Of a stretch of DNA of 64,000 nt, positions 1-64,000 are shown piece after piece. Location of the stretch: NCBI RefSeq assembly GCF_000013985.1, contig NC_008048.1, forward strand, positions 1,426,001 through 1,490,000. The letters are read 5' to 3'. Each line of letters starts with the position of its first letter. The stretch's first letter is position 1. The position numbers and the translations under genes were made by a program. This DNA comes from Sphingopyxis alaskensis RB2256 (lineage in GTDB: Bacteria; Pseudomonadota; Alphaproteobacteria; Sphingomonadales; Sphingomonadaceae). Under the pieces are notes generated by a model that saw only the letters and a list, made by a program, of their open reading frames with translations, searched no databases and had not been told where the DNA came from.

Positions 1-802
1 GGGTGTCCCACGAAAACCAAACCGTTTCGGGGGCGCGCAGCGACGCGCCGGCCGCCATTGCTTCCTCGCGCCTGAATGCCTGCCACTGCGCTTCGGCAGC
101 GGCCAGTTCGGCGCGGCTGTTGATGCCCCCGACATCGGCGGGATCGGTCTTCACCACCGCGCAGAGCCGCCCGTCGGCGTTCGCGATATTGACGATATCG
201 ACGAGGTAAAACTCCTTCGCCGCATTGTCGTCGGTGACGCGCGCGAGCAACGCGAACAGATCGCGCGCCCTCGCGGCCATCAGACCCGAATTGCAGAGCC
301 GCACCGCACGCTCCGCGTCGGTCGCATCCTTATGCTCGACCATTTTCACGACGCGGTCGCCGTCGGTGATGACGCGGCCATATTGCAGCGGGTCGGCGGG
401 CTCGAACGCGAGGACGACGACCGCCGGGGCGTCGCTTGCGCCGAGCCGGTCGAGCATCGCGCGCATCGTCGCCGCAGGCACAAAGGGCACATCGCCATAG
501 AGGATCAGCACGTCGCCATCGAAACCGCTGAGCGCCGCTTCGGCCTGCCGCACAGCATGGCCGGTGCCGAGCTGCGGCTCCTGCACCGCAAGCTCCGCGG
601 TGCCGCTCAGCGCCGCTTCGAGCTGATCGGCCTTGTCGCCGACAACGACCACCTTTTTCGCGGGGCTCAGTTCGTCGACGCTCGCCATCAGGTGCAGCAG
701 CATCGGCCGCCCGGCGATCGGGTGCAGCACCTTGTGCAGGTCGGACTTCATGCGGGTGCCCTTGCCCGCGGCAAGGACGATGGCGGCGATCGGGTTGTTC
801 AT
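1..802 (-). CDS. glmU: Bifunctional GlmU, N-terminal part (cut by window start)
   Basis: GlmU makes UDP-N-acetylglucosamine for peptidoglycan and lipid A: the C-terminal domain acetylates glucosamine-1-phosphate and the N-terminal domain transfers UMP. Only the first 267 codons lie here; the acetyltransferase beta-helix is off the edge. The uridyltransferase signature LAAGKGTRMK is at residues 10-19, followed by GTGHA and LYGDVP motifs of the nucleotide-binding fold. I took the ATG at 802 (MNNPIAAIVL); an in-frame ATG at 814 would add four residues. It is divergent from gph. Confidence 0.95.
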   Translation of the reverse strand, partial: MNNPIAAIVLAAGKGTRMKSDLHKVLHPIAGRPMLLHLMASVDELSPAKKVVVVGDKADQLEAALSGTAELAVQEPQLGTGHAVRQAEAALSGFDGDVLILYGDVPFVPAATMRAMLDRLGASDAPAVVVLAFEPADPLQYGRVITDGDRVVKMVEHKDATDAERAVRLCNSGLMAARARDLFALLARVTDDNAAKEFYLVDIVNIANADGRLCAVVKTDPADVGGINSRAELAAAEAQWQAFRREEAMAAGASLRAPETVWFSWDT

Positions 803-861
803 GCGCGCTGCCATGCCAGCAAATCATTGCGGTTTCCAGCACATCGCGCCATGCGCGCGGG

Positions 862-1530
862 ATGAACGGATTTCCTTTTGCGATCGTCGGCTTCGACCTC
901 GACGGCACGCTCGTCGACACGCTCGGCGACCTTGCCGCGGCGGTCAATCATGCGCTGGCGCAGATGGACCGCGCACCCCTGAGCGAAGCGGCGGTGCGGC
1001 CGATGATCGGGCGCGGGGCCAGACATATGCTCGAACAGGGACTCATCGCGACCGGCGGCGCACCCGACGGTGCGGTCGAGCGGCTCTATCCCGAACTCCT
1101 CCGCTTTTATGAAGCGCATATCGCGACGCAAAGCCGTCCCTTTGCGGGCGCCGTAACCGCGCTCGACCGGTTGGATGCGCTCGGTGTCCGCGCTGCAGTC
1201 GTGACGAACAAGGTCGAGCGGCTGGCGCGCCAGCTGCTCGGCGAACTGAGGCTGGCCGACCGGATGACAGCGATCATCGGCGGCGACACGCTGGGACCGG
1301 GCGGCGCCAAGCCCTCCCCCGCCCCGATCCGCGCGATGATCGAGCGATGCGGCGGCGGCCGCGCGGCCTTCGTCGGCGACAGTATTTTCGACGTTCAGGC
1401 GGCGCGCGGCGCTGACGTCCTCAGCGTCGCAGTCGGCTTCGGCTTTCTCGATGGCCCGGTCGAAACGCTCGGCGCGGATCATGTCATCGGCCATTTCGAC
1501 GAACTGGTGCCACTGCTCGGTGAGCTATAG
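862..1530 (+). CDS. gph: HAD-family phosphoglycolate phosphatase
   Basis: A 222-residue HAD hydrolase. The N-terminal motif FDLDGTLVDT (residues 11-20) supplies the nucleophile Asp12 and general acid Asp14. A Thr (VVTNK), a Lys region (GGAKPSP) and the GDSIFD acidic motif follow in the usual order, with a helical cap between motifs I and II. It probably dephosphorylates 2-phosphoglycolate, a by-product of DNA 3'-end repair and oxygenase reactions. HAD substrate assignment is uncertain, but length and motif spacing match Gph. It lies back-to-back with glmU, 59 bp apart. Confidence 0.85.
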   Translation: MNGFPFAIVGFDLDGTLVDTLGDLAAAVNHALAQMDRAPLSEAAVRPMIGRGARHMLEQGLIATGGAPDGAVERLYPELLRFYEAHIATQSRPFAGAVTALDRLDALGVRAAVVTNKVERLARQLLGELRLADRMTAIIGGDTLGPGGAKPSPAPIRAMIERCGGGRAAFVGDSIFDVQAARGADVLSVAVGFGFLDGPVETLGADHVIGHFDELVPLLGEL

Positions 1531-1552
1531 CCCTCCCCTGAAGGGGCGGGCT

Positions 1553-2569
1553 CTAGGAGGGCTTCCGCCACTTCGTCCAAAGATGCGTCGCCAGCATCAG
1601 GGGCGGCATCCGCAGCCAGTGCGATCGGATGTAAAAGGCCTGTTCGAGCAATGGATTGGTCACCCGTCCCCAATCGTCCCGCGCGAGCAAGCGGCGGCGA
1701 TACCAGAGGTCGCTGCCATTCTGCCCGTCCCAGCCCGACGGCAGCACACTTCCGTAAAGATCGCGCGCCAGCCGCGCCGCCCGGCGCACCGCGGCGCGCA
1801 GCCCGTGCAGTTCCGCCCGCGCGTCGAGCTTGCCCCAGAATCCCGCGTCCGCGGCGGCGAAATCGCGCGTCAGGCAGTGGAAATCCCACAGATTGCGCAG
1901 CCCGCCCTGCAAATCGCCGTCGGCGAGCATATGCGCCGCGCAATGCACCACCATGTCCGTGGGGCAGAGCACCGCATGGCCGCCCGCAATCGTCACCGCA
2001 TCGCTGACCAGCGCCAGCGCGTCGGGCGTGATTCGGTGCGTGCGCGGCAGGATGGTGTGATGCACGTCGATCATCCGGTCGCGCGCCTTGTGAATCATCG
2101 GCGGCAACTCGTGCATGTGCGCGCGGTAATAATGATCGTCATAGGGATCAGACTTCACCCATTCCCACCCCGCGTTCAGCAGCGCATTTTCGGCGCGGCG
2201 GATGTCGGGGGCGAGCACCAGTATGTCGAGGTCGCCGATCTGGCGCCCGACGCTGCACGCAAGGCCCGCGGCGGCATAGGCGGCGCCCTTGAGCAACACG
2301 AACTCGATCCCTTCGGGGGCGAGCGCGCGGCGCGCCATCTCCGCTTCCCACAGCGCCTGCGCGGTCGCGACCTTTGCCGCGGCGCGCTGATCCGCAAACA
2401 GCGCAGCAACCGTGGAGGGCAGCGGGGTCTCGTCCAGCCGGTGTGCCAGCGTCCCCAGCATCGCCTCGGCGCGCGCGACGGTGATCACCCTGTCCCAGTC
2501 GCGCGGGGCGAGGGTTGCCGCCTCGCGCCGTCCGGCGAGCAGGTCGGCGAGCGTGCGCACCGCGCTCAT
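1553..2569 (-). CDS. Nucleotidyltransferase-like protein of the HPr-rel-A cluster
   Basis: 338 residues resembling the uncharacterised nucleotidyltransferase family (Pfam NTP_transf_5 type). The FVLLKG segment (90-95) is followed by GDLDILV (112-118), whose Asp113 and Asp115 are likely metal ligands. Start ATG 2569 overlaps the kinase stop as ATGA (2566-2569), which argues against the upstream ATG at 2587. It is the last gene of a tightly coupled set with a PqqD-like protein and an HprK-like kinase. In other proteobacteria such sets accompany exosortase/PEP-CTERM exopolysaccharide loci; no exosortase is visible here. Substrate unknown. Confidence 0.75.
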   Translation of the reverse strand: MSAVRTLADLLAGRREAATLAPRDWDRVITVARAEAMLGTLAHRLDETPLPSTVAALFADQRAAAKVATAQALWEAEMARRALAPEGIEFVLLKGAAYAAAGLACSVGRQIGDLDILVLAPDIRRAENALLNAGWEWVKSDPYDDHYYRAHMHELPPMIHKARDRMIDVHHTILPRTHRITPDALALVSDAVTIAGGHAVLCPTDMVVHCAAHMLADGDLQGGLRNLWDFHCLTRDFAAADAGFWGKLDARAELHGLRAAVRRAARLARDLYGSVLPSGWDGQNGSDLWYRRRLLARDDWGRVTNPLLEQAFYIRSHWLRMPPLMLATHLWTKWRKPS

Positions 2570-3432
2570 GCCGTCGCTTCCACCCAAAGCTGTTCGACCA
2601 ATGCGATGCCGGTGGCGCTGTCGGGATAGGATATGCCGAACGCCGGCGTTTCGCGCACCAGCCGCGTCAGCGCGGCAAAACCCGCCTCGCCCAGCGCGAC
2701 ATAGTTGGTCGACGCTTCGGTCAGCCGCACGAACGCCTCGCCCTCGCCCATCGGTTCGATGGCCGTCTCGCCGCCGAAGCGCGGGAAGAGGAGGAGCGCC
2801 GGCCGCGCGGGTTCGTGCATCGCGGCGATGGCATCGGCGCGCGGGATCAGATGGCGGATGTCGCCCTTTGGCGTCCCCGTCATCAGGGGCCCCAGCCGCG
2901 CCGCATCGACGCTTGCCGCGACCTCGGCGATCGCCTGGTTCTTCAGGCTCACCGCGCGTGGAAAGGCCAGCGCGTCGCCGTCCTCGGGGTCGATCAGCGT
3001 GAACTCGTCACCCATCAGCCGCCACGCGCCTTCGCCGAGCAGCGCCGCGAGCGTCGATTTCCCCGACCCCGATTCGCCCGACATGATGAGCGCACGCCCG
3101 CCCTTCGCCACCGCACTCGCATGGAGGAGCAGGTGGCGCCGCCAGCCCAATGCAACTTGAAGGTTCATCGCCATTTCGGCGGCGAGCAACCCCATCGACA
3201 GCGGCAGCGGCAGCGCGTCGGGGACGACGAAATCGCCGCCGATGTGCACCGACGGGCGCAGCCAGCGCCGCCACGGCCGCGCCGCGAACAGCCGCACCGT
3301 CGCATCGGCAGGGCGCGCATCGTCGCGTGGATAGGCGGCGTAGAGCCGGTCGAGCGCCGCGACCGGCTCGCGCCAGTCGCTGCCGATACGGAATTGCACC
3401 GGACCGACGGCGATGCGGCTCACATATCTCAC
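2566..3432 (-). CDS. HprK-related kinase A (HPr-rel-A system)
   Basis: A 288-residue P-loop protein related to HPr kinase/phosphorylase. Walker A GESGSGKST is at residues 119-127, preceded by the typical HASAVAKGGRA strand and followed by GDEFTLI. The GTG start at 3432 overlaps the stop of the PqqD-like gene as GTGA (3429-3432); longer upstream readings give low-complexity Arg/Gly sequence and were discarded. It matches the HprK-rel-A type found with PqqD-like and nucleotidyltransferase partners. The phosphorylated target is not known; no HPr or PTS gene is nearby. Confidence 0.8.
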   Translation of the reverse strand: MRYVSRIAVGPVQFRIGSDWREPVAALDRLYAAYPRDDARPADATVRLFAARPWRRWLRPSVHIGGDFVVPDALPLPLSMGLLAAEMAMNLQVALGWRRHLLLHASAVAKGGRALIMSGESGSGKSTLAALLGEGAWRLMGDEFTLIDPEDGDALAFPRAVSLKNQAIAEVAASVDAARLGPLMTGTPKGDIRHLIPRADAIAAMHEPARPALLLFPRFGGETAIEPMGEGEAFVRLTEASTNYVALGEAGFAALTRLVRETPAFGISYPDSATGIALVEQLWVEATA

Positions 3433-3710
3433 GCCGCCGCCGCCAGCCCCATGTCCGCCAGTTCGGCGAGCCGTTCGCCAACGAGCGCGCGCACGTCGCC
3501 CGCATCGCCCAGGTCGAACGCGATTTCGAGCCGCCTGGCGAGCAACGCCGCATCGCATGGATCTTCGCCCATCAACGCCAGCATTTCGGGAAGCGGCGCG
3601 ACGACAAGGTGCGTCTGCATCGACCGCCGGTCGAAAATCGCTGTCAGCTCGCCCAGCGGCTCGATACGCAGCGCGTCCGCCGGCGCCGCGCGATAGGCGC
3701 GGTCAATCAT
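3429..3710 (-). CDS. PqqD-like protein of the HPr-rel-A system
   Basis: A 93-residue small protein resembling the PqqD-family peptide chaperones found next to HprK-related kinase A. PqqD proteins bind substrate peptides and hand them to modifying enzymes. Recognisable elements are the N-terminal beta region (AIFDRRSMQTHLV) and a helical C-terminal half. It begins inside the 3' end of the MarR gene (8-bp overlap) and ends in the GTGA that starts the kinase, so the three are translationally coupled. No precursor peptide gene was recognised nearby. The call rests mainly on gene context. Confidence 0.7.
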   Translation of the reverse strand: MIDRAYRAAPADALRIEPLGELTAIFDRRSMQTHLVVAPLPEMLALMGEDPCDAALLARRLEIAFDLGDAGDVRALVGERLAELADMGLAAAA

Positions 3711-4149
3711 AGGTTTCGGCGGCGGCGATCAGCTTGGCGAGCAGCGCCATCAGCGTCGCGCGCTCGTCGGTGCTCAGGTTCGCCTCCAGCTGCGCCTCGC
3801 TCGCGAGCGCCGCGGGCACGATCGCATCATAAAGCGAACGCCCCGTGTCGGTGAGCGCCAGATGGTGCGAGCGCCCGTCGGCCTCATGCGCCTGCCGTGC
3901 GATCAGCTGGCGGTCGGCGAGGCCCTTCGCGGCGCGGTTCACCGTCACCTTGTCCATCCGCGTCGCCTGCACCAACTCGCGCTGCGTCTTGGGCGTCCCT
4001 TCGCCCAGGATCGCCATCAGCCGCCATTCGGGGATCTTGAGCCCGAAACGGTTTTCATATTCGGCGGCGATCCGGCTCGACAGCGCATTGGAGGCGATCG
4101 ACAGGCGATAGGGCAGGAAATTGTCGAGATTGAGCTTCTTCGCGGCCAT
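3703..4149 (-). CDS. MarR-family transcriptional regulator
   Basis: A 148-residue MarR-type winged-helix repressor. A dimerisation helix (residues about 8-35) precedes the DNA-binding domain: TQRELVQATRMDKVTVNRAA is the helix-turn-helix, and the GRSHHLALTDTGR stretch is the wing with its conserved Asp/Arg-type loop. It overlaps the PqqD-like gene by 8 bp and is therefore transcribed with the HPr-rel-A cluster, a plausible autoregulator of that unit. Ligand unknown. The 66-bp gap to the TonB receptor upstream leaves room for its own promoter. Confidence 0.85.
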   Translation of the reverse strand: MAAKKLNLDNFLPYRLSIASNALSSRIAAEYENRFGLKIPEWRLMAILGEGTPKTQRELVQATRMDKVTVNRAAKGLADRQLIARQAHEADGRSHHLALTDTGRSLYDAIVPAALASEAQLEANLSTDERATLMALLAKLIAAAETYD

Positions 4150-4215
4150 GCCTGATAATCCCCAACGTCCTACCCGGTCGTAGCCATCCTATCGCCTGTT
4201 TCGGCGCTGTGAAGG

Positions 4216-6261
4216 TCAGAAACCGAAACGCGCCCCGATCCACAATGTCCGCGGCATCGCACGCTCGACAATGCCCGCCGCCGAAATCGCCGCAGGGACC
4301 AGTTCGTCGAACAGATTTTCGCCGCGCGCCTCGACGCTGATCCCGTTCGCGAAGCGCCACGACAGCCCCGCGGCGAGCGTCAGCGCATCGTCCAGCCGCA
4401 GCAGCCCCAGATCATCCTCATTCTGCGTGCCGATGTAGCGCAAGGTCGCAAAACCGCCGAGCGGGCCGTCGCCGTTGCTTCGCAGCGACACGCTGCCGCC
4501 ATGTTTCGCAATCTGCGCCGGGCGCCGCCCGTCGAGCATCGCCGCCGCGCCCGATGCGTCCACATCGGCGTCGGTATAGGCCCAGGTCGCGCGTAGCGTC
4601 AGCGGGCCGATGCCCTGCTCGGCGCTGACTTCGATGCCCTTGCTGTCGATCGCATCGAGATTCTGCCGCTGGTTGAGGTTCGGCGCGAGCGTCACATTGG
4701 CGATCGCGTCGGTCAGCCGGTTGGCGAACAGCGTTGCCGACAGGCTGGTGTCAGCCCAAGCCCAGTCGATCCCGACCTCGCCGCCCCACAGATGTTCAGG
4801 CTTCAGCGCCTCATTCGCCAGCGTCACCTCGGCGCCGACGCGGAAAGGCCGATACAGCTCGTTGAGCGTCGGCAGGCGCCAACCCCTATAGGCCGCCGCG
4901 CGCAGCGCCACGCCGTCGCCGTTCCAGCGCACCCCCGCGCGCCCGCTGGCTTCCCAACCCTGCCGGTCTGCAAAACGGGCGTCGCTGATCGGCGCGCCGC
5001 CGATATTGCCCTCGCGGCGATAGCCGCCGCCCAGCCACCAGCGGTCGACGCGCCCGCTCAGTGTCCAGAGGAAGTCGTCATCGCGGCGGCCCGACGTCCA
5101 TTCGGCAAAGGCGCCGACGGTGTCGCTGCTGCCCCCCGCACTGCGGTGGCGCTGCGGCACGCCCGCGGCGAAGAAAAAATCCTCCTCGGTGCGCCCCGTC
5201 GTGCGGCGCCAGTCGGCACCGAGCCGCAGCGGGTTCGCGCCGCCAACCGCCGGGCGATATTCGACGCGCGCGCCAAGGCCGGTCGCGGGAACGCGCTGGA
5301 ACAGCACGGGCGCAGCGCTGCTGCGATCCGCCGCGACGCTCGCAAAACCCGTCTCGAAATCGCGCAGTTGGACATAAGCGAGCGCGAGCCATTGCGCGCC
5401 GCCCGCGGGGTCGCGGACGAAGCGCAGGCTGGCGTCGATGCCGTCGACCTTGCTCTGGGTGAAATCGACGCCGCGGTCGCGGCGGTCGACGAAGCCGCGC
5501 AGGCTCGCCTCGATGCGGCTGCTGTCGCCCGCATCGAAGCGCAGGCGCATCCCGATTCCGCCCTGCTCATAGGGCGCCGCGCGGTCGGCGCTGCCGCGCT
5601 GGTCCTTGGCGACGGGGATGAAACCGTCACCGCGGCTGTAGCGCCCGTCGAGCGCCACCTGTCCGCTGCCGACCGCACCGCCCACGCTCGCCGAAGCATC
5701 CCAGCCATCGCGGCTGCCATGGGCAAGGTTCGCTTCGGCGCCGTCGGTCATCTCCGAATGCAGCCCGATCGTCCCCGCGAGCGCGCCGGGCCCATCGGCG
5801 CCGCTGCCACCGCCGCGCGTGACGACGATCCCGCCGAGCCGGACCGCGTCATAGGCGCTCCACGCGACCCAGCCGCCGAACGGGTCGGCCTGCGGCACGC
5901 CGTCGAGCGTCACCAGCGCGCGGCTCGACGCATTGCCGCCGAGCCCGCGCAGCGTCACGCCCTGGCTCGTCGGATGCGCGCTGCGCCCGTCCGAGCGGCG
6001 GAACTGGACGATGCCCGCCTCGTCGCGCAGCCGGTTTTCGACGCGCGTGCCGAGGCCGCGATCGAGGTCGCGCAACACCGCGAATCCCTGTGCGGCATCG
6101 CCATCGGAGGGCGCCAGCGATCCTGAACCGGTGACGACGATGACGCCGGGAGGAAGGCGCAGATCGGCAATCACGATCTTTTCCAGATCATGGGCGGCGT
6201 CCTGCGCCATCGCCGCCACCGGCAGCGCCAGCGCCGCGACCCCCACCAAAAGCCGGATCAC
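4216..6261 (-). CDS. TonB-dependent outer-membrane receptor
   Basis: A 681-residue receptor with a signal peptide (IRLLVGVAALALPVAAMAQ), a plug domain with TSQGVTLRGLGGNASSRAL and VTRGGGSG segments, and a long beta-barrel ending in the C-terminal Phe of ARFGF. The substrate cannot be told from sequence. The GTG start at 6261 overlaps the stop of the upstream maleylacetoacetate isomerase as GTGA, so the two are coupled; the track-length reading from 6315 would put residues ahead of the signal peptide. Pairing of a receptor with a cytosolic isomerase is unusual and may hint at an aromatic-derived ligand. Confidence 0.88.
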   Translation of the reverse strand: MIRLLVGVAALALPVAAMAQDAAHDLEKIVIADLRLPPGVIVVTGSGSLAPSDGDAAQGFAVLRDLDRGLGTRVENRLRDEAGIVQFRRSDGRSAHPTSQGVTLRGLGGNASSRALVTLDGVPQADPFGGWVAWSAYDAVRLGGIVVTRGGGSGADGPGALAGTIGLHSEMTDGAEANLAHGSRDGWDASASVGGAVGSGQVALDGRYSRGDGFIPVAKDQRGSADRAAPYEQGGIGMRLRFDAGDSSRIEASLRGFVDRRDRGVDFTQSKVDGIDASLRFVRDPAGGAQWLALAYVQLRDFETGFASVAADRSSAAPVLFQRVPATGLGARVEYRPAVGGANPLRLGADWRRTTGRTEEDFFFAAGVPQRHRSAGGSSDTVGAFAEWTSGRRDDDFLWTLSGRVDRWWLGGGYRREGNIGGAPISDARFADRQGWEASGRAGVRWNGDGVALRAAAYRGWRLPTLNELYRPFRVGAEVTLANEALKPEHLWGGEVGIDWAWADTSLSATLFANRLTDAIANVTLAPNLNQRQNLDAIDSKGIEVSAEQGIGPLTLRATWAYTDADVDASGAAAMLDGRRPAQIAKHGGSVSLRSNGDGPLGGFATLRYIGTQNEDDLGLLRLDDALTLAAGLSWRFANGISVEARGENLFDELVPAAISAAGIVERAMPRTLWIGARFGF

Positions 6262-6890
6262 GCGGGCTTCACCGCGTCGGGATGCGCCTTCTGGAAGGCT
6301 TCCAGCTCCATGCACGCCGCGTCGATCGCCACCAGCCGCGGATAATCGTCCAGCGGCGTCTCGAACCGCCGCGCATTATACATTTGCGGCACGAGGCAGC
6401 AGTCGGCGATCCCCGGCGCGTCGCCGCCGAGAAACCTGCCGTCGCCCGCCATCGCTTCGAGCGCGTCGAATCCCTGCACGATCCAGTGGCGATACCAGCG
6501 GTCCTTGGTCTGCTCGTTCAATCCCAGGTCGCGCTTCAGATATTTGAGCACGCGGAGGTTGTTGAGCGGATGGATGTCGCTCGCGATCACCTGCGCCTGC
6601 GCCAAGGCGACCGCGCGCGGCATGGCATCGTCGGGGATAAGCCGCGGCTGCGGAAAGGCGCGATCGAGCCAGTCGATGATCGCCATGCTCTGGATGATCG
6701 GCTCGCCATCGACGACGAGCATCGGCACGAAGCCTTGCGCATTCTGCTCGAGATAGGCATCGCTGCGCTGTTCGCCAGCGATCAGGCTGACCTCGACGCG
6801 CTCATAATCGAGCCCCTTGAGGTTCAGCGCGATGCGCACGCGAAAGCTGGCCGAGGAGCGGAAATAATCGTGGAGGACGAGGTTGGTCAT
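6258..6890 (-). CDS. maiA: Maleylacetoacetate isomerase (zeta-class GST)
   Basis: 210 residues with the glutathione S-transferase fold. The zeta-class active-site signature RSSASFRVRIALNLK is near residue 11, and GFVPMLV and IIQSMAIIDWL form the glutathione site. It converts maleylacetoacetate to fumarylacetoacetate in tyrosine degradation, or maleylpyruvate to fumarylpyruvate in gentisate degradation. The homogentisate partners are not adjacent, although an FAH-family hydrolase and a gentisate-type dioxygenase lie about 9-11 kb away. It is the first gene of a two-gene unit with the TonB receptor. Confidence 0.88.
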   Translation of the reverse strand: MTNLVLHDYFRSSASFRVRIALNLKGLDYERVEVSLIAGEQRSDAYLEQNAQGFVPMLVVDGEPIIQSMAIIDWLDRAFPQPRLIPDDAMPRAVALAQAQVIASDIHPLNNLRVLKYLKRDLGLNEQTKDRWYRHWIVQGFDALEAMAGDGRFLGGDAPGIADCCLVPQMYNARRFETPLDDYPRLVAIDAACMELEAFQKAHPDAVKPA

Positions 6891-6945
6891 GCGCGGACCT
6901 AAGATAAACCAATGCCGTTTAGCAAGCGCCCGAACATCAAAGCAT

Positions 6946-7038
6946 CGTCATTGCGAGGAACGGAGCGACGAAGCAATCTCCAGCCCTCGTCGGCGGGCGA
7001 CGGAAGCTGAAGATTGCTTCGCTACGCTCGCAATGACG
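6946..7038. repeat. Intergenic palindrome, CGTCATTGCGAG type
   Basis: A 93-bp element with near-complete dyad symmetry. CGTCATTGCGAG (6946-6957) is mirrored by CTCGCAATGACG (7027-7038), and GAAGCAATCT (6970-6979) by AGATTGCTTC (7011-7020). It fills the gap between maiA and the diheme protein gene. This looks like a dispersed REP/MITE-type element; no second copy of this type is in the window. Confidence 0.8.
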
Positions 7039-7048
7039 TTTAGGCGGG

Positions 7049-8080
7049 TCAGCGCGAGCCGTCCTTCACCATCTCCGCAATCCATTGCCGCAGCAGCGCC
7101 GCGCCCTCCCGATGCACCGTCGAGCGCCCGACCTCGGGCATCGCAATTCCGGGATCGGTGCTTTCGAGGCGATAGATCATGAAGCTGCGCTCGGGATCAC
7201 CGGGCGCAATCGCGAAATCCATCCCCCCGCTGCCGCGCCCGGCCGCGGTGGGGCGCTTGCCGATGCCGTAATTCACGCCCGCGGGATCGTCGGTCCAGCG
7301 CAGGAACAGCCCGCTGTTCGACGCGCTGCCCGCCGGATTGTGGCAATGCGCGCAATTGACATCGAGATAGGCGCGTGCGCGGTCGGCGATGCTGCCGCTG
7401 GCCGGATCGTCCCAAACGGGCATCGCCGGTTCGAGCGCCGCGGGCTGATCGAAATAGCGCGCGCGGAGCGACGCCGACGCGGCGGGGTCGAGAACAAGGT
7501 TGCGCACTTTCGGCCCGATCGGCACGATTTCGCCGTTCAGGCTGTGGCATTCCTTGCACTGGTTCCTGTTCGGCACGGCATAGCGAATGGCGTGGCGTTC
7601 GCCCGCCGCGGTCGTGAAGCTCACCGGCACGCGCCGCCCGCCCAATGCCAGCGTCGCATCCTTGCCGTCGGCATCCCAGATATAGGGCAGCGCCGCCCAG
7701 CCCGACGCGCGGCGGATCAACAGCCGCGTCTCGACCGGACGCCCGGCGTTGACGTCGCTCCAGCCGAAGCTCTTGATCAGCACCGTGCCCACCGGAAAGT
7801 CGATCGCGCCATCGGTTGCAACCGTGGCCCTTTTGCCCTCCGGGATCAGCATGAACCGGTGCTTGTCGGCATAGTCGCTGAACAAGGGCGTGCGCAGCGT
7901 ATAGGCGATACCCGCCACTGGGCGGAGCGGATCATTGCCGCGAAACAGGCCGAAGACGGAGAGCTTCGCGGGCATCGCATCGCTTTCCACCAGCGCCTGA
8001 TCGACGGTCGGCAGGGTCAGCGCCGTGCCGCCGCTACTACACAGCAACGCCGCTGTGATCGCGGCAAGGACGCGCTTCAC
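7049..8080 (-). CDS. Diheme c-type lipoprotein of the SO2930 / HNE_0200 type
   Basis: 343 residues with a lipoprotein-like signal (ALLC lipobox, Cys14) and two heme c sites, CKECH (175-179) and CAHCH (243-247). The middle region has a beta-rich domain (FPVGTVLIKSFGW), and the C-terminus carries MPEVGRSTVH, with a possible heme-ligand Met. Start GTG 8080 overlaps the upstream beta-helix gene stop as GTGA. The family is known to co-occur with a parallel beta-helix partner, exactly as here. The protein probably sits in the periplasm, moving electrons; its redox partner is unknown. Confidence 0.82.
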   Translation of the reverse strand: MKRVLAAITAALLCSSGGTALTLPTVDQALVESDAMPAKLSVFGLFRGNDPLRPVAGIAYTLRTPLFSDYADKHRFMLIPEGKRATVATDGAIDFPVGTVLIKSFGWSDVNAGRPVETRLLIRRASGWAALPYIWDADGKDATLALGGRRVPVSFTTAAGERHAIRYAVPNRNQCKECHSLNGEIVPIGPKVRNLVLDPAASASLRARYFDQPAALEPAMPVWDDPASGSIADRARAYLDVNCAHCHNPAGSASNSGLFLRWTDDPAGVNYGIGKRPTAAGRGSGGMDFAIAPGDPERSFMIYRLESTDPGIAMPEVGRSTVHREGAALLRQWIAEMVKDGSR

Positions 8081-9279
8081 CGAACCTTCGCCTCCATGCT
8101 TTCGGGCAGCGTGATCCCCGGCAGCGGCGCGGGCGCCGTGCCTTTGAGGTCGGCGGGCGACGGCTTCGCCGCGCTTTGCGGCATCGCCATGTCGGGCAGG
8201 TTCAGCGACAGCACGCCGACATCGTCGTTGACGATCGCGTCGCCCGACCCGTCCCACAGCACCGGCGGGAGCGTGCCACCCATCGCCGCGGCAATCTCCG
8301 CGCCGCCCGGAAAGGCGGGGGCATAGCCCGCCTTGCCATGCTGATTGTCGCGCACGACGATCGCGCGCGGCAACGGCTGATATTTCGGGTCTTTATGCTC
8401 GTAGCGATAGCCGACGATCATCACATTGGCGGTGCCGTTCTGGTCGAAGATATTGTCGAAAATCTCGACATTGCGGTTCGCCATCACCAGCACGCCGGTC
8501 CCCGTCGGCACACTCGCGACGATATTGCCCGCCGGCGCGAAATTGGGGACGCTGTTGTCGCTGACGATGTTCGAAAAGACGCGGACATTGTGCCCGCCCT
8601 GCATCGGCAGGCTGGGCAGGTCGAACACCAGGATGCCGCCCGTGTTGCGGTTGGCGATATTGTCGTGAACATCGGCGTTATAGCTGTTCTCGATCTCGAT
8701 CCCCGCGACATTTTCGGTCACGACCGATTCGCGCACGACGATATTTTTCGACTGACCGACATAGATGCCGGCGTCCGACGCGCCGCGGACATAGACGCTG
8801 TCGACGAGGACGTCGGTGCTTTCGACCGGATAAATGCCGTAGGCGCCGTTGGTCGCCTTTGGTCCCGCGGTCCATTCGACGCGCAGCTTGTGATAGACGA
8901 TGCGGTCGGCGCCCTTCGACTTGATGCCGTCGCCCTTGGTATTGAGTACCGCGAAATTGGTGAGCAGCACATCGTCGCTGGTGACGAGCAGCCCCTCGCC
9001 CGCGCCCTGCTGCCCCGAAAAGTCGAGGATCGATCCGCCCTCGCCCGTTCCCGCGCCGCGCAGGGTGACATTGGCGACGTCGAGCGACAGCCCGTCGGTC
9101 AGCTTCCACACCCCCGCGCCCAGCTCCACCACATCGCCGGGCTGCGCGAGGATCAGCGCTTCCTGCAATTTTTCGTTCGCGTCGGCGGCATCGGCGCTGA
9201 CGCTGATCGTTCTGGCGGATGCAGGCATCGCCAGCGCGAGCGCGGCGCCGAAAGGCACGACGAGATGATGGAATCGCAT
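8077..9279 (-). CDS. Secreted parallel beta-helix repeat protein
   Basis: 400 residues: signal peptide (LVVPFGAALALAMPASA), then an opening segment LQEALILAQPGDVVELGAG typical of right-handed beta-helix proteins. Successive rungs rich in Asn/Asp/Val follow (VRESVVTENVAGIEIENS, DNIANRNTGGILVF). Such folds often bind or cleave polysaccharide, but no lyase catalytic set is obvious. ATG 9279 has a GGGAGA ribosome site just upstream. It is coupled by a 4-bp overlap to the diheme lipoprotein and is probably its functional partner. Confidence 0.83.
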   Translation of the reverse strand: MRFHHLVVPFGAALALAMPASARTISVSADAADANEKLQEALILAQPGDVVELGAGVWKLTDGLSLDVANVTLRGAGTGEGGSILDFSGQQGAGEGLLVTSDDVLLTNFAVLNTKGDGIKSKGADRIVYHKLRVEWTAGPKATNGAYGIYPVESTDVLVDSVYVRGASDAGIYVGQSKNIVVRESVVTENVAGIEIENSYNADVHDNIANRNTGGILVFDLPSLPMQGGHNVRVFSNIVSDNSVPNFAPAGNIVASVPTGTGVLVMANRNVEIFDNIFDQNGTANVMIVGYRYEHKDPKYQPLPRAIVVRDNQHGKAGYAPAFPGGAEIAAAMGGTLPPVLWDGSGDAIVNDDVGVLSLNLPDMAMPQSAAKPSPADLKGTAPAPLPGITLPESMEAKVR

Positions 9280-9372
9280 CAGACTCTCCCTTGTTTTTTG
9301 CCAGCATGGTGCAAGACTGGGGCAAAGCCAAGCCGCTTGCCGACAGGCTGGTCGCTGCCGGGGGAGGTCGCA

Positions 9373-9786
9373 TTGTTTCTCCGAATTGTCCTGGCGCTCG
9401 GCGCCTTTATCGCCGTGCCGTCGCTCGCCGCCGCGCCATCCGCCCTCGCGGGCCGCTGGAAAACCGACGACGGCAAAGGGATCGTGGTGATGAGCCCATG
9501 CGGCGCAAAGATGTGCGGCCATATCGAGCGGCTGCTCATCAAACAGCCCGCGGGCGGCCAGCTCGACGAGCGCAACCCCGACAAGACCAAGCGCGGCCGC
9601 CAGGTAACGGGCCTGCGCATCTATTGGGATCTCGCCCCGCACGGCGACGGCTGGAAAGGGCAGGGCTACAGCCCCGAGGACGGCCGCTATTACAAGGCGC
9701 ATCTGAGCGTGAAGGGCGACCGGATGACCATGAAGGGCTGCGTCGCGGTCTTCTGCCGCACGGTGACTTGGACGCGCGTGGGGTAA
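9373..9786 (+). CDS. DUF2147 secreted protein
   Basis: 137 residues: signal peptide (LRIVLALGAFIAVPSLAAA), then the DUF2147 pattern, LAGRWKTDDGKGIVVM at the start, a CGAKMCGHIERL turn and GCVAVFCRTVTWTRV at the end. These are small periplasmic beta-barrel proteins of unknown function. The start is a TTG at 9373, chosen because GGGGAGG (9361-9367) lies five bases upstream and because the signal peptide begins there; no ATG fits. It stands alone, divergent from the beta-helix gene. Confidence 0.78.
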   Translation: MFLRIVLALGAFIAVPSLAAAPSALAGRWKTDDGKGIVVMSPCGAKMCGHIERLLIKQPAGGQLDERNPDKTKRGRQVTGLRIYWDLAPHGDGWKGQGYSPEDGRYYKAHLSVKGDRMTMKGCVAVFCRTVTWTRVG

Positions 9787-9800
9787 CGCCGCACCTCTCG

Positions 9801-9887
9801 TTCCGTTCGTGTCGAGCGAAGTCGAGACACCCAACGAACGGGCGCCTAGCCGGAGGGGCATCTCGACTTCGCTCGATGCGAGCGGAA
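9801..9887. repeat. Intergenic palindrome, TCGAGCGAAGTCGAGA type
   Basis: A perfect 16-bp inverted repeat: TCGAGCGAAGTCGAGA at 9812-9827 and TCTCGACTTCGCTCGA at 9861-9876. The outer TTCCG/CGGAA ends are at 9801-9805 and 9883-9887. It lies between the convergent DUF2147 and racemase genes and could also terminate transcription. It resembles the dispersed palindromes common in sphingomonad genomes. Confidence 0.8.
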
Positions 9888-9896
9888 ATAAGGGGC

Positions 9897-10595
9897 TTAC
9901 GCCCCCTCGCCCAAAACCCAATCCACCCCCGCCGCGACGTGAATCCGCGTCGTGTCATAGATCGGCAGAAGATTGGCGTCGGGATCGACGAGCATCACCA
10001 GCTCGGTACAGGCAAGGACGATCGCCTGAATATCCTGTTTGGCGATGTCGGTGATAAAGGTTTTCATCGTGCGCCGCGAGGCTTCGTTGACCTTGCCCAG
10101 CATCAGCTCTTCGTAGATGATCCGGTCGATTTCGTCGGCGCGCGTCGCGTCATAGGGCGCAAGCGTCAGCCCGTGGCGCACGAGCCGCTGGCGAAACCAC
10201 GCCTCGGTCATCACGTTGCGCGTGCCGATCACCGCCGCCGCCTTGACCCCGTCGGCCTTCATCTTCTCGCCGGTTTCGTCGACGATGTGGATGAGCGGGA
10301 TCGAGATGGCCGCCGCAACATCCTCGGCGACCTTGTGCATCGAATTGGCGGCAATCATCAGCGCGGTCGCGCCCGCCGCCTCCAGCCGCTGCGCCGACCC
10401 GATCAACACCTCTTTGGCATGCGCCCATTGTTCATCGGTGGTGATCCGCGACAGGTCGCAATAGTTCAGGCTTTCCATCAGAATCGGCGCCGAACAGCCG
10501 GTGCCGAGGCGCTTCTGCACGCCCTTGTTGAGATGGCGGTAATAAAGCTCGGTCGACGCCCAGCTCATGCCGCCGATCAGGCCGATTTTGCGCAT
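9897..10595 (-). CDS. Aspartate/glutamate racemase-family protein (one catalytic Cys missing)
   Basis: A 232-residue protein close in layout to E. coli YgeA: GLIGGMSWAST at the start, then ANSMHK, IYEELMLGK, ACTELVML and YDTTRIHV. In PLP-independent racemases two Cys act on opposite faces of the substrate. The second is present (Cys196 in ACTE), but the first position, just before Asn84, is Ala83. YgeA-type enzymes carry Thr here and have altered substrate specificity. Activity could be restricted to one enantiomer, lost, or changed to another reaction. Standalone gene. Confidence 0.82.
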   Translation of the reverse strand: MRKIGLIGGMSWASTELYYRHLNKGVQKRLGTGCSAPILMESLNYCDLSRITTDEQWAHAKEVLIGSAQRLEAAGATALMIAANSMHKVAEDVAAAISIPLIHIVDETGEKMKADGVKAAAVIGTRNVMTEAWFRQRLVRHGLTLAPYDATRADEIDRIIYEELMLGKVNEASRRTMKTFITDIAKQDIQAIVLACTELVMLVDPDANLLPIYDTTRIHVAAGVDWVLGEGA

Positions 10596-10617
10596 AACGA
10601 ATCCATGCCCCTTTTAT

Positions 10618-10695
10618 CGTCACCCCGGCGAAGGCCGGGGTCTCGACGTTGCTATCCAACGCGAGGTCGAGATCCCGGCCTTCGCCGGGATGACG
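10618..10695. repeat. Intergenic palindrome, CGTCACCCCGGCGAAGG type
   Basis: A 78-bp imperfect palindrome running from CGTCACCCCGGCGAAGGCC to GGCCTTCGCCGGGATGACG, with inner GTCTCGAC/GTCGAGAT arms. It belongs to the same family as the elements at 62269-62345 and, as shorter or diverged forms, 15526-15549, 39103-39181 and 44645-44666. It occupies the gap upstream of the racemase gene and downstream of pntB. Confidence 0.85.
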
Positions 10696-10717
10696 ATTCG
10701 GGTCAATGGTTGTGGGG

Positions 10718-12199
10718 TCAGTGCCCGCTGCCGCTCAGCGCCTTGACGATATCATCGGTCATTTTCTTGGCGTCGCCGAGCAGCATCATCGTCTGGTCCA
10801 TGTAGAACACATCATTGTCGACGCCGGCATAGCCGACCCCGCCCATCGAGCGCTTCACGAACAACACGGTCTTCGCCTTTTCGACGTCGAGCACCGGCAT
10901 CCCGTAAATCGGCGAACTCTTGTCGGTCTTGGCCGCCGGGTTGGTGACGTCGTTCGCCCCGATGACGAAGGCGACGTCGCACTGGGCGAACTCGCCATTG
11001 ATGTCTTCCAGTTCGAACACCTCGTCATAGGGCACATTCGCCTCGGCGAGCAGCACGTTCATATGCCCAGGCATCCGCCCCGCGACAGGGTGGATCGCAT
11101 ATTTGACGTTGACGCCTTCCTTCTTGAGCAGGTCGGCCATTTCCCTGAGCGCGTGCTGCGCCTGCGCCACCGCCATGCCGTAACCGGGAACGATGATGAC
11201 ATTTTCGGCCTGGCTCATCAGGAAAGCGGCGTCGTCGGCGCTGCCCGGCTTCCACGGGCGCTGTTCCTTCGCACCGCCCGCGCCCGCCGCCGCGTCGGCG
11301 CCAAAGCCGCCCGCGATCACGCTGATGAAGCTGCGGTTCATCGCGCGGCACATGATGTACGACAGGATCGCACCCGACGAACCGACGAGCGCGCCGGTGA
11401 TGATCATCGCGGTGTTGCCGAGGGTGAAGCCCATCGCCGCGGCGGCCCAGCCCGAATAGCTGTTGAGCATCGACACGACGACCGGCATGTCCGCCCCGCC
11501 AATCGGGATGATGAGCAGGAAGCCGATGAGGAAGCTGAGCGCCGTGACGGTCCAGAATACCCATGGCGACTGGTCGAAGGTGAAATAGGCGACGAGGCCG
11601 ATGATCGCGGCGAGCGTGCCCAGATTGATGACATGCCGCGCGGGCAGCAGGATCGGCGCGCCCGACATATTGCCGTTGAGCTTGAGGAAGGCGATGACCG
11701 ATCCCGAAAAGGTGATCGCGCCGATTGCGACGCCGAGGCCCATTTCGATACGGCTGACCGTGAAGATCTGTCCCGCGGCATCGGCGATGCCGAACGCCTG
11801 CGGATTGAGATAGGCCGCCGCCGCGACCGCCACGGCGGCGAGGCCGACGAGGCTGTGGAACGCCGCGACAAGCTGCGGCATCGCGGTCATCGCGATGCGC
11901 CGCGCCATGACGATGCCGATCACCGCGCCGATGCCGATGGCGACAAGGATTTCGGTCAACGCCACGCTGTCGAGCGCTCCGCCGTCGAGGCGGGGGACAT
12001 GCATCAACAGCGTGGTGACGACCGCGATCGTCATCCCCGCCATGCCGAAGCGGTTGCCGCGCTGCGACGACGCCGGCGACGACAGGCCGCGCAGCGCGAG
12101 GATGAAGAAGACGCCCGACACGAGATAGGCGATCGCCGCCCACGGGTTCACCGCGCCGTGGCCGCCGGCCGCGGCGGCAAGGATGGGCTGGAAATCCAT
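10718..12199 (-). CDS. pntB: NAD(P) transhydrogenase subunit beta
   Basis: 493 residues. The N-terminal half is the multi-helix membrane domain that carries protons (AYLVSGVFFILALRGLS onward). The C-terminal half is the NADP(H)-binding domain III with GYGMAVAQAQ, the RMPGHMNVLLAEA segment and GANDVTNPAA. The enzyme uses the proton gradient to reduce NADP+ with NADH. The alpha-2 membrane gene lies one base upstream of the start region. The soluble NAD-binding alpha-1 gene expected before it is not in this locus. Confidence 0.96.
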   Translation of the reverse strand: MDFQPILAAAAGGHGAVNPWAAIAYLVSGVFFILALRGLSSPASSQRGNRFGMAGMTIAVVTTLLMHVPRLDGGALDSVALTEILVAIGIGAVIGIVMARRIAMTAMPQLVAAFHSLVGLAAVAVAAAAYLNPQAFGIADAAGQIFTVSRIEMGLGVAIGAITFSGSVIAFLKLNGNMSGAPILLPARHVINLGTLAAIIGLVAYFTFDQSPWVFWTVTALSFLIGFLLIIPIGGADMPVVVSMLNSYSGWAAAAMGFTLGNTAMIITGALVGSSGAILSYIMCRAMNRSFISVIAGGFGADAAAGAGGAKEQRPWKPGSADDAAFLMSQAENVIIVPGYGMAVAQAQHALREMADLLKKEGVNVKYAIHPVAGRMPGHMNVLLAEANVPYDEVFELEDINGEFAQCDVAFVIGANDVTNPAAKTDKSSPIYGMPVLDVEKAKTVLFVKRSMGGVGYAGVDNDVFYMDQTMMLLGDAKKMTDDIVKALSGSGH

Positions 12200-12200
12200 C

Positions 12201-12482
12201 TCAGCGCTCCTTCTTCTTGTACATCGCCAGCATGCGCGCGGTGACCGCGAAACCGCCGAAGATATTGACGCTCGCCATCACGACCGCCGCAAGGCCCAGC
12301 CATTTCGACGAGGCCGATCCCGCCGCCGCGGCGGCGATCAGCGCGCCGACGATGATCACCGACGAAATCGCGTTGGTGACGCTCATCAGCGGCGTGTGCA
12401 GCGCCGGCGTCACCGACCAGACGACGAAATAGCCGACGAAGCACGCCAGCACGAAAATCGAAAAAATGGCGATAAAATCCAC
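12201..12482 (-). CDS. pntAB: NAD(P) transhydrogenase alpha subunit, membrane part (alpha-2)
   Basis: 93 residues with three to four membrane helices (FIAIFSIFVLACFVGYFVVW; ISSVIIVGALIAAAAAG; AVVMASVNIFGGFAV) and the conserved TPALHTPLMSVTNAIS segment. This is the small membrane piece of the alpha subunit in organisms with a three-gene transhydrogenase. I placed the start at GTG 12482, which has GGGGAG 5-7 bases upstream and gives the family's usual length; the ATG at 12515 would add charged residues ahead of helix 1. It abuts pntB. Confidence 0.9.
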   Translation of the reverse strand: MDFIAIFSIFVLACFVGYFVVWSVTPALHTPLMSVTNAISSVIIVGALIAAAAAGSASSKWLGLAAVVMASVNIFGGFAVTARMLAMYKKKER

Positions 12483-12978
12483 CGCGCGCTCCCCTGCTGA
12501 TTCCGCTTGGCGCACCTCTTGCCGTGGCGACGCCAGCCTGTCGACTCCTAAGCTGTCAAAAAAGAAGCGCCGACATTTCCCAAGGCGGCCGATTCAGGCA
12601 CAATTCGAAATAAAATGTCATCGCCGAAGCCCTTGGCTCGATCAACAGAAGCCGGCTTGGTTGTGGCAACGGTCGGCGTCCGCTTCGGCTGTGCCGGGCC
12701 GGACGTGCGAGCCGGTCGGCGCCGGGGACACGCAATCCTTCCAAAGGTCAGGGAAGTTCAGCCTCTTGATGCCCCCGGTTTTCCGCGTCCGACTCCTGCC
12801 CGCCTCCCCACGCCGACAGCGACCGCCTTTGTCGACATGTTGAAAGAACCGCGGCGAAGGCAGGCACAGCCGGGGCATGTAGGACAGTGCTTTTTTGGGC
12901 GGCGGACGACCGGGATGACGGGAGGGGGTGTGGGCTTTTGCACTGGCAAGATACGCGCCCTGCCCTATATCCGGCCCC
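12483..12978. other. 496-bp stretch with no supported gene
   Basis: It lies between the divergent alpha-2 transhydrogenase gene and aguB. Short open frames exist on both strands (for example minus 12556-12744 and 12758-12949), but none has a convincing ribosome site or a recognisable product. Nothing resembling the transhydrogenase alpha-1 subunit is present. It must hold the promoters for both flanking genes and may contain decayed sequence. Confidence 0.6.
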
Positions 12979-13830
12979 ATGACCCGCACCATCACCGTTG
13001 CCGCGTTGCAGCTTGCCCTGCCCGGCCCCGTCGAACCGAACATCAAGGCTGTCACCGCGCTTGTCGAGGCAGCGGCGGCAAGGGGCGCGCAGATCATCCT
13101 GCCACCCGAACTCTTCGAAGGCCCCTATTTCTGCCAGGTCGAGGAAGAGGAGTTGTTCGCCACCGCACGGCCGACGGCCGAGCATCCGAGCGTCGTCGCG
13201 ATGCAGGCGCTCGCCGCGAAGTGCAAGGTCGCGATCCCGACGAGCTTTTTCGAACGCGACGGGCATCATTATTACAATACGCTGGCGATGATCGGTCCCG
13301 ACGGCGGGATCATGGGCACCTACCGCAAGTCGCACATCCCCGACGGGCCGGGTTACGAAGAAAAATATTATTTCCGCCCCGGCAACACCGGCTTCAAGAT
13401 CTGGGAGGTCTTCGACACCCGCATCGGCGTCGGCGTCTGCTGGGACCAATGGTATCCCGAATGCGCGCGCGCGATGGCGTTGATGGGCGCCGAACTGCTC
13501 TTCTACCCGACGGCGATCGGCAGCGAACCCTATGACGCCGACCTCGACACCAGCCGTATGTGGCGCCGCGCGATGCAGGGTCATGCCGTGTCGAACTGTA
13601 TGCCCGTCATCGCAGCGAACCGCATCGGAACGGAGGGCGACGCGCGTTTCTATGGCCACAGCTTCATCGCCGACGAATGGGGCGATCTGACGCAGGCGTT
13701 TGGCGCCAGCGAAACGGGTGCGCTCGTCGAGACGATCGACCTCGACCGCGCGGCAAAGCATCGTGCGGGGATGGGGTTTTTCCGCGACCGGCGACCACAG
13801 CTTTACGGGCGGCTCGTCGAAGACGTCTGA
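12979..13830 (+). CDS. aguB: N-carbamoylputrescine amidase
   Basis: 283-residue nitrilase-superfamily amidase. The Glu-Lys-Cys triad is visible in PPELFEGPYF, YRKSHIPDGPGYEEKYYF and GVCWDQWYPE. The long conserved blocks GNTGFKIWE and FYPTAIGSEP match AguB closely. It hydrolyses N-carbamoylputrescine to putrescine, CO2 and ammonia, the last step of the agmatine route to polyamines. The partner agmatine deiminase (aguA) is not in the window. ATG 12979 gives the usual length; the longer frame from 12928 adds unrelated residues. Confidence 0.93.
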   Translation: MTRTITVAALQLALPGPVEPNIKAVTALVEAAAARGAQIILPPELFEGPYFCQVEEEELFATARPTAEHPSVVAMQALAAKCKVAIPTSFFERDGHHYYNTLAMIGPDGGIMGTYRKSHIPDGPGYEEKYYFRPGNTGFKIWEVFDTRIGVGVCWDQWYPECARAMALMGAELLFYPTAIGSEPYDADLDTSRMWRRAMQGHAVSNCMPVIAANRIGTEGDARFYGHSFIADEWGDLTQAFGASETGALVETIDLDRAAKHRAGMGFFRDRRPQLYGRLVEDV

Positions 13831-13836
13831 CGGCGA

Positions 13837-14460
13837 TCAGGCCTCGAAGCGGCGGATGCTTTCGAGGTCGGCGCGGTCGAGCGGCTGCGTCAGCCACAAC
13901 CCGCCGCGCCCCTCACGCGACCAGCGCACAATCGCGCGGCGGCGGACGCCGCTGGCGAGGACAATGTCCAGTTCGCGACCCACTTCGAAATGCCCGTCGT
14001 GGACGAAGCCCGCCCCATGCTGCGACAGATCGACCAGTTCGATGCGCATTGCCGTGCCATCGTCGGCAACGACCTCTGCCTGCGTGTGTACCGGAAGGCG
14101 CGGCTGACGATAGCCCATCGCGCGCTGCTCCGCCGCCAGTTGCTTCAGTATATCGGCGACATCGACCGCGGTGTCGAACTGCACGCCGCAGCGCCCGCCG
14201 TCGGACCAGACGACCGCGCCGCGCAGCGTCACCGTGTCCGACAAGGCGATTTCGAGCGCTTCACCGACGGTGATCGGGACATCGGCGGCGAGCATCATGC
14301 CGCGGTCGGACATGTTGCGTACGCGCCACAAGCCCGCATCGCCATTGCGTATCACCTTCGCGATGCGCCAGACTGTGCGATAGCGATCGCCGCCGCGGCG
14401 ATCACCCGCCGCTGCAAAATCCTGCTCCCCTGCCGGATCGGAGAAGCGACGTGGATTCAT
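13837..14460 (-). CDS. Tandem PilZ-domain protein
   Basis: 207 residues with two PilZ-like units. The first starts at RRGGDRYRTVWRIAK and has VRNMSDRGMMLAA (the D/NxSxxG element). The second starts around YRQPRLPVHTQAEVV and has LVDLSQHGAGFVH. PilZ domains bind cyclic di-GMP through an RxxxR plus D/NxSxxG pair; the first unit has the better RxxxR-like stretch. A diguanylate cyclase lies 9 kb away but is not linked. ATG 14460 is preceded by AAGGTAG. Convergent with aguB. Confidence 0.8.
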   Translation of the reverse strand: MNPRRFSDPAGEQDFAAAGDRRGGDRYRTVWRIAKVIRNGDAGLWRVRNMSDRGMMLAADVPITVGEALEIALSDTVTLRGAVVWSDGGRCGVQFDTAVDVADILKQLAAEQRAMGYRQPRLPVHTQAEVVADDGTAMRIELVDLSQHGAGFVHDGHFEVGRELDIVLASGVRRRAIVRWSREGRGGLWLTQPLDRADLESIRRFEA

Positions 14461-14734
14461 GTCTTCTACCTTTTCGGGGCAGCCGCGCATGAGGCGTAAC
14501 CCCCTGTCGACACTGCGAAATTATTTGAAACCGTTTGCATATTCACTGGATTTGTCGTGAAAACTCAACGCTATTGCAGATAATCGTTAACATCGTTTCT
14601 ATCGAAATCCGCGCCATGGCATCCGGTCGGGTTACCGGTAGCAATCCTTCGTATTTTACATATTTTACGGTCCCGCCCGACGCACATTAAGCCACGGCGC
14701 CATGCTTTTTTGCGCGCTTCGAGACGGCGCGCCT

Positions 14735-15487
14735 TCAGTATCGCCCCGACAGCAGCGCGCCGGCGCCGGGCACTGCGGTGGGCAGGCCGAGGCGCGTGAG
14801 CATCTGGTGCGCGGTACAGATTGCAGCGGACACGACGGGCAGGCCTGTCGCGTCCTCGATCCGTTGCACCGCGGGAAGCGACGGCATCTGGACGCAGGCC
14901 GACAGGACGAGCGCGTCGATGCCCGACAGATCGAGCCGCTTGCAGTGATCCATAAGCCGCGCCGGGTCCTGATTGGCGACCTCCAGATTATCCGCGATTT
15001 CGAGCGCAAGCCAGTCGCCGACCGCCACCCCTTCCCCCTCGATATAGCCGACGACCATTTCGGTCAGGGGCTTCATATAGGGCGCGACGAGCGCAATGCG
15101 CTTTGCGCCCAGCGTGCCAAGGCCCGCGATAAGCGCCCCCGCGCTGGTGACCACCGGGGCCGGATGGCCATTCTCGACCGTGCGCCGGTGCAGCCGTGCT
15201 TCGGAGACGCGATGATAACCCGTACCCATGCTCATGATCGCGACGAGGCAGGCATAGCCGAGCACATCGACCGCGGCGTCGGACAGTTCGAGCGCGCAAC
15301 GGTCGGAATCGGCGTCCATCGCCGCCAGCTCCTGCTTCGTTACCTTCTTCATCCGCATCCGCGACGAGTGGAAGGTAAAGTGTTCGGGCGCCGCGCCTTC
15401 GCGGGCGCGGAGCAGCGCGGGGATTTCGGTTTCCATCGTGACGTTCGAGCTGGGCACGATCTGCCCGATGCGGATGGGCCTGTTCAT
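14735..15487 (-). CDS. Maleate cis-trans isomerase
   Basis: 250 residues of the Asp/Glu racemase superfamily, maleate isomerase branch. Diagnostic features are VPSSNVTMETE (11-21), the first catalytic Cys80 in GYACLVAIMS and the second, Cys198, in LSACVQMPSLP. The enzyme converts maleate to fumarate. It is the last gene of the operon that contains a ring-cleaving bicupin and an FAH-family hydrolase, where it would channel maleate into the TCA cycle. A 71-bp gap with a small palindrome separates it from the FAH gene. An arylmalonate decarboxylase-like role is a less likely alternative. Confidence 0.82.
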   Translation of the reverse strand: MNRPIRIGQIVPSSNVTMETEIPALLRAREGAAPEHFTFHSSRMRMKKVTKQELAAMDADSDRCALELSDAAVDVLGYACLVAIMSMGTGYHRVSEARLHRRTVENGHPAPVVTSAGALIAGLGTLGAKRIALVAPYMKPLTEMVVGYIEGEGVAVGDWLALEIADNLEVANQDPARLMDHCKRLDLSGIDALVLSACVQMPSLPAVQRIEDATGLPVVSAAICTAHQMLTRLGLPTAVPGAGALLSGRY

Positions 15488-15525
15488 ATATTGCCTCGAA
15501 ACATCCTGCATAAAGTGTGAGACCG

Positions 15526-15549
15526 TCATCCCGACCTTTGCCGGGATGC
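15526..15549. repeat. Short palindrome between FAH and maleate isomerase genes
   Basis: CATCCCG and CGGGATG arms flank a loop containing ACCTTTGC, a reduced form of the CGTCATCCCGGC...GCCGGGATGAC family seen at 10618 and 62269. It may act as an mRNA-stability or attenuation hairpin inside the operon. Confidence 0.55.
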
Positions 15550-15558
15550 AAAAAAGGG

Positions 15559-16467
15559 TCAGACCGCGACAACCGGGTTGCGGAGTGTGCCGATGCCTTC
15601 GACGGTGCATTCGACGACATCGCCGGGCCACAGAAACTCCTGCGGATCGCGCCCCGCGCCGACCCCGGCGGGCGTTCCGGTCGCGATGATGTCGCCGGGT
15701 TCGAGCGTCATCACACGGGCAATGTCAGCGATCAGCTGGGGCACGTTGAACAGCATGAAGCGCGTGTTGCTGTTCTGCTTTTCCACTCCGTTCACATGGG
15801 TGAGGATATTGAGATTATGCGGGTCGCCGATCTCGTCGGCGGTGACGATGCATGGCCCCATGGGGGCAAAGCTGTCCTGCCCTTTCGAGACGATCCATTG
15901 CCCGGCGCGGCGGCAGTCACGCGCCGACACATCGTTGATGACGGTATAGCCGAACACGTGGTTCAGCGCGTCGGCCTCGGCCACGCCGCGCGCGGTACTG
16001 CCGATGATCACCGCCAATTCAGTTTCCCAGTCGAGTTGCTGTGTCACTTTCGCATTGTGACGGATCGGGTCGTTCCACGCGGCGACGGCCGTGGGCGGCT
16101 TCGAGAAGATCACCGGCTGCTGCGGCAGTTCGTGCGCGGTATCGAGCGCGCGGGCGGATTCGGCGACATGCTCGGTATAGTTAAGCCCGATGCCGAAGAT
16201 ATTCTTGCGCGGGCGCGGGATCGGCGCGAGCAAGGTGACATTGCCCTGGGGCAGCGAAGTGCCGAGCAGGTCGGCGGGCGTCGCGCTTTCGACCGCTTCG
16301 CGCAGGAAGCGCGGGCCGATCGGTCCCAGGTCGATGAAATCGAGCATCGTCGATGGCAAATCCTGCCCGATCGCATCGCCGAAATAATCGACATCGATCA
16401 CAAGGCCGTCGTGGAGAAGGCCCAGCCGCGGTTCGGTTTCGACCGTGCGATATGTTACGAAGCGCAT
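15559..16467 (-). CDS. Fumarylacetoacetate hydrolase-family acylpyruvate hydrolase
   Basis: 302 residues of the FAH superfamily: FGIGLNYTEHV opens the catalytic domain, DWETELAVIIG carries two acidic metal ligands, and NDVSARD and GDIIATGTPAGVG are family blocks. These enzymes split C-C bonds of acylpyruvates such as fumarylpyruvate or maleylpyruvate. Placed directly behind a gentisate-type dioxygenase (13-bp overlap) and before a maleate isomerase, it most likely cleaves the ring-fission product to pyruvate plus a C4 acid or its amide. ATG 16467 was chosen because the domain starts there. Confidence 0.87.
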   Translation of the reverse strand: MRFVTYRTVETEPRLGLLHDGLVIDVDYFGDAIGQDLPSTMLDFIDLGPIGPRFLREAVESATPADLLGTSLPQGNVTLLAPIPRPRKNIFGIGLNYTEHVAESARALDTAHELPQQPVIFSKPPTAVAAWNDPIRHNAKVTQQLDWETELAVIIGSTARGVAEADALNHVFGYTVINDVSARDCRRAGQWIVSKGQDSFAPMGPCIVTADEIGDPHNLNILTHVNGVEKQNSNTRFMLFNVPQLIADIARVMTLEPGDIIATGTPAGVGAGRDPQEFLWPGDVVECTVEGIGTLRNPVVAV

Positions 16468-17594
16468 ATTTGATGTCCGTCGTTTTTCGGGAAAGGTTCC
16501 TCGATCCGGACGCCGAGCGCCTCCATCACGGGGAAGTCGTTGAACGAGAAGAGGAAGGCTTCTTCCGCGGCATCGAGATTGACATGCTCGTGCCAGGTCC
16601 ACGCGGGCACACAGAAAATATCGTGTGTCTGCCAGTCGTACCGCTGACCGCCGATGATCGAACAGCCGCGGCCGCGCGCGACATTATAGACGACATTGCC
16701 CGTGTGGCGGTGCGCCTTGCCGCGAAAACCGCCGGGCAGCATCCGCATATGCGCGCCCATCGTCTGGAGCGCCCAGCCGCCGGTCAGCGGGTTGGCATAG
16801 CGCATCATATGACCGTCGAAGGGCGACCCGACCGACACTTTCGCAAGGTTCAACAAGGCATCGCGCACGGCCTCCCAGCGATAGACCATCACCGGCGAAT
16901 AGGGTTTTTCCCAGGCCGCGACGCCTTCGGGGCGGAGCGCCGCGCCGCCATAGGTCAGCGGCAGATCGTCCGCCGGATAGGCTGCCGTCTGCGCGGGCTG
17001 GTCGTAGACGGCATAGAAATTGGTTTCGAGGCTGTTCATCAGCGGGATGTCGAGCCCGTCCTGCCAGATCGACACTTCGCCGTCGGCGGCGACGCCATGG
17101 TCGTGCCAGCAGCCGTTCGGGGTCAGCACATAGTCGTTGGCACCCAGCGTGATGTGATGCCCGTCGACAACGGTATAGGCGCCCTTCCCCTCCATGATGA
17201 AACGGTGCGCCGACGCCGTGTGTTTGTGCGCGGGGGTGATCTCGCCGGGGCGCATCGCCTGCATTCCGCTGAACAGCCAGCCGCACACCGCGACATTCTC
17301 GCGCCCCGCATCGCTGTCGTTGAGCAGGGTGACGACGCGCCGCCCCGCTTCGTCGGGCCTTACGAGATCAAGCGCGCGCAGGCACATGGCGCGCATCTCG
17401 GCATAACGCCAGAGCGTCGGGCGATAGCGCGTGGCGGGCTCCCATGGTTCGATCGCATTGGCGCGCTTCCAGAAGGCGCCGGCGTTGCGCGCCGCGAGCT
17501 CTTCGTAAAACGCCTCCAGCTCGGGCGTGTCGGTGACGCGCGACCGGCCGAGCACGTCGTCGCGCGGATCGATGATCGTCGAAGGGCCTGTCAT
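16455..17594 (-). CDS. Gentisate 1,2-dioxygenase-like bicupin ring-cleavage dioxygenase
   Basis: 379 residues with two cupin domains. The first has HKH at 123-125 and WHDH at 163-166 (candidate Fe(II) ligands His123, His125, His164). The second has HRH at 295-297 and WHEH at 334-337. Relatives cleave gentisate, salicylate, 1-hydroxy-2-naphthoate or aminosalicylates between C1 and C2. In this operon it follows kynureninase, so the natural substrate is probably a kynurenine-derived aminobenzoate rather than gentisate itself; that is inference. Start overlaps the nitrilase stop as ATGA. Confidence 0.83.
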   Translation of the reverse strand: MTGPSTIIDPRDDVLGRSRVTDTPELEAFYEELAARNAGAFWKRANAIEPWEPATRYRPTLWRYAEMRAMCLRALDLVRPDEAGRRVVTLLNDSDAGRENVAVCGWLFSGMQAMRPGEITPAHKHTASAHRFIMEGKGAYTVVDGHHITLGANDYVLTPNGCWHDHGVAADGEVSIWQDGLDIPLMNSLETNFYAVYDQPAQTAAYPADDLPLTYGGAALRPEGVAAWEKPYSPVMVYRWEAVRDALLNLAKVSVGSPFDGHMMRYANPLTGGWALQTMGAHMRMLPGGFRGKAHRHTGNVVYNVARGRGCSIIGGQRYDWQTHDIFCVPAWTWHEHVNLDAAEEAFLFSFNDFPVMEALGVRIEEPFPKNDGHQICAS

Positions 17595-18607
17595 GGCGGT
17601 GTCTCCTCGTCAGGATCGACAGGCTGCTCGGCGTCGACAAACCGCGCCGACGCGCGGGGCGTCCGGTCGACCGTCAGGTTGAAGATGTCGAAGCGGTTAT
17701 AGCCGCCGATGATGTCGTGCATCAGCTTGGGCCGGATACACTCGCCGAGGTCGATGTCGGCATAGACGATGCCTTCGGCGTCGATCAGCGGCTCGCCGAC
17801 CGGATGGCCATGCGGGTCGATCACGCCCGACCAGGCGCTGTTCGGGCGCGACAGCAGGTCGCGGTTCTGCGGGCGACCCTCGGACATCGCCGCGATGATC
17901 TCCTCGCTCAGCGCCGAACAGGCGACGATGGTGAAGACCTTGCCCTCGAAGCTGTGCGCGGTGGCGCGGATCCTGATCGCTTCGGCCATATTGTAGGAGG
18001 CGGGAGCGACAGGCAGCGCGATATAATTGGCGACGTGGACCAGTTCGCCCTGCGACAGCAAGGCGAAGCGCGCGAGCGTGTTCGTATTCTCCCCGCACGC
18101 CAGCGTGCCGAGCGGCCCGACCGACGTGTCATGGACGCGGATCGAGCTGCCGTCGCCGCCCGCCCATGTCAGCTTTTCGGCCCAGGTCGGCACCAGCTTG
18201 CGATGACGCCCGAGCAGGCTGCCGTCGGCGCCGATGACGAGGTTGCTGTTATAGAGCGTGCCGACGCTCACCGGATCGCGCTCGTTGATGCCGATGACGA
18301 GCGTGCAGCCATGGTCGCGCGCCGCGGCGCAGAGTGCGGCGACCTCCGGGCCGTCCACGCGGACCGACGCGCGATACAGCCGCTCGTGCCATTCGGCGCC
18401 CTCGATCGGGGTCATCAGCCAGTTCCAATAGGGATAGGCGGGGACGAACACCTCCGGGAAGGCGACGAGCTGCGCGCCATTTCCGGCCGCCTCGGCGATC
18501 AACGCACACGCCTTGTCGACCGTCGCTGCCGGATCGAGGAACACCGGCGCCGCCTGCACTGCGGCGACGCGCGATTTGGGCAGGAGGGAGGCCGACGTAT
18601 CGCTCAT
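17591..18607 (-). CDS. Nitrilase-family carbon-nitrogen hydrolase
   Basis: 338 residues of the true nitrilase branch: Glu52 in FPEVFVPAYP, Lys137 in RHRKLVPTWAEKLTW and Cys171 in LACGENTNTLARF. Known members hydrolyse nitriles to acids and ammonia; superfamily members also hydrolyse amides. Its place between kynU and the ring-cleaving dioxygenase, coupled at both ends by ATGA overlaps, suggests a step in tryptophan breakdown. A maleamate-type amide is an attractive but unproven substrate; a nitrile such as indole-3-acetonitrile is an alternative. It is distinct from AguB at 12979. Confidence 0.85.
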   Translation of the reverse strand: MSDTSASLLPKSRVAAVQAAPVFLDPAATVDKACALIAEAAGNGAQLVAFPEVFVPAYPYWNWLMTPIEGAEWHERLYRASVRVDGPEVAALCAAARDHGCTLVIGINERDPVSVGTLYNSNLVIGADGSLLGRHRKLVPTWAEKLTWAGGDGSSIRVHDTSVGPLGTLACGENTNTLARFALLSQGELVHVANYIALPVAPASYNMAEAIRIRATAHSFEGKVFTIVACSALSEEIIAAMSEGRPQNRDLLSRPNSAWSGVIDPHGHPVGEPLIDAEGIVYADIDLGECIRPKLMHDIIGGYNRFDIFNLTVDRTPRASARFVDAEQPVDPDEETPP

Positions 18608-19845
18608 GTCACCGCCGCCCGCTGGTGATATTGCGGCTTGTCCCACGCGCGGGTGGCGCAGACCCTTTCGAGCCGTTCGACCGTCTCGACGATGTCGCTG
18701 TACCGCAGGTAAAGCGGCGTCAGCCCGAAGCGCAAAATGTCGGGGGCGCGGAAGTCCGCAATGACATCCAGTTCCCTGAGCGCCTGCGCGATCTGATAGC
18801 CCTGGCGGTGCGCATAGGCGACCTGGCTGCCGCGCAGCGCATGATCGCGCGGGCTTGCCAGAGCAAAGCCATAGGCATCGCACAAGGGCTGCATCCGCGC
18901 GATGAGTAGATCGCCAAGCGCCAGCGACTTGCGGCGCACCTCGGCCATATCGGCTTCGAGCATCAGGTCGACGCCGACTTCGAGCGCCGCAAGACCCAGC
19001 ACCGGCGGCGTGCCGCACTGGAAGCGTGCGATCCCGGCGGCGGGATCATAATCCTCCTCGAAATCGAACGGCCGCGCGTGACCGAACCAGCCCGACAAGA
19101 TCGGCGTGGCGCCATGGTGCCGCGCAGCGGCAAAGAGATAGGCCGGCGCACCGGGGCCACCGTTGAGAAACTTGTAGCCGCAACCGATCGCAAAATCGGC
19201 GTTCGCACCGTTGAGATCGACCGGAATCGCCCCCGCGCTGTGGCTCAGATCCCAGACGATCAGCGCGCCCGCTTCGTGCGCGGCGCGCGTGATCGCCGCC
19301 ATGTCGCGAACGCGGCCCGACTTGTAGTGCACCTGCGTCAGCAGCAGCACCGCCACCTCATCGCTCAGCGCATCGACGATGGCATCGGGCGCCACCGTGA
19401 CCGCCTTCACACGCCCGCCCGAAAAAGCCTCGATCCCCTGCATCATATATACGTCGGTCGGAAAGTTGGTGGCTTCCGACAGGATCACCGGGCGTTCGCG
19501 CCGCAAGGAAAGCGCGGCGGTCAACGCCTTGAAGATATTGACCGAGGTGGAATCGGTCGCGACGATCTCGCCGGGGTGGGCGCCGACCAGCCGGGCGATC
19601 TTGTCGCCGATCCGCCGCGGGGCGGTCGACCATGAGGCGCCGAGCCACGAGGTGATCAGCCCCTCGCCCCACTCGTCGCCGATGACTTCGGCGAGCCGGT
19701 CGCCCGTCGCCCTGGGCAACGCACCGAGCGAATTGCCGTCGAGATAGATCAGCCCTTCGCGCAGATGAAAGCGGTCGCGAAAAGGCGCGAGCGGGTCGCC
19801 CGCGTCGAGCGACACCACATCGGCGACGGCCATCGTGCCGGTCAT
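18604..19845 (-). CDS. kynU: Kynureninase
   Basis: A 413-residue PLP enzyme of the aminotransferase class V fold. It has LDGNSLGALPR near residue 35, FPTDVYM, the DLSHSAGAIPVDL block with the PLP-binding Asp199, and the Schiff-base Lys225 in GCGYKFLNGGPG. It cleaves kynurenine (or hydroxykynurenines) to anthranilate (or its hydroxy form) and alanine. It is coupled by ATGA overlaps to kynB upstream and the nitrilase downstream. Length and all motifs are normal. Confidence 0.96.
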   Translation of the reverse strand: MTGTMAVADVVSLDAGDPLAPFRDRFHLREGLIYLDGNSLGALPRATGDRLAEVIGDEWGEGLITSWLGASWSTAPRRIGDKIARLVGAHPGEIVATDSTSVNIFKALTAALSLRRERPVILSEATNFPTDVYMMQGIEAFSGGRVKAVTVAPDAIVDALSDEVAVLLLTQVHYKSGRVRDMAAITRAAHEAGALIVWDLSHSAGAIPVDLNGANADFAIGCGYKFLNGGPGAPAYLFAAARHHGATPILSGWFGHARPFDFEEDYDPAAGIARFQCGTPPVLGLAALEVGVDLMLEADMAEVRRKSLALGDLLIARMQPLCDAYGFALASPRDHALRGSQVAYAHRQGYQIAQALRELDVIADFRAPDILRFGLTPLYLRYSDIVETVERLERVCATRAWDKPQYHQRAAVT

Positions 19846-20471
19846 GCGATTTCCCTCAGAATGGCGCGCACCGGGCTGGCATCGGCGCCGACGATGCGCA
19901 GCGGCAGGGCAATCAGTTCGTAGCGGCCGGGCGGCACATCATCGAGCACCAGCCCCTCCAGGATCCGCATGTCGGCAGCCTTCACCGCCTGATGCGCGTC
20001 GAGCGTTTTCGACTGTTCGGGATCGAGCGAGGCGGCGTCGGTGCCGATCAGGCGGACGCCCATCGCACCAAACCGTTCGATCACGTCCGCAGCGACGGCG
20101 GTGAAATCGCTGTCCCATTTTTCGTGCGGAAATTGTTCATAGGTTCGCAGCAGGACACGCTCTGCGCCGTCGACGCAGCTCCAGTCGATGTCGCCAATCT
20201 CCACCCGCCCGCGCGCATGGCGCACGTCGATGAGCGCGCACGGTCCGATATAGGGAGCGAGTTCGCAGTCGGCCGACGAGGCGCCGTCATTGCTGTAATG
20301 GAGCGGCGCATCGCCGTGCGTCCCCGCGTGCAGCGGCGTGAACATGCCGCCGACATTGACCGGACAGCCCTCGCCGATCACCGCATGGCTGTGGAGCGAG
20401 AAGGCGGGCTCGCCGGGCCACACCGGCACCGCGGCGTGCAGCGGCTGGGAAATGTCCCAAATCCGGCTCAT
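19842..20471 (-). CDS. kynB: Kynurenine formamidase (arylformamidase)
   Basis: 209 residues of the metal-dependent cyclase/KynB family. The metal motif HAGTHGDAPLHYS is intact, as are WDISQPLHAAVPVWPG at the N-terminus and GTDAASLDP later on. It removes formate from N-formylkynurenine. ATG 20471 overlaps the kynA stop as ATGA (20468-20471), which rules out the longer frame from 20657. Confidence 0.96.
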   Translation of the reverse strand: MSRIWDISQPLHAAVPVWPGEPAFSLHSHAVIGEGCPVNVGGMFTPLHAGTHGDAPLHYSNDGASSADCELAPYIGPCALIDVRHARGRVEIGDIDWSCVDGAERVLLRTYEQFPHEKWDSDFTAVAADVIERFGAMGVRLIGTDAASLDPEQSKTLDAHQAVKAADMRILEGLVLDDVPPGRYELIALPLRIVGADASPVRAILREIA

Positions 20472-21373
20472 TTGCGTTCCCCTGCCGCATAGTCGCCACC
20501 CTCGCGCGGCGCGACCATTTCGGTCCGCATCGACCAGAGTTCGGGAAAGAAGCTGAGATCGAGCGCCTTGACGAGATAATTGACCCCCGACGAGCCGCCC
20601 GTCCCCGGCTTGTGCCCGATCACGCGCGCGACGGTCTTCATGTGCTTGAAGCGCCATTCCTGGAAATAATACTCAAGCGCCGTGACCTTTTCAGCGAGCG
20701 TGTAGAGATCCCAATGCCGTTCGGGGTCGGTATAGATCGCGAGCCACGCCTGCTCGACCGCTTCCGACGTCGCATAGGGCTGCGTCCAGTCGCGCTCCAG
20801 ATGCCCCGCCGGTATGGCGAAGCCGCGCCGCGCGAGCAGCCGCAGCAGCTCGTCATAGAGCGACGGCGCCTCAAACACCGCGCGCAACCGTGCCGTGGCT
20901 TCCGCGTCGTCCTTGTGGACGATCATCATGTCGCCGCGCTTGTTGCCGAGCAGATATTCGAGTTCGCGATACTGCTGCGACTGGAACCCCGACGCGCGGC
21001 GGAGGAACCCGCGAAAGGTCAGGAAATCATGCGGGGTCAGCGTCGCGAGCACTTCCCAGCTGTGGATCATGTGGCGCTGGATCGTCGCGATGCGGTCAAG
21101 CCCCTTGCCCGCGATTTCGAGCCGATCGTCCTTGATCGCGTCATGGACGAGGCGCGCCTCGTGCAGCACCAGCTTGAGCCACAGCTCCATCGTCTGGTGC
21201 ATGATGATGAACAGCATCTCATCGGGCTTGTCCGACACGGGCACCTGCGCCGAAAGCAACTGCGCGGTCTGGATGTGGCGCGCATAGGTCAGCCCGTTGT
21301 CCCACTGGATCGTTTCGCCGTCGATCTCGGTTTCGAAAACCTCGGTGTCGCCATCGCGCGTCTGCCTGATCAT
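20468..21373 (-). CDS. kynA: Tryptophan 2,3-dioxygenase
   Basis: A 301-residue heme enzyme. The conserved blocks LTYARHIQTAQLLS, MLFIIMHQTMELWLKL, GFQSQQYRELEYLLGN and the C-terminal GTGGSSGVNYL are all present. The heme ligand His sits in the EWRFKHM segment. It opens the indole ring of tryptophan to N-formylkynurenine. ATGA overlaps join it to the aromatic hydroxylase gene upstream and kynB downstream. Confidence 0.97.
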   Translation of the reverse strand: MIRQTRDGDTEVFETEIDGETIQWDNGLTYARHIQTAQLLSAQVPVSDKPDEMLFIIMHQTMELWLKLVLHEARLVHDAIKDDRLEIAGKGLDRIATIQRHMIHSWEVLATLTPHDFLTFRGFLRRASGFQSQQYRELEYLLGNKRGDMMIVHKDDAEATARLRAVFEAPSLYDELLRLLARRGFAIPAGHLERDWTQPYATSEAVEQAWLAIYTDPERHWDLYTLAEKVTALEYYFQEWRFKHMKTVARVIGHKPGTGGSSGVNYLVKALDLSFFPELWSMRTEMVAPREGGDYAAGERK

Positions 21374-22242
21374 GTCGCCGCCTCTCCGCTCGCCGGACGG
21401 ACCGGCAGGCGTCCTTCATAGGCGACATCGCCGCGCCACGCATCACCCGGCGCGAGCGCCGGCTCGTTCGCGATCTTGCGATAGAGGCTCGCGAAATCGG
21501 CCTCCTCGGTCGCGCGCAGCAATTGATCGAACCCCTCGACGACGAAATAGGTCTGCTGAAAGGCGTCGAAATGATAGCGCGTCCGCATCGCGCGCTCGAC
21601 GTCGAGCCAGATGCGCCGCGGTTCGGGAGCGGTCAGCGCAAAGGCCGTTTCGGCGAGGCTGGAGAGCAGGCCGCCGCCGAAGGCGCGCAATTCGCCCTCC
21701 TCCACCACCAGCCCGAACTCGACCGTATAGAGCCAGAGCCGCCCGAGATAATCCGACGCGCCCAAGCTTTCGGCGCGCAGTCCCGCCTCGCCATAGGCGA
21801 CCAGAAAGTCGCCGAAGGCGGGATTGGCCAGCATCGGCACATGCCCGAAAATGTCGTGAAACATGTCGGGCTCTTCGCTGTAGGCGATCTGTTCGGGCGG
21901 ACGCACAAAATTGGCGGCGGGAAAGCGCCGGTTCGCCAGATGCTCGAAAAAGGGGGCGTTGGGGATCCAGCCGGGAACCGCGACAACCTCCCATCCCGAT
22001 GCCGGTTTCAGCAGAGCGTTGAGCTCGGCAAAATCGGGAACACCGGGTCTGAGCCGACGAAGCAGGCCCAGCCCGTCGAGGAAGGCGCGGCAGGCATAGC
22101 CCCCCATCGCCGCCGACTGCCGGTCGAACAAGGTCCGCCACGTGCGATGCTGTTCGGGCGTGAAGGCCTGCCACTCCTGCGGCATCGTCCAGTCGGCCGC
22201 GACGCCTTCGGGCGGTGCGTCGAAGATATGCGTCGCGGCCAA
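21370..22242 (-). CDS. phhA: Pterin-dependent aromatic amino acid hydroxylase (phenylalanine- or tryptophan-type)
   Basis: 290 residues of the bacterial single-domain hydroxylase family. The iron facial triad is His129 and His134 (FHDIFGHVPML) plus Glu175 (YTVEFGL). Four residues before the Glu, where phenylalanine hydroxylases have Trp and animal tryptophan hydroxylases have Phe, this protein has Leu171, so a substrate larger than Phe is possible. TTG 22242 was chosen because GGGAGAGAGG lies just upstream; a TTG at 22290 would add 16 residues. First gene of the kyn operon. No pterin dehydratase (phhB) is nearby. Confidence 0.85.
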   Translation of the reverse strand: MAATHIFDAPPEGVAADWTMPQEWQAFTPEQHRTWRTLFDRQSAAMGGYACRAFLDGLGLLRRLRPGVPDFAELNALLKPASGWEVVAVPGWIPNAPFFEHLANRRFPAANFVRPPEQIAYSEEPDMFHDIFGHVPMLANPAFGDFLVAYGEAGLRAESLGASDYLGRLWLYTVEFGLVVEEGELRAFGGGLLSSLAETAFALTAPEPRRIWLDVERAMRTRYHFDAFQQTYFVVEGFDQLLRATEEADFASLYRKIANEPALAPGDAWRGDVAYEGRLPVRPASGEAAT

Positions 22243-22299
22243 GCCTCTCTCCCGGATTGTCTTTCGAAAGAGTAGCGCGAACCCAGGCAAACATTGTTC

Positions 22300-22319
22300 G
22301 GATTATCGGACGATGATCC
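22300..22319. promoter_or_regulatory. Candidate Lrp-type operator upstream of the kyn operon
   Basis: GGATTATCGGACGATGATCC is an imperfect dyad (16 of 20 positions symmetric). It lies 58 bp from the hydroxylase start and about 110 bp from the divergent Lrp-family regulator start. The spacing fits autoregulation and control of the operon. The binding protein is inferred from position only. Confidence 0.45.
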
Positions 22320-22428
22320 TCCGTTTCGGGTCAAATGTCCTTTCATTATTCCATAAGGCAGAACATAATCCTGTAGAATGGCGCAATGAATGCGGCATTT
22401 GGTTGTAAAGCGACTCAGGACGGAACGA

Positions 22429-22908
22429 ATGGACAGGCTCGACTGGAAAATCATCGCCGGTCTCGAACGCGACGGGCGGCTATCCTATGCCGAGCTGGGC
22501 GAGCAGGTCGGCCTGTCCAAATCGCCTTGCTGGTCGCGGGTCAAGGCGCTGGAGGCGGGCGGCGTGATCGAGGGTTATGCGGCGCGGATCGACCCCGCGA
22601 CGATTGGGCTGGCAGTGCAGAGTTTTGTCGAGGTTCAGATCCGTTTCGACGCGCATGGCGAGTTCGAGGCCGCCGTGCTCGCGCATCCGGCGGTCGTCGA
22701 ATGCCACACCACCGCGGGCGACAGCGACTATATGCTCAAGATTTTCGCGCGCTCGGCCGATCATCTCGACGAGCTGCTGCGGCACAATCTGTCGAAACTG
22801 CCCGGCGTGCAGCGGCTCAAAACGGTCGTGTGCCTCAAGACGATCAAGCGCCACGGCGAGTTGACCGCATGGGCGCGCACCAGCGAAGACCGCGGCCGAC
22901 CGCGCTAG
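22429..22908 (+). CDS. Lrp/AsnC-family transcriptional regulator
   Basis: 159 residues. The N-terminal helix-turn-helix (DWKIIAGLERDGRLSYAELGEQVGLSKSPCWSRVKALEAGGVI) precedes a RAM ligand-binding domain (AVVECHTTAGDSDYMLKIFA). Such regulators sense amino acids and often control the divergently transcribed catabolic operon; here that operon begins with an aromatic amino acid hydroxylase and tryptophan dioxygenase, so an aromatic amino acid is the likely effector. ATG 22429 gives the normal start MDRLDWKI. Confidence 0.92.
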   Translation: MDRLDWKIIAGLERDGRLSYAELGEQVGLSKSPCWSRVKALEAGGVIEGYAARIDPATIGLAVQSFVEVQIRFDAHGEFEAAVLAHPAVVECHTTAGDSDYMLKIFARSADHLDELLRHNLSKLPGVQRLKTVVCLKTIKRHGELTAWARTSEDRGRPR

Positions 22909-23033
22909 AACGGTGTGCTAAATCGCTGTTTTGGCGACACCATTGTTGCAACGATCGCCGGGCGCCGGAAGAATCGCACCGAATCGGCGCGGATCACTCT
23001 TAAAACCGGCCGCCGATGCTCGTTAAAGCTCGC

Positions 23034-24170
23034 ATGACCACCAAAGCGACGACATCGAACGAGCCGGTAGGGCGGCTCATGGGTTGGCTGGGGCTCCGCC
23101 GCGCGCGCGGGACTGCCTCCGATGGCGGATATCCGCCCCCCGACCCTGGAGGCCCGCGCGACCTGGCGCGCGAGGCACGCTATGAACTCGCCGCATCGAT
23201 CACCTCTTTCCTCGTCGACAACGACCTCGAAGTCTCGCCGACGAACCTGCTCATCGCGCACGGTGCCTTTTCGGGATGCAACCCCCGGCTCGCGCAGTTG
23301 ATCGTCGCGCGCGCGCAAAGTCCGCAGGGCATCACCCAGAAATGGCTCGACGAACTGGAAGAACAGGAAAGCGGACAGCCCGACCGCGCTGAACTCGACA
23401 AGCTGATGACGCGGCTCGAGGCGAACCTCGACGCCTTTCATGCCAATACGAAGCAAGCGCGTTCCGCCACGAGCGATTACGGGGTCGAGCTCGAACAACA
23501 TGTCTCCGACCTCGAACAGCTTCAGAAAACGGGCCGCATCGTCTCCAGCCTCGCCGACCTCGCCAAGGTCATGCTCGAACGCACGCGCAAGGCCGAAGAG
23601 GATATGCGCAAGAGCGAGGATGAGGCGAAAGCGCTGCGCCGCAGTCTCGACCGCGCCAGGCGCGACGCCGAACTCGACTATCTGACCGGCCTGCCCAACC
23701 GCCGCGCATTCGAAAATCTGCTCGACCGGCATTACAGGGAAGCGCGCGCCGCGCTCGAGCCGCTGAGCGTCGCCTTCTGCGACATCGACGAGTTCAAGAA
23801 GGTCAACGACACGCACGGCCATGACGCCGGCGACCGCGTCATCAAGGCGATCGCCGATACGCTCGCGCGCATCTCCGACGACAAATGCCACGTTGCCCGC
23901 CATGGCGGCGAGGAGTTCGTGATGCTGTTCCGCGGCCTGACGCCGACCGAGGCCGCGCAAAAGCTCGACGATGCACGCGAGGCACTCGCCGACCGGCGGC
24001 TTATCAACCGCAAGACCGACGAGCCCTTCGGTCAGATCACCTTTTCGGGCGGCGTGGCCGATGTCTTCGGCTATGGCGATGCGCGCGCCGCGCTGAAGGC
24101 CGCCGACGCGGCGCTTTACAAGGCCAAGACGAGCGGCCGCAATTGCATCCGCATCGCCGATCCGGCCTGA
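23034..24170 (+). CDS. Diguanylate cyclase (GGDEF domain)
   Basis: About 378 residues. An N-terminal helical region and a likely coiled coil (LERTRKAEEDMRKSEDEAKA) precede a complete GGDEF domain: DYLTGLPNRRAFE, FCDIDEFKKVND, RHGGEEFVMLF. The active-site GGEEF indicates c-di-GMP synthesis. The usual RxxD inhibitory site a few residues before GGEEF is absent; the nearest RISD is 12 residues before it. No membrane segment, so cytosolic. Start could be ATG 23016 or 23034; the latter has a weak AAAG site. Confidence 0.88.
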   Translation: MTTKATTSNEPVGRLMGWLGLRRARGTASDGGYPPPDPGGPRDLAREARYELAASITSFLVDNDLEVSPTNLLIAHGAFSGCNPRLAQLIVARAQSPQGITQKWLDELEEQESGQPDRAELDKLMTRLEANLDAFHANTKQARSATSDYGVELEQHVSDLEQLQKTGRIVSSLADLAKVMLERTRKAEEDMRKSEDEAKALRRSLDRARRDAELDYLTGLPNRRAFENLLDRHYREARAALEPLSVAFCDIDEFKKVNDTHGHDAGDRVIKAIADTLARISDDKCHVARHGGEEFVMLFRGLTPTEAAQKLDDAREALADRRLINRKTDEPFGQITFSGGVADVFGYGDARAALKAADAALYKAKTSGRNCIRIADPA

Positions 24171-24197
24171 ACCCTGGCTTCCCGCGAGGGGGCGGGA

Positions 24198-24235
24198 GCC
24201 GCGGGCAACGGGCCTAATCGCCGGTTGCCCGCGGC
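24198..24235. terminator. Strong hairpin between convergent genes
   Basis: GCCGCGGGCAAC (24198-24209) and GTTGCCCGCGGC (24224-24235) form a perfect 12-bp stem with a 14-base loop between the convergent GGDEF and transporter genes. There is no T run, so it is a terminator or 3'-end stabiliser by position only. Confidence 0.6.
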
Positions 24236-24242
24236 CCTGGCT

Positions 24243-25538
24243 TCAGACGGCCGGGCGCCGCGCGTAATAGCCGAAGGCGGCGATCACGGCATAGCACAGC
24301 GCGGGGAGCAGCAGCGCGGTTGCGAGGCTGCCGGTCATGTCGGCGATCGCCCCGGTGGCGAGCGGAACGACCGCACCGCCGAAAATCGCGACATTGATGA
24401 TCCCCGACCCGTCGGCTGCGCGAGGGCCCAGCTTCTCCGAAGCGAGGCTGAAGATCGTCGGGAACATGATCGCGTTCATCAGGCCGATCGCGAGCAGGCT
24501 GTAGCCCGCGGCGATGCCGGTCGTGTTGGTCGAAATCAGGATCAGTGTGATCGCGCCGATCGCGACGCAGGCAAGCAGCCGGCCAGGGCTGACGAAGCGC
24601 ATCAGATAGGACCCGATAAACCGGCCGACCATCGCCCCGCCCCAGTAAAGCCCGATCAGCTTGCCCGCGGCCTGCTCCTCCAGCGCCATCACGCCGGGCT
24701 GCATCAGATAATTGACGACGAGCGAGCCGATCGACACCTCGGCGCCGACATAGAGGAAGATGCAGAGCGCGCCGAAGCCGAAGCGCGGACGCTTGAGCAA
24801 ATCCAAGCCCGCGAGGCCCGCGCTCGCCTCATGCTTCTCGCCTTGCAGCCGGTTTCGGAACAGCCAAACCGCGCCCGCGACGACCGCGAGCGCGGCGGCG
24901 ATGCCCAGATAGCCGTGGACGATCGCCTGGCTTTCGGCGGTGCGATAGGCATCGAGTTCGGCACCCGACAATTGATCGGCGCTGACCGTCGCGAGGCTGC
25001 CGAGGATCAGTATCGACCCGACGATCGGAAAAATGGTCGTTCCCAGCGAATTGAACGCCTGCGCAAAGGTCAGGCGGCTATGCGCCGTTTCAGGCTTGCC
25101 GAGCAGCGAGATGAGCGGGTTGGCGACGACCTGGACGATCACGACGCCGCTCGCGAGTACGAAGAGCGCAAGCAGGAACAGGCCGTACACCGCCTGCTGC
25201 GACGCGGGGATGAAGAGCAGGCAGCCGGCGAGCATCGTCAAGAGCCCTGCCACGGCGCCGCGCATATAGCCGATCTTCTTGACCAGCTTTGCCCCCGGAA
25301 TGCCGATCACCAGATAGGCGGTGAAGAAGCAGAACTGGATCAGCATCGCCTGGGTGTAGTTGAGCGTGAACAATTCCTTCAGCTTCGGGATCAGCACATC
25401 GTTGAGCGACGTGATGCCCCCGAAGATGAAGAACAGACCCATCACAAACAGCCGCAGTTCGGGCGCATCGACGTGCGCGCCCTCCGCTTCAATCGCGACC
25501 GGGTCGGTGCTCGAAGAAATATCCGGCGCCAAAGCCAT
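24243..25538 (-). CDS. FHS-family sugar MFS transporter (fucose/glucose/galactose permease type)
   Basis: 431 residues with about 12 membrane helices. The FHS signature FFIFGGITSLNDVLIPKLK in helix 1 and the conserved Asn and Glu residues of FucP-like symporters are visible (VVANPLIS, FAQAFNSLGT). It likely takes up a hexose with protons. The start is ATG 25538 because GGGGGA lies five bases before it; an ATG at 25550 is also open. No sugar-metabolism gene is adjacent, so the substrate is unknown. Confidence 0.85.
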   Translation of the reverse strand: MALAPDISSSTDPVAIEAEGAHVDAPELRLFVMGLFFIFGGITSLNDVLIPKLKELFTLNYTQAMLIQFCFFTAYLVIGIPGAKLVKKIGYMRGAVAGLLTMLAGCLLFIPASQQAVYGLFLLALFVLASGVVIVQVVANPLISLLGKPETAHSRLTFAQAFNSLGTTIFPIVGSILILGSLATVSADQLSGAELDAYRTAESQAIVHGYLGIAAALAVVAGAVWLFRNRLQGEKHEASAGLAGLDLLKRPRFGFGALCIFLYVGAEVSIGSLVVNYLMQPGVMALEEQAAGKLIGLYWGGAMVGRFIGSYLMRFVSPGRLLACVAIGAITLILISTNTTGIAAGYSLLAIGLMNAIMFPTIFSLASEKLGPRAADGSGIINVAIFGGAVVPLATGAIADMTGSLATALLLPALCYAVIAAFGYYARRPAV

Positions 25539-25700
25539 ACCATCCCCCATTTATTTGTCCGGGCCGTGCCCTGTTGGGGGTTTGTCATATTGGCGGCGAC
25601 GAGCAAGCGCAATTGACGCTTCCCGCCGCGACATTCGTATGCACAGGATCAGGCGGCCGTCCGGCGAACGACGACGCCTGACCCAGGGACGCAGGCATCG

Positions 25701-26069
25701 TTACAGCATCGGATAGGCGAGCCCGTAATAGCCATAGATGCTGCGGCCGTAGGAATCGGTATATTCGGGCACCTGATCGCGCGCATAGCGCGGCGCGCCG
25801 GTCAGGCGGTCCTTCGCAATATCGACGACATAGCCGCCCACGTCGGTGTCATAAGTCAGCATGTCCCACGGAATCGGATAATGATCGCTGCCGATCCCGA
25901 ACAGGCCGCCGAACTCCATCACGGCATATTCGCATTGGCCCGATTTCTTGTCGATCATCACATTGGCGATCGAACCGAGTTTTTCCTTCCGGGGATTGTA
26001 CACGGCGGTCCCTTCGACCTTGTCCGACGAGATCAGCCGATGCGTTTCGCGTTCAAGGGTGTCACCCAT
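25701..26069 (-). CDS. PRC-barrel domain protein
   Basis: 122 residues. The PRC-barrel core runs from LISSDKVEGTAVYNPRKEKLG through EYAVMEFGG and YPIPWDMLTY, followed by a Tyr-rich tail (SYGRSIYGYYG). Proteins of this type bind RNA, photosynthetic complexes or other partners; small stand-alone versions in alphaproteobacteria are often stress-linked and have no fixed role. Isolated gene. Confidence 0.82.
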   Translation of the reverse strand: MGDTLERETHRLISSDKVEGTAVYNPRKEKLGSIANVMIDKKSGQCEYAVMEFGGLFGIGSDHYPIPWDMLTYDTDVGGYVVDIAKDRLTGAPRYARDQVPEYTDSYGRSIYGYYGLAYPML

Positions 26070-26211
26070 GATTGCCTCTCCTTATGCTGGCGAAGGCAGG
26101 GCGCCGACCGGAGGATCCGGCCGCGCCGCCCTCTTTCCAAGCAACGGGGGAGGTGCGCCGGAGTTGCCCCTTTCATTAGAAAAATGGCGGACGGTGCGAA
26201 AGTCGCGTCGG

Positions 26212-27102
26212 TCAGCGGCTCCAGCGCGCGAAGATCGCGGTCGGCAGCAGCAGCCCGCGCGCTTCCTCGCGCACCGCCAGCTCGCCGCATTCGACCCGGC
26301 CCGGCAGGTCGGCGAACAGCTGGGCAAGCAGCTCCCCGATCGCGAGCGCCGACATGCGCACGGCATAGACGGTGAGGAACAGCGCGCGGCTGTCGGCATC
26401 GAGCAACTGGCGGCAATCGGCGAGCAGCGGCGCCAGCCCTTCCTCGATCTGCCAGCGTTCATTGTTCGGGCCGCGCCCGAACTTGGGGGGATCGAGCAGG
26501 ATCGCATCGTAGCGCCGCCCGCGCCGCACCTCGCGCGCGGTGAACTTGCCCGCATCGTCGACGAGCCAGCGCACCGGCTTGTCGGCCATGCCGGCAAGCG
26601 CCGCATTGTCGCGCGCCTGCGCCACCGACTTTTTCGACGCATCGACATGGGTGACCGATGCCCCCGCCGCGGCGAGCGCCTGACTGCCGACGCCGGTGTA
26701 GCCGAAAAGGTTGAGGAAGGCGGGGTCGGGCCTGTCCGCGATGCGTTCGCGCAGCCAGTCCCACACGGGCGCCATGTCGGGAAAGAAACCCAGATGGCGG
26801 AATGGCGTGCAGGACGCGGTGAAGCGCGCCTCACGCCACGCCAGCGGCCAGCCCTCGGCGGGCACGGGTTTGTGAAAATACCAGCGGCCGCCGCCGTCCT
26901 CGTCCGATGCGGGCACAAACTCACCATCGGCCGCCGCCCATTCGCTTTCCGGCAATGCCGGTGCCCACATCGCCTGCGGCTCCGGGCGGATGAAGCGGTA
27001 GCGGCCATAGCGTTCGAGCTTGCGGCCGCCCCCGCTGTCGACCAGCCCATAGTCGTCCCACGCCGCGCCGACGAGCGTGACGAGGGGCAACAGATCAGCC
27101 AC
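26212..27102 (-). CDS. Class I SAM-dependent methyltransferase (RlmI/RlmK-like)
   Basis: 296 residues. The SAM motif FLNLFGYTGVGSQALAAAG, the acidic HVDASKK after the second strand and the catalytic-type DPPKFGRG motif place it with the rRNA cytosine/guanine methyltransferases. The PUA domain of RlmI is absent; instead there is an N-terminal GGGRKLERYGRYRFIRPEP segment. It probably methylates rRNA; the target base is not known. I chose GTG 27102, overlapping the thrC stop by 8 bp; ATG 27141 lies deeper inside thrC. Confidence 0.8.
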   Translation of the reverse strand: MADLLPLVTLVGAAWDDYGLVDSGGGRKLERYGRYRFIRPEPQAMWAPALPESEWAAADGEFVPASDEDGGGRWYFHKPVPAEGWPLAWREARFTASCTPFRHLGFFPDMAPVWDWLRERIADRPDPAFLNLFGYTGVGSQALAAAGASVTHVDASKKSVAQARDNAALAGMADKPVRWLVDDAGKFTAREVRRGRRYDAILLDPPKFGRGPNNERWQIEEGLAPLLADCRQLLDADSRALFLTVYAVRMSALAIGELLAQLFADLPGRVECGELAVREEARGLLLPTAIFARWSR

Positions 27103-28492
27103 GCGCGGCTTCCGCGAGGATGAAGGCCTTGACGACATCATAGTCGCCGGGAAGCTTCGTATAGCGTTCCTCGCGCTCGAACAGATTGCCCAGCCGCGCG
27201 GGCAGTGGTGGGCGTACCCCGGTCGCGCGCTCGACCGCCTCGCGGAACTTGGCCGGATGCGCCGTCGCGAGCGTGACGACCGGAATCTCGGCGTCGATCT
27301 CCAGCGCGCGCGCCGCGGCGAGGCCCACCGCGCTGTGCGGGTCGATGATCTGTCCGCCGCGTTCCCGCGCCCAGCGCAGCGCGAGCGCCATCGCGTCGCC
27401 GTCGATGCGCGCGCTCGAAAACAGGTCGCGCGCGCCGGCCAGCATGTCGGCGGGGATGGTCATCGCGCGCTTCGCCTCGAACTCGGCCATCATCCCCGCA
27501 ATGGCCGCGCCGTCGCGGCCCGCGAGATCGAAGAGCAGCCGTTCGAAATTGCTGCTGACCTGAATGTCCATGCTGGGGGTCGCGGTGGGCGTCACCGTCC
27601 CCGCGCTGTAATCGCCGCTGGTCAGCGCGCGGTGGAGGATGTCGTTGACGTTCGTGGCGACGACGAGCCTTGCGATCGGCAAGCCCATCTGCGCCGCGAC
27701 ATAGCCCGCGAACACATCGCCGAAATTGCCCGTCGGTACGCTGAACGCCACCGGGCGGTCGGGTCCGCCGAGGCGGACGGCGGCATAGAAATAATAGACG
27801 ATCTGCGCCATCAGCCGCGCCCAGTTGATGCTGTTCACCGCCGACAGATTGACCTGGCCCCGCGCCGCTTCGTCGCCGAACAGCCGCTTCACCATCGCCT
27901 GCGCATCGTCGAAGCTGCCGTCGATCGCGATATTGTGGACGTTGGGCGCGAGCACCGTCGTCATCTGGCGCCGCTGCACGTCGCTGACGCGGCCCTCCGG
28001 ATGCAGCATGAATATCTGGATATGTTCACGCCCCGCCACGGCCTCGATCGCCGCCGATCCAGTGTCGCCGGAGGTCGCGCCGACGATCGTGATGTCGGTG
28101 CCGCCGCCACTCAGGAACGTCTCGAACAATTCGCCGAGCAATTGCAGCGCGACGTCCTTGAACGCCAGCGTCGGCCCATGGAAGAGTTCGAGCAGCCAGT
28201 GGCGATGATCGAGCTGGACCAGCGGCGTCACCGCATCGTGGCTGAACCGGCCATAGGCGGCCCGGCACAGCGCGCGCAGTTCGTCCTCGGTCAAAACGCT
28301 TTCGACGAAGGGCCGCATGATGCGAACCGCGGTTTCGACATAATCGAGGCCTGCGAGCGCGCGGATTTCATCTGCTGACATCCGCGGCCATTTGGTCGGC
28401 ACATAGAGCCCGCCGTCGCTGGCAAGGCCCGCGAGCGTGGCGGCACGAAAGTCGAGGGTCGGCGCTGAGCCGCGGGTGCTGATATAGTCCAT
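27095..28492 (-). CDS. thrC: Threonine synthase
   Basis: A 465-residue PLP enzyme that converts O-phosphohomoserine to threonine. PLP-binding Lys112 sits in FHGPTLAFKDVALQ, the glycine-rich phosphate loop is GATSGDTGSAA, and SAVNSINWARL and VPTGNFGDVFAGY are family blocks. It begins 28 bp after the SURF1 gene, at the tail of the cytochrome oxidase operon, an arrangement seen in other sphingomonads. Confidence 0.96.
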   Translation of the reverse strand: MDYISTRGSAPTLDFRAATLAGLASDGGLYVPTKWPRMSADEIRALAGLDYVETAVRIMRPFVESVLTEDELRALCRAAYGRFSHDAVTPLVQLDHRHWLLELFHGPTLAFKDVALQLLGELFETFLSGGGTDITIVGATSGDTGSAAIEAVAGREHIQIFMLHPEGRVSDVQRRQMTTVLAPNVHNIAIDGSFDDAQAMVKRLFGDEAARGQVNLSAVNSINWARLMAQIVYYFYAAVRLGGPDRPVAFSVPTGNFGDVFAGYVAAQMGLPIARLVVATNVNDILHRALTSGDYSAGTVTPTATPSMDIQVSSNFERLLFDLAGRDGAAIAGMMAEFEAKRAMTIPADMLAGARDLFSSARIDGDAMALALRWARERGGQIIDPHSAVGLAAARALEIDAEIPVVTLATAHPAKFREAVERATGVRPPLPARLGNLFEREERYTKLPGDYDVVKAFILAEAARG

Positions 28493-28519
28493 GACGCAGA
28501 TGCGCCTAGCGGCGACGGC

Positions 28520-29179
28520 TTACGGTCGCAAGCGGCGACGCACGGCGAGGATATAGATGACCAGTGCTGCGGCGGCAAAGAGGAACCATTGCACCGCATA
28601 GGCGAGATGATTGTTCGGCGTGTCGTCGGCCGACGGCACCGCGCTCGGCCGTAGCCCCGCCACCGGCGTGTCGGCGACCAGCATCGCGCGCGCCGGGGAC
28701 GCCTTGCCCATCGCCCGCGCGATCATGCCCGGCTGTTCGGGACCGGGAACAATCGTCCCCTGCACAATTCCGCCGGTCCATTTGGGCGGCGCGAAGCCGT
28801 CACCGATGCCGACATCGACCAGCACGCCCGGCCCTTCGGCGCCGGTGCGGCAGTCGGCGATCATGCGAAAACCCTTGCCCCCGTTGCGGTCGGTGCCGCT
28901 GCGCGGATCCCAGCGCACGGGTTCGAGGCAGACGACGCTGCTCTTGCGATAGAGCATCGCATCGGGCACCGGCGGCAGTTCGGGATAGGAGACAAGCGAC
29001 GACATCGCCATATTGCGTTCGTACAGCGCGATCAGTGCTTCCTTGTCGGCCTTGCGCTGGAGTTGCCAGACGCCGAGGCCGATCATCACCGCCACCGCGA
29101 TGAGGACCAGCAGGGTCGGGCCCAGCGGCCAGCGCGGCCGCGGCGTGTCCGAAACACCGCCTTCGGCGCGATCAGTCAT
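28520..29179 (-). CDS. SURF1-family cytochrome oxidase assembly protein
   Basis: 219 residues with two membrane helices at the ends (LGPTLLVLIAVAVMIGLGVWQLQRK and VQWFLFAAAALVIYILAVRRR). The GLGVWQLQRKADKEALI start and NNHLAYAVQWFLFA end are the SURF1 signature. It assists heme a insertion into subunit I. ATG 29179 overlaps the DUF983 gene by 8 bp. Confidence 0.92.
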   Translation of the reverse strand: MTDRAEGGVSDTPRPRWPLGPTLLVLIAVAVMIGLGVWQLQRKADKEALIALYERNMAMSSLVSYPELPPVPDAMLYRKSSVVCLEPVRWDPRSGTDRNGGKGFRMIADCRTGAEGPGVLVDVGIGDGFAPPKWTGGIVQGTIVPGPEQPGMIARAMGKASPARAMLVADTPVAGLRPSAVPSADDTPNNHLAYAVQWFLFAAAALVIYILAVRRRLRP

Positions 29180-29567
29180 GCGGACCGTCCAGCTTGCGCC
29201 CCTCGGCCGCCTGCCGCTGATGCTCGATCGCGAGCAGCGCGGCCTTGCCGACGCGCAGGCCATAGACGACCGCGGCGGCGGTCAGCGGTACCCACAGCAG
29301 AATATGCACCCAAAAGGGCGGACGCGCGACGGCATCGAGCGTCAGCGCCGCGACGATCAGCAGTGCGCCGATGATGAGCGTCAGGAAAGCCGCGGGGCCA
29401 TCACCGACATTATAGGTCGAATAATCGAGCGCGCACACGCGGCAGTGCGAAGCGAACTTGACCGGCCCGTCGAACAGCGTCTGCGCGCCGCAGCGCGGGC
29501 AGAGGCCAAAAAGGGCAGCGCGCGCGACCGGCGGCTGCCCCTTTTGATCTGGCTTTTGGCCGGGCAA
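29172..29567 (-). CDS. DUF983 zinc-ribbon membrane protein
   Basis: About 131 residues. A CPRCG...CRVC pair forms a likely zinc ribbon, followed by two hydrophobic helices (AAFLTLIIGALLIVAALTL; WVHILLWVPLTAAAVVYGL). The family sits in cytochrome oxidase operons between coxC and SURF1 in alphaproteobacteria, as here, and may help assembly. I favour TTG 29567, one base after the coxC stop; ATG 29609 would overlap coxC by 41 bp. Confidence 0.82.
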   Translation of the reverse strand: MPGQKPDQKGQPPVARAALFGLCPRCGAQTLFDGPVKFASHCRVCALDYSTYNVGDGPAAFLTLIIGALLIVAALTLDAVARPPFWVHILLWVPLTAAAVVYGLRVGKAALLAIEHQRQAAEGRKLDGPHD

Positions 29568-29568
29568 T

Positions 29569-30444
29569 TTAGTGCGCAGCGACCGGCGCGCCCCAGCCGC
29601 CCCAGACATAGACGATGATGAAGAGGAACAGCCACACGACGTCGACGAAGTGCCAGTACCACGCCGCCGCCTCGAAGCCGAAATGCTGTTGCGGGGTGAA
29701 ATGGCCCTTATAGGCGCGCACGAGGCAGACGATCAGGAAGATTGTGCCGACCAGAACGTGGAAGCCGTGGAAGCCGGTAGCCATAAAAAAGGCCGAGCTG
29801 TAATTGCTGCCACCGAAACCCCAGGGCGCGTGGGCATATTCATATGCCTGGATCGCCGAGAAAACGACGCCGAGGATGATCGTCGCCCACAGCCCCTTTT
29901 TCAGACCTTCGCGGTCGCCGTGGATCAGCGCGTGGTGCGCCCAGGTGATCGTCGTGCCCGAGCAGAGCAGGATCAGCGTGTTGAGCAGCGGCAGCGAGAA
30001 GGGATCGATGACTTCGATGCCCTTGGGCGGCCACATGGCGATGGCGTCGGCGCCCTCCTGCCCGAACAGCGAGGTGACCGCACCGTCGGCATATTCGATC
30101 GGCACCGGAAACAGCGAAAAGTCGAACCAGGCCCAGAACCAGCCGACGAAGAACATCACCTCCGACGCGATGAACAGGATCATGCCATAGCGCAGGTGGA
30201 GCTGGACGACCGGCGTATGGTCGCCGGCATGGGCTTCGTTGATGACGTCGGCCCACCACTGGAAAAAGGTCGCGATAACGCCGGCCAAACCCAGCCCGAG
30301 CACCCATTTGCCGACGCCGCCGAAATAATCGTCGTGCATGAACATCACGAGCCCGAAAAACATCGTCAGCGCCGCAAACGAACCGATGAGCGGCCAGACG
30401 CTGGGGTTTACCAGGTGATAGTCATGATGTTTGGCACCGGCCAT
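29569..30444 (-). CDS. coxC: Cytochrome c oxidase subunit III
   Basis: A 291-residue integral membrane protein with seven helices and the subunit III landmarks: HDYHLVNPSVWP at the start, FFVGWFWAWFDFSLFP with the conserved acidic/aromatic helix, STTITWAHHALI-like segment and FHGFHVLVGTIFL. It stabilises subunit I and its proton uptake. Fifth in the operon after coxBA. Confidence 0.97.
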   Translation of the reverse strand: MAGAKHHDYHLVNPSVWPLIGSFAALTMFFGLVMFMHDDYFGGVGKWVLGLGLAGVIATFFQWWADVINEAHAGDHTPVVQLHLRYGMILFIASEVMFFVGWFWAWFDFSLFPVPIEYADGAVTSLFGQEGADAIAMWPPKGIEVIDPFSLPLLNTLILLCSGTTITWAHHALIHGDREGLKKGLWATIILGVVFSAIQAYEYAHAPWGFGGSNYSSAFFMATGFHGFHVLVGTIFLIVCLVRAYKGHFTPQQHFGFEAAAWYWHFVDVVWLFLFIIVYVWGGWGAPVAAH

Positions 30445-30523
30445 GTCACAATTCCCGTTTTTGCTGCCCCAGCATCGCGATTCCCCACCGCCTGCCGGTC
30501 CTCGTTAGACTCTCGGAGCGGCC

Positions 30524-31084
30524 TTAGCTCGCCTTTTTGCCCTCGTCTACAGGGTGGAAGGTATAGCTGAGCGTGATTTCCTGAACGTCGCGCGCGTCGG
30601 GGTCGTCGACGATCGCGGGGTCGACGAAGAAGAGCACCGGCATCCGCACCTGTTGCCCCGGTTCCAGCCGCTGTTCGGTGAAACAGAAGCACTGGATCTT
30701 GGTGAAATATTTACCCGCCTGCGTCGGCGTGACGTTGAAGCTGGCAGTGCCGACGACCGGCGCGGCCGAATTATTTTCGGCGATGAAGATCGCCATGTCG
30801 CGCGCGCCGATGCTGACCGTGTCGGTCGGATGCTCGGGATAGAATGTCCATGGCAGCCTGGGCGAGACATTGGCGTCGAAACGCACCGATATCGTCTGGC
30901 TGAGGATTTCGGGCTCGGCTGCGGCAGCGGCGGCGTCGTAACGCTGCGTCGTACCGCCGAACCCCGTCACGCGGCAGAAAAGATCGTAGAGCGGCACCGC
31001 CGCGAAGCCGAGACCCGTCATGGCGAGCGCAAGGATGCCGGCAAGGCCGGCGGTTCTGGCTTTGGGCGACAGGCTCTGGATCAT
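30524..31084 (-). CDS. ctaG: Cytochrome oxidase copper chaperone CtaG/Cox11
   Basis: 186 residues: one N-terminal membrane helix (AGLAGILALAMTGLGFAAVPLY) with the YDLFCRVTGFGGTTQ signature, then a periplasmic immunoglobulin-like domain with the copper-binding IQCFCFTEQ. It delivers copper to CuB of subunit I. ATG 31084 overlaps the small membrane gene stop as ATGA, so the longer frame from 31414 is rejected. Confidence 0.95.
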   Translation of the reverse strand: MIQSLSPKARTAGLAGILALAMTGLGFAAVPLYDLFCRVTGFGGTTQRYDAAAAAAEPEILSQTISVRFDANVSPRLPWTFYPEHPTDTVSIGARDMAIFIAENNSAAPVVGTASFNVTPTQAGKYFTKIQCFCFTEQRLEPGQQVRMPVLFFVDPAIVDDPDARDVQEITLSYTFHPVDEGKKAS

Positions 31085-31230
31085 GCGAAAATCTGCATCT
31101 TTGCGATGGTGATGAAGAAGAACAGGACCGCGAGCGCACCGAGCATCCACGCCATCATATTCGCGCGGCTGCGCTGGCGGCGCCGATATTCGGCCTCGTC
31201 GAAGGGCGGCTGGTCGGGTTCGTTCGTCAT
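31081..31230 (-). CDS. Small single-span membrane protein of the cox operon (CoxF-like)
   Basis: 49 residues: a charged N-terminus ([19 protein letters not shown]), then one membrane helix ([21 protein letters not shown]). Both ends are coupled by ATGA overlaps (31227-31230 and 31081-31084). Alphaproteobacterial cox operons commonly hold a short protein here, sometimes called CoxF; its function is not settled. Too short for a firm family call. Confidence 0.78.
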
Positions 31231-32138
31231 AGCGGCCACCAATGATCGGCCACCACCGCGCCGAACAGGATGAAAAGATAGGCGATCGAGAAAGCGAAAA
31301 GCCGCTTTTCGGGCTGCATCCTGTCGTCCTCGGCCGTCGTTCGGATGCCGACCTGCACCGACAACAGGACAAAGATTGCCGAGAGCAAAATCGCCGTCCA
31401 GCCATAAAGCGCACCGGTATAGCCCAGCGGCCAGGGCGCGATCGCAGCCGCGGCCATAATCAGCGCATAAAAAAGGATCTGGCGCCGCGTCGATTTTTCG
31501 CCCGCGACGACGGGCATCATCGGAATGCCGGCGGCGGCATAATCCGAGCGGACGAACAGCGCGAGCGCCCAGAAATGCGGCGGCGTCCACAGGAAGATGA
31601 GCAGAAAGAGCAGCACCGGCAGCGGCGCGATCGATCCTGTTGCCGCGACCCAGCCGATCAGCGGCGGAAAGGCCCCCGCTGCGCCGCCGATGACGATATT
31701 CTGCGGCGTCCGGGGCTTCAGCCACATCGTGTAGATGACGACGTAAAAGAGGATCGAGCCCGCAAGCAGCACGGTCGCCTGCCAGTTCGACGCGAAGAGC
31801 ATCAGGAACAGCGAAAAGGCAGCGAGCCCGATCCCGAACTGCAACGCCGTCTGCGGATCGAGCCGTCCGGCGGGCAGCGGGCGGCCTGCGGTGCGCTTCA
31901 TCCTGGCGTCGAGCCCCGCCTCATACCATTGGTTGAGCGCGCCCGACGCCCCTGCCCCCAGCGCGATCGCGAGGATCGACGAAAAACCCAGCACCGGATG
32001 CACGTCACCCGGCGCCGCGAGCAGGCCGCACAGCGCGGTGAACACCACCAGCGACATGACGCGCGGCTTGGTCAGCGCGAGCAGGTCGCGCCAGTCGGCG
32101 GGGAGCGTCATCGCATCATGGGTCAGGCTTTGCGCCAT
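31227..32138 (-). CDS. ctaB: Protoheme IX farnesyltransferase (heme O synthase)
   Basis: 303 residues of the UbiA prenyltransferase superfamily with about nine helices. The first Asp-rich motif appears as [21 protein letters not shown], and the second region as [18 protein letters not shown]. It farnesylates heme b to heme o on the way to heme a. ATG 32138 was chosen over ATG 32153 because GGAG lies five bases upstream. Confidence 0.95.
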
Positions 32139-32197
32139 AATCACTCCGGCCATCAGGGCTGCGCCCCCTGCCGGAAGTCAGCAGAGGGCGCGGCCTG

Positions 32198-33868
32198 TCA
32201 GGCGATACGCGGCAGTTCGTTGAACTGGTGGAACGGCGGCGGGCTCGACAGCGTCCATTCGAGCGTCGTTGCGCCTTCGCCCCACGGATTGTCCGCCGCC
32301 TTCTTCCCCGCGACCAGCGACCAGAGAATGTTCGCGAAGAAGATCAGCACGCCCACGCCCATGATGACATAGCCCCAGGACGAGATGAGGTGCCAGAAGG
32401 CATAGGCGTCGGGATAGTCGGGGTAACGGCGCGGCATTCCCTGCTGACCCAGGAAGTGCTGGGGGAAGAAGAGCACGTTCACGCCGATGAAGAAGATCCA
32501 GAAGTGCAGCTGGCCCAGCGCCTCGTTGTACATCCGGCCCGACATCTTCGGGAACCAGTAATAGAAACCGGCGAAGAGCGAGAAGACCGCGCCGAGCGAA
32601 AGCACATAGTGGAAGTGCGCGACGACATAATAGGTGTCGTGAAGCGCGGTATCGACGCCGCCATTGGCGAGAACCACGCCGGTCACGCCGCCGACGGTGA
32701 ACATGAAGATGAAGCCCAGCGACCAGACCATCGGGGTCTTGAAGCTCATCGACCCGCCCCACATCGTCGCGATCCAACTGAATATCTTGATGCCGGTCGG
32801 GACCGCGATCACCATCGTCGCCGCGGTGAAATACATCTTCAGGTTCACGCTCATGCCGACGGTGAACATGTGGTGCGCCCACACGATGAAGCCGACGACA
32901 CCGATCGCCACCATGGCATAGGCCATGCCGAGATAGCCGAACACCGGCTTGCGGCTGAAGGTCGAGATGACCTGGCTGACGATGCCGAAGCCCGGCAGGA
33001 TCATGATATAGACTTCGGGGTGGCCGAAGAACCAGAAGAGATGCTGGTAAAGCACGGGATCGCCGCCGCCCGCCGCATCATAGAAGGTGGTGCCGAAATT
33101 GCGGTCGGTGAGCAGCATCGTGATCGCCGCGGCAAGCACCGGAAGCGCGAGCAGCAGCAGGAAGGCGGTGACGAGCACCGACCATACGAACAGCGGCATC
33201 TTGTGCAGCGTCATGCCCGGCGCGCGCATGTTGAAGATGGTCGTGATGAAGTTGATCGCGCCGAGGATCGACGCCGCGCCCGCAAGGTGAAGCGAGAAGA
33301 TCGCCATGTCGACCGCGGGCCCGGCCGAACCACTGGTCGACAGCGGCGCATAGACCGTCCAGCCGGTGCCGGCGCCAAGGCCGCTGCCGCCGGGCACGAA
33401 CATCGATCCGACGAGCATGACGAACGCCACGAAGGTCAGCCAGAAGGAGACATTGTTCATGCGCGGGAAGGCCATGTCGGGCGCGCCGATCATCAGCGGC
33501 ACGAACCAGTTGCCGAAGCCGCCGATCATCGCGGGCATGACCATGAAGAAGACCATGATCAGCCCGTGCGCGGTGATCATCACGTTCCAGAAATGCTTGC
33601 CCGCAACCTCGTCGCCCGCGCCGCCGAGCATTTCGGCCCAGCCGCCCAGATATTGCACGCCCGGTTCGGCGAGTTCGAGGCGCATCATGCCCGACAGCAC
33701 GCCGCCCACGATCCCCGCGACGATCGCGAAGATCAGGTAGAGCGTGCCGATGTCCTTGTGGTTCGTCGACATGAACCAGCGGACGAAAAAGCCCGGAGTG
33801 TCGTGATCATGGTCGTGCGCGTGATCGGCATGGCCGTGCGCGGGTGCAGTCGCTGCGATATCGGTCAT
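32198..33868 (-). CDS. coxA: Cytochrome c oxidase subunit I
   Basis: 556 residues with twelve helices. The heme-copper core is intact: [20 protein letters not shown], the [17 protein letters not shown] loop with the CuB His and the cross-linked Tyr, HHMFTVGM, and [13 protein letters not shown]. It reduces oxygen to water and pumps protons. A His-rich N-terminus ([13 protein letters not shown]) precedes helix 1 and may be a copper-binding tail. Confidence 0.98.
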
Positions 33869-33883
33869 CTGTCGGACCCCTTG

Positions 33884-34915
33884 TTAATTCTTGGCAGCCG
33901 GGATGGCGGCGGGAGCCGCAGCTGGCGCGGATACGGTCGTGGCGGCGGCGGTCTCGACGACCGGGCCATTCGGGTTGCCGCCTTTCGAGCGCACCCATGC
34001 CTCCCACTTGTCGACCGGCAGCACTTCGACCGCGATCGGCATATAGCCATGATCGACGCCGCAAAGCTCCGAGCACTGGCCGTAATAAACGCCGACCTTG
34101 TTGGCGGTGAACGTCGTTTCGTTGGCGCGGCCGGGAACCGCGTCCATCTTGGTCCAGAAAGCGGGGACGGCGAAGCTGTGGATCACGTCGGCGCCGGTGA
34201 CGATCAGCTTCACCTGCCGCCCGACGGGGACGACCATGCGGTTGTCGACGGCGAGCTGGTGCGGCTCGCCCGCGGCGTCGGCCTGTTCCTTGGTCAGCAT
34301 CTTCGACACATATTCGCCGATGCCCTGGTCGGGATAGGCATAGCCCCAATACCATTGGTATCCGGTGACCTTGATCGTCAGCGCGTCCTTCTTGGGCGGT
34401 TCATATTGCGCCGCGAGCAGACGGATCGACGGCACCGCGATCACCGCGAGGATGAGGACGGGGATCGCGGTCCAGACGATCTCGATGAAGGTATTGTGTG
34501 TCGTCTTTGACGGCACCGGGTTCGCCCTGGCGCGATAGCGAAAGATAACCCACAGCAGCAGGCCGAGAACGAAGAGCGAGATGATCGTGATGATCGGCAG
34601 CAGCATCACATGGTTGAACCAATAGGCCTGTTCGCCGATCGGGCTGACCTGCGGCTGGAAGTCGATTCCCCGGTCGACCGGCTGGCCGACGCCGGGCGTC
34701 GGCTTCATCGGTACATAGGTCGCGTCGCCCGCGGGCGACGCCGCATCGGCAGCCGCCGGAACCGCGACGGGGGCTTCGACGGGCGCGGCGACCGGCGCCG
34801 GATTCGCCGCGGTCGGAGCCGTCGCGGCGGTCTGCGCATGACCGGCGCCGACCGCGCCAAGCGACAAGGCTGCCGCGATTAACACCTTGATTACAGGGGT
34901 TTTCAAGCTCTTCAT
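33884..34915 (-). CDS. coxB: Cytochrome c oxidase subunit II
   Basis: 343 residues: a signal peptide (VLIAAALSLGAVGAGHA), a Pro/Ala-rich linker, two membrane helices (VMLLPIITIISLFVLGLLLW; IEIVWTAIPVLILAVIAV) and a periplasmic cupredoxin domain. The CuA site is YGQCSELCGVDHGYM with both Cys and His, and TGYQWYWGY is the electron-entry aromatic patch. The linker and Ala/Pro-rich tail make it longer than minimal family members. First gene of the cox operon. Confidence 0.97.
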   Translation of the reverse strand: MKSLKTPVIKVLIAAALSLGAVGAGHAQTAATAPTAANPAPVAAPVEAPVAVPAAADAASPAGDATYVPMKPTPGVGQPVDRGIDFQPQVSPIGEQAYWFNHVMLLPIITIISLFVLGLLLWVIFRYRARANPVPSKTTHNTFIEIVWTAIPVLILAVIAVPSIRLLAAQYEPPKKDALTIKVTGYQWYWGYAYPDQGIGEYVSKMLTKEQADAAGEPHQLAVDNRMVVPVGRQVKLIVTGADVIHSFAVPAFWTKMDAVPGRANETTFTANKVGVYYGQCSELCGVDHGYMPIAVEVLPVDKWEAWVRSKGGNPNGPVVETAAATTVSAPAAAPAAIPAAKN

Positions 34916-35145
34916 AAGGATAGTGCCGCCCGTTGCCTGTTGTATTTATGATTCCCCAGCCCGCCATTCCCGCCGCCGGACATGCGCCCGCGCAGCCATC
35001 GGACCGGCTGAATCTCGCGGGCGCTATAGACCCGCTTGCCGCTTGCCTCAAGCATCTCTAACACTATTTTGCGGCGGGCAAACAGGCGCCGCCAAAACCC
35101 GGTCGCCCGCCGCGGGCGACGCTATGGACAAAAGACCGATCTCCC
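34916..35145. promoter_or_regulatory. Divergent promoter region of coxB and pyrE
   Basis: 230 bp between two divergent operons. No gene fits. The stretch must contain both promoters; no operator or clear -35/-10 pair could be assigned with confidence. Confidence 0.5.
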
Positions 35146-35736
35146 ATGACTGACGACCAAATCCTGGCCGAGTTCCGTGCCGCCGACGCCCTGCTGCAGG
35201 GGCATTTCCTGCTCTCCTCCGGCCGCCACAGCGAATATTATCTGCAATGCGCGCGCGTGCTGATGGATACGGAACGCGCCGGGCGCCTCGCCGCCGCGCT
35301 CGCCGCCAAGCTGCCGCGCGAACTCAAGCAGGCGATCGACCTTGTCGTCTCGCCCGCGATGGGCGGCGTCATCATCGGGCACGAAATGGGCCGCGCGCTC
35401 GGCAAGCCGGCGATTTTCGTCGAACGCCCGACCGGCACCTTCGAACTGCGTCGCGGCTTCACCATCGATCCCGGCGCCAAGGTGCTGATGGTCGAGGACG
35501 TCGTGACCACCGGCCTGTCCTCACGCGAAGCCATGGAAGCGGTGCGCGCCGCAGGCGGCGAGGTCGTCGCCGAAGCCGCGCTCGTCGATCGCTCGGCAGG
35601 TAGCAACATCGACCTTGGCGTGCCCTTCTACCCGCTCGTCGCGATCAACTTCCCGACCTATGCCGCCGACGAACTGCCCCCCGAACTCGCGGGCACCGAG
35701 GCGATCAAGCCCGGCAGCCGGAGTGTGGCAGCTTGA
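35146..35736 (+). CDS. pyrE: Orotate phosphoribosyltransferase
   Basis: 196 residues. The type I phosphoribosyltransferase signature [17 protein letters not shown] binds PRPP, and [16 protein letters not shown] and [14 protein letters not shown] are family blocks. It forms OMP from orotate in pyrimidine synthesis. It heads a six-gene operon; its stop overlaps the TTG start of pdxJ. Confidence 0.96.
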
Positions 35737-36479
35737 ACGTCGCGCCCTCTCCGCACCGCCTGCGGCTCGGCGTCAACATCGACCATGTCGCGACGATCCG
35801 CAATGCGCGCGGCGGCGAGCATCCCGACCCGGTGCGCGCGGCGGCGATCGTCGCGGCGGTCGGCGGCGACGGCATCACCGCGCATCTGCGCGAGGACCGG
35901 CGCCATATCCGCGACGACGACCTCGCACGCATCCAGGCGGCGACCGACCTGCCGCTCAACCTCGAAATGGCGGCGACCGACGAAATGGTCGAGATCGCGC
36001 TGCGCCACAAACCGCACGCCGCGTGCATCGTCCCCGAAAAGCGCGAGGAGCGCACGACCGAGGGCGGGCTGGACGCCGCGGGGCAGCATAATCACCTTGC
36101 GCCGATCGTCGCGCGCCTGTCCGACGCGGGCATCCGCGTCAGCCTGTTCATCGAGCCCGACGCGCGCCAGATCGAGGCCGCGATGCGCCTGCGCGCGCCG
36201 GTGGTCGAGTTTCACACCGGCCGCTATGCCCATTCAGACGGCGAAGCGCGCGCCGCCGAACTGCGCCGCATCGCCGACGCTGCGGCGCTCGCGTCGAAGA
36301 ACGGCATCGAACCGCACGCGGGGCACGGCCTCACCTATGACAATGTCGTCCCCGTCGCCGCGATCCCGCAGCTCGCCGAACTCAACATCGGCCATTATCT
36401 GATCGGCGAGGCGATCTTTACGGGGCTGGAAGATGCGGTGCGGCGAATGCGGGCGCTGATGGATGAGGCGCGGGGATGA
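35733..36479 (+). CDS. pdxJ: Pyridoxine 5'-phosphate synthase
   Basis: 248 residues with a TIM-barrel: [15 protein letters not shown] (with the active-site His), [26 protein letters not shown] and [10 protein letters not shown]. It condenses 3-amino-2-oxopropyl phosphate with deoxyxylulose 5-phosphate. The start is TTG at 35733, overlapping the pyrE stop as TTGA. Its own stop forms an ATGA with the next gene. Confidence 0.96.
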
Positions 36480-36727
36480 AAACGTCCGATTTTGTCGAGA
36501 AACAGTGGCGTGCTTCCATTTGGTTTCTCAAGATTTTTCCGTTCTTCATTCTGCTGATTGTCGTTATAAACATTTGGCACGATGCAGATCAGGGGAAGCC
36601 ATTTGACTGGATGCACATCGTTTATGGCATAGGCTTCCTGTTTTTCACCTGCGTCCTGTATGTGTTTATGCGGTTGATCTTCAAATTTGTGCGCGCGAAG
36701 GTCCAGCACGACGAGCGGCGGTCATGA
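36476..36727 (+). CDS. Small two-helix membrane protein of unknown function
   Basis: 83 residues with two hydrophobic helices ([43 protein letters not shown]) and a basic C-terminal tail ([14 protein letters not shown]). I do not recognise the family. It is wedged between pdxJ and acpS with ATGA overlaps at both ends, yet its sequence is visibly richer in A and T than its neighbours and uses codons they avoid. It could be a transferred gene that has become coupled to the operon. Confidence 0.7.
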
Positions 36728-37125
36728 TCATCGGCCTCGGCTCCGACCTCTGTAATATCGAGCGTATCCAGGCTTCGCTCGACCGTTTCGGCGAGCGCTT
36801 CGAAAATCGCGTCTTTACCGACGTCGAGCGCGCCAAGGCGGCGCGGCGGCCGTTCACGCGCGCGGGCACCTACGCCAAGCGGTTCGCCGCGAAGGAGGCC
36901 TTCTCCAAGGCCGTCGGCACCGGCTTCAAGCGCGGCGTGTTCATGAAGGACATCGGCGTCGTCAACGCGCCGTCGGGGGCGCCGACGCTGGCGCTGACCG
37001 GCGGCGCGGCAGAGCGGCTCGCGGCCATGATACCGCCCGGTCACACGGCGCATATCCACCTGACATTGACCGACGACCACCCCTGGGCGCAGGCGTTCGT
37101 CATCATCGAAGCCATCAAGGACTGA
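36724..37125 (+). CDS. acpS: Holo-[acyl-carrier-protein] synthase
   Basis: 133 residues: [13 protein letters not shown] at the N-terminus supplies the magnesium-binding Asp, and [16 protein letters not shown] the Glu and CoA-contacting Lys. It transfers phosphopantetheine to acyl carrier protein. The pdxJ-acpS-lepB order is conserved in alphaproteobacteria, here with one extra gene between pdxJ and acpS. Confidence 0.95.
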
Positions 37126-37132
37126 CCGGATA

Positions 37133-37969
37133 ATGACGAAGAAAAAGACGAAGGATGACGGAAGCTGGGGCAAGCTGATCCGCGATATTGCGGTGATATT
37201 GCTGCTCGTGCTCGCCATCCACAGCTGCGTCGCCAAACCCTTTTACATTCCGTCCGATTCGATGATGCCGATCCTGCGCAACGGCGACCGGCTGATCGTC
37301 AGCAAATATCCCTATGGCTGGTCCTACGCCTCGGTCAGCTTTCACCTTGCGCCCAAGATGGAGGGGCGCCTGTTCGGCAGGCTGCCCGAACGCGGCGACA
37401 TCGTCGTGCTCGAACATCCGCTGACGCGCGTCGATTATATCAAGCGCGTGATCGGCCTGCCCGGCGATACGATTCAGCTGACGAACGGCGAACTCAGCAT
37501 CAACGGCAAGCCAGTGAAGCGCGAGGTGCAGCCGATGCTGGCGATCCCTGTCGATCGCAACACGCCCGGCCCCGATTCCAGCCTGTCGCGCTTCGTCACG
37601 CGCGGCGCCGACGGGAAGGAACTGCTCGAAATCCCGATCGTCCGCGAAACGCTGCCCGGCGGTGCCAGCTTCGATACGATCGACATGGGCCCCGGCTATG
37701 CCACCGACGATTATGGCCCTTATGTCGTGCCCGCAAATCATCTGTTCCTGATGGGCGACAACCGCGACGGTAGCGCCGACAGCCGCGTTCCGGCCGAACT
37801 GAAGGGCCTGGGCGGCGCGGTGCCGTTCGACGCGATCGCCGGGCGCGCGGAGATCATCAGCTTTTCGACCGACGGGACGGCCAAATGGTATAATCCGCTG
37901 AGCTGGTTCGAGGCGCTGCGGCCGGGGCGTGCGGGAACCGACCTGCGGCCCGTGCGTGCAGGCGATTAG
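37133..37969 (+). CDS. lepB: Signal peptidase I
   Basis: 278 residues. One membrane helix (DIAVILLLVLAIHSCVAKPFYI) anchors a periplasmic Ser-Lys protease domain: Ser43 in IPSDSMMPIL, Lys104 in DYIKRVIGLPGD and the MGDNRDGSADSR box near the C-terminus. It removes signal peptides from exported proteins. It starts 7 bp after acpS. Confidence 0.96.
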   Translation: MTKKKTKDDGSWGKLIRDIAVILLLVLAIHSCVAKPFYIPSDSMMPILRNGDRLIVSKYPYGWSYASVSFHLAPKMEGRLFGRLPERGDIVVLEHPLTRVDYIKRVIGLPGDTIQLTNGELSINGKPVKREVQPMLAIPVDRNTPGPDSSLSRFVTRGADGKELLEIPIVRETLPGGASFDTIDMGPGYATDDYGPYVVPANHLFLMGDNRDGSADSRVPAELKGLGGAVPFDAIAGRAEIISFSTDGTAKWYNPLSWFEALRPGRAGTDLRPVRAGD

Positions 37970-37986
37970 CAAACGGGGAACAAGCC

Positions 37987-39096
37987 ATGGCGGAGACGAG
38001 GAAGGCAAGCGGGATACGCACCTCCGCCGCCTATGACGCGACGAGCGAGGCCCCCGGCCCGACCGAAATCCGCAGCCAGATCGTCCGCGCCGAACTGCTA
38101 AAGGCGGGCGTATGGCTGGGCCTTGCGCTGGCTATCGGGCTGTGCATCATCCTGATCCAGCCGATCCTGCTGATCTTTGCCGCCATCGTGCTCGCCTCGA
38201 TGCTCGATGGCGGGACGCGCCTGCTCGGCCGGGTGCTGCCGGTCGCGCGCGGCTGGCGGCTGCTGATCATCTGCCTGGCCCTGCTCGCCTTCCTTGCCTG
38301 GACGATCCTGTTCGCGGGCTCACAAATCGTCGCCCAGGCCGCCGCGCTGCAAGGTGTCGTCATGGGGCAGGTCGAACGCATCGCCGGCTGGGCAAGCGAT
38401 CATGGCATGGGAAGCTTCCAGCTCGATACCAGGACGATCGCCGACAATATCGCGGGCACCGTCGGCCGTGTTACCGCGGCGGTCGGCACCGTGCTCGGCG
38501 CGCTGACCAGCCTGGTGATGATCGTCGTCCTTGGCATCTTCATCGCGATCGAACCGCGGCTTTACGAACGCGGGGTCGCGTGGATGCTGCCGATGAACGC
38601 ACGCGAGAACTTCTATATCACCACTGCACGCATGGGCTTCACGCTCCGCCGCCTGATGGCCGGGCGGCTGCTCGGCATGTTCGTCGAAGGCATCGGGACG
38701 TGGCTCGCCTGTCTCGCCGTCGGCATTCCCATGGCGGCGCTGCTGGGGCTGCTCACCGGCCTGCTCGCCTTCATTCCCAACATCGGCGCGATCCTGTCGG
38801 GCGTGCTGCTCGTCCTTGTCGGCTTCTCGGCAGGGACCGACACGGGGCTGTGGGCGATCGGCATCTATCTGGTCGTGCAGACGGTCGACGGCTATCTGAT
38901 CGTGCCGATGGTCGCGAAGAAGACGGTCGATCTGGCGCCCGCGCTGGTGCTGGGTGCGCAGATATTGTTCGGTGCGCTCCTCGGACTGATGGGCCTGTTC
39001 CTCGCCGATCCGATCGTCGCGATGATCAAGGTCGCGCTGGAGCGCGAGGCCGAGCGCAATGCGGGGGCGGCCGAAGGGAAAGCGGCGGCAAGCTGA
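37987..39096 (+). CDS. AI-2E family membrane transporter
   Basis: 369 residues with about seven or eight helices in the YdgG/PerM/TqsA pattern: paired N-terminal helices, a central soluble stretch (RIAGWASDHGMGSFQLDTR) and a C-terminal set with LLTGLLAFIPNIGAILSG and the GLMGLFLADPIVAMIK end. The family exports small molecules or ions; the substrate cannot be told. Last gene of the pyrE operon, followed by a palindrome. Confidence 0.85.
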   Translation: MAETRKASGIRTSAAYDATSEAPGPTEIRSQIVRAELLKAGVWLGLALAIGLCIILIQPILLIFAAIVLASMLDGGTRLLGRVLPVARGWRLLIICLALLAFLAWTILFAGSQIVAQAAALQGVVMGQVERIAGWASDHGMGSFQLDTRTIADNIAGTVGRVTAAVGTVLGALTSLVMIVVLGIFIAIEPRLYERGVAWMLPMNARENFYITTARMGFTLRRLMAGRLLGMFVEGIGTWLACLAVGIPMAALLGLLTGLLAFIPNIGAILSGVLLVLVGFSAGTDTGLWAIGIYLVVQTVDGYLIVPMVAKKTVDLAPALVLGAQILFGALLGLMGLFLADPIVAMIKVALEREAERNAGAAEGKAAAS

Positions 39097-39102
39097 GGGC
39101 TC

Positions 39103-39181
39103 ATCGCCCCCGCGGAGGCGGGGGCCGCTGGTATCCTTGCGCTATGCCGATAGCGGCCCCCGCCTTCGCGGGGGCGACGAT
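39103..39181. repeat. Intergenic palindrome, CGCCCCCGCGGAGGCGGGGG type
   Basis: Arms 39103-39129 and 39152-39181 pair almost fully (ATCGCCCCCGCGGAGGCGGG against CCCGCCTTCGCGGGGGCGA). It lies between the convergent AI-2E and FKBP genes and may terminate both. It is a G/C-shifted relative of the 10618 family. Confidence 0.75.
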
Positions 39182-39185
39182 TCTG

Positions 39186-39725
39186 TTAAGGCTGCGGCGC
39201 ACCCGGCGGCGGACCGGCCGGCCCACCGGGACCGCCCTGCATCATCTGTTGCTGCTGCATCTGTTGCATCTGCTGCATCTGCTGCTGCATCGCGCGAACC
39301 TCGGCCTCCGAGCGGAAATCGAGCAGGGTGACGGTGAAATGCAGCGTGCTGTTCGCGGGGATTGGCCCGACCGCGCGGTCGCCATAGCCAAGCTGCGGCG
39401 GGATGGTGATCCTGTATTCGCCACCCTTGCGCATCCGCGTGAGTGCCTCGGAAAAGCCCGGCACGACCTGCGCGACCTGCATCGGCGCCTGTTCATTGGC
39501 GTCGAAAACAGTGCCGTCGGCGAGCTTGCCTTCATATTTCACCAGCACGACATCGGCCTTGGTCGGGCTGGGGCCGCTGCCTTCCTTGACGACCTCGAAG
39601 CCGATGCGCGGGGTCATGTGCCAGGCGAAAGCCGCGGCGGCGACGATCAGCGCGATCACGCCCAGCCACATCAGCCACAGCCCGCCCTTGTTCACCGGGC
39701 GCAATGGAACCGTCGTCACGCTCAT
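39186..39725 (-). CDS. Membrane-anchored FKBP-type peptidyl-prolyl isomerase
   Basis: 179 residues: an N-terminal membrane helix (GLWLMWLGVIALIVAAAAFAW), a single FKBP domain (VVLVKYEGKLADGTVFDAN, VVPGFSEALTRMRKGGEYR, PPQLGYGDRAVGPIPANSTL) and a tail made of Gln-Met repeats followed by Gly/Pro. It likely folds periplasmic proteins. The Gln/Met tail is unusual for the family and might bind metal or partners. ATG 39725 begins just before the helix. Confidence 0.88.
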   Translation of the reverse strand: MSVTTVPLRPVNKGGLWLMWLGVIALIVAAAAFAWHMTPRIGFEVVKEGSGPSPTKADVVLVKYEGKLADGTVFDANEQAPMQVAQVVPGFSEALTRMRKGGEYRITIPPQLGYGDRAVGPIPANSTLHFTVTLLDFRSEAEVRAMQQQMQQMQQMQQQQMMQGGPGGPAGPPPGAPQP

Positions 39726-39893
39726 TTCCGCTGATCCTTCCGCAAGCGCCGTTGGCGCAAAACTGTCGGTGAGGCCTATAGGCGGAGCGGCATCACACGG
39801 TCCAGAGGCAAATGCGCCGGGGCGCGCCGCCATTCCCCCTTGCCCCGTCCCGGGCGGCGCGTCACGATGACGCCATCACTCAGGGGAGATTCC

Positions 39894-41165
39894 ATGCGCA
39901 GATTCGGATTGCTCGCGGCCGCGACGCTTGCACTGCTCGGCACGGCGGCGAACGCCAAGACCACCCTCGTCTATGCGGGCCGCGTCATCACCGATGCCAC
40001 GAAGCCCGCGCAGGGTCCGTCGACGATCACCATCACCGACGATCGCATCACGGCGATCGCGCCGGGCCGCATCGACCCGCCCGCCGGAGCGGAGGTCGTC
40101 GATCTGGGCGACAAGACGTTGCTCCCCGGCCTCATTGACCTGCACGTCCACCTGACAGGCGACCCCGGCGGCGATTATCGCAACGAAGCGGTCGATCCCG
40201 ACGAATGGGGTGTCGTCGTGGGCGTCAAAAACGCCGCGCTGACGCTGCGCGCGGGCTTTACGACGGTGCGCGAGGCGGGGTCGGGCCAATATAGCGCCTA
40301 TGCGCTGCGCCGCGGCACCGCGAACGGCTTTATCGAGGGGCCGCGGATCGTCGCCGCGGGGCCGGCGCTGTCGATCATCGGCGGGCATGGCGACGTGACC
40401 GGCTTTCGCGAAGACGTGCATGATGTGCTCGACCAGGGCTATACCTGCACCGGCCCGGTCGAATGCGCCGAAAAGGTGCGCAAGGCGTCGCGCGCGGGCG
40501 CCGATGTCATCAAGATAACCGCAACCGGCGGCGTGCTGTCGCAGCAGGCACGCGGGCTGGAGGGCCATTTCACCAGTGCCGAACTGCAAAGCATCGCCGA
40601 CACCGCGCATGCGCTGGGGCTGAAGGTGATGGCGCACGCACATGGTGCGGGCGGCATCGCCGCATCGGCGGCGGCAGGGATCGACAGCATCGAACATGGC
40701 ACCTTCGCCGATGAGGCTGCGCTGAAGGTGATGAAAGCGAAGGGCACCTATCTCGTGCCCACCCTCATGGCGTTCGAGGGCATCCGCGAACGGCTGGGCA
40801 AGGGCATTTATACGCCGACGGTCGAGGACAAGGTGCGCATGACGCTGAACGACGCCGGCAAGGCGGTGACGCGCGCCAAGGCGCTGGGCGTCCCCGTTGC
40901 CTTCGGCACCGATGCGGGCGTGTTCGAACATGGCCGCAACGGGCAGGAGTTCGCGCTGCTCGTCAAATATGGCCTGACCCCCGCCGAGGCGCTGGCGAGC
41001 GCCACCAGCGTGGCGGCCAGGCTCTTGTCGATGGAAAATGAGATCGGCCGCATCGCGCCGGGCATGTCGGCGGACATGATCGCGGTTTCGGGCGATCCAC
41101 TGAGCGATGTGCGCGCGCTGGAAAGCGTCGACTGGGTGATGGTGCGCGGGCGGATCGCCGACTGA
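39894..41165 (+). CDS. Secreted amidohydrolase (imidazolonepropionase-like / Xaa-Pro dipeptidase type)
   Basis: 423 residues: signal peptide (FGLLAAATLALLGTAANA), then the amidohydrolase barrel. Metal ligands are the HxH of LIDLHVHLTG, the probable carboxylated Lys in DVIKITATGGVLS, His in MAHAHGAGG and IEHGTF, and Asp in AFGTDAGVF. Secreted relatives act as prolidases or detoxifying lactonases; the exact substrate is unknown. GGGGAGA lies just before ATG 39894. Confidence 0.87.
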   Translation: MRRFGLLAAATLALLGTAANAKTTLVYAGRVITDATKPAQGPSTITITDDRITAIAPGRIDPPAGAEVVDLGDKTLLPGLIDLHVHLTGDPGGDYRNEAVDPDEWGVVVGVKNAALTLRAGFTTVREAGSGQYSAYALRRGTANGFIEGPRIVAAGPALSIIGGHGDVTGFREDVHDVLDQGYTCTGPVECAEKVRKASRAGADVIKITATGGVLSQQARGLEGHFTSAELQSIADTAHALGLKVMAHAHGAGGIAASAAAGIDSIEHGTFADEAALKVMKAKGTYLVPTLMAFEGIRERLGKGIYTPTVEDKVRMTLNDAGKAVTRAKALGVPVAFGTDAGVFEHGRNGQEFALLVKYGLTPAEALASATSVAARLLSMENEIGRIAPGMSADMIAVSGDPLSDVRALESVDWVMVRGRIAD

Positions 41166-41221
41166 GGCAGGTCGCCGAGCGCCACCTTGCCGCGTTCGCC
41201 TTTTGTCCCTAGCCTAGCGGC

Positions 41222-43960
41222 GTGATTCCCGATCCGCTCTCTTTGCCCGCGATCCATGCGAGCCATGTCGGCATCTGGATCGCCGATGCGAAGGGCCGCG
41301 CGCAGCGGGTCGGGCGCGGCGAAGCGATTGCGGCGGTCGCGGCGACGCCGCACCTGCTGCTGAACGCGACGTTGACCGGCGACCGGCTGGGTTATCCCGA
41401 ACTGTCGGGGCTCGATCTGCTCGAACTCTTCGCCTTTCTCTATCCTGCGCGCTTTACGGTTCCAACGCCCGCAGGATTCGCCGCCGCGCTGCGTCTGACA
41501 GCGCCGGGAAGCGAGGACGAGATTGCGGCTTTCTTGCCGAAGGCGGCGGCCGCGATGCTCGCCAGCCTCGGCGATCCCGACTGGAGCGAGCGCGAAGGCG
41601 CGTGGCACGGCGCGCAGGCGCTGGCGCGTCAGCGCTGGCCGTGGGCGCCGCTGATCCAGCCGCGGCTCGCAAAGCCTGACGGCAACGAACGCTGGCTGTT
41701 TGCGCGCCTTCCCGAATGGGAGGAAACATCGCCGCGCCCCGCGCCGCGGCAGACGACGATCGACGAGGCCGATGTCACCGCGCGGCTCGACCGGCTGACC
41801 GGCGACGGCGCCGAACGCCGCCCCGGCCAGCGCGACTATGCGCGCGCCGCCGCAGCCGTCTTTGCCCCGCGCGAACGCCGGGACGCGCCGCAGATGCTCG
41901 TTGCCGAAGCAGGCACCGGCATCGGCAAGACGCTGGGCTATCTGGCCCCTGCAAAGCAATGGATCGACCAGTCGGCAGGCGCGATCTGCATTTCGACCTA
42001 TACCAAGGCGCTGCAACGCCAATTGGCGCGCGAAACGGAGAAACTCTATCCCGACGCCGCGACGCACCGCGAAAAGGTTGTCGTGCGCAAGGGGCGCGAA
42101 AATTACCTCTGCCTGCTCAATCTGGAGGATGCGTTGCAGGGGGGCTTTTCGGGGCGCGCGGCGATTCTGGCGCAGCTCGTCGCGCGCTGGGCTGCCTTTA
42201 CGCGCGATGGCGACATGATCGGCGGCGACCTGCCCGGCTGGCTCCCGGCGCTGTTCCGGCGCAACGGCACAACGGCGCTCACCGACCGGCGCGGCGAGTG
42301 CATCTATGCGGGCTGCCCCTATTTTCGCAAATGCTTCATCGAACGATCGGCACGCGCCGCGGCGCAGGCCGACATCGTCATCGCCAACCACGCGCTGACG
42401 ATGGTGCAGGCGGCGCGGCCGCGCGAGGGTGCGGGCGCAGCGCCAAGCCGGCTGATCTTCGACGAAGGCCATCACCTGTGGGACGCCGCCGATTCGATGT
42501 TCGCCGCGGCGCTGACGGGACAGGAAGCGGTCGAGATCCGCCGCTGGGTGCTGGGGCCGGAGGGCAAGTCGCGCGGGCGGCGGCGCGGGCTTGCCGCACG
42601 GCTCGCCGATGTCGCAAGCTATGACGAGGCCGGCGACCGCGCGATCCAGGCCGCGATCGCCGCCGCCGCCGAACTGCCCAGCGACGGCTGGCTTGGCCGG
42701 CTCGCAGAGAATGAGCCCTGGGGGGCGGTCGAACGGCTGCTCGTCGCGGCGCGCGCCATGGTCTATGCGCGCGCGGTCGATACGCGCGCCGCCGACAGCG
42801 GCTATGGCCTCGAAACCGAACTCGCCGATCCCGACCCCGAGTTGGTCGCCGCCGCCGCGAGCGCGAGCGACGCGATCGAGGCGTTGCTGCGCCCGCTGAT
42901 GGCGCTCGGCAAACGGCTTGAAGCGCTGATCGAGGATCCGCCCGACTGGCTCGACGGACAGGCGCGCGCGCGGATCGACGGGGCGCGGCACAGCCTTGGC
43001 ACGCGGGTCGACACGCTGGGCGGCTGGCTTTCCCTGCTCGGCCGCGTCGGCGGCCCCGCCGACCCCGATTTCGTCGACTGGCTGGCGGTCGACCGCTACG
43101 ACGGGCGCGAGTTCGACTGCGGGTTGCACCGCCACTGGCTCGACCCCGCGCGCCCGGTCGCCGACATCGTCTACGCGCAAGCGCACGGTGTGCTCGTTAC
43201 CTCGGCCACCTTGCGCGGCGGCGGCCACGGCAGTGGCGGCTGGGCCGAGGCCGATATCCGCACCGGCGCGCGTCATATGGACGGCGGCGTCCGCCATTTC
43301 GCGGTGCCCAGCCCATTCGACTATGCGCGACAGGCCGAGGTGCTGATCGTCACCGACATTGCGCGTGGCGACCTGCCTGCGCTCGCCGGGGCCTACAGCC
43401 GCCTGATCGAAGCGGCGGGTGGCGGTGCGCTGGGGCTGTTCAGCGCGATCCGGCGGCTGCGCATCGTCCATGCGCGCATCGCCGACCGGCTCGCGCGCGC
43501 CGGGCTCCCGCTTTTTGCGCAACATGTCGATCCGCTCGACACCGGGACGCTGATCGACATCTTTCGCGCCGATCCACACGCCTCGCTGCTCGGCACCGAT
43601 GCTCTGCGCGACGGCGTCGACGTGCCCGGCGATTCGCTGCGGCTCGTGGTGATGGAGGGGGTGCCCTGGCCGCGCCCGACCATCCTTCACGCGGCGCGGC
43701 GCGCGGCGCAGGGCGGCGGCGCCTATGACGATATGGTGATCCGCGGCCGCATCGCGCAGGCGTTCGGCCGCCTGATCCGCCGCGCCGACGATTTCGGCCA
43801 GTTCGTGATGCTGTCGCCCAGCGTTCCCTCGCGGCTGCTCAGCGCCTTTCCCGACGGAACGCCGATCCGCCGCCTGCCGCTCGACGAGGCGGTGAGCCAT
43901 GTCGCCGCCGCCAATGTCGAACGAAGAAAAAGCGCGTTTCGCGCCTTTTCACCATCATAA
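41222..43960 (+). CDS. ATP-dependent DNA helicase, DinG/XPD family
   Basis: 912 residues. Walker A AGTGIGKT is at 230-237, Walker B DEGHH at 414-418 and the late helicase motifs appear as LLGTDALRDGVDVPGD and GRIAQAFGRLIRR. Cysteines in NYLCLLNLED and GECIYAGCPYFRKC fit the [4Fe-4S] cluster that defines this superfamily-2 group. The N-terminal 200 residues are a family-specific extension. It unwinds DNA during repair. The GTG start at 41222 is the first usable codon after the stop of the preceding gene. Confidence 0.9.
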   Translation: MIPDPLSLPAIHASHVGIWIADAKGRAQRVGRGEAIAAVAATPHLLLNATLTGDRLGYPELSGLDLLELFAFLYPARFTVPTPAGFAAALRLTAPGSEDEIAAFLPKAAAAMLASLGDPDWSEREGAWHGAQALARQRWPWAPLIQPRLAKPDGNERWLFARLPEWEETSPRPAPRQTTIDEADVTARLDRLTGDGAERRPGQRDYARAAAAVFAPRERRDAPQMLVAEAGTGIGKTLGYLAPAKQWIDQSAGAICISTYTKALQRQLARETEKLYPDAATHREKVVVRKGRENYLCLLNLEDALQGGFSGRAAILAQLVARWAAFTRDGDMIGGDLPGWLPALFRRNGTTALTDRRGECIYAGCPYFRKCFIERSARAAAQADIVIANHALTMVQAARPREGAGAAPSRLIFDEGHHLWDAADSMFAAALTGQEAVEIRRWVLGPEGKSRGRRRGLAARLADVASYDEAGDRAIQAAIAAAAELPSDGWLGRLAENEPWGAVERLLVAARAMVYARAVDTRAADSGYGLETELADPDPELVAAAASASDAIEALLRPLMALGKRLEALIEDPPDWLDGQARARIDGARHSLGTRVDTLGGWLSLLGRVGGPADPDFVDWLAVDRYDGREFDCGLHRHWLDPARPVADIVYAQAHGVLVTSATLRGGGHGSGGWAEADIRTGARHMDGGVRHFAVPSPFDYARQAEVLIVTDIARGDLPALAGAYSRLIEAAGGGALGLFSAIRRLRIVHARIADRLARAGLPLFAQHVDPLDTGTLIDIFRADPHASLLGTDALRDGVDVPGDSLRLVVMEGVPWPRPTILHAARRAAQGGGAYDDMVIRGRIAQAFGRLIRRADDFGQFVMLSPSVPSRLLSAFPDGTPIRRLPLDEAVSHVAAANVERRKSAFRAFSPS

Positions 43961-44016
43961 GTTTGCGGCACAAGGCGCGCGAACGAGGGGATAGCGCGGC
44001 GGCGCGGGGAGATGAT

Positions 44017-44568
44017 TTGAAGACTTTGACCATCCTGCGGCACGCCAAATCGGGTTGGGACGTTCAGGTCGAACGCGATTTCGACCGCCCGATCAACAAG
44101 CGCGGCGCGCGCGGCGCCGAAATCATCGGCCAGTGGCTGAAGCGGCAGAAGCTGCCCGTCGACCGCATTGTCGCCTCGCCCGCGGTGCGCGTCACCGAAA
44201 CACTCGACATCTTCCAGCCCGCCGCGGGGCTCGACGCCATCGAACCGCATTGGGACCGCCGCATCTACCTTGCTTCGGCGGCGACCTTGATCGACGTCAT
44301 CCGCGACACCGGGCACGACGCCGATAATCTTCTGATTTCTGGCCATAATCCGGGCCTCGAAGACCTGATCCTGATGCTCGTTCCTGAATCGGACGGCGAC
44401 GCGCTGCGCGCGAAGGTCGAGGAAAAACTACCTACGTCGGCGCTCGCCCGGCTCGAACTCGACATTGGCGACTGGCACGACCTCGATACCGGCATGGCGC
44501 GCTTCACAGATTTCATCCGTCCGCGCGATCTCGACCCGGCGCTCGCGCCGGCAATGGACGAGGATTGA
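44017..44568 (+). CDS. SixA-type histidine phosphatase
   Basis: 183 residues of the branch-2 histidine phosphatase family: RHAKSGWD with the phospho-acceptor His near residue 8, SPAVRVTET and the second His in ISGHNPGLEDL. SixA removes phosphate from phosphohistidine domains; small homologues may have other targets. TTG 44017 is supported by GGGGAGA just upstream and the start MKTLTILRHAKS. Confidence 0.88.
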   Translation: MKTLTILRHAKSGWDVQVERDFDRPINKRGARGAEIIGQWLKRQKLPVDRIVASPAVRVTETLDIFQPAAGLDAIEPHWDRRIYLASAATLIDVIRDTGHDADNLLISGHNPGLEDLILMLVPESDGDALRAKVEEKLPTSALARLELDIGDWHDLDTGMARFTDFIRPRDLDPALAPAMDED

Positions 44569-44612
44569 CAGCTTTCGGGGCGGAGGGCGCCGGTCTGATG
44601 CCCACCTTCCGC

Positions 44613-44644
44613 ATCGTCAAAACGCCATATCGTCAAAACGCCAT
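44613..44644 (+). repeat. Tandem duplication of a 16-bp unit
   Basis: ATCGTCAAAACGCCAT occurs twice, back to back and without mismatch (44613-44628, 44629-44644), in the gap between the SixA and MerR genes. Just two copies; probably replication slippage. Confidence 0.9.
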
Positions 44645-44666
44645 CATTCCCGCCTTCGCGGGAATG
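44645..44666. repeat. Short palindrome between convergent genes
   Basis: CATTCCCGC and GCGGGAATG form a 9-bp stem with loop CTTC, a compact form of the CCCGGC-AAGG palindrome family. It sits where the SixA and MerR genes converge and may serve as a terminator. Confidence 0.6.
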
Positions 44667-44687
44667 AGGAAGGGGAAAATGGCCGCT

Positions 44688-45080
44688 CTAATCGAGCGCC
44701 GCCGCCAGTCGCTCACGCAGCGCCACAAGCGCCTCGACCGGAACACCCGCGCCTTTACGCGCCGGATCATTACCGATAGTCGGCGTGGCGATCGCTACGC
44801 TCGTCGGCGCCGCTCCGTCTTTCGCGAGCGCCTTGCGCGCGCCTTCGACGGTGAAGCCCTGCACATGCAGCAAATGGTGGATGCGTTCGGCAAGCGCAAC
44901 ATCTTCGGCGCGGTAATAGCGGCGGCGACCCGACCTTTGTAGCGGCCTGAGCTGCGGAAAGCGCGTTTCCCAATAGCGCAGCACATGTGTCGGCACGCCG
45001 ATGCGTTCGGCCAGTTCGCCGATGGCGAGCATGGCACCGCGCGCCTTGCCGTCATCGGTCGAGCCGTCAAATGCCGCCAT
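44688..45080 (-). CDS. MerR-family regulator
   Basis: 130 residues. A MerR winged helix occupies the first 80 or so: AIGELAERIGVPTHVLRYWETRF, then GRRRYYRAEDVALAERIHHLL. The C-terminal part is short and lacks metal-binding Cys. It is the last gene of the rpmF-plsX-fabH-ihfA run; MerR genes of this kind follow ihfA in many proteobacteria, and their targets are poorly known. Confidence 0.9.
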   Translation of the reverse strand: MAAFDGSTDDGKARGAMLAIGELAERIGVPTHVLRYWETRFPQLRPLQRSGRRRYYRAEDVALAERIHHLLHVQGFTVEGARKALAKDGAAPTSVAIATPTIGNDPARKGAGVPVEALVALRERLAAALD

Positions 45081-45094
45081 GGGCCGATACCGGC

Positions 45095-45388
45095 CTATTT
45101 GCCCGCGACGCGGGCGCGCATCGACTGGCTGGCGCGAAAGGTCATCACCCGCCGCGGCAGGATCGGCACTTCCACGCCCGTTTTGGGATTGCGGCCGATT
45201 CGCTGCGCCTTGTCGCGCAGGACAAAGGTGCCAAAACCCGAAATCTTCACATTCTGACCAGCGGCAAGCGCATCGGACATATGATCGAGAATCGATTCGA
45301 CGATGGCGGCCGATTCATTGCGCGACAGCCCGATCTGCTGATTGATCCGGCTCGCAATATCTGCGCGCGTAAGCGTTCCTGCGGACAT
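45095..45388 (-). CDS. ihfA: Integration host factor subunit alpha
   Basis: 97 residues of the HU/IHF fold. [20 protein letters not shown] begins the dimerisation helices, the DNA-bending arm contains [20 protein letters not shown], and [10 protein letters not shown] is the family signature. It bends DNA with IHF-beta. The ihfA-merR pairing and upstream fabH support the call. Confidence 0.94.
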
Positions 45389-45563
45389 GTTGATCCCTTC
45401 CCCCTCCTGAAGCGATTGATGCGATCAATCCCCGGACAGCCCCCACCATCGCGAGTCTCGCAACCTATATGTAACAAATCCGAATAAATCCGCCAAACTG
45501 AAACGGATGGACGGAGGAGTTGACGCGACGAGTGCCATCGCGTCGGCCCACGCCGACTGGCCC

Positions 45564-46529
45564 CTACACGCGCAGGACGGCAGCGCCCCAGGTGAAGCCG
45601 CCGCCCATTGCTTCGAGCACCACGAGATCGCCGCGCTTGATGCGCCCGTCGCGCACGGCAAGGTCGAGCGCCAGCGGCACCGATGCGGCCGACGTGTTGG
45701 CGTGCTGGTCCACCGTCAGGACAACGCGGTCGGCAGGCAGGCCCAGCTTTTTCGCGGTCGCGTCGATGATGCGCTTGTTCGCCTGATGCGGCACGACCCA
45801 GTCGATGTCGTCGGCCGAGAGGCCGACGTCGCGCATCACTTCGCCCAGCACGGCGGCCAGGTTGGTGACGGCATGACGGAAAACCTCGCGCCCCTGCATC
45901 CGCACATGGCCGACCGTGCCCGTCGTCGAGGGGCCGCCATCGACATAGAGCATATCGCAATACCGGCCCTCGGCATGGAGCCGCGTTGCCAGAACGCCGC
46001 GATCGTCGGCGACGTCTTCGGCCGACAGCACCACCGCGCCCGCGCCATCGCCGAACAACACGCAGGTCGTGCGGTCGTTCCAGTCCAGGATGCGGCTGAA
46101 CGTCTCGCTGCCGATCACCAGCGCGTGCCTCGCCGCGCCGGTGCGCAGCATCGCGTCGGCGACCGAAACGGCATAAAGGAAGCCCGAACAGACCGCCGCA
46201 ACGTCAAAGGCGATGCAGTCGGGCGCGCCGAGCAGCGCCTGCACCTTGGTCGCGCTCGCCGGGAAAGTGTTGTCGGGGGTCGCCGTCGCGACGATGATCA
46301 GGCCGATGTCGGCGGGCTGGAGCCCCGCCGCCTCGAGCGCCCGCCGCGCGGCATCGGCGCCGAGCGTCGCGGTCGTTTCGTCGGGTTCGGCGATGTGGCG
46401 AAAACGGATGCCGGTGCGCTCGACGATCCATTCGTCGCTGGTGTCGACGCGCTCCGCAAGCTCAGCGTTGGAAACGCGCGTGCGCGGCAGCGCCGAGCCC
46501 GTGCCTTTCAGGATCGCGCGGCGCGTCAT
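45564..46529 (-). CDS. fabH: Beta-ketoacyl-ACP synthase III
   Basis: 321 residues with the thiolase fold and the Cys-His-Asn triad: Cys114 in [11 protein letters not shown], His in PHQANKRI and Asn in [11 protein letters not shown]. It condenses acetyl-CoA with malonyl-ACP to start fatty acid synthesis. ATG 46529 overlaps the plsX stop as ATGA. Confidence 0.97.
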
Positions 46530-47560
46530 GCGGCGTCGCCGCGGCGGAAATTCGCAAGATCCTCGGTCACCTGACGCGTAATATCCTTTTCGATCAGCTC
46601 GGCGCACAGGTGGACGCAGTTCGCGACTCCCTTGGCATCGGCGCTGCCATGGCTTTTGAGCACCACGCCGTTGAGCCCGAGGAACACCGCGCCATTGTGA
46701 TTATTGGGGTCGAGGTGATGGCGCAGCAGCTCGGTCGCGGGGCGCGAGATGAGGAAACCGATCTTGGAGCGCGTCGAGCTTGTGAAAGCGCGGCGGAGCA
46801 GATCGGTCACGAAGCGGGCGGTGCCCTCGATCGTCTTGAGCGCGATATTGCCCGAAAAGCCGTCGTGAACGATTACATCGACATCGCCGCGCGACAATTT
46901 ATCGCCCTCGATAAAGCCGGCGAACTGCATCGGCAGCCCTTCGGCGCCGCGTAGCAGCGCCGCGGCATCGCGAATTTCGTCGGTGCCCTTGAGCTCCTCG
47001 GTGCCGATGTTGAGCAGCGCGACCCGCGGACGTTCGAGCCCCATTGCCGTGCGCGCATAGGCGGCGCCCATGACGGCGAACTGGGTCAGATTGGTCGCGT
47101 CGCACTCGGTATTGGCGCCAAGGTCGAGCATCACGACGTCATTGTCGCCGAGCGTCGGGAGCAGCGCCGCGAGCGCCGGCCGGTCGATCCCCGGCATCGT
47201 GCGCAGCGCGAGCTTCGCCATCGCCATCAGTGCGCCGGTGTTGCCCGCCGACACGGCGCCGCCGGCATCGCCGCGCTTCACCGCGTCGATCGCGAGCCCC
47301 ATCGAGGTGCTTTTGGCCTTGCGCAGCGCCTGGCTCGGCTTGTCCTCGCCCGACACCACGCCGTCGGTGTGGATGATGTCCGACGCCGCGCGCAGGTTCG
47401 GGTGATTGTCGAGCGCCGCCTTGATCCGCTCCTCGTCGCCGACGAGGATGAAACGCAGACCGTCGTGCTTGTGGCGCGCCATCGCGGCGCCGGCGAGCAT
47501 CACGCGCACGCCGACGTCACCGCCCATCGCATCGATTGCGATTCGCGGTGTCAGTGCCAT
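46526..47560 (-). CDS. plsX: Phosphate acyltransferase PlsX
   Basis: 344 residues: [18 protein letters not shown] start, [26 protein letters not shown] and [16 protein letters not shown] are all PlsX blocks. It makes acyl-phosphate from acyl-ACP for phospholipid synthesis. It lies 22 bp after rpmF and is coupled to fabH, the conserved order in bacteria. Confidence 0.97.
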
Positions 47561-47582
47561 CTAATGCCCTCCGGCCGAATGA

Positions 47583-47762
47583 TTACGCGCCGACCGACAC
47601 CACTTCGCGGCCGTTGTAGTGGCCGCAGGCGTTGCAAAGATTATGCGGGCGCTTCAGCTCGCCGCAATTCGGGCATTCCTGAAAGGCTTCGACCTTCAGA
47701 CTGTCGTGGCTGCGACGCATTCCGCGCTTCGAGGGCGAGGTTTTTCGCTTGGGAACGGCCAT
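47583..47762 (-). CDS. rpmF: 50S ribosomal protein L32
   Basis: 59 residues: [20 protein letters not shown] start and a zinc-ribbon with CPNCG...CNACG. It is the usual gene upstream of plsX. It heads the operon; the promoter must lie upstream in the gap to 48079. Confidence 0.97.
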
Positions 47763-48079
47763 GATTTTTCCTGCATTCTCAAATAGTGTGTCACGAATCG
47801 GCTGCCCGGATTTGTCGCGCCCGTCGCAGGGAACGACTGGCCCGCCCGCCGTGCCGAAGCCCGATCCCGCCAAGATGGACCGGGACAAATCTTCTGCCGG
47901 AAGGTGCCTCAACGCCAGAAGGTGTCGGGTGCCGGATCGGGCGCGGCTATAGCGTTTTCGCCCGCAAAGGCAAGCCCATTGCGTCGCGCGCCGTCCGGGC
48001 TTGCCGCTCCCGCAGGAGAGTGCCACACCCCGCCCATGCCGACCGGCTAAGGCGTCGGCCAACAATGGGGGAAGCCAGA
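47763..48079. other. 317-bp intergenic region with no gene seen
   Basis: Between the divergent rpmF and MAPEG genes. It must hold both promoters. I saw no open frame with a ribosome site, no strong palindrome and no recognisable RNA gene. Confidence 0.6.
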
Positions 48080-48517
48080 ATGATAATCCTGCCGATCAGC
48101 CTGACGATTGCCGCGGGGGCGGCGCTGCTCAACCTGTGGCTCTCGATCCGCGTCGGCCGCGTGCGGACCAGGGAGAAGGTCTTTATCGGCGACGGCGGCA
48201 ATGAGCCGCTGACGCGGCGGATGCGCGCACAGGCCAATTTTGTCGAAAACACGGCCTTTGTGCTGATCCTCCTCGCGCTCGTCGAACTCGGATTGGGATC
48301 GTCGATGTGGCTGTGGGGCGTCGGTGCTCTCTACCTCGTCGGGCGCGTCCTTCATGCGATCGGCATGGACGGGATGATGTGGGGCCGCATGGTCGGCACG
48401 ATTATCACCATGCTGACCCAGCTCGGCCTCGCCATCGGCGCGCTCGCGATCGTCTATCTGACGCCGACAAACATCACAACGACCGAAATCGAGGAAGTGG
48501 CGGTCGCGCCGCGCTGA
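48080..48517 (+). CDS. MAPEG-family membrane protein
   Basis: 145 residues with four hydrophobic helices. The family signature appears as [23 protein letters not shown] in the loop after helix 1 and GRVLHAIGM later. Bacterial MAPEG proteins are glutathione-transferase-like or of unknown function. ATG 48080 is preceded by GGGGGAAG; an ATG at 48065 is also open. Confidence 0.88.
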
Positions 48518-48536
48518 TCCGGCCAGGGTCAGGACC

Positions 48537-49202
48537 CTAGCCGCCCAGCGCCATATCGCTCACAAACGGGTTCGTCCGCCGTTCGTGGGCGAAATTGCTG
48601 TGCGCGCCATGCCCCGGCAGGAAGGTCGTGTCGCCGCCGAGTGGCCAGAGCTTTTGCGTGATCGAATCGAGCAGTTGCTGGTGGTTGCCGCGCGGGAAGT
48701 CGGTGCGCCCAATCGATCCCTGAAAGATGACATCGCCGACGATCGCGAGTTTCGACGGCGCATGGTGAAACACGACGTGGCCCGGCGTGTGGCCGGGGCA
48801 GTGGATGACGTCGATCACCAGATTGCCGACGGTCACCGTGTCGCCGTCGACCAGCCAGCGGTCGGGCTCGAACGGCTCGCCGACCATGCCGAAACGCGCG
48901 CCATCCTCGGCAAAGCGTTCGATCCAGAATCGGTCGTCCTCGTGCGGCCCCTCGATCGGCACGCCCAGTTCCCTCGCGAGCATTCCCGCCTGCCCGCAAT
49001 GGTCCATATGGCCATGGGTGACGAGGATCTTCTCGACCTCGACCCCCGTCTGCCGCACCGCCTCTTTCAGCTTGGGCAGGTCGCCGCCAGGATCGACAAA
49101 GGCCGCCTTGTTCGTTTCGGTGCACCACAGGAGCGTGCAATTCTGCTGAAAGGCGGTAACGGGCACGATCGCCGCGCGCATCGGGGGAGTGGGAGCGTTC
49201 AT
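48537..49202 (-). CDS. Glyoxalase II-like MBL-fold hydrolase
   Basis: 221 residues with the metallo-beta-lactamase metal motif THGHMDHCG, followed by HCPGHTPGHVVF and FLPGHGAHSNFAHE for the remaining ligands. It resembles E. coli YcbL, a single-domain thioester hydrolase of the glyoxalase II type. The single 666-bp frame contains all motifs. The start at 49202 gives MNAPTPPMRAAIVPVTAFQQ. Confidence 0.9.
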   Translation of the reverse strand: MNAPTPPMRAAIVPVTAFQQNCTLLWCTETNKAAFVDPGGDLPKLKEAVRQTGVEVEKILVTHGHMDHCGQAGMLARELGVPIEGPHEDDRFWIERFAEDGARFGMVGEPFEPDRWLVDGDTVTVGNLVIDVIHCPGHTPGHVVFHHAPSKLAIVGDVIFQGSIGRTDFPRGNHQQLLDSITQKLWPLGGDTTFLPGHGAHSNFAHERRTNPFVSDMALGG

Positions 49203-49303
49203 GGCGGTGATGTGGGGAAAAGCGGCGCAAATGGCAAGCCGCCCCCCTACCCCCCGGCGCGCCCGTTTGACCTGGCAACGGGGCGCACTTATGACCTCAC
49301 GCC

Positions 49304-49609
49304 ATGACCGAGGCTTTTCTTCACGGCACGGTGCATGTCGCGCGCGACGATATGCAGGCCGCACTGACCGCCGATCCCGCCGCGCTGGCGCTGTGGCAGG
49401 CGCTGACTCCGCTGGGGCGCAACGAGTTCATCTGTTGGGTCGAAGACGCCAGGCAAGACAAGACGCGCGCGCGCCGAATCGTGCGAACCCTGGAGGAATT
49501 GCACGAGGGCAAGAAGCGCCCTTGCTGCTGGGCGGGGTGCATCCATCGCACCGACAAGGCGCCAAGCCGCTGGCAGCAGGCGGTGCTGATCGACAAGAAG
49601 GCAAAATAG
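49304..49609 (+). CDS. YdeI/OmpD-associated-like small protein
   Basis: 101 residues with the LTPLGRNEFICWVEDARQDKTRARRI pattern of the YdeI/OmdA-like family, whose members are linked to stress and peptide tolerance; mechanism unknown. The KRPCCWAGCIHR segment is Cys-rich and could bind metal. Isolated gene. Confidence 0.7.
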   Translation: MTEAFLHGTVHVARDDMQAALTADPAALALWQALTPLGRNEFICWVEDARQDKTRARRIVRTLEELHEGKKRPCCWAGCIHRTDKAPSRWQQAVLIDKKAK

Positions 49610-49621
49610 GGAGCCAGCGCC

Positions 49622-50176
49622 TCAGCGCAGCGTCATCGTATCGCCTTCGACATTCACCGCATCGAGTTTCGACAGGAAACTTTGCCCAAGCAGCGACACA
49701 CCCATGTCGGCGTCGATCACCGCCGCCCGGACGCCGCGCACCTCGATCCCCTGCACCTCGACGCTGTCCAGCATTACCGTCCGCATCGGCACGTCGCCGC
49801 CCGCCGTGCGCGCGATGCCTCCGACCGGCAGGCGATCGACGTCGATCCCGATTGCCTCGGCATCGCGCCGCGTCAGCGCGACGATCGACGCGCCACTGTC
49901 GACCATCATGCGGACATTGGCGCCGTCGACTTCGGTGTCGGCATAGAAATGCGAATCGCCCGACCGCGCGAGACGCACCTCACCAGCCGACGAAACCTGC
50001 TCAGCGGACGAGGACCGGTCGCCGCGCTTGCCGCGCTGGGTCGTCCAGTTGTCGTTTGCTGAGGAGGCCGTCGCCGGGTTTTCGGCATCATCGCCCGCCG
50101 ACCGGCTGGCGACACTCGCCACGCCGACCGACACCGCGGTGATGACCACCGCTAACCCAAGAAACCGCCCGATCAT
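49622..50176 (-). CDS. Retropepsin-like aspartic protease (clan AA)
   Basis: 184 residues: a membrane or signal segment (IGRFLGLAVVITAVSVGVASVA), a Ser-rich linker and a retropepsin fold with MMVDSGASIVALT as the catalytic Asp loop and VSLLGQSFLSKLD as the flap-end segment. A single copy means it must dimerise to be active. It resembles the TIGR02281-type periplasmic proteases; the substrate is unknown. Confidence 0.87.
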   Translation of the reverse strand: MIGRFLGLAVVITAVSVGVASVASRSAGDDAENPATASSANDNWTTQRGKRGDRSSSAEQVSSAGEVRLARSGDSHFYADTEVDGANVRMMVDSGASIVALTRRDAEAIGIDVDRLPVGGIARTAGGDVPMRTVMLDSVEVQGIEVRGVRAAVIDADMGVSLLGQSFLSKLDAVNVEGDTMTLR

Positions 50177-50217
50177 GGCGCACCTTGTTGCATATCTGGG
50201 TTGGAGATTGGTTAAGC

Positions 50218-50868
50218 CTAGTCGCGCTGCGCTGTCGTTTCGGCGGGCGCGTCACGACCCTGCTCGACGAAGGCGCGCCACTTCGGGACTTCGCCACGAA
50301 TACTGTAGGCGATGCGCACGCAGGCATGGGGGCGTCCGGGCCGGTTGTCGGCCTCCTCCGCAGTGACCGGCCACGCCCCTTCGCCGCGCGCCGACCAGCA
50401 CACCAGCGCCTCGGCCTCCTGCCCCGCCTCGATCGCCGCGCGCTCGGCAGCGCTGAGCGAGGCAGGTGCGCTCCAGCCGAAAATTGCGCGGTGCGGGGTC
50501 GCCAGGCTCCACAAGGCTTCGCCGAACACGCTGTCATGGTCGGCGAGCATCGCCCGTACGCGCGCGCGGTCGGCGGGCGCGAGCCACTGGCCGCCCAGCA
50601 GCGGCGCCCAGCGCGCCTCGTCGCGTGAGCGTAGCGCCGCCGCCAGTTCATCCGCTGCGGCGGCAAAGCGCGGCGTCCATGCCGAATCGATGGCAAGCGG
50701 CGCGAGCCGTGCGGGCGTGTGCGGCGCCTCGGTTTCGGCGTCGGTCGGCAACAGCGATTCGGGCGCCGCCGCCAGCGGCGCGGAGAACGCGAAAGCGGCG
50801 GCGAGCGCCGACAAGATCAGCAGGACGCGCATCGACACGATGATAGCAGCCGTGGCTGCACCTGTCAT
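50218..50868 (-). CDS. Exported protein of unknown function
   Basis: 216 residues with a hydrophobic signal (MRVLLILSALAAAFAFSAPLAAA). No domain is recognised. The body is helical and Ala-rich, with two Cys (LVCWSARGE and HACVRIAYS) that could form a disulfide. ATG 50868 overlaps the ygfZ stop as ATGA; a start at 50832 would give a cleaner signal peptide. Confidence 0.7.
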   Translation of the reverse strand: MTGAATAAIIVSMRVLLILSALAAAFAFSAPLAAAPESLLPTDAETEAPHTPARLAPLAIDSAWTPRFAAAADELAAALRSRDEARWAPLLGGQWLAPADRARVRAMLADHDSVFGEALWSLATPHRAIFGWSAPASLSAAERAAIEAGQEAEALVCWSARGEGAWPVTAEEADNRPGRPHACVRIAYSIRGEVPKWRAFVEQGRDAPAETTAQRD

Positions 50869-51590
50869 GAACCGACGCGGAGCGCCTCGCACATCCACTG
50901 CGGCGCGGCGACGGCGTCGATCGCCTCGACCCGCCGATGCTCGACCGACCAGCCAAGGTCGGGATAGGCGATCACCTGCCTTTTGTCGTCCGCCTCGCTC
51001 AGCGGCAGCACGACGATCCGCCGGTTGACCTTTTGCCGCCAGTTCATTCGCGCGGTATTTTCCTGGCCGACATAACAGCCCTTGGCAAAGCTGACGCCGT
51101 TCAGCTCGGCAGCATTGCACTCGAGCCACAGGGTCGTTCCGTCGCCCAGCTCACTGCGCCCTTCGGTGACGCCGAGCGCCAGCCGATGCGCGCGCCATGC
51201 GGCGTCGGCGCCTTCGTCGCCATCCGCCGGCGCCAGCCAGCGCCGCCCAAGCTCAGGCAGCCGCGGATCGACGACACCAAGGTCGCCTTCGGGCGCCCAA
51301 TGGACGCATAAATCGGGTTCGCGCGCGATCGTGATCGCGCGGCGCAGGCGATAAAGCGTCAGCCGTTTGGCGAGCCCCTCAGCCGCATCGCGTTCGCAAT
51401 CGATCAGCAGATCGTCACCGTCGCCCCAGATCAGGAAATCGAACAACGCCTTGCCCTGCGGCGTCAGCAGCGCCGCCCAGACAGGAAGGTTGCCCGACAC
51501 ATCGTTGGTGACGAGTCCTTGCAGGAACCCTCGGACATCCTCGCCCGACAGACGGATGAGCGCGCGGTCGCGAAGGGTGGTAATGGCCAT
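50865..51590 (-). CDS. ygfZ: YgfZ/GcvT-like folate-binding protein
   Basis: 241 residues. The family signature KGCYVGQENTARMNWR is intact, and SGEDVRGFLQGLVTNDV opens the folate-binding fold. It helps iron-sulfur cluster assembly on certain enzymes. It is divergent from pyrC (58 bp apart) and coupled to the exported protein. Confidence 0.94.
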   Translation of the reverse strand: MAITTLRDRALIRLSGEDVRGFLQGLVTNDVSGNLPVWAALLTPQGKALFDFLIWGDGDDLLIDCERDAAEGLAKRLTLYRLRRAITIAREPDLCVHWAPEGDLGVVDPRLPELGRRWLAPADGDEGADAAWRAHRLALGVTEGRSELGDGTTLWLECNAAELNGVSFAKGCYVGQENTARMNWRQKVNRRIVVLPLSEADDKRQVIAYPDLGWSVEHRRVEAIDAVAAPQWMCEALRVGS

Positions 51591-51648
51591 GCCGTTAATC
51601 TAGGGACGCCGGAGCCAAAGCCAAGCCCACTTACGACGAGTCCTTTCG

Positions 51649-52671
51649 ATGACCGACCGCCTGACGATCCGCCGCCCCGACGACTGGCACGTCCATCTGC
51701 GCGACGGCGCGATGCTTGCCCATGTCGCGCCCTATACCGCGCGCCAGTTTGCGCGCGCGATCGTCATGCCCAATCTGTCGCCGCCGGTGACGACCGCCGA
51801 AGAAGGCCGCGCCTATCGCGACCGCATCACCGCCGCGGTGCCCGCGGACCTCGACTTCACCCCGCTGATCGTCGCCTATCTGACCGACGCCACCGACGCG
51901 GACGAGATCGCGCGCGGCCATGCCGAGGGCGTGTTCACCGCCGCCAAGCTCTATCCCGCGCACGCCACCACCGGCAGCGCGCACGGCGTCACCGACGTCG
52001 CGAACATCATGGGTGTGCTCGAGCGGATGCAGGACATCGGCATGCCGCTGCTCATCCACGGCGAAGTCACCGACCATGACGTCGACATTTTCGACCGCGA
52101 GGCGGTGTTCATCGAGCGCACGCTTGAACCGCTGGTGCGCGCGCTGCCCGGCCTCAAGATCGTTTTCGAGCATATCACGACGGCGGAGGCCGCGCAGTTT
52201 GTCGCCGACGCGCCCGCCAATGTCGCCGCGACGATCACGCCGCAGCATCTCCACATCAACCGCAACGCGATGCTTGTCGGCGGCATCCGCCCGCACGCCT
52301 ATTGCCTGCCCGTCGCGAAGCGCGAGCATCACCGGCTCGCGGTGCGCGCCGCCGCGACATCGGGCTCGCCCAAATTCTTCCTCGGCACCGACAGCGCGCC
52401 GCACGCGGTGCATATGAAGGAAGCGTCGTGCGGCTGCGCAGGCATTTTCAACGCGCCCTTTGCGCTCGAAAGCTATGCGATGGCGTTCGATCAGGATGGC
52501 GCGCTGGCCAATTTCGAGGGTTTCGCCAGCGAGCATGGTCCGCGCTTCTATGGCCTGCCGCTCAACGAGGGCACGGTGACGTTGGAACGCGCCGAAATCA
52601 CCGTCCCCGACCGGATCGGCGACGTCGTGCCCTTCCACGCGGGCGAAACCATCGGCTGGCGGCTGGTCTGA
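51649..52671 (+). CDS. pyrC: Dihydroorotase (class II)
   Basis: 340 residues. Metal ligands lie in [10 protein letters not shown] (His14, His16), the carbamylated Lys in AAKLYPAH and His in [11 protein letters not shown]; Asp in [11 protein letters not shown] completes the set. It cyclises carbamoyl aspartate in pyrimidine synthesis. Confidence 0.97.
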
Positions 52672-52701
52672 TCATCCCCCCCGCGATGACGGACGACCGT
52701 G

Positions 52702-53616
52702 TCATACGGCGACAATCCGCTCGGCGCGCGTCTTGCGCCACATGTCGAAACTGAACACCGCAATGCTGATCCAGATCAGCACGAAACACGCAAGTTGCAC
52801 GGGCTTCAAAGGCTCGCCGAACACGAACAGGCTCAAGAGGAACTGGATCGTCGGCGCCAGATATTGCACAAAGCCAAGCGCGGCATAGCTCATCCGCCGC
52901 GCCGCGGTCGCAAAGAGCAGCAGCGGCACCGCAGTCACCACCCCGCCCGCCATCAGCAGCAGGCTGATCGACGTGTCGGACGCAAAGCCGCGCCCGTCGC
53001 CGACGCCGATATACCAGGCCGACAGCGCAAGCGACGGCAGCAGCAGCACCGTCGTCTCGACCGACAGGCCGGGGAGCGACCCCACCGGCACGACCTTGCG
53101 CAGCAGGCCATAGACGCCAAAGGAAAAGGCCAGCGTCAGGCTGATCCACAGCGTATCGAGCGCCCCCGCGAGCAGGATTGCGACGCCAACGCCTGCAATG
53201 ACCACCGCGAGCAACTGCATCCGCGACAGCCGCTCGCCGAGGAAGAGCATCCCCAGCATCACATTGACGAGCGGATTGAGATAATAGCCAAGGCTCGCCG
53301 CGAGCACATGGTCGGTGAAGATCGCATAGATATAGACAAGCCAGTTGACCGCAATCAGCAGCGCGCTCGCGAGCAACAGGCGCAGCGTCCGCCAGTCCCT
53401 CAGCGCCGCCAGATATTCGCCGATCTGGCGGCGAAAAAGCATGATGAGGAAACAGAGCGGCAGCGACCAGATGATCCGCTGCGTCAGCACCTCGACCGGC
53501 GGGACGCTGTCGACGAGTTTGAAGAAGAGCGGAACGAAGCCCCAGATGCCATAGGCGGCGATCGCGAAGGGCAGGCCGCCCTGGTCGCTCCCCGCGGGGG
53601 CTGCTGTCTGTGCCAT
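52702..53616 (-). CDS. rarD: EamA-family transporter, RarD type
   Basis: 304 residues with ten helices. The start FAIAAYGIWGFVPLFFKLVDSVPPVEVLTQRI is the RarD signature, and NPLVNVMLG and FVQYLAPTIQFLLS are family blocks. The substrate is not known. The MITE-like element at 53633-53894 lies 17 bp upstream of the start, so its promoter may have been altered. Confidence 0.9.
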   Translation of the reverse strand: MAQTAAPAGSDQGGLPFAIAAYGIWGFVPLFFKLVDSVPPVEVLTQRIIWSLPLCFLIMLFRRQIGEYLAALRDWRTLRLLLASALLIAVNWLVYIYAIFTDHVLAASLGYYLNPLVNVMLGMLFLGERLSRMQLLAVVIAGVGVAILLAGALDTLWISLTLAFSFGVYGLLRKVVPVGSLPGLSVETTVLLLPSLALSAWYIGVGDGRGFASDTSISLLLMAGGVVTAVPLLLFATAARRMSYAALGFVQYLAPTIQFLLSLFVFGEPLKPVQLACFVLIWISIAVFSFDMWRKTRAERIVAV

Positions 53617-53628
53617 GGCGCCGGGCTT

Positions 53629-53898
53629 CTAGGGTCAGGACCCATTAATTCCCCGTTCGAGGCGTCGAAATGGCGAAGATATCGGGCCTTGGCGGGTGCG
53701 GCGGGTAGCATCGCTACCCGCAAGGCCGCGAAGGTCCGATATCGAAGCCATTTCGGCGTCCCTTCGGGATTTGACCGATTTTGCCCATGGCAGCGTCGAA
53801 ACGTCTTGAAATATATCCATATTCCCGCGCCTTTTCTCCTCGCCCTGAGCAAAATCGCTTCAAACCTCGAACGGGGAATTAATGGGTCCTGACCCTAG
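53629..53898. mobile_element. MITE-like non-autonomous element with CTAG flanks
   Basis: The 262-bp core (53633-53894) begins GGTCAGGACCCATTAATTCC and ends with its exact reverse complement, giving 30-bp perfect terminal inverted repeats, flanked by direct CTAG repeats at 53629-53632 and 53895-53898. Inner arms 53666-53690 and 53731-53755 also pair (21 of 25), around a GCGGGTAGC/GCTACCCGC hairpin (53701-53721). No transposase is encoded. The CTAG target and long repeats fit an IS5-family (IS427-like) derived MITE. Confidence 0.85.
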
Positions 53899-53902
53899 TG
53901 AC

Positions 53903-54130
53903 TTAGAAGATGCCGCCGCCCAGCATCAGGCGGATGACGCCGATGATGACGACGACGATATTGAGGTTCCGCCCGCTCGTCTTGTCCGACATGGCGCCGA
54001 GCGCGAGGCCGATGACCGCGAACGGCACGATCACCCAATTGGCCCAGCCAAGCAGGGGAATGAACGCAAAAACCGCGAGAATCAACGCGATAACACCAAT
54101 GATGAGCGATGCGATGTTGAGCATGGCCAT
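53903..54130 (-). CDS. Small membrane protein of unknown function
   Basis: 75 residues with three hydrophobic helices (IASLIIGVIALILAVFAFIPLL; WVIVPFAVIGLALGAM; NIVVVIIGVIRLML) and a short polar loop (SDKTSGRNL). No family is recognised with confidence. Its stop lies just 4 bp from the MITE target repeat, so the element inserted immediately behind it. Confidence 0.72.
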   Translation of the reverse strand: MAMLNIASLIIGVIALILAVFAFIPLLGWANWVIVPFAVIGLALGAMSDKTSGRNLNIVVVIIGVIRLMLGGGIF

Positions 54131-54306
54131 GGTTCTCGCACGCCGCCGCCGATGCGGCAAGGGGCATTCGGTTCGTCGACCGATACGCTCGATTCATCTT
54201 GTTGCCCAAGGTTCATGCAACAGGATTCGGACCTGACTCGTTTTATTCCCGAAGCGCCCGGCTTCGTCCCGCGGAGACGAGGCGCCGAACCAGGAAAGGA
54301 CTTGTC

Positions 54307-54705
54307 ATGCGTATCTTGAGCAAAGGCCTGATGGGCGCATTTGTCGCCGCCAGCGTCCTTGGCACCACACCGCTCCATGCGGGCGTGACGACCCCGGCAA
54401 AGGCGCCGGGTTATCACGGGTTCGAACAGGCGTCGGACTTTCACCGCAAGCGGAAACATCACCGCCATTATGCGCGTGGCGAGCGGCTTGGCCGGGATTC
54501 GCGCATCTGGCGCGGCAATGACGGTCGCTATTATTGCAGGAAGGACAATGGCACGACCGGCCTGCTGATCGGCGGCGCCGTCGGCGGCCTCGCCGGTCAC
54601 GAGATTGCAGGCGACGGCGACAAGCTGCTCGGCACCGTGCTTGGCGCTGCCGGGGGTGCGCTGCTCGGTCGGGAGATCGACCGCGACAAATATCGCTGCC
54701 GTTAA
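54307..54705 (+). CDS. Exported glycine-zipper 2TM protein
   Basis: 132 residues: a signal peptide (LMGAFVAASVLGTTPLHAG), a His/Arg-rich middle (HRKRKHHRHYARGERL), then a Tyr/Cys turn (GRYYCRKDNGTTG) and a glycine zipper (GLLIGGAVGGLAGHEIAG; LLGTVLGAAGGALLGREI). It resembles the 17-kDa surface antigen-like family, likely envelope-located. Function unknown. Confidence 0.8.
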   Translation: MRILSKGLMGAFVAASVLGTTPLHAGVTTPAKAPGYHGFEQASDFHRKRKHHRHYARGERLGRDSRIWRGNDGRYYCRKDNGTTGLLIGGAVGGLAGHEIAGDGDKLLGTVLGAAGGALLGREIDRDKYRCR

Positions 54706-54764
54706 CGAACAGAAACCGTCTCGCGTGCGGGTTTGAGACCCCTCCACCCGCACACGCTGATGGC

Positions 54765-54792
54765 GAGGGCACCGGTTAGCGCCGGTGCCCTC
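54765..54792 (+). terminator. Hairpin after the glycine-zipper gene
   Basis: GAGGGCACCGG (54765-54775) and CCGGTGCCCTC (54782-54792) form a perfect 11-bp stem with loop TTAGCG. No T run follows, so it may be a terminator or an mRNA-end hairpin. Confidence 0.55.
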
Positions 54793-54867
54793 AAGCGTGC
54801 AGGCGACTTGCCCATCGGCCGCTCTTGCCGCAGAAGCGTCATCCAACGCGGCGGAAAAGAGAATATC

Positions 54868-55419
54868 ATGCTGAACGGCCCCCTGCTCGTGACCGAGCGA
54901 CTGATCCTCCGCCCGCCCGCGGCCGAGGATTTTGACGCCTTTGCCGCGATGTGCGCCGAAGAAGAGACGATGCGCTTCATCGGCGGCACCTGCCCGCGTT
55001 CGGCGGCCTGGCGGCAATGGTGCACGCTCGCGGGAGCCTGGCACATTCGCGGCTTCTCGATGTTCTCGGTGATCGAGCGCGCCAGCGGCGAATGGGTCGG
55101 TCGCCTCGGCCCGTGGGAGCCCGACGGCTGGCCGGCGCCCGAAATCGGTTACGGCGTGCGCGCGAAGTTCGCGGGCAGGGGTTATGCCTTCGAAGGCTGT
55201 GTCGCCGCCTGCGATTTCGCGGTCGAGTTCCTGAAATGGCCCGAACTCATGCACAGCATCGACCCTGCCAACACGCGGTCGCAGGCGCTCGCACGGCGGC
55301 TGGGTGCAACGAACAGCGGCCCGACCCGCCTCCCCGCCCCCTTCGAGGACGCGCCCGTCGAGGCATGGACCCAGAGCGCCGGGGCCTGGCGCGTCAAACG
55401 AAAGGAGTTTCGCCCGTGA
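54868..55419 (+). CDS. GNAT-family N-acetyltransferase
   Basis: 183 residues of the RimJ/RimL-like group: LVTERLILRPPAAEDFDAFA start, VRAKFAGRGYAFEG acetyl-CoA loop and IDPANTRSQALARRLG. The substrate may be a protein N-terminus or small molecule. The stop overlaps the DUF1330 start as GTGA. Confidence 0.88.
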   Translation: MLNGPLLVTERLILRPPAAEDFDAFAAMCAEEETMRFIGGTCPRSAAWRQWCTLAGAWHIRGFSMFSVIERASGEWVGRLGPWEPDGWPAPEIGYGVRAKFAGRGYAFEGCVAACDFAVEFLKWPELMHSIDPANTRSQALARRLGATNSGPTRLPAPFEDAPVEAWTQSAGAWRVKRKEFRP

Positions 55420-55856
55420 CCGACCATCATATCGACCCCGAACGCGCGCAGTTCGACGCCTTCAAGGCGCTGCCGCGCGACGCGGTCATCCACATGCTCA
55501 ACCTTGTCCGCTTCCGCGAAAAAGCCGCCTATCCGGGCGACCATCCGCTTGCCGGCCAGGGCCTGACCGGCGCCGAGGCCTATCGCCATTATGGCGCCGA
55601 CAGCGGCCCGGTCTTCCGCCGCGTCGGCGGGCGCATCGTCTGGACCGGCACGATGGAAGCGATGGTCATCGGTCCCGCGGCCGAGCGCTGGGATGCGGTA
55701 TTCATCGCCGAATATCCGAACAGCGGCGCCTTTCTGGAAATGGTCACCGATCCCGTCTATCGCGCCGCCGTTGTCCATCGCCAGGCCGCGGTCGAAACCT
55801 CGCGGCTCATCCGCTGCGCCCCCAAAGCGTCTCGGTCCGAGACAGGTTTTGGCTAA
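55416..55856 (+). CDS. DUF1330 domain protein
   Basis: 146 residues with the DUF1330-like ferredoxin fold: VIHMLNLVRFREKAAY, GAEAYRHYG and the EYPNSGAFLEMVTDPVYRAAV end block. The family has no firm function. The GTG start at 55416 is translationally coupled to the GNAT gene. Confidence 0.82.
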   Translation: MTDHHIDPERAQFDAFKALPRDAVIHMLNLVRFREKAAYPGDHPLAGQGLTGAEAYRHYGADSGPVFRRVGGRIVWTGTMEAMVIGPAAERWDAVFIAEYPNSGAFLEMVTDPVYRAAVVHRQAAVETSRLIRCAPKASRSETGFG

Positions 55857-55942
55857 TAAAGCCTTACCCGTTAACGCATTTTCTTTGCCCCTTTTTAACC
55901 AGGATCGGGCAATCCGGGGGAAAGATTAAGGGAGTGTTAGCG

Positions 55943-56692
55943 ATGATGGTGCGCGGAAAATGGCTCTTCGCCGGGCTGCTGATGGCGGCGATGCCGCTTG
56001 GCGGTTGCCGGGACCAACCCGAAGCCAGGTCCGACCTCGCCCCGCTCGATGATGAGCTGGCGAGCGGCGATCCCGCGATCAAGGCCGCGCTCGAAGACAA
56101 GATCATGGTTGATCCCAAGCTCGCGGGGCAATCGAACCGCAATGCGGCGGGCCCCGGCAATCGCCCTGTCGACGGCGGCGTTCCCGGTCTTGCGGCGAGC
56201 AAGGCGGCGACCGCGGCCGAAGCCGCCGCGGCGCTCAGGGCTGGCAAGCTGCTCCCGGCGCCCAGGGCGCTGCCACTCGAAGCAGGATGCGACGGCTGCG
56301 AGGCGCAGGCGCGCCCGGTCACCATCGGCGCGCTGGCACGCAACCAGCAGAAGGGACGTTGCGACGCGAAGCTGACTTATGGAAACGGCTGGGCAGACCG
56401 CCTGCCCGCCGCGTTCAAGGTCTATCCGCGCGCGACGCTGCGCGAGGCGGCGGGCGTCGACGGCGGCAAATGCAATTTGCGGGTGGTCAACTTCCAGACC
56501 GCCGCGTCGATGCAGGCGGTGCTCGATTATTATCACACGATGGCGATCCGCGCGGGCTACACCAGCGACCACCGCGTCAACGGCAACGAGCATATGCTCG
56601 GCGGCACCAAGGGCGACCTTGCCTATGTGCTGATGCTGCGCCGCGACGGCGGCATGACCGACGTCGATCTGGTGGCATCGGGCGGCAAATAG
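55943..56692 (+). CDS. Lipoprotein of unknown function
   Basis: 249 residues: signal and lipobox (LMAAMPLGGC, Cys22), a low-complexity Ala-rich stretch and a globular C-terminal domain with a CDGC pair (LEAGCDGCEAQ) and DYYHTMAIRAGYTSDHRV. No family recognised. It stands alone, followed by a terminator. Confidence 0.7.
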   Translation: MMVRGKWLFAGLLMAAMPLGGCRDQPEARSDLAPLDDELASGDPAIKAALEDKIMVDPKLAGQSNRNAAGPGNRPVDGGVPGLAASKAATAAEAAAALRAGKLLPAPRALPLEAGCDGCEAQARPVTIGALARNQQKGRCDAKLTYGNGWADRLPAAFKVYPRATLREAAGVDGGKCNLRVVNFQTAASMQAVLDYYHTMAIRAGYTSDHRVNGNEHMLGGTKGDLAYVLMLRRDGGMTDVDLVASGGK

Positions 56693-56720
56693 ACCTTTTC
56701 CCTTCCCGGTACGCAAAAAG

Positions 56721-56754
56721 AAAAGGCCCCGGAGATCGTTCCCCGGCGCCTTTT
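56721..56754. terminator. Bidirectional terminator hairpin
   Basis: AAAAGGCCCCGG (56721-56732) pairs with CCGGCGCCTTTT (56743-56754) with one mismatch, and A and T runs flank both sides. It sits between the convergent lipoprotein and CsbD genes. Confidence 0.75.
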
Positions 56755-56777
56755 CCTTGCGGAGAAGCCTTCGCGCG

Positions 56778-56960
56778 TCAGACCTTGTCGCCGAGCGCGC
56801 CCTGCACCTTGCCCTTCAGATTCTGGGCTTCGCCCTTGCGTTCCTGCATTTCGCCTTCGGCGCGCAGACGCTCATCGTCGGTCGCCTTCCCGATCGCCTG
56901 TTTGACATTGCCCGCGGCTTCATTGGCGAGGCCCTTCGCTTTTTCGGTGAATTCACCCAT
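56778..56960 (-). CDS. CsbD-family stress protein
   Basis: 60 residues: FTEKAKGLANEAAGNVKQAIG and EGEMQERKGEAQNLKGKVQ are the CsbD repeat pattern. It is a small, hydrophilic, stress-induced protein of unknown action. GGAGAAA lies just before the ATG. Confidence 0.92.
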   Translation of the reverse strand: MGEFTEKAKGLANEAAGNVKQAIGKATDDERLRAEGEMQERKGEAQNLKGKVQGALGDKV

Positions 56961-57192
56961 GGCATTTCTCCTTTGTTTTCCAAGAGGCTGTCGATCGACC
57001 TCCTGATAAGGCAACGCCCGCGTGGGGTCATCGTTCCGCCCGCGACGATCAAGCGGCGCCGCGTCGGGACAAGTCGCATTTCGTGCCAATGTGGCGACGA
57101 TACGGGTTGCAATGGGCGCCGGTTCGGGCATGTTCGGCTTCTGGGCATCGCAAACACAGTTCGTCTCTTGGCACTTTCGGGGGGGTTCGGCG

Positions 57193-58839
57193 ATGCGCAG
57201 ATTTATTCCAGCAGCCATGATCCTGCCGCTCGCGGCCTGTACCCATGTCGCGACCTTTCGCACGCAGGACATCGCCCCGCCCGCCGAGGGCGAGGCGCTG
57301 AAGGGCGCATCCTATGCCCTTCCGATGGTCCAGTTCGATCTGGAGATCGCCCGATCGCTCTCCTCGTGCGACACCGCCGCCACGCCGCTGTTCGCGGTTC
57401 AGGCGACCGCAAAGGAATCCTATGTCGAAGGCGAAAGGTTCGAGATTGATCCCTCGGCGCTCAGTTCGCTTTTCAAGACATCCTCGCTCGCGATTGAAAA
57501 ATATGAGGATCTCGACACGCTCAAATCCTTCAACGCCGGCGCCGACGACCGAACCGGCGATATTCTGGTGGCAGTCGCGCGGACCGGTATTGCGATTGCC
57601 GGGGCGACCGCTGGCATCCCCGTGCCGCTGGATGCGGTCGGCGAATCCTCGCCGTGGAAAAACGTGCTTGAACGCGCACAGTCGATCCGCCTGTGGTGTT
57701 CGGCGGAGGCGCAGAAACGCCTGGCGACAGTCGAGATGGAGACCGGCAATCTGGAGCGATTGAACGCCCGGCTCGAAGCCGTGAACGCGCATGTCGTCCG
57801 GTTGAAAGAACTTGCGGCGTTTCGCCGGTTCGACAAGGCGATGATGGACAGTCTGTATCAGGAGGTTCAAAAACAGCAGCAACTCGCCACCGAGATCGCG
57901 ACCACAAAGGCCGCGCTGGCCGATGCGACCGGTGCGCTGGGCGCAAAGACCGAGCTTCGCTGGCCCACTGCCTCGTCGGCGACGCCGCGCGCGGACGATC
58001 TCCGGCACCAGGTCCGCTTTTGGGATTCGGCGCGCAAGCTGCGAAAGTTCTGCTCCAATTTTCAGCTCGTCGCCTGGAACGGCGTCAGCGGCGTACCGCT
58101 CGATCCTGCGAGCCTCGTCGGCAACGAGACGGCGCTCGACGCCCACTGCGAGGGGGTGATTGCGGTGCTCCGGCAATCGATCGACGTCCGGTTGCGGTTC
58201 GAACCCGTCACCCAGACGCGCTGGGCCACCGGCGGCAATGTCGATTTGGCATATAAGCTGCCGTCCGATGCGCCCGCCAAAGGCCTTTTGGTTCGCGAGC
58301 CGATTCGCGCCAGCCTTGTCGCCGAATACCGCCTTTCGGGGACTGCGGACTGGAAAACCGCGTTGAAGGACGAGCCCTTGTGGGTGCCGCAACTCGGCAC
58401 GCTGCGCTTTTTGAAGTTTGCGAGCGGACCGTTCGAAAATGAACTGCTGTCGGTCGAATTGCGCAAGGACGGCCGGATCGAAAAGCAGCGATATGAAACC
58501 AAGGAAGCCGCGCTCGCCCGGCTGGGAGCGAGCGCCGTGGACATCGCCGAACGTGTGCGCAGCGATGCCGAAAAGCGCGAAGAGCGGCGACGCGCGGACG
58601 AAAAATATCTTCGCGAAACCGCCGCGGCCGAACGCGCCGAGGAGCTGGCGCGGCTACAGTATCAACTCGACATGCTGACCAGGAAAAAGGCCCTGATCGA
58701 AGCATCGCGCGACGATTCGGCCGAACGGCTCGCGGCTGCCGAACTGGCGCAGATCAACGCGGACATTGCGATGCTGAAGGCGCAGATCGACCGGATCAAG
58801 CTGACGAACGAACTCGGCCTGCTGCAACCGCCGGGATGA
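57193..58839 (+). CDS. Large coiled-coil lipoprotein of unknown function
   Basis: 548 residues: lipobox LPLAAC with Cys16, then a long helical body with coiled-coil-like stretches around residues 185-250 (NLERLNARLEAVNAHVVRL) and 460-540 (KREERRRADEKYLRETA). A beta-rich middle segment lies between them. I recognise no domain. Its composition is less GC-biased than its neighbours. It has no obvious partner gene and lies between CsbD and thiG. Confidence 0.75.
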   Translation: MRRFIPAAMILPLAACTHVATFRTQDIAPPAEGEALKGASYALPMVQFDLEIARSLSSCDTAATPLFAVQATAKESYVEGERFEIDPSALSSLFKTSSLAIEKYEDLDTLKSFNAGADDRTGDILVAVARTGIAIAGATAGIPVPLDAVGESSPWKNVLERAQSIRLWCSAEAQKRLATVEMETGNLERLNARLEAVNAHVVRLKELAAFRRFDKAMMDSLYQEVQKQQQLATEIATTKAALADATGALGAKTELRWPTASSATPRADDLRHQVRFWDSARKLRKFCSNFQLVAWNGVSGVPLDPASLVGNETALDAHCEGVIAVLRQSIDVRLRFEPVTQTRWATGGNVDLAYKLPSDAPAKGLLVREPIRASLVAEYRLSGTADWKTALKDEPLWVPQLGTLRFLKFASGPFENELLSVELRKDGRIEKQRYETKEAALARLGASAVDIAERVRSDAEKREERRRADEKYLRETAAAERAEELARLQYQLDMLTRKKALIEASRDDSAERLAAAELAQINADIAMLKAQIDRIKLTNELGLLQPPG

Positions 58840-58851
58840 ACAGCGCCCCGG

Positions 58852-59622
58852 TCAGATGAGGCCTGCAAGCGGGCTCGACGGGTCGGCATAGCGGCGCTGC
58901 CCCATCCGGCCCGCCAGATAGGCGTCGCGCCCCGCCTCGACCGCCAGCTTCATTGCGCGCGCCATACGCACGGGGTCTTTGGCTTCGGCGATCGCGGTGT
59001 TCATCAGCACACCGTCGCAGCCAAGTTCCATCGCCACCGCGGCGTCGCTCGCCGTGCCGACGCCGGCATCGACGAGCACGGGCACCGACGCACCCTCGAC
59101 GATCAGGCGGATCGTGACGCGGTTCTGGATGCCCAGCCCCGATCCGATCGGCGCGCCCAGCGGCATGATCGCGACCGCGCCCGCGTCCTCGAGTTGCTTC
59201 GCCGCGATCGGATCGTCGACGCAATAGACCATCGGCAGAAAACCCTCTTTCGCGAGCACCTCGGTCGCATCGAGCGTCTCGCGCATGTTGGGATAGAGCG
59301 TCTTGGCCTCGCCGAGCACTTCGAGCTTCACGAGATCCCAGCCCCCCGCCTCGCGCGCCAGCCGCAGCGTGCGGATCGCGTCGTCGGCGTTGAAGCAGCC
59401 CGCGGTGTTCGGCAGGTAAGTGACCTTCTTCGGGTCGATATAGTCGGTGAGCATCGGCGCCGTAGGGTCCGACACATTGACGCGGCGGACCGCGACGGTG
59501 ACGATCTCCGCCCCCGACGCCGCGACTGCGGCGGCATTTTGCTCGAAATCCTTGTACTTGCCGGTGCCGACGATCAGTCGCGACCTAAATGTCCGCCCGG
59601 CAACGCTCCAAATGTCGGTCAA
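58852..59622 (-). CDS. thiG: Thiazole synthase
   Basis: 256 residues with a TIM barrel: [14 protein letters not shown], the Schiff-base Lys region [29 protein letters not shown] and [15 protein letters not shown]. It forms the thiazole of thiamine. Start TTG 59622 is six bases after AGGAGG (59629-59634), which itself encodes the ThiS glycine tail; TTG 59625 would be too close. Confidence 0.95.
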
Positions 59623-59822
59623 CAACCGCCTCCTACGAAATGAACGATTTCCAGCGCATCGCCCTCGGCGAGTGCGACATCGGCGAGCGTCGAGCGCGGC
59701 ACGATCGCGCGGTTGCGCTCGACCGCGACCTTCTTCGCGTCGAGCCCGAGCGACGCGACGAGATCAGCGATACTGCCTTCGCGTACCTGCCGGGGTTCGC
59801 CGTTGAGGATGACCGAAATCAC
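59619..59822 (-). CDS. thiS: Sulfur carrier protein ThiS
   Basis: 67 residues of the beta-grasp fold: [32 protein letters not shown] and [14 protein letters not shown]. ThiS must end in Gly-Gly to be adenylated and carry sulfur, but this one ends GGGC: one Cys follows the glycines. GTG 59822 was taken as start. It overlaps thiG by 4 bp. Confidence 0.88.
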
Positions 59823-59901
59823 GTAGAAGCGCCTCGCTTTGCCTTTTGCCGAGCAGCCCATATAGGGGGAGCCTGCATCGTCGCAACCGAAAGCCAAGCC
59901 T

Positions 59902-60342
59902 TTGCCCGACCTTCCCACCGTCTTTGTCCTCTCCGGCCCGAACCTCAACCTGCTCGGCACGCGCGAGCCGGAAATCTATGGCACCGACACGCTCAACGAC
60001 ATTCACGCCCGGCTCGAGGCGCAGGCGGCCGACCTCGGCCTCCGCGTCGAATGCCGCCAGACCAACCATGAAGGGGTGCTGATCGACTGGCTGCATGAAG
60101 CCTATGTGTCGGGCGCCAAGGCGGTGCTGCTCAACGCCGGCGGCTACACGCACACCTCGATCGCGATCCACGATGCGATCCGGTCGATCAAGGTGCCGGT
60201 GATCGAGGTCCATCTGTCGGACCCGGCAAAGCGTGAGGCGTTTCGCCATGTCAGCTATGTCGGCATGGCCGCCGTCGCCCATTTTGCCGGACACGGCGCG
60301 AACAGCTATACGCTGGCGCTGGACGCCGCCGCCCGTCTCTGA
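59902..60342 (+). CDS. aroQ: 3-dehydroquinate dehydratase, type II
   Basis: 146 residues: [19 protein letters not shown] at the N-terminus with the catalytic Tyr, [31 protein letters not shown] and EVHLSDP. It dehydrates dehydroquinate in the shikimate pathway. The start is TTG at 59902. It lies 67 bp before accB, as in many alphaproteobacteria. Confidence 0.95.
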
Positions 60343-60409
60343 CAATAGGGCGCATCAAAAACGGGGTCAGGCGCCTCGATGACGGCGCCGCAACAACAGG
60401 AACATTCTC

Positions 60410-60889
60410 ATGGGTGACCATAAAGACCATGGCATCAACATCGATCCGGCCTTCGTGCGTGCGCTCGCCGAGCTGCTCGACGACACGCAGCTGTCGGAGA
60501 TCGAGGTCGAGGACGGTGATCGCAAGGTCCGCGTCGCGCGCAACCTGACCGCCGCAGCCGCACCCGTCGCCTACGCTCCGCCACCCGCAGCGGCCGCACC
60601 CGCCGCCGCAGTTCCGGCCACGGCACCCGCCGCCGCGCCTGCTGTCGACAGCTTCGCCGACGCGGTCAAGTCACCGATGGTCGGCACCGTCTATCTGGCC
60701 CCCGAACCCGGCGCGCCCAATTTCGCCACCATCGGTTCGGAAGTGAAGGCGGGCGACACGATCCTGATCATCGAGGCGATGAAGGTGATGAACCCGATCA
60801 CCGCGCCCGCCGCGGGCACGCTCAAGGCCGTGCATGTCGAAAACAGCCAGCCGGTCGAGTTCGACCAGCCGCTGTTCACCATCGGGTAA
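60410..60889 (+). CDS. accB: Biotin carboxyl carrier protein of acetyl-CoA carboxylase
   Basis: 159 residues: an N-terminal helix domain, an Ala/Pro linker (about residues 45-80), then the biotinyl domain with Lys125 in IEAMKVMN. It carries biotin for malonyl-CoA synthesis. accC begins 6 bp later. Confidence 0.96.
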   Translation: MGDHKDHGINIDPAFVRALAELLDDTQLSEIEVEDGDRKVRVARNLTAAAAPVAYAPPPAAAAPAAAVPATAPAAAPAVDSFADAVKSPMVGTVYLAPEPGAPNFATIGSEVKAGDTILIIEAMKVMNPITAPAAGTLKAVHVENSQPVEFDQPLFTIG

Positions 60890-60895
60890 GTACCC

Positions 60896-62260
60896 ATGAC
60901 CATCGAAAAACTGCTCATCGCCAACCGCGGCGAGATTGCGCTGCGTATCCACCGCGCGTGCCACGAAATGGGCATCAGGACGGTTGCGGTCCACTCGACC
61001 GCCGACACCGACGCGATGCACGTCCGTCTCGCCGACGAGGCGGTGTGCATCGGCCCGCCCGCGGCGAAGGACAGCTATCTCAATATCCCCGCCATCATCT
61101 CGGCGGCCGAGATCACCGGCGCCGACGCGATCCATCCGGGCTATGGCTTCCTCTCCGAAAACGAGCGCTTCGCCGAGATCATCGAAGCGCATGACATGAT
61201 CTTCGTCGGGCCGAAGCCCGAACATATCCGGACGATGGGCGACAAGGTCGAGGCAAAGCGCACCGCGGTCGCGCTGGGTCTTCCCGTCGTTCCGGGCTCG
61301 CCCGGCGCGGTGACGTTCGGCGAGGAAACGAAAAAGCTCGCGCGCGAGATCGGCTATCCGGTGCTGATCAAGGCGGCGTCGGGCGGCGGCGGGCGCGGCA
61401 TGAAGGTGGTGCCCGACGAGGACAGCCTCGAAAGCCTGATGGGTCAGGCGTCGAGCGAAGCGGCGGCGGCATTCGGCGATCCCACCGTTTACATGGAAAA
61501 ATATCTCGGCAACCCGCGCCACATCGAGTTTCAGGTGTTCGGCGACGGCAAGGGTAATGCGATCCATCTGGGCGAGCGCGACTGTTCGCTCCAGCGCCGC
61601 CACCAGAAGGTGCTTGAAGAAGCGCCGTCGCCGATCATTTCGGCCGAGGAACGCGCGCGCATGGGCAAGGTCTGCGCCGATGCGATGGCCACAATGGGCT
61701 ATCGCGGCGCTGGCACGATCGAGTTCCTGTGGGAAAATGGTGAGTTCTTCTTCATCGAAATGAACACGCGCATCCAGGTCGAGCATCCGGTGACCGAGAT
61801 GATCACCGGCTTCGACCTTGTGCGCGAACAGATTCGCATCGCGGGCGGCGCCGGGCTTTCGGTGAAACAGGAAGAGCTGGAGTTTCGCGGCCATGCGATC
61901 GAATGCCGCATCAATGCGGAGGATCCGCGCACCTTCATGCCCTCACCGGGCAAGGTGACCGCCTATCATCCGGCAGGCGGGATGCACGTCCGCGTCGATA
62001 GCGGGCTTTACGCCGGCTATTCGATCCCGCCCTATTACGACAGCATGATCGGCAAGCTGATCGTCTATGGCCGCAGCCGCGAAAGCTGCATGATGCGGAT
62101 GCGCCGCGCGCTCGAGGAAATGGTGATCGCGGGCGTCAAGACGAACATCCCGCTCCACCAGGCGCTGCTCGCCGACCCCGACGTCATCAACGGCGATTAT
62201 ACGATCAAATGGCTGGAGGAATGGCTGGCGAAGCAGGATGCGGAGGAAAGCGCGGCATAA
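60896..62260 (+). CDS. accC: Biotin carboxylase
   Basis: 454 residues with an ATP-grasp fold: [25 protein letters not shown] as the ATP loop, [19 protein letters not shown] and [14 protein letters not shown]. It carboxylates the AccB biotin. The accBC pair is complete; accA and accD are not in the window. Confidence 0.97.
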
Positions 62261-62268
62261 AGGCAATG

Positions 62269-62345
62269 CGTCACCCCGGCGAAGGCCGGGGAGTCAAGGC
62301 GCCTTACAATCCGGCGCGGAGATTCCGGCCTTCGCAGGAATGACG
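62269..62345. repeat. Intergenic palindrome, CGTCACCCCGGCGAAGG type
   Basis: A second long copy of the family at 10618-10695: CGTCACCCCGGCGAAGGCCG at one end and CGGCCTTCGCAGGAATGACG at the other, with a different central loop. It lies between accC and the L,D-transpeptidase gene. Confidence 0.85.
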
Positions 62346-62422
62346 AAGCCGCTTTTAATCTGCGGCCAGCCGTGCCCCAGTTCACTTTCGCTGACTCCAT
62401 TTATTGGCTATGGGCATTGACC

Positions 62423-63781
62423 ATGGCCAGAAACGCTTTCTTTTCCGCGCGTCCCGCCGCGGCTCTCCTCCTCCCGCTGGGCCTGCTCGCGGCCCCTGCC
62501 CTCGCACAAACCGACGTGAAGGAGGATTCGGTCATCCTCCAGCCCGACAAGGTGACCGACGATGCGCCGGTCGTCGCGGCGCAGTTCGAAATGCCGGGCT
62601 GGTCGGAAGAAAATGCGACTGCGCTTCTTGGCTTTATCGAAAAGGTCGGCGACGAGGGCCTGTTCGCGCGGGATTACAACCCCGATGCGCTCGCTGCGGC
62701 GATCCTGGCGAACGATCAGGCCAAGCTCGACACGCTGGCGACCGACACCTTCCTGCTGCTCGCGACGCACCTGCGCGACGGGCGCACACCCAACGCCGCA
62801 CGCAAACAATGGTTCATGACTGACAGCGATGGCGAGAACGAACCCCTGCTCGCCCTGCTGACCGCCGCGCTCGGCGCGGGCACGGTCGCCGAAACGCTGG
62901 CGAGCCTGAACCCGGTCCATCCCGATTTCGCGGTGCTCAGGGCGGCGCTCAAACGCGCGAAGACGGCGGCCGACGCACAGGCGATCCGCGTCAACATGGA
63001 ACGCTGGCGCTGGATGCCGCGCGACCTTGGCGAACGCTATGTCGTCAGCAATGTTCCCGAATATCTGACGCGTGTCGTCCATGGCGGCACCGTCATCGCA
63101 ACGCACAAGGCGGTGGTCGGCAAGAAATCGACTCCGACGCCGCAGCTCAATCCGATGGCAACCGGGATCATCGTCAACCCGAACTGGACGCTGCCGCGCA
63201 GCATCATCAACGAAGGCATCGGCGCGACGATCGCGCGTAATCCGGCCGCTGCGCGCGCGCAGGGCTATACCTGGACGGGCAGTGGCAAGACCTTGTCGGT
63301 GGTACAGAAGCCCGGCCCGAACAATGCGCTGGGCGTCATGAAGATGGAGATGCTGAACGAACACGCCATCTATCTGCACGATACGCCGTCGAAGAATGCG
63401 TTCAACGCCGCGGCGCGCGCCTTCAGCCACGGCTGCATCCGCACCGAACGCGCGCTGCACTTCTCGGGTCTGATGGCGGTGATGTTCGCCGGGCGTAGCC
63501 CCGAGGAGTTCGGCGAAGCGATCGCCAGCGGCAAGACGACGCGATTCGGCTTCGATCAGCCCTTCCCCGTCTATGTCGCCTACTGGACCGTCGTGCCCGA
63601 CGGCAAGGGTGGCGTGAAAAAGCTCGCCGACCTTTACGAGCGCGATGCGCCCGTCGTCGCAAGTTTTGCCAGGCCTGGTCGCCCGGCCGCAACAATCATC
63701 GCGCCGGTGCCGCCGCCGGTCGTCCCGACGGTCGATACGGCGGCGCGCGTCACGACGCCGGGGACCAGCGGGATTTATTGA
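62423..63781 (+). CDS. L,D-transpeptidase (YcbB-like)
   Basis: 452 residues: a signal peptide (AAALLLPLGLLAAPALAQ), an N-terminal helical region and the YkuD catalytic domain with HAIYLHDTPSKNAF and the active Cys in AFSHGCIRTERAL. It forms 3-3 crosslinks in peptidoglycan or links proteins to it. The C-terminal tail is Pro/Val-rich. Confidence 0.92.
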   Translation: MARNAFFSARPAAALLLPLGLLAAPALAQTDVKEDSVILQPDKVTDDAPVVAAQFEMPGWSEENATALLGFIEKVGDEGLFARDYNPDALAAAILANDQAKLDTLATDTFLLLATHLRDGRTPNAARKQWFMTDSDGENEPLLALLTAALGAGTVAETLASLNPVHPDFAVLRAALKRAKTAADAQAIRVNMERWRWMPRDLGERYVVSNVPEYLTRVVHGGTVIATHKAVVGKKSTPTPQLNPMATGIIVNPNWTLPRSIINEGIGATIARNPAAARAQGYTWTGSGKTLSVVQKPGPNNALGVMKMEMLNEHAIYLHDTPSKNAFNAAARAFSHGCIRTERALHFSGLMAVMFAGRSPEEFGEAIASGKTTRFGFDQPFPVYVAYWTVVPDGKGGVKKLADLYERDAPVVASFARPGRPAATIIAPVPPPVVPTVDTAARVTTPGTSGIY

Positions 63782-63815
63782 ACGTCGGCAGGTTTCGGCT
63801 GAAAGCGGAAACAGA

Positions 63816-63841
63816 AAGGGCCGGAGTTTCCCCCGGCCCTT
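63816..63841. terminator. Terminator between convergent genes
   Basis: AAGGGCCGG (63816-63824) pairs with CCGGCCCTT (63833-63841). On the minus strand a T-rich TTTCTGTTT follows, so it probably ends the ribosomal protein operon. Confidence 0.65.
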
Positions 63842-63862
63842 CCTGAAACGTTGCGGTGCCGA

Positions 63863-64000
63863 TCAGGCGCCGGTGAGTTCGGCCGTATCGACCTTCACGC
63901 CGGGGCCCATCGACGACGACAGCGCGACCTTGCGGACATACTTGCCCTTGGCGCCGGCCGGCTTCGCCTTGACGATCGCGTCGACGAAGGCGTCGAAGTT
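63863..64000 (-). CDS. rplA: 50S ribosomal protein L1, C-terminal part (cut by window end)
   Basis: The last 45 codons before the stop at 63863. The reading [19 protein letters not shown] and [18 protein letters not shown] is the L1 C-terminus. The rest of the gene, and presumably rplK, lie beyond the window. Confidence 0.93.

Follow-up and report, generated by a model that had tools for sequence, protein, structure and literature searches.

The locus described here, an eight-gene operon of Sphingopyxis alaskensis RB2256, is best explained as a route for tryptophan catabolism through 5-hydroxylated intermediates, a reading that the comparisons below make probable. The predicted end products of this route appear to be pyruvate, alanine, ammonia and fumarate. 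The gene pattern is unusually consistent, and several of its parts look to be misnamed in databases.

The operon and the proposed route

In the proposed scheme the pterin-dependent hydroxylase would convert tryptophan to 5-hydroxytryptophan, the indole ring of which would be opened by KynA to give N-formyl-5-hydroxykynurenine. Formate would then be removed by KynB, and KynU would generate alanine and 5-hydroxyanthranilate. Cleavage of the latter by the bicupin between C1 and C2 would yield maleamylpyruvate, an amide, since this mode of cleavage in a ring of the para-aminophenol type turns the amino carbon into an amide carbon. The FAH-family enzyme would split maleamylpyruvate into pyruvate and maleamate, from which the nitrilase-type enzyme would release ammonia to leave maleate, with the isomerase finally producing fumarate. 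The substrate of every step is a prediction from protein comparison, as are the point at which hydroxylation occurs and the assignment of the nitrilase-type enzyme as an amidase.

Within the window, the 64,000-nucleotide stretch of DNA that was analysed, the locus extends over 14735-22242 (or 22290), with all eight genes on the minus strand (Table 1). Its gene content, overlaps, families, conserved catalytic positions, linkage and pocket substitutions are direct observations. The initial annotation had described eight minus-strand genes, the first seven overlapping at six junctions of which five are ATGA, and this is borne out by the computed junctions: four-base ATGA overlaps join hydroxylase/KynA, KynA/KynB, KynB/KynU, KynU/nitrilase and nitrilase/bicupin (n = 5), bicupin and FAH overlap by 13 bases, and the maleate isomerase is set off from the FAH gene by a 71-base gap. 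The eight gene families that it had named are also upheld by family-model scores and matches to solved structures.

Table 1. Genes of the operon and the divergent regulator gene, in window coordinates.
Feature	Position	Strand	Assignment and basis
Pterin-dependent aromatic amino acid hydroxylase	21370..22242	-	predicted tryptophan 5-hydroxylase; TTG start 22242 or 22290
KynA, tryptophan 2,3-dioxygenase family	20468..21373	-	predicted 5-hydroxytryptophan user
KynB, arylformamidase	19842..20471	-	TIGR03035 above cut-off; ATGA overlap
KynU, kynureninase	18604..19845	-	TIGR01814 above cut-off
Nitrilase-superfamily enzyme	17591..18607	-	PF00795; predicted maleamate amidohydrolase
Gentisate-type bicupin	16455..17594	-	TIGR02272, 3bu7 likeness; predicted 5-hydroxyanthranilate 1,2-dioxygenase
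FAH-family hydrolase	15559..16467	-	PF01557, 6jvv likeness; predicted maleamylpyruvate hydrolase
Maleate cis-trans isomerase	14735..15487	-	Amdase 66.3 bits; 4fq7 337.6 bits, both Cys motifs conserved
Lrp/AsnC-family regulator, divergent	22390..22908	+	PF01037 74.8 bits

The hydroxylase, KynA, KynB, KynU, nitrilase and bicupin genes occur together in 30 fetched loci, drawn from the Sphingomonadales plus one member of the Kordiimonadaceae. FAH is also present in 29 of the 30 (L033 stops before it) and the maleate isomerase in 26, L024 having only a 34-residue piece and L019 and L067 none within the available stretch. Chance gene order was rejected because 30 loci share the arrangement. The divergent Lrp/AsnC-family gene, found in 29/30 of these loci and absent from L024, is probably the regulator of the operon. 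Two genes of the window resemble neighbours of the Woeseiaceae clusters, probably by coincidence, and have no match in the other Sphingopyxis loci compared.

The hydroxylase and the kynurenine enzymes

The hydroxylase matches Biopterin_H (PF00351, 137.9 bits) in a family-model search and scores above the cut-off of the Phe-4-hydroxylase equivalog (TIGR01267, 284.9 vs 264.75 bits). Translation from the TTG at 22242, with the TTG at 22290 also open, gives 290 amino acids, the commonest length among the homologues listed (53/120). Fundamental to its predicted specificity are residues L101 and W180 of CvPAH, which are the two positions mutated to raise tryptophan hydroxylation, with L101Y-W180F giving a 5.2-fold kcat (PMC4029321). 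In the alignment the S. alaskensis operon enzyme carries Trp in place of L101 and Leu in place of W180. Among 45 usable aromatic amino acid hydroxylase (AAAH) rows, with identical proteins counted once and L085, a fragment of a longer AAAH, left out, all 35 of the operon clade have Leu at 180 and Trp, Val or Phe, never Leu, at 101, and all 10 outside it, the paralogue from the same genome included, keep L101/W180. The operon clade has tree support of 100/100. Phe at position 180 is absent from the operon enzyme and occurs in 1 of the 120 homologues listed. For XcPAH, whose W179 aligns with CvPAH W180, 5-HTP is reported from W179F and W179Y, none from W179L and likewise 0 from the wild type (PMC11885754); Leu alone therefore confers no tryptophan activity in the XcPAH background. 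The genome has one match to pterin-4a-carbinolamine dehydratase (109.5 bits, G000:C2:1921990), which would serve the L101/W180 paralogue too. The pocket and its conservation argue with good probability that the operon hydroxylase acts on tryptophan itself, such that hydroxylation would take place at the level of tryptophan.

KynA clears the Pfam cut-off for Trp_dioxygenase (PF03301, 205 vs 34.9 bits) and falls under that of TIGR03036 (355 vs 390.7). Aligned with XcTDO, it has Y27 replaced by His and Y113 by Phe. The indole-pocket swap Y27H is found in 43 of 72 KynA rows (identical proteins counted once), 37 of them from hydroxylase loci, where it is universal (37/37, one a truncated duplicate); it is also present in 4/4 Woeseiaceae rows. 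The remaining 29 rows have Tyr at this position, among them the two solved references and an Embleya KynA from a module locus. On the trees, that of KynA being built without L018, the Leu-180 and His-27 signatures each fit a single origin, and the rows that carry them, mostly Sphingopyxis, are therefore not independent events. A KynA-like protein of Reyranella (L037) also has H27 and is not claimed as convergence because its branch length is extreme. KynB lies above the arylformamidase cut-off (TIGR03035, 243.5 vs 223.05 bits) and KynU above that for kynureninase (TIGR01814, 292 vs 246.4 bits), the latter also matching the solved kynureninase 1qz9 with 424 bits. The kynurenine-type steps are very likely as assigned.

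The lower module

The bicupin matches Cupin_2 in two stretches, scores under the gentisate 1,2-dioxygenase cut-off (TIGR02272, 291.8 vs 442.1) and has as its closest solved relative 3bu7 (514 bits), named a gentisate dioxygenase by its depositors. The positions of SDO H119, H121 and H160, which we take to be the Fe ligands, are kept as His in 66/66 close and 24/24 distant bicupin rows. E49 aligns with SDO M46, presumably a pocket residue, and is Glu in 65/66 close rows; any functional role for it is speculation. The bicupin has 5-hydroxyanthranilate as its probable substrate.

What, then, is the context of 3bu7 itself? The 370 residues printed for 3bu7 (GDOsp) all recur without a mismatch in Ruegeria pomeroyi SPO_RS20405, a gene of locus SPO_RS20400-RS20415. 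The gene order of this locus, a nitrilase-type gene, the bicupin, FAH and an Asp/Glu-racemase-type gene, agrees with that in S. alaskensis, and the two bicupins are 59.9% identical, but it differs in that the 21-kb stretch has no match to KynABU or AAAH and the neighbours are indolepyruvate oxidoreductase, thioesterase and MarR genes. The crystallised "gentisate dioxygenase" is thus encoded in the module, inside an indolepyruvate-oxidoreductase island.

Nitrilase, bicupin, FAH and maleate isomerase travel together as one module. Gene presence was scored at identity thresholds around bicupins close to that of S. alaskensis (67 loci from several searches seeded with that protein, strongly biased to Sphingopyxis, the window itself left out) and around distant ones, without L002, L070, L133 and L157 (own-window copies, a contig piece and a broken copy). 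A nitrilase accompanies 57/67 close bicupins, as the operon type in 48 and a second type in 9 more, vs 0/25 distant ones; a maleate isomerase of at least 55% identity accompanies 43/67 vs 0/25. At these thresholds 10/67 close loci have no nitrilase and 24/67 no isomerase. The nitrilase itself matches CN_hydrolase (PF00795, 133.5 bits), falls far under the Nit6803 cut-off (TIGR04048, 230.2 vs 502.6) and aligns with solved nitrilases at Glu, Lys and Cys, presumably the catalytic residues; it is the likely amidase of the route. The FAH protein matches FAA_hydrolase (PF01557, 237.9 bits), and its solved relatives include the maleylpyruvate hydrolase 6jvv (125.6 bits). The last gene almost certainly encodes a maleate isomerase, given its 337.6-bit match to the solved maleate cis-trans isomerase 4fq7 with the YAC and SAC motifs aligned.

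Distribution

Across 346 genomes of the order, 11 motif matches were taken as AAAH, and each of these either belongs to a KynABU cluster or has the bicupin some 4 kb away. Leu-motif matches in 8 of 19 order-scan and 2 of 3 phylum-scan genomes had no AAAH similarity within 16-18 kb and were judged to be chance. The expectation that hydroxylase, bicupin and nitrilase co-vary holds in the Sphingomonadales, with some exceptions. Four genomes (G079, G269, G323 and G295) carry hydroxylase-KynABU with no bicupin match anywhere in the genome, the gene lists around these clusters, read by eye, revealing no obvious biosynthetic set; another genome, G021, has the module with neither hydroxylase nor KynABU in its locus. 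A further genome, G109, has an H27 KynA with KynB and KynU, no bicupin and no Leu-motif AAAH, nor any AAAH in the 19.5 kb read.

The hydroxylase is not a constant partner of the module, as Woeseiaceae, G021 and R. pomeroyi illustrate. KynA and KynU are attached to the module in Woeseiaceae and Embleya, and six module-carrying Woeseiaceae genomes have no PF00351 match, although these may be incomplete as the assemblies are only 1.1-2.0 Mb. The module also sits in indolepyruvate oxidoreductase islands, and in Flavobacterium agri it is joined by an enzyme of salicylyl-CoA 5-hydroxylase/oxidoreductase architecture, a CoA ligase and a thioesterase. 2-Aminobenzoyl-CoA monooxygenase/reductase is described as able to yield 5-hydroxyanthraniloyl-CoA (PMC3534580), and such alternative upper pathways could also have 5-hydroxyanthranilate as their product.

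Alternative explanations

Could the hydroxylase simply be a phenylalanine hydroxylase (PAH) lodged within a KynABU operon, with KynU forming anthranilate and another hydroxylase or a CoA route supplying 5-hydroxyanthranilate? The family-model name and TIGR01267 score, the Woeseiaceae that combine KynA/KynU and the module with no AAAH detected, and the inactivity of XcPAH W179L on tryptophan (PMC11885754) all favour this. It is made unlikely by the loss of both Phe-pocket residues throughout the clade, by the presence of a paralogue of the ordinary type elsewhere in the genome, by the tie to KynABU or the module that the order scan revealed, by the altered KynA pocket and by an operon that holds no second hydroxylase gene. 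A 3-hydroxyanthranilate route was considered and rejected: the genome gave no 3-HAO match, but no control genome gave one either, so such a gene may still be present.

It is less probable still that 5-hydroxyanthranilate is first deaminated to gentisate, leaving the bicupin as an ordinary gentisate dioxygenase and the FAH protein as a maleylpyruvate hydrolase. Such a deamination was described for Nocardia opaca (Cain 1968, as reviewed in PMC4539516), 3bu7 bears the gentisate label, and gentisate would proceed by way of maleylpyruvate to pyruvate and maleate with no need of an amidase. However, none of the known aryl-amine aminohydrolase families is represented in the operon, the bicupin is well under the gentisate cut-off, and a nitrilase-superfamily enzyme, of a family acting on nitriles and amides, is a companion of most close bicupins and of no distant one. 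Least probable is that hydroxylase-KynABU has a function unrelated to growth, its product being 5-hydroxyanthranilate or some other hydroxykynurenine derivative, with the lower module a later disposal route. The four upper-only genomes and G109, whose KynA is of the same clade, fit this; the single overlapping operon of Sphingopyxis and the surroundings of the upper-only clusters count against it. A route through 5-hydroxyanthranilate, as initially proposed, remains favoured by comparison: the Phe-specificity residues of the hydroxylase are lost and the KynA pocket is altered, the lower four genes travel together, the product of the last one closely resembles a maleate isomerase of solved structure, and in other bacteria the upper route joined to the module is of the anthraniloyl-CoA/salicylyl-CoA 5-hydroxylase type.

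Relation to known pathways

The operon shares the grouping of KynA, KynB and KynU with the anthranilate pathway of tryptophan degradation, but is headed by a pterin hydroxylase, has a changed KynA indole pocket and encodes ring fission of the gentisate rather than the catechol type. Bicupin ring cleavage and FAH-type acylpyruvate hydrolysis are held in common with the gentisate pathway that runs through maleylpyruvate hydrolase and maleate, whereas the predicted substrate has NH2 for the 2-OH and would therefore demand an amide intermediate and an amidase. The nicotinate pathway ends, through its Nic genes, in the conversion of maleamate to maleate and fumarate. The last predicted metabolites here are the same, matched by an isomerase near 4fq7, but maleamate hydrolysis would fall to a nitrilase-superfamily enzyme; 0/8 genes match an isochorismatase family. 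Tryptophan hydroxylation is also a step of the human serotonin pathway. Animal tryptophan hydroxylase (TPH) belongs to the same superfamily and has the reaction predicted here, whereas the operon enzyme is nearer bacterial PAH by score and has Leu at CvPAH-180, where Phe is common in TPH according to PMC11885754.

A broader reading, which we favour on balance, is that a native clade of bacterial tryptophan 5-hydroxylases, annotated as PAH, starts a separate route, and that the 3bu7 bicupin subfamily comprises 5-hydroxyanthranilate 1,2-dioxygenases. These would be the common point of entry into a nitrilase/FAH/maleate-isomerase module that some bacteria supply through 5-hydroxytryptophan and the kynurenine enzymes and others, in indole-degradation islands, through 5-hydroxylation of anthraniloyl-CoA. 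If the proposed route is true, 5-hydroxyanthranilate, a compound known from a 1968 report on Nocardia (PMC4539516), would have genes assigned to it, and two subfamilies would be re-assigned, one of nitrilases and the other that of the crystallised "gentisate dioxygenase". There would be one more route of tryptophan degradation, and bacteria would own a dedicated tryptophan 5-hydroxylase, used in catabolism, the activity that metabolic engineers obtain by mutating bacterial phenylalanine hydroxylases (PMC4029321, PMC11885754).

Operon organisation and predicted pathway

The eight minus-strand genes described in the initial annotation are present, extending from 14735 to 22242 or 22290 depending on which TTG start is chosen for the hydroxylase, and computing the junctions gave the six overlaps it reported, five of them ATGA and the sixth of 13 bases, with the maleate isomerase gene separated from the preceding gene by 71 bases. 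The gene names proposed there match the Pfam and NCBIfam assignments, several with scores below the NCBIfam equivalog cut-offs. The closest named relatives of the window bicupin and KynA are from Sphingopyxis.

What, then, would such a set of enzymes accomplish? The suggested route from tryptophan to fumarate is the best explanation and is quite probably correct. Carbon 5 of the indole ends up as carbon 5 of anthranilate, opposite the amino group on the ring, and hence 5-hydroxyanthranilate, the predicted bicupin substrate, has the same para arrangement as gentisate. Ring fission between C1 and C2, an established type of reaction here acting on a predicted substrate, would generate an amide at C2, which would account for an amidase-type step on the way from the cleaved ring to maleate. 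The firmest chemical statement of the pathway is the putative maleate intermediate, since the last gene scores 337.6 bits against the solved maleate cis-trans isomerase 4fq7. In the open-access literature searched, which leaves out most subscription journals, no comparable bacterial operon or pathway came to light, and the word maleamylpyruvate does not occur. 5-Hydroxyanthranilate followed by gentisate is recorded for Nocardia opaca (Cain 1968, via review PMC4539516), and 5-nitrosalicylate dioxygenase is given as inactive on 5-hydroxyanthranilate (PMC10306065).

Several other features were considered alongside the operon (see table). MaiA probably belongs to another pathway; a maleyl intermediate is in principle a conceivable substrate for it. 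The N-carbamoylputrescine amidase is a second nitrilase-superfamily gene close to the operon, of a distinct family. The CxxCH-motif and beta-helix-like proteins have homologues (about 40-41% and 51-53%) directly upstream of the Woeseiaceae module clusters and are unmatched in the other Sphingopyxis loci compared.

Features near the operon and the gene of the solved bicupin relative
Feature	Location	Strand	Remarks
Maleylacetoacetate isomerase MaiA	6258-6890	-	TIGR01262, 256.6 bits; ~8 kb from operon
CxxCH-motif protein	7049-8257	-	motifs in sequence
Parallel beta-helix-like protein	8077-9921	-	homologues upstream of Woeseiaceae module clusters
N-carbamoylputrescine amidase	12928-13830	+	TIGR03381, 441.5 bits
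SPO_RS20405 (L150)	NC_006569.1 119912-121036		Ruegeria pomeroyi; gene of 3bu7 'gentisate 1,2-dioxygenase'

Substrate pockets of the hydroxylase and KynA

Residues 101 and 180 of the Chromobacterium phenylalanine hydroxylase (CvPAH) were taken from the alignment and mapped onto 46 rows of pterin-dependent aromatic amino acid hydroxylases (AAAH), one being an unusable fragment. The 35 operon-clade rows, which form one side of a branch supported 100/100, all have Leu at position 180, with Trp (23), Val (10) or Phe (2) at position 101. Leu101/Trp180 is found in every one of the remaining 10 usable rows, among them CvPAH itself and a paralogue encoded by the window genome. A protein search listed 120 homologues; W101/L180 is found in 119 of these and W101/F180 in one, and those whose names appear, which are some of the 120, are all called phenylalanine hydroxylase. 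Aligned positions 138, 143 and 184, which we take to be the iron ligands, are intact as His, His and Glu in 45/45 rows, and the window genome contains a pterin carbinolamine dehydratase.

The operon-clade substitutions sit at positions of substrate choice, because mutations there alter tryptophan activity. For instance, L101Y-W180F raises the kcat of CvPAH on tryptophan 5.2-fold (PMC4029321), and the Xanthomonas enzyme XcPAH is switched to tryptophan by W179F and gives zero 5-hydroxytryptophan with W179L, W179I or W179M (PMC11885754). An example of tryptophan activity with Leu at CvPAH position 180 in another background is not known.

For KynA, 72 rows were mapped with the Xanthomonas enzyme XcTDO as reference. 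Position 27, which presumably lines the indole pocket, is His in 43 of them: hydroxylase loci account for 37, including a truncated duplicate, and Woeseiaceae for four; one is from Reyranella, on a very long branch, and one from genome G109, whose KynABU cluster lacks the module and has no hydroxylase found in the 19.5 kb read. The remaining 29 rows have Tyr, among them both solved references, the KynA of Embleya, itself inside a module locus, and that of genome G021, where the module is located apart from it. The tree is compatible with a single origin of His27. On our reading, KynA of the His27 clade may accept a hydroxylated substrate, which in turn suggests that in Woeseiaceae hydroxylation would precede ring opening; a search of six Woeseiaceae assemblies, all small, gave no AAAH match.

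Conservation and distribution

A single scan of a genome collection in which each species is represented once found 69 bicupin loci. When all window proteins were compared with these, the window gene order proved to recur in Sphingopyxis (in four loci, L020, L021, L022 and L025, the hydroxylase and Lrp genes have been relocated), and related clusters were found in Novosphingobium, Aurantiacibacter, Erythrobacter and Kordiimonadaceae. The hydroxylase, KynA, KynB, KynU, nitrilase and bicupin occur together in 30 loci, accompanied by FAH in 29, an Lrp gene in 29 and maleate isomerase in 26. Where the isomerase was not scored, the L033 stretch stops too early, L024 keeps a 34-residue piece, and none was found in the stretches examined of L019 and L067.

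A wider tally, excluding four copies or pieces, set 67 loci with close bicupins (53-93% identity) against 25 with distant ones (31-42%), the latter assumed from family resemblance to be gentisate dioxygenases. FAH at 50% identity or more is present in 63/67 close loci and 0/25 distant ones, 22 of which have a more remote relative. One or other of two nitrilase types (at least 55%) occurs in 57/67 close loci, whereas the distant loci gave zero matches at this threshold and even at E 1e-5; maleate isomerase (at least 55%) occurs in 43/67 against 0/25, L056 being the sole distant locus with a relative, at 31%. Nitrilase is absent at threshold from ten close loci (L034, L037, L038, L039, L041, L154, L160, L161, L162, L168), four of which are stretches of just 6 to 13 kb.

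A second nitrilase subfamily and a flavin reductase gene accompany bicupin and FAH in L101-L106, L156, L165 and L167, standing in place of the window-type nitrilase and maleate isomerase; those of L101-L106 match the window nitrilase at 35-38%.

A DNA pattern for the Leu motif matched 19/346 genomes of the order (reversed control, 2 genomes). Eleven were taken as AAAH and the other eight, in which AAAH similarity was absent, were set aside. Seven matches lie ~4 kb from a bicupin on the same contig (the window genome G000, G098, G185, G220, G348, G349, G111), as placed by coordinates, the window's alone being translated in that scan; in G079, G269, G323 and G295 the motif AAAH comes first in AAAH-KynA-KynB-KynU clusters without the lower module. 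Hydroxylase-KynABU clusters without any lower module are recorded as loci L109-L112. A slightly tighter pattern matched three of 398 phylum genomes, the window being the only AAAH among them.

The lower module and its upper routes

The best solved relative of the window bicupin is 3bu7 (514 bits), deposited as a gentisate dioxygenase. The best plasmid match, SPO_RS20405 on the R. pomeroyi megaplasmid (59.9% identity), includes all 370 printed 3bu7 residues, letter-identical, and is flanked by a carbon-nitrogen hydrolase gene on one side and FAH and Asp/Glu-racemase genes on the other, the products of which are 66, 64 and 70% identical to their window counterparts. The substrate annotated for 3bu7 may be wrong.

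The R. pomeroyi module lies within an island of indolepyruvate oxidoreductase, thioesterase and MarR genes, an arrangement also found on Shinella and Sagittula plasmids. In Flavobacterium agri it is joined to an enzyme of salicylyl-CoA 5-hydroxylase/oxidoreductase architecture, accompanied by a 4HBT thioesterase and an enzyme resembling benzoate-CoA ligase, and in the actinomycete Embleya KynA, KynU, nitrilase, bicupin, FAH and isomerase are clustered. PMC3534580 offers a precedent for 5-hydroxylation of anthraniloyl-CoA under NADH limitation. 5-Hydroxyanthranilate would plausibly be the common product of the differing upper routes, more tentatively so for the indolepyruvate islands. The predicted operon pathway is a new combination built from known enzyme families.
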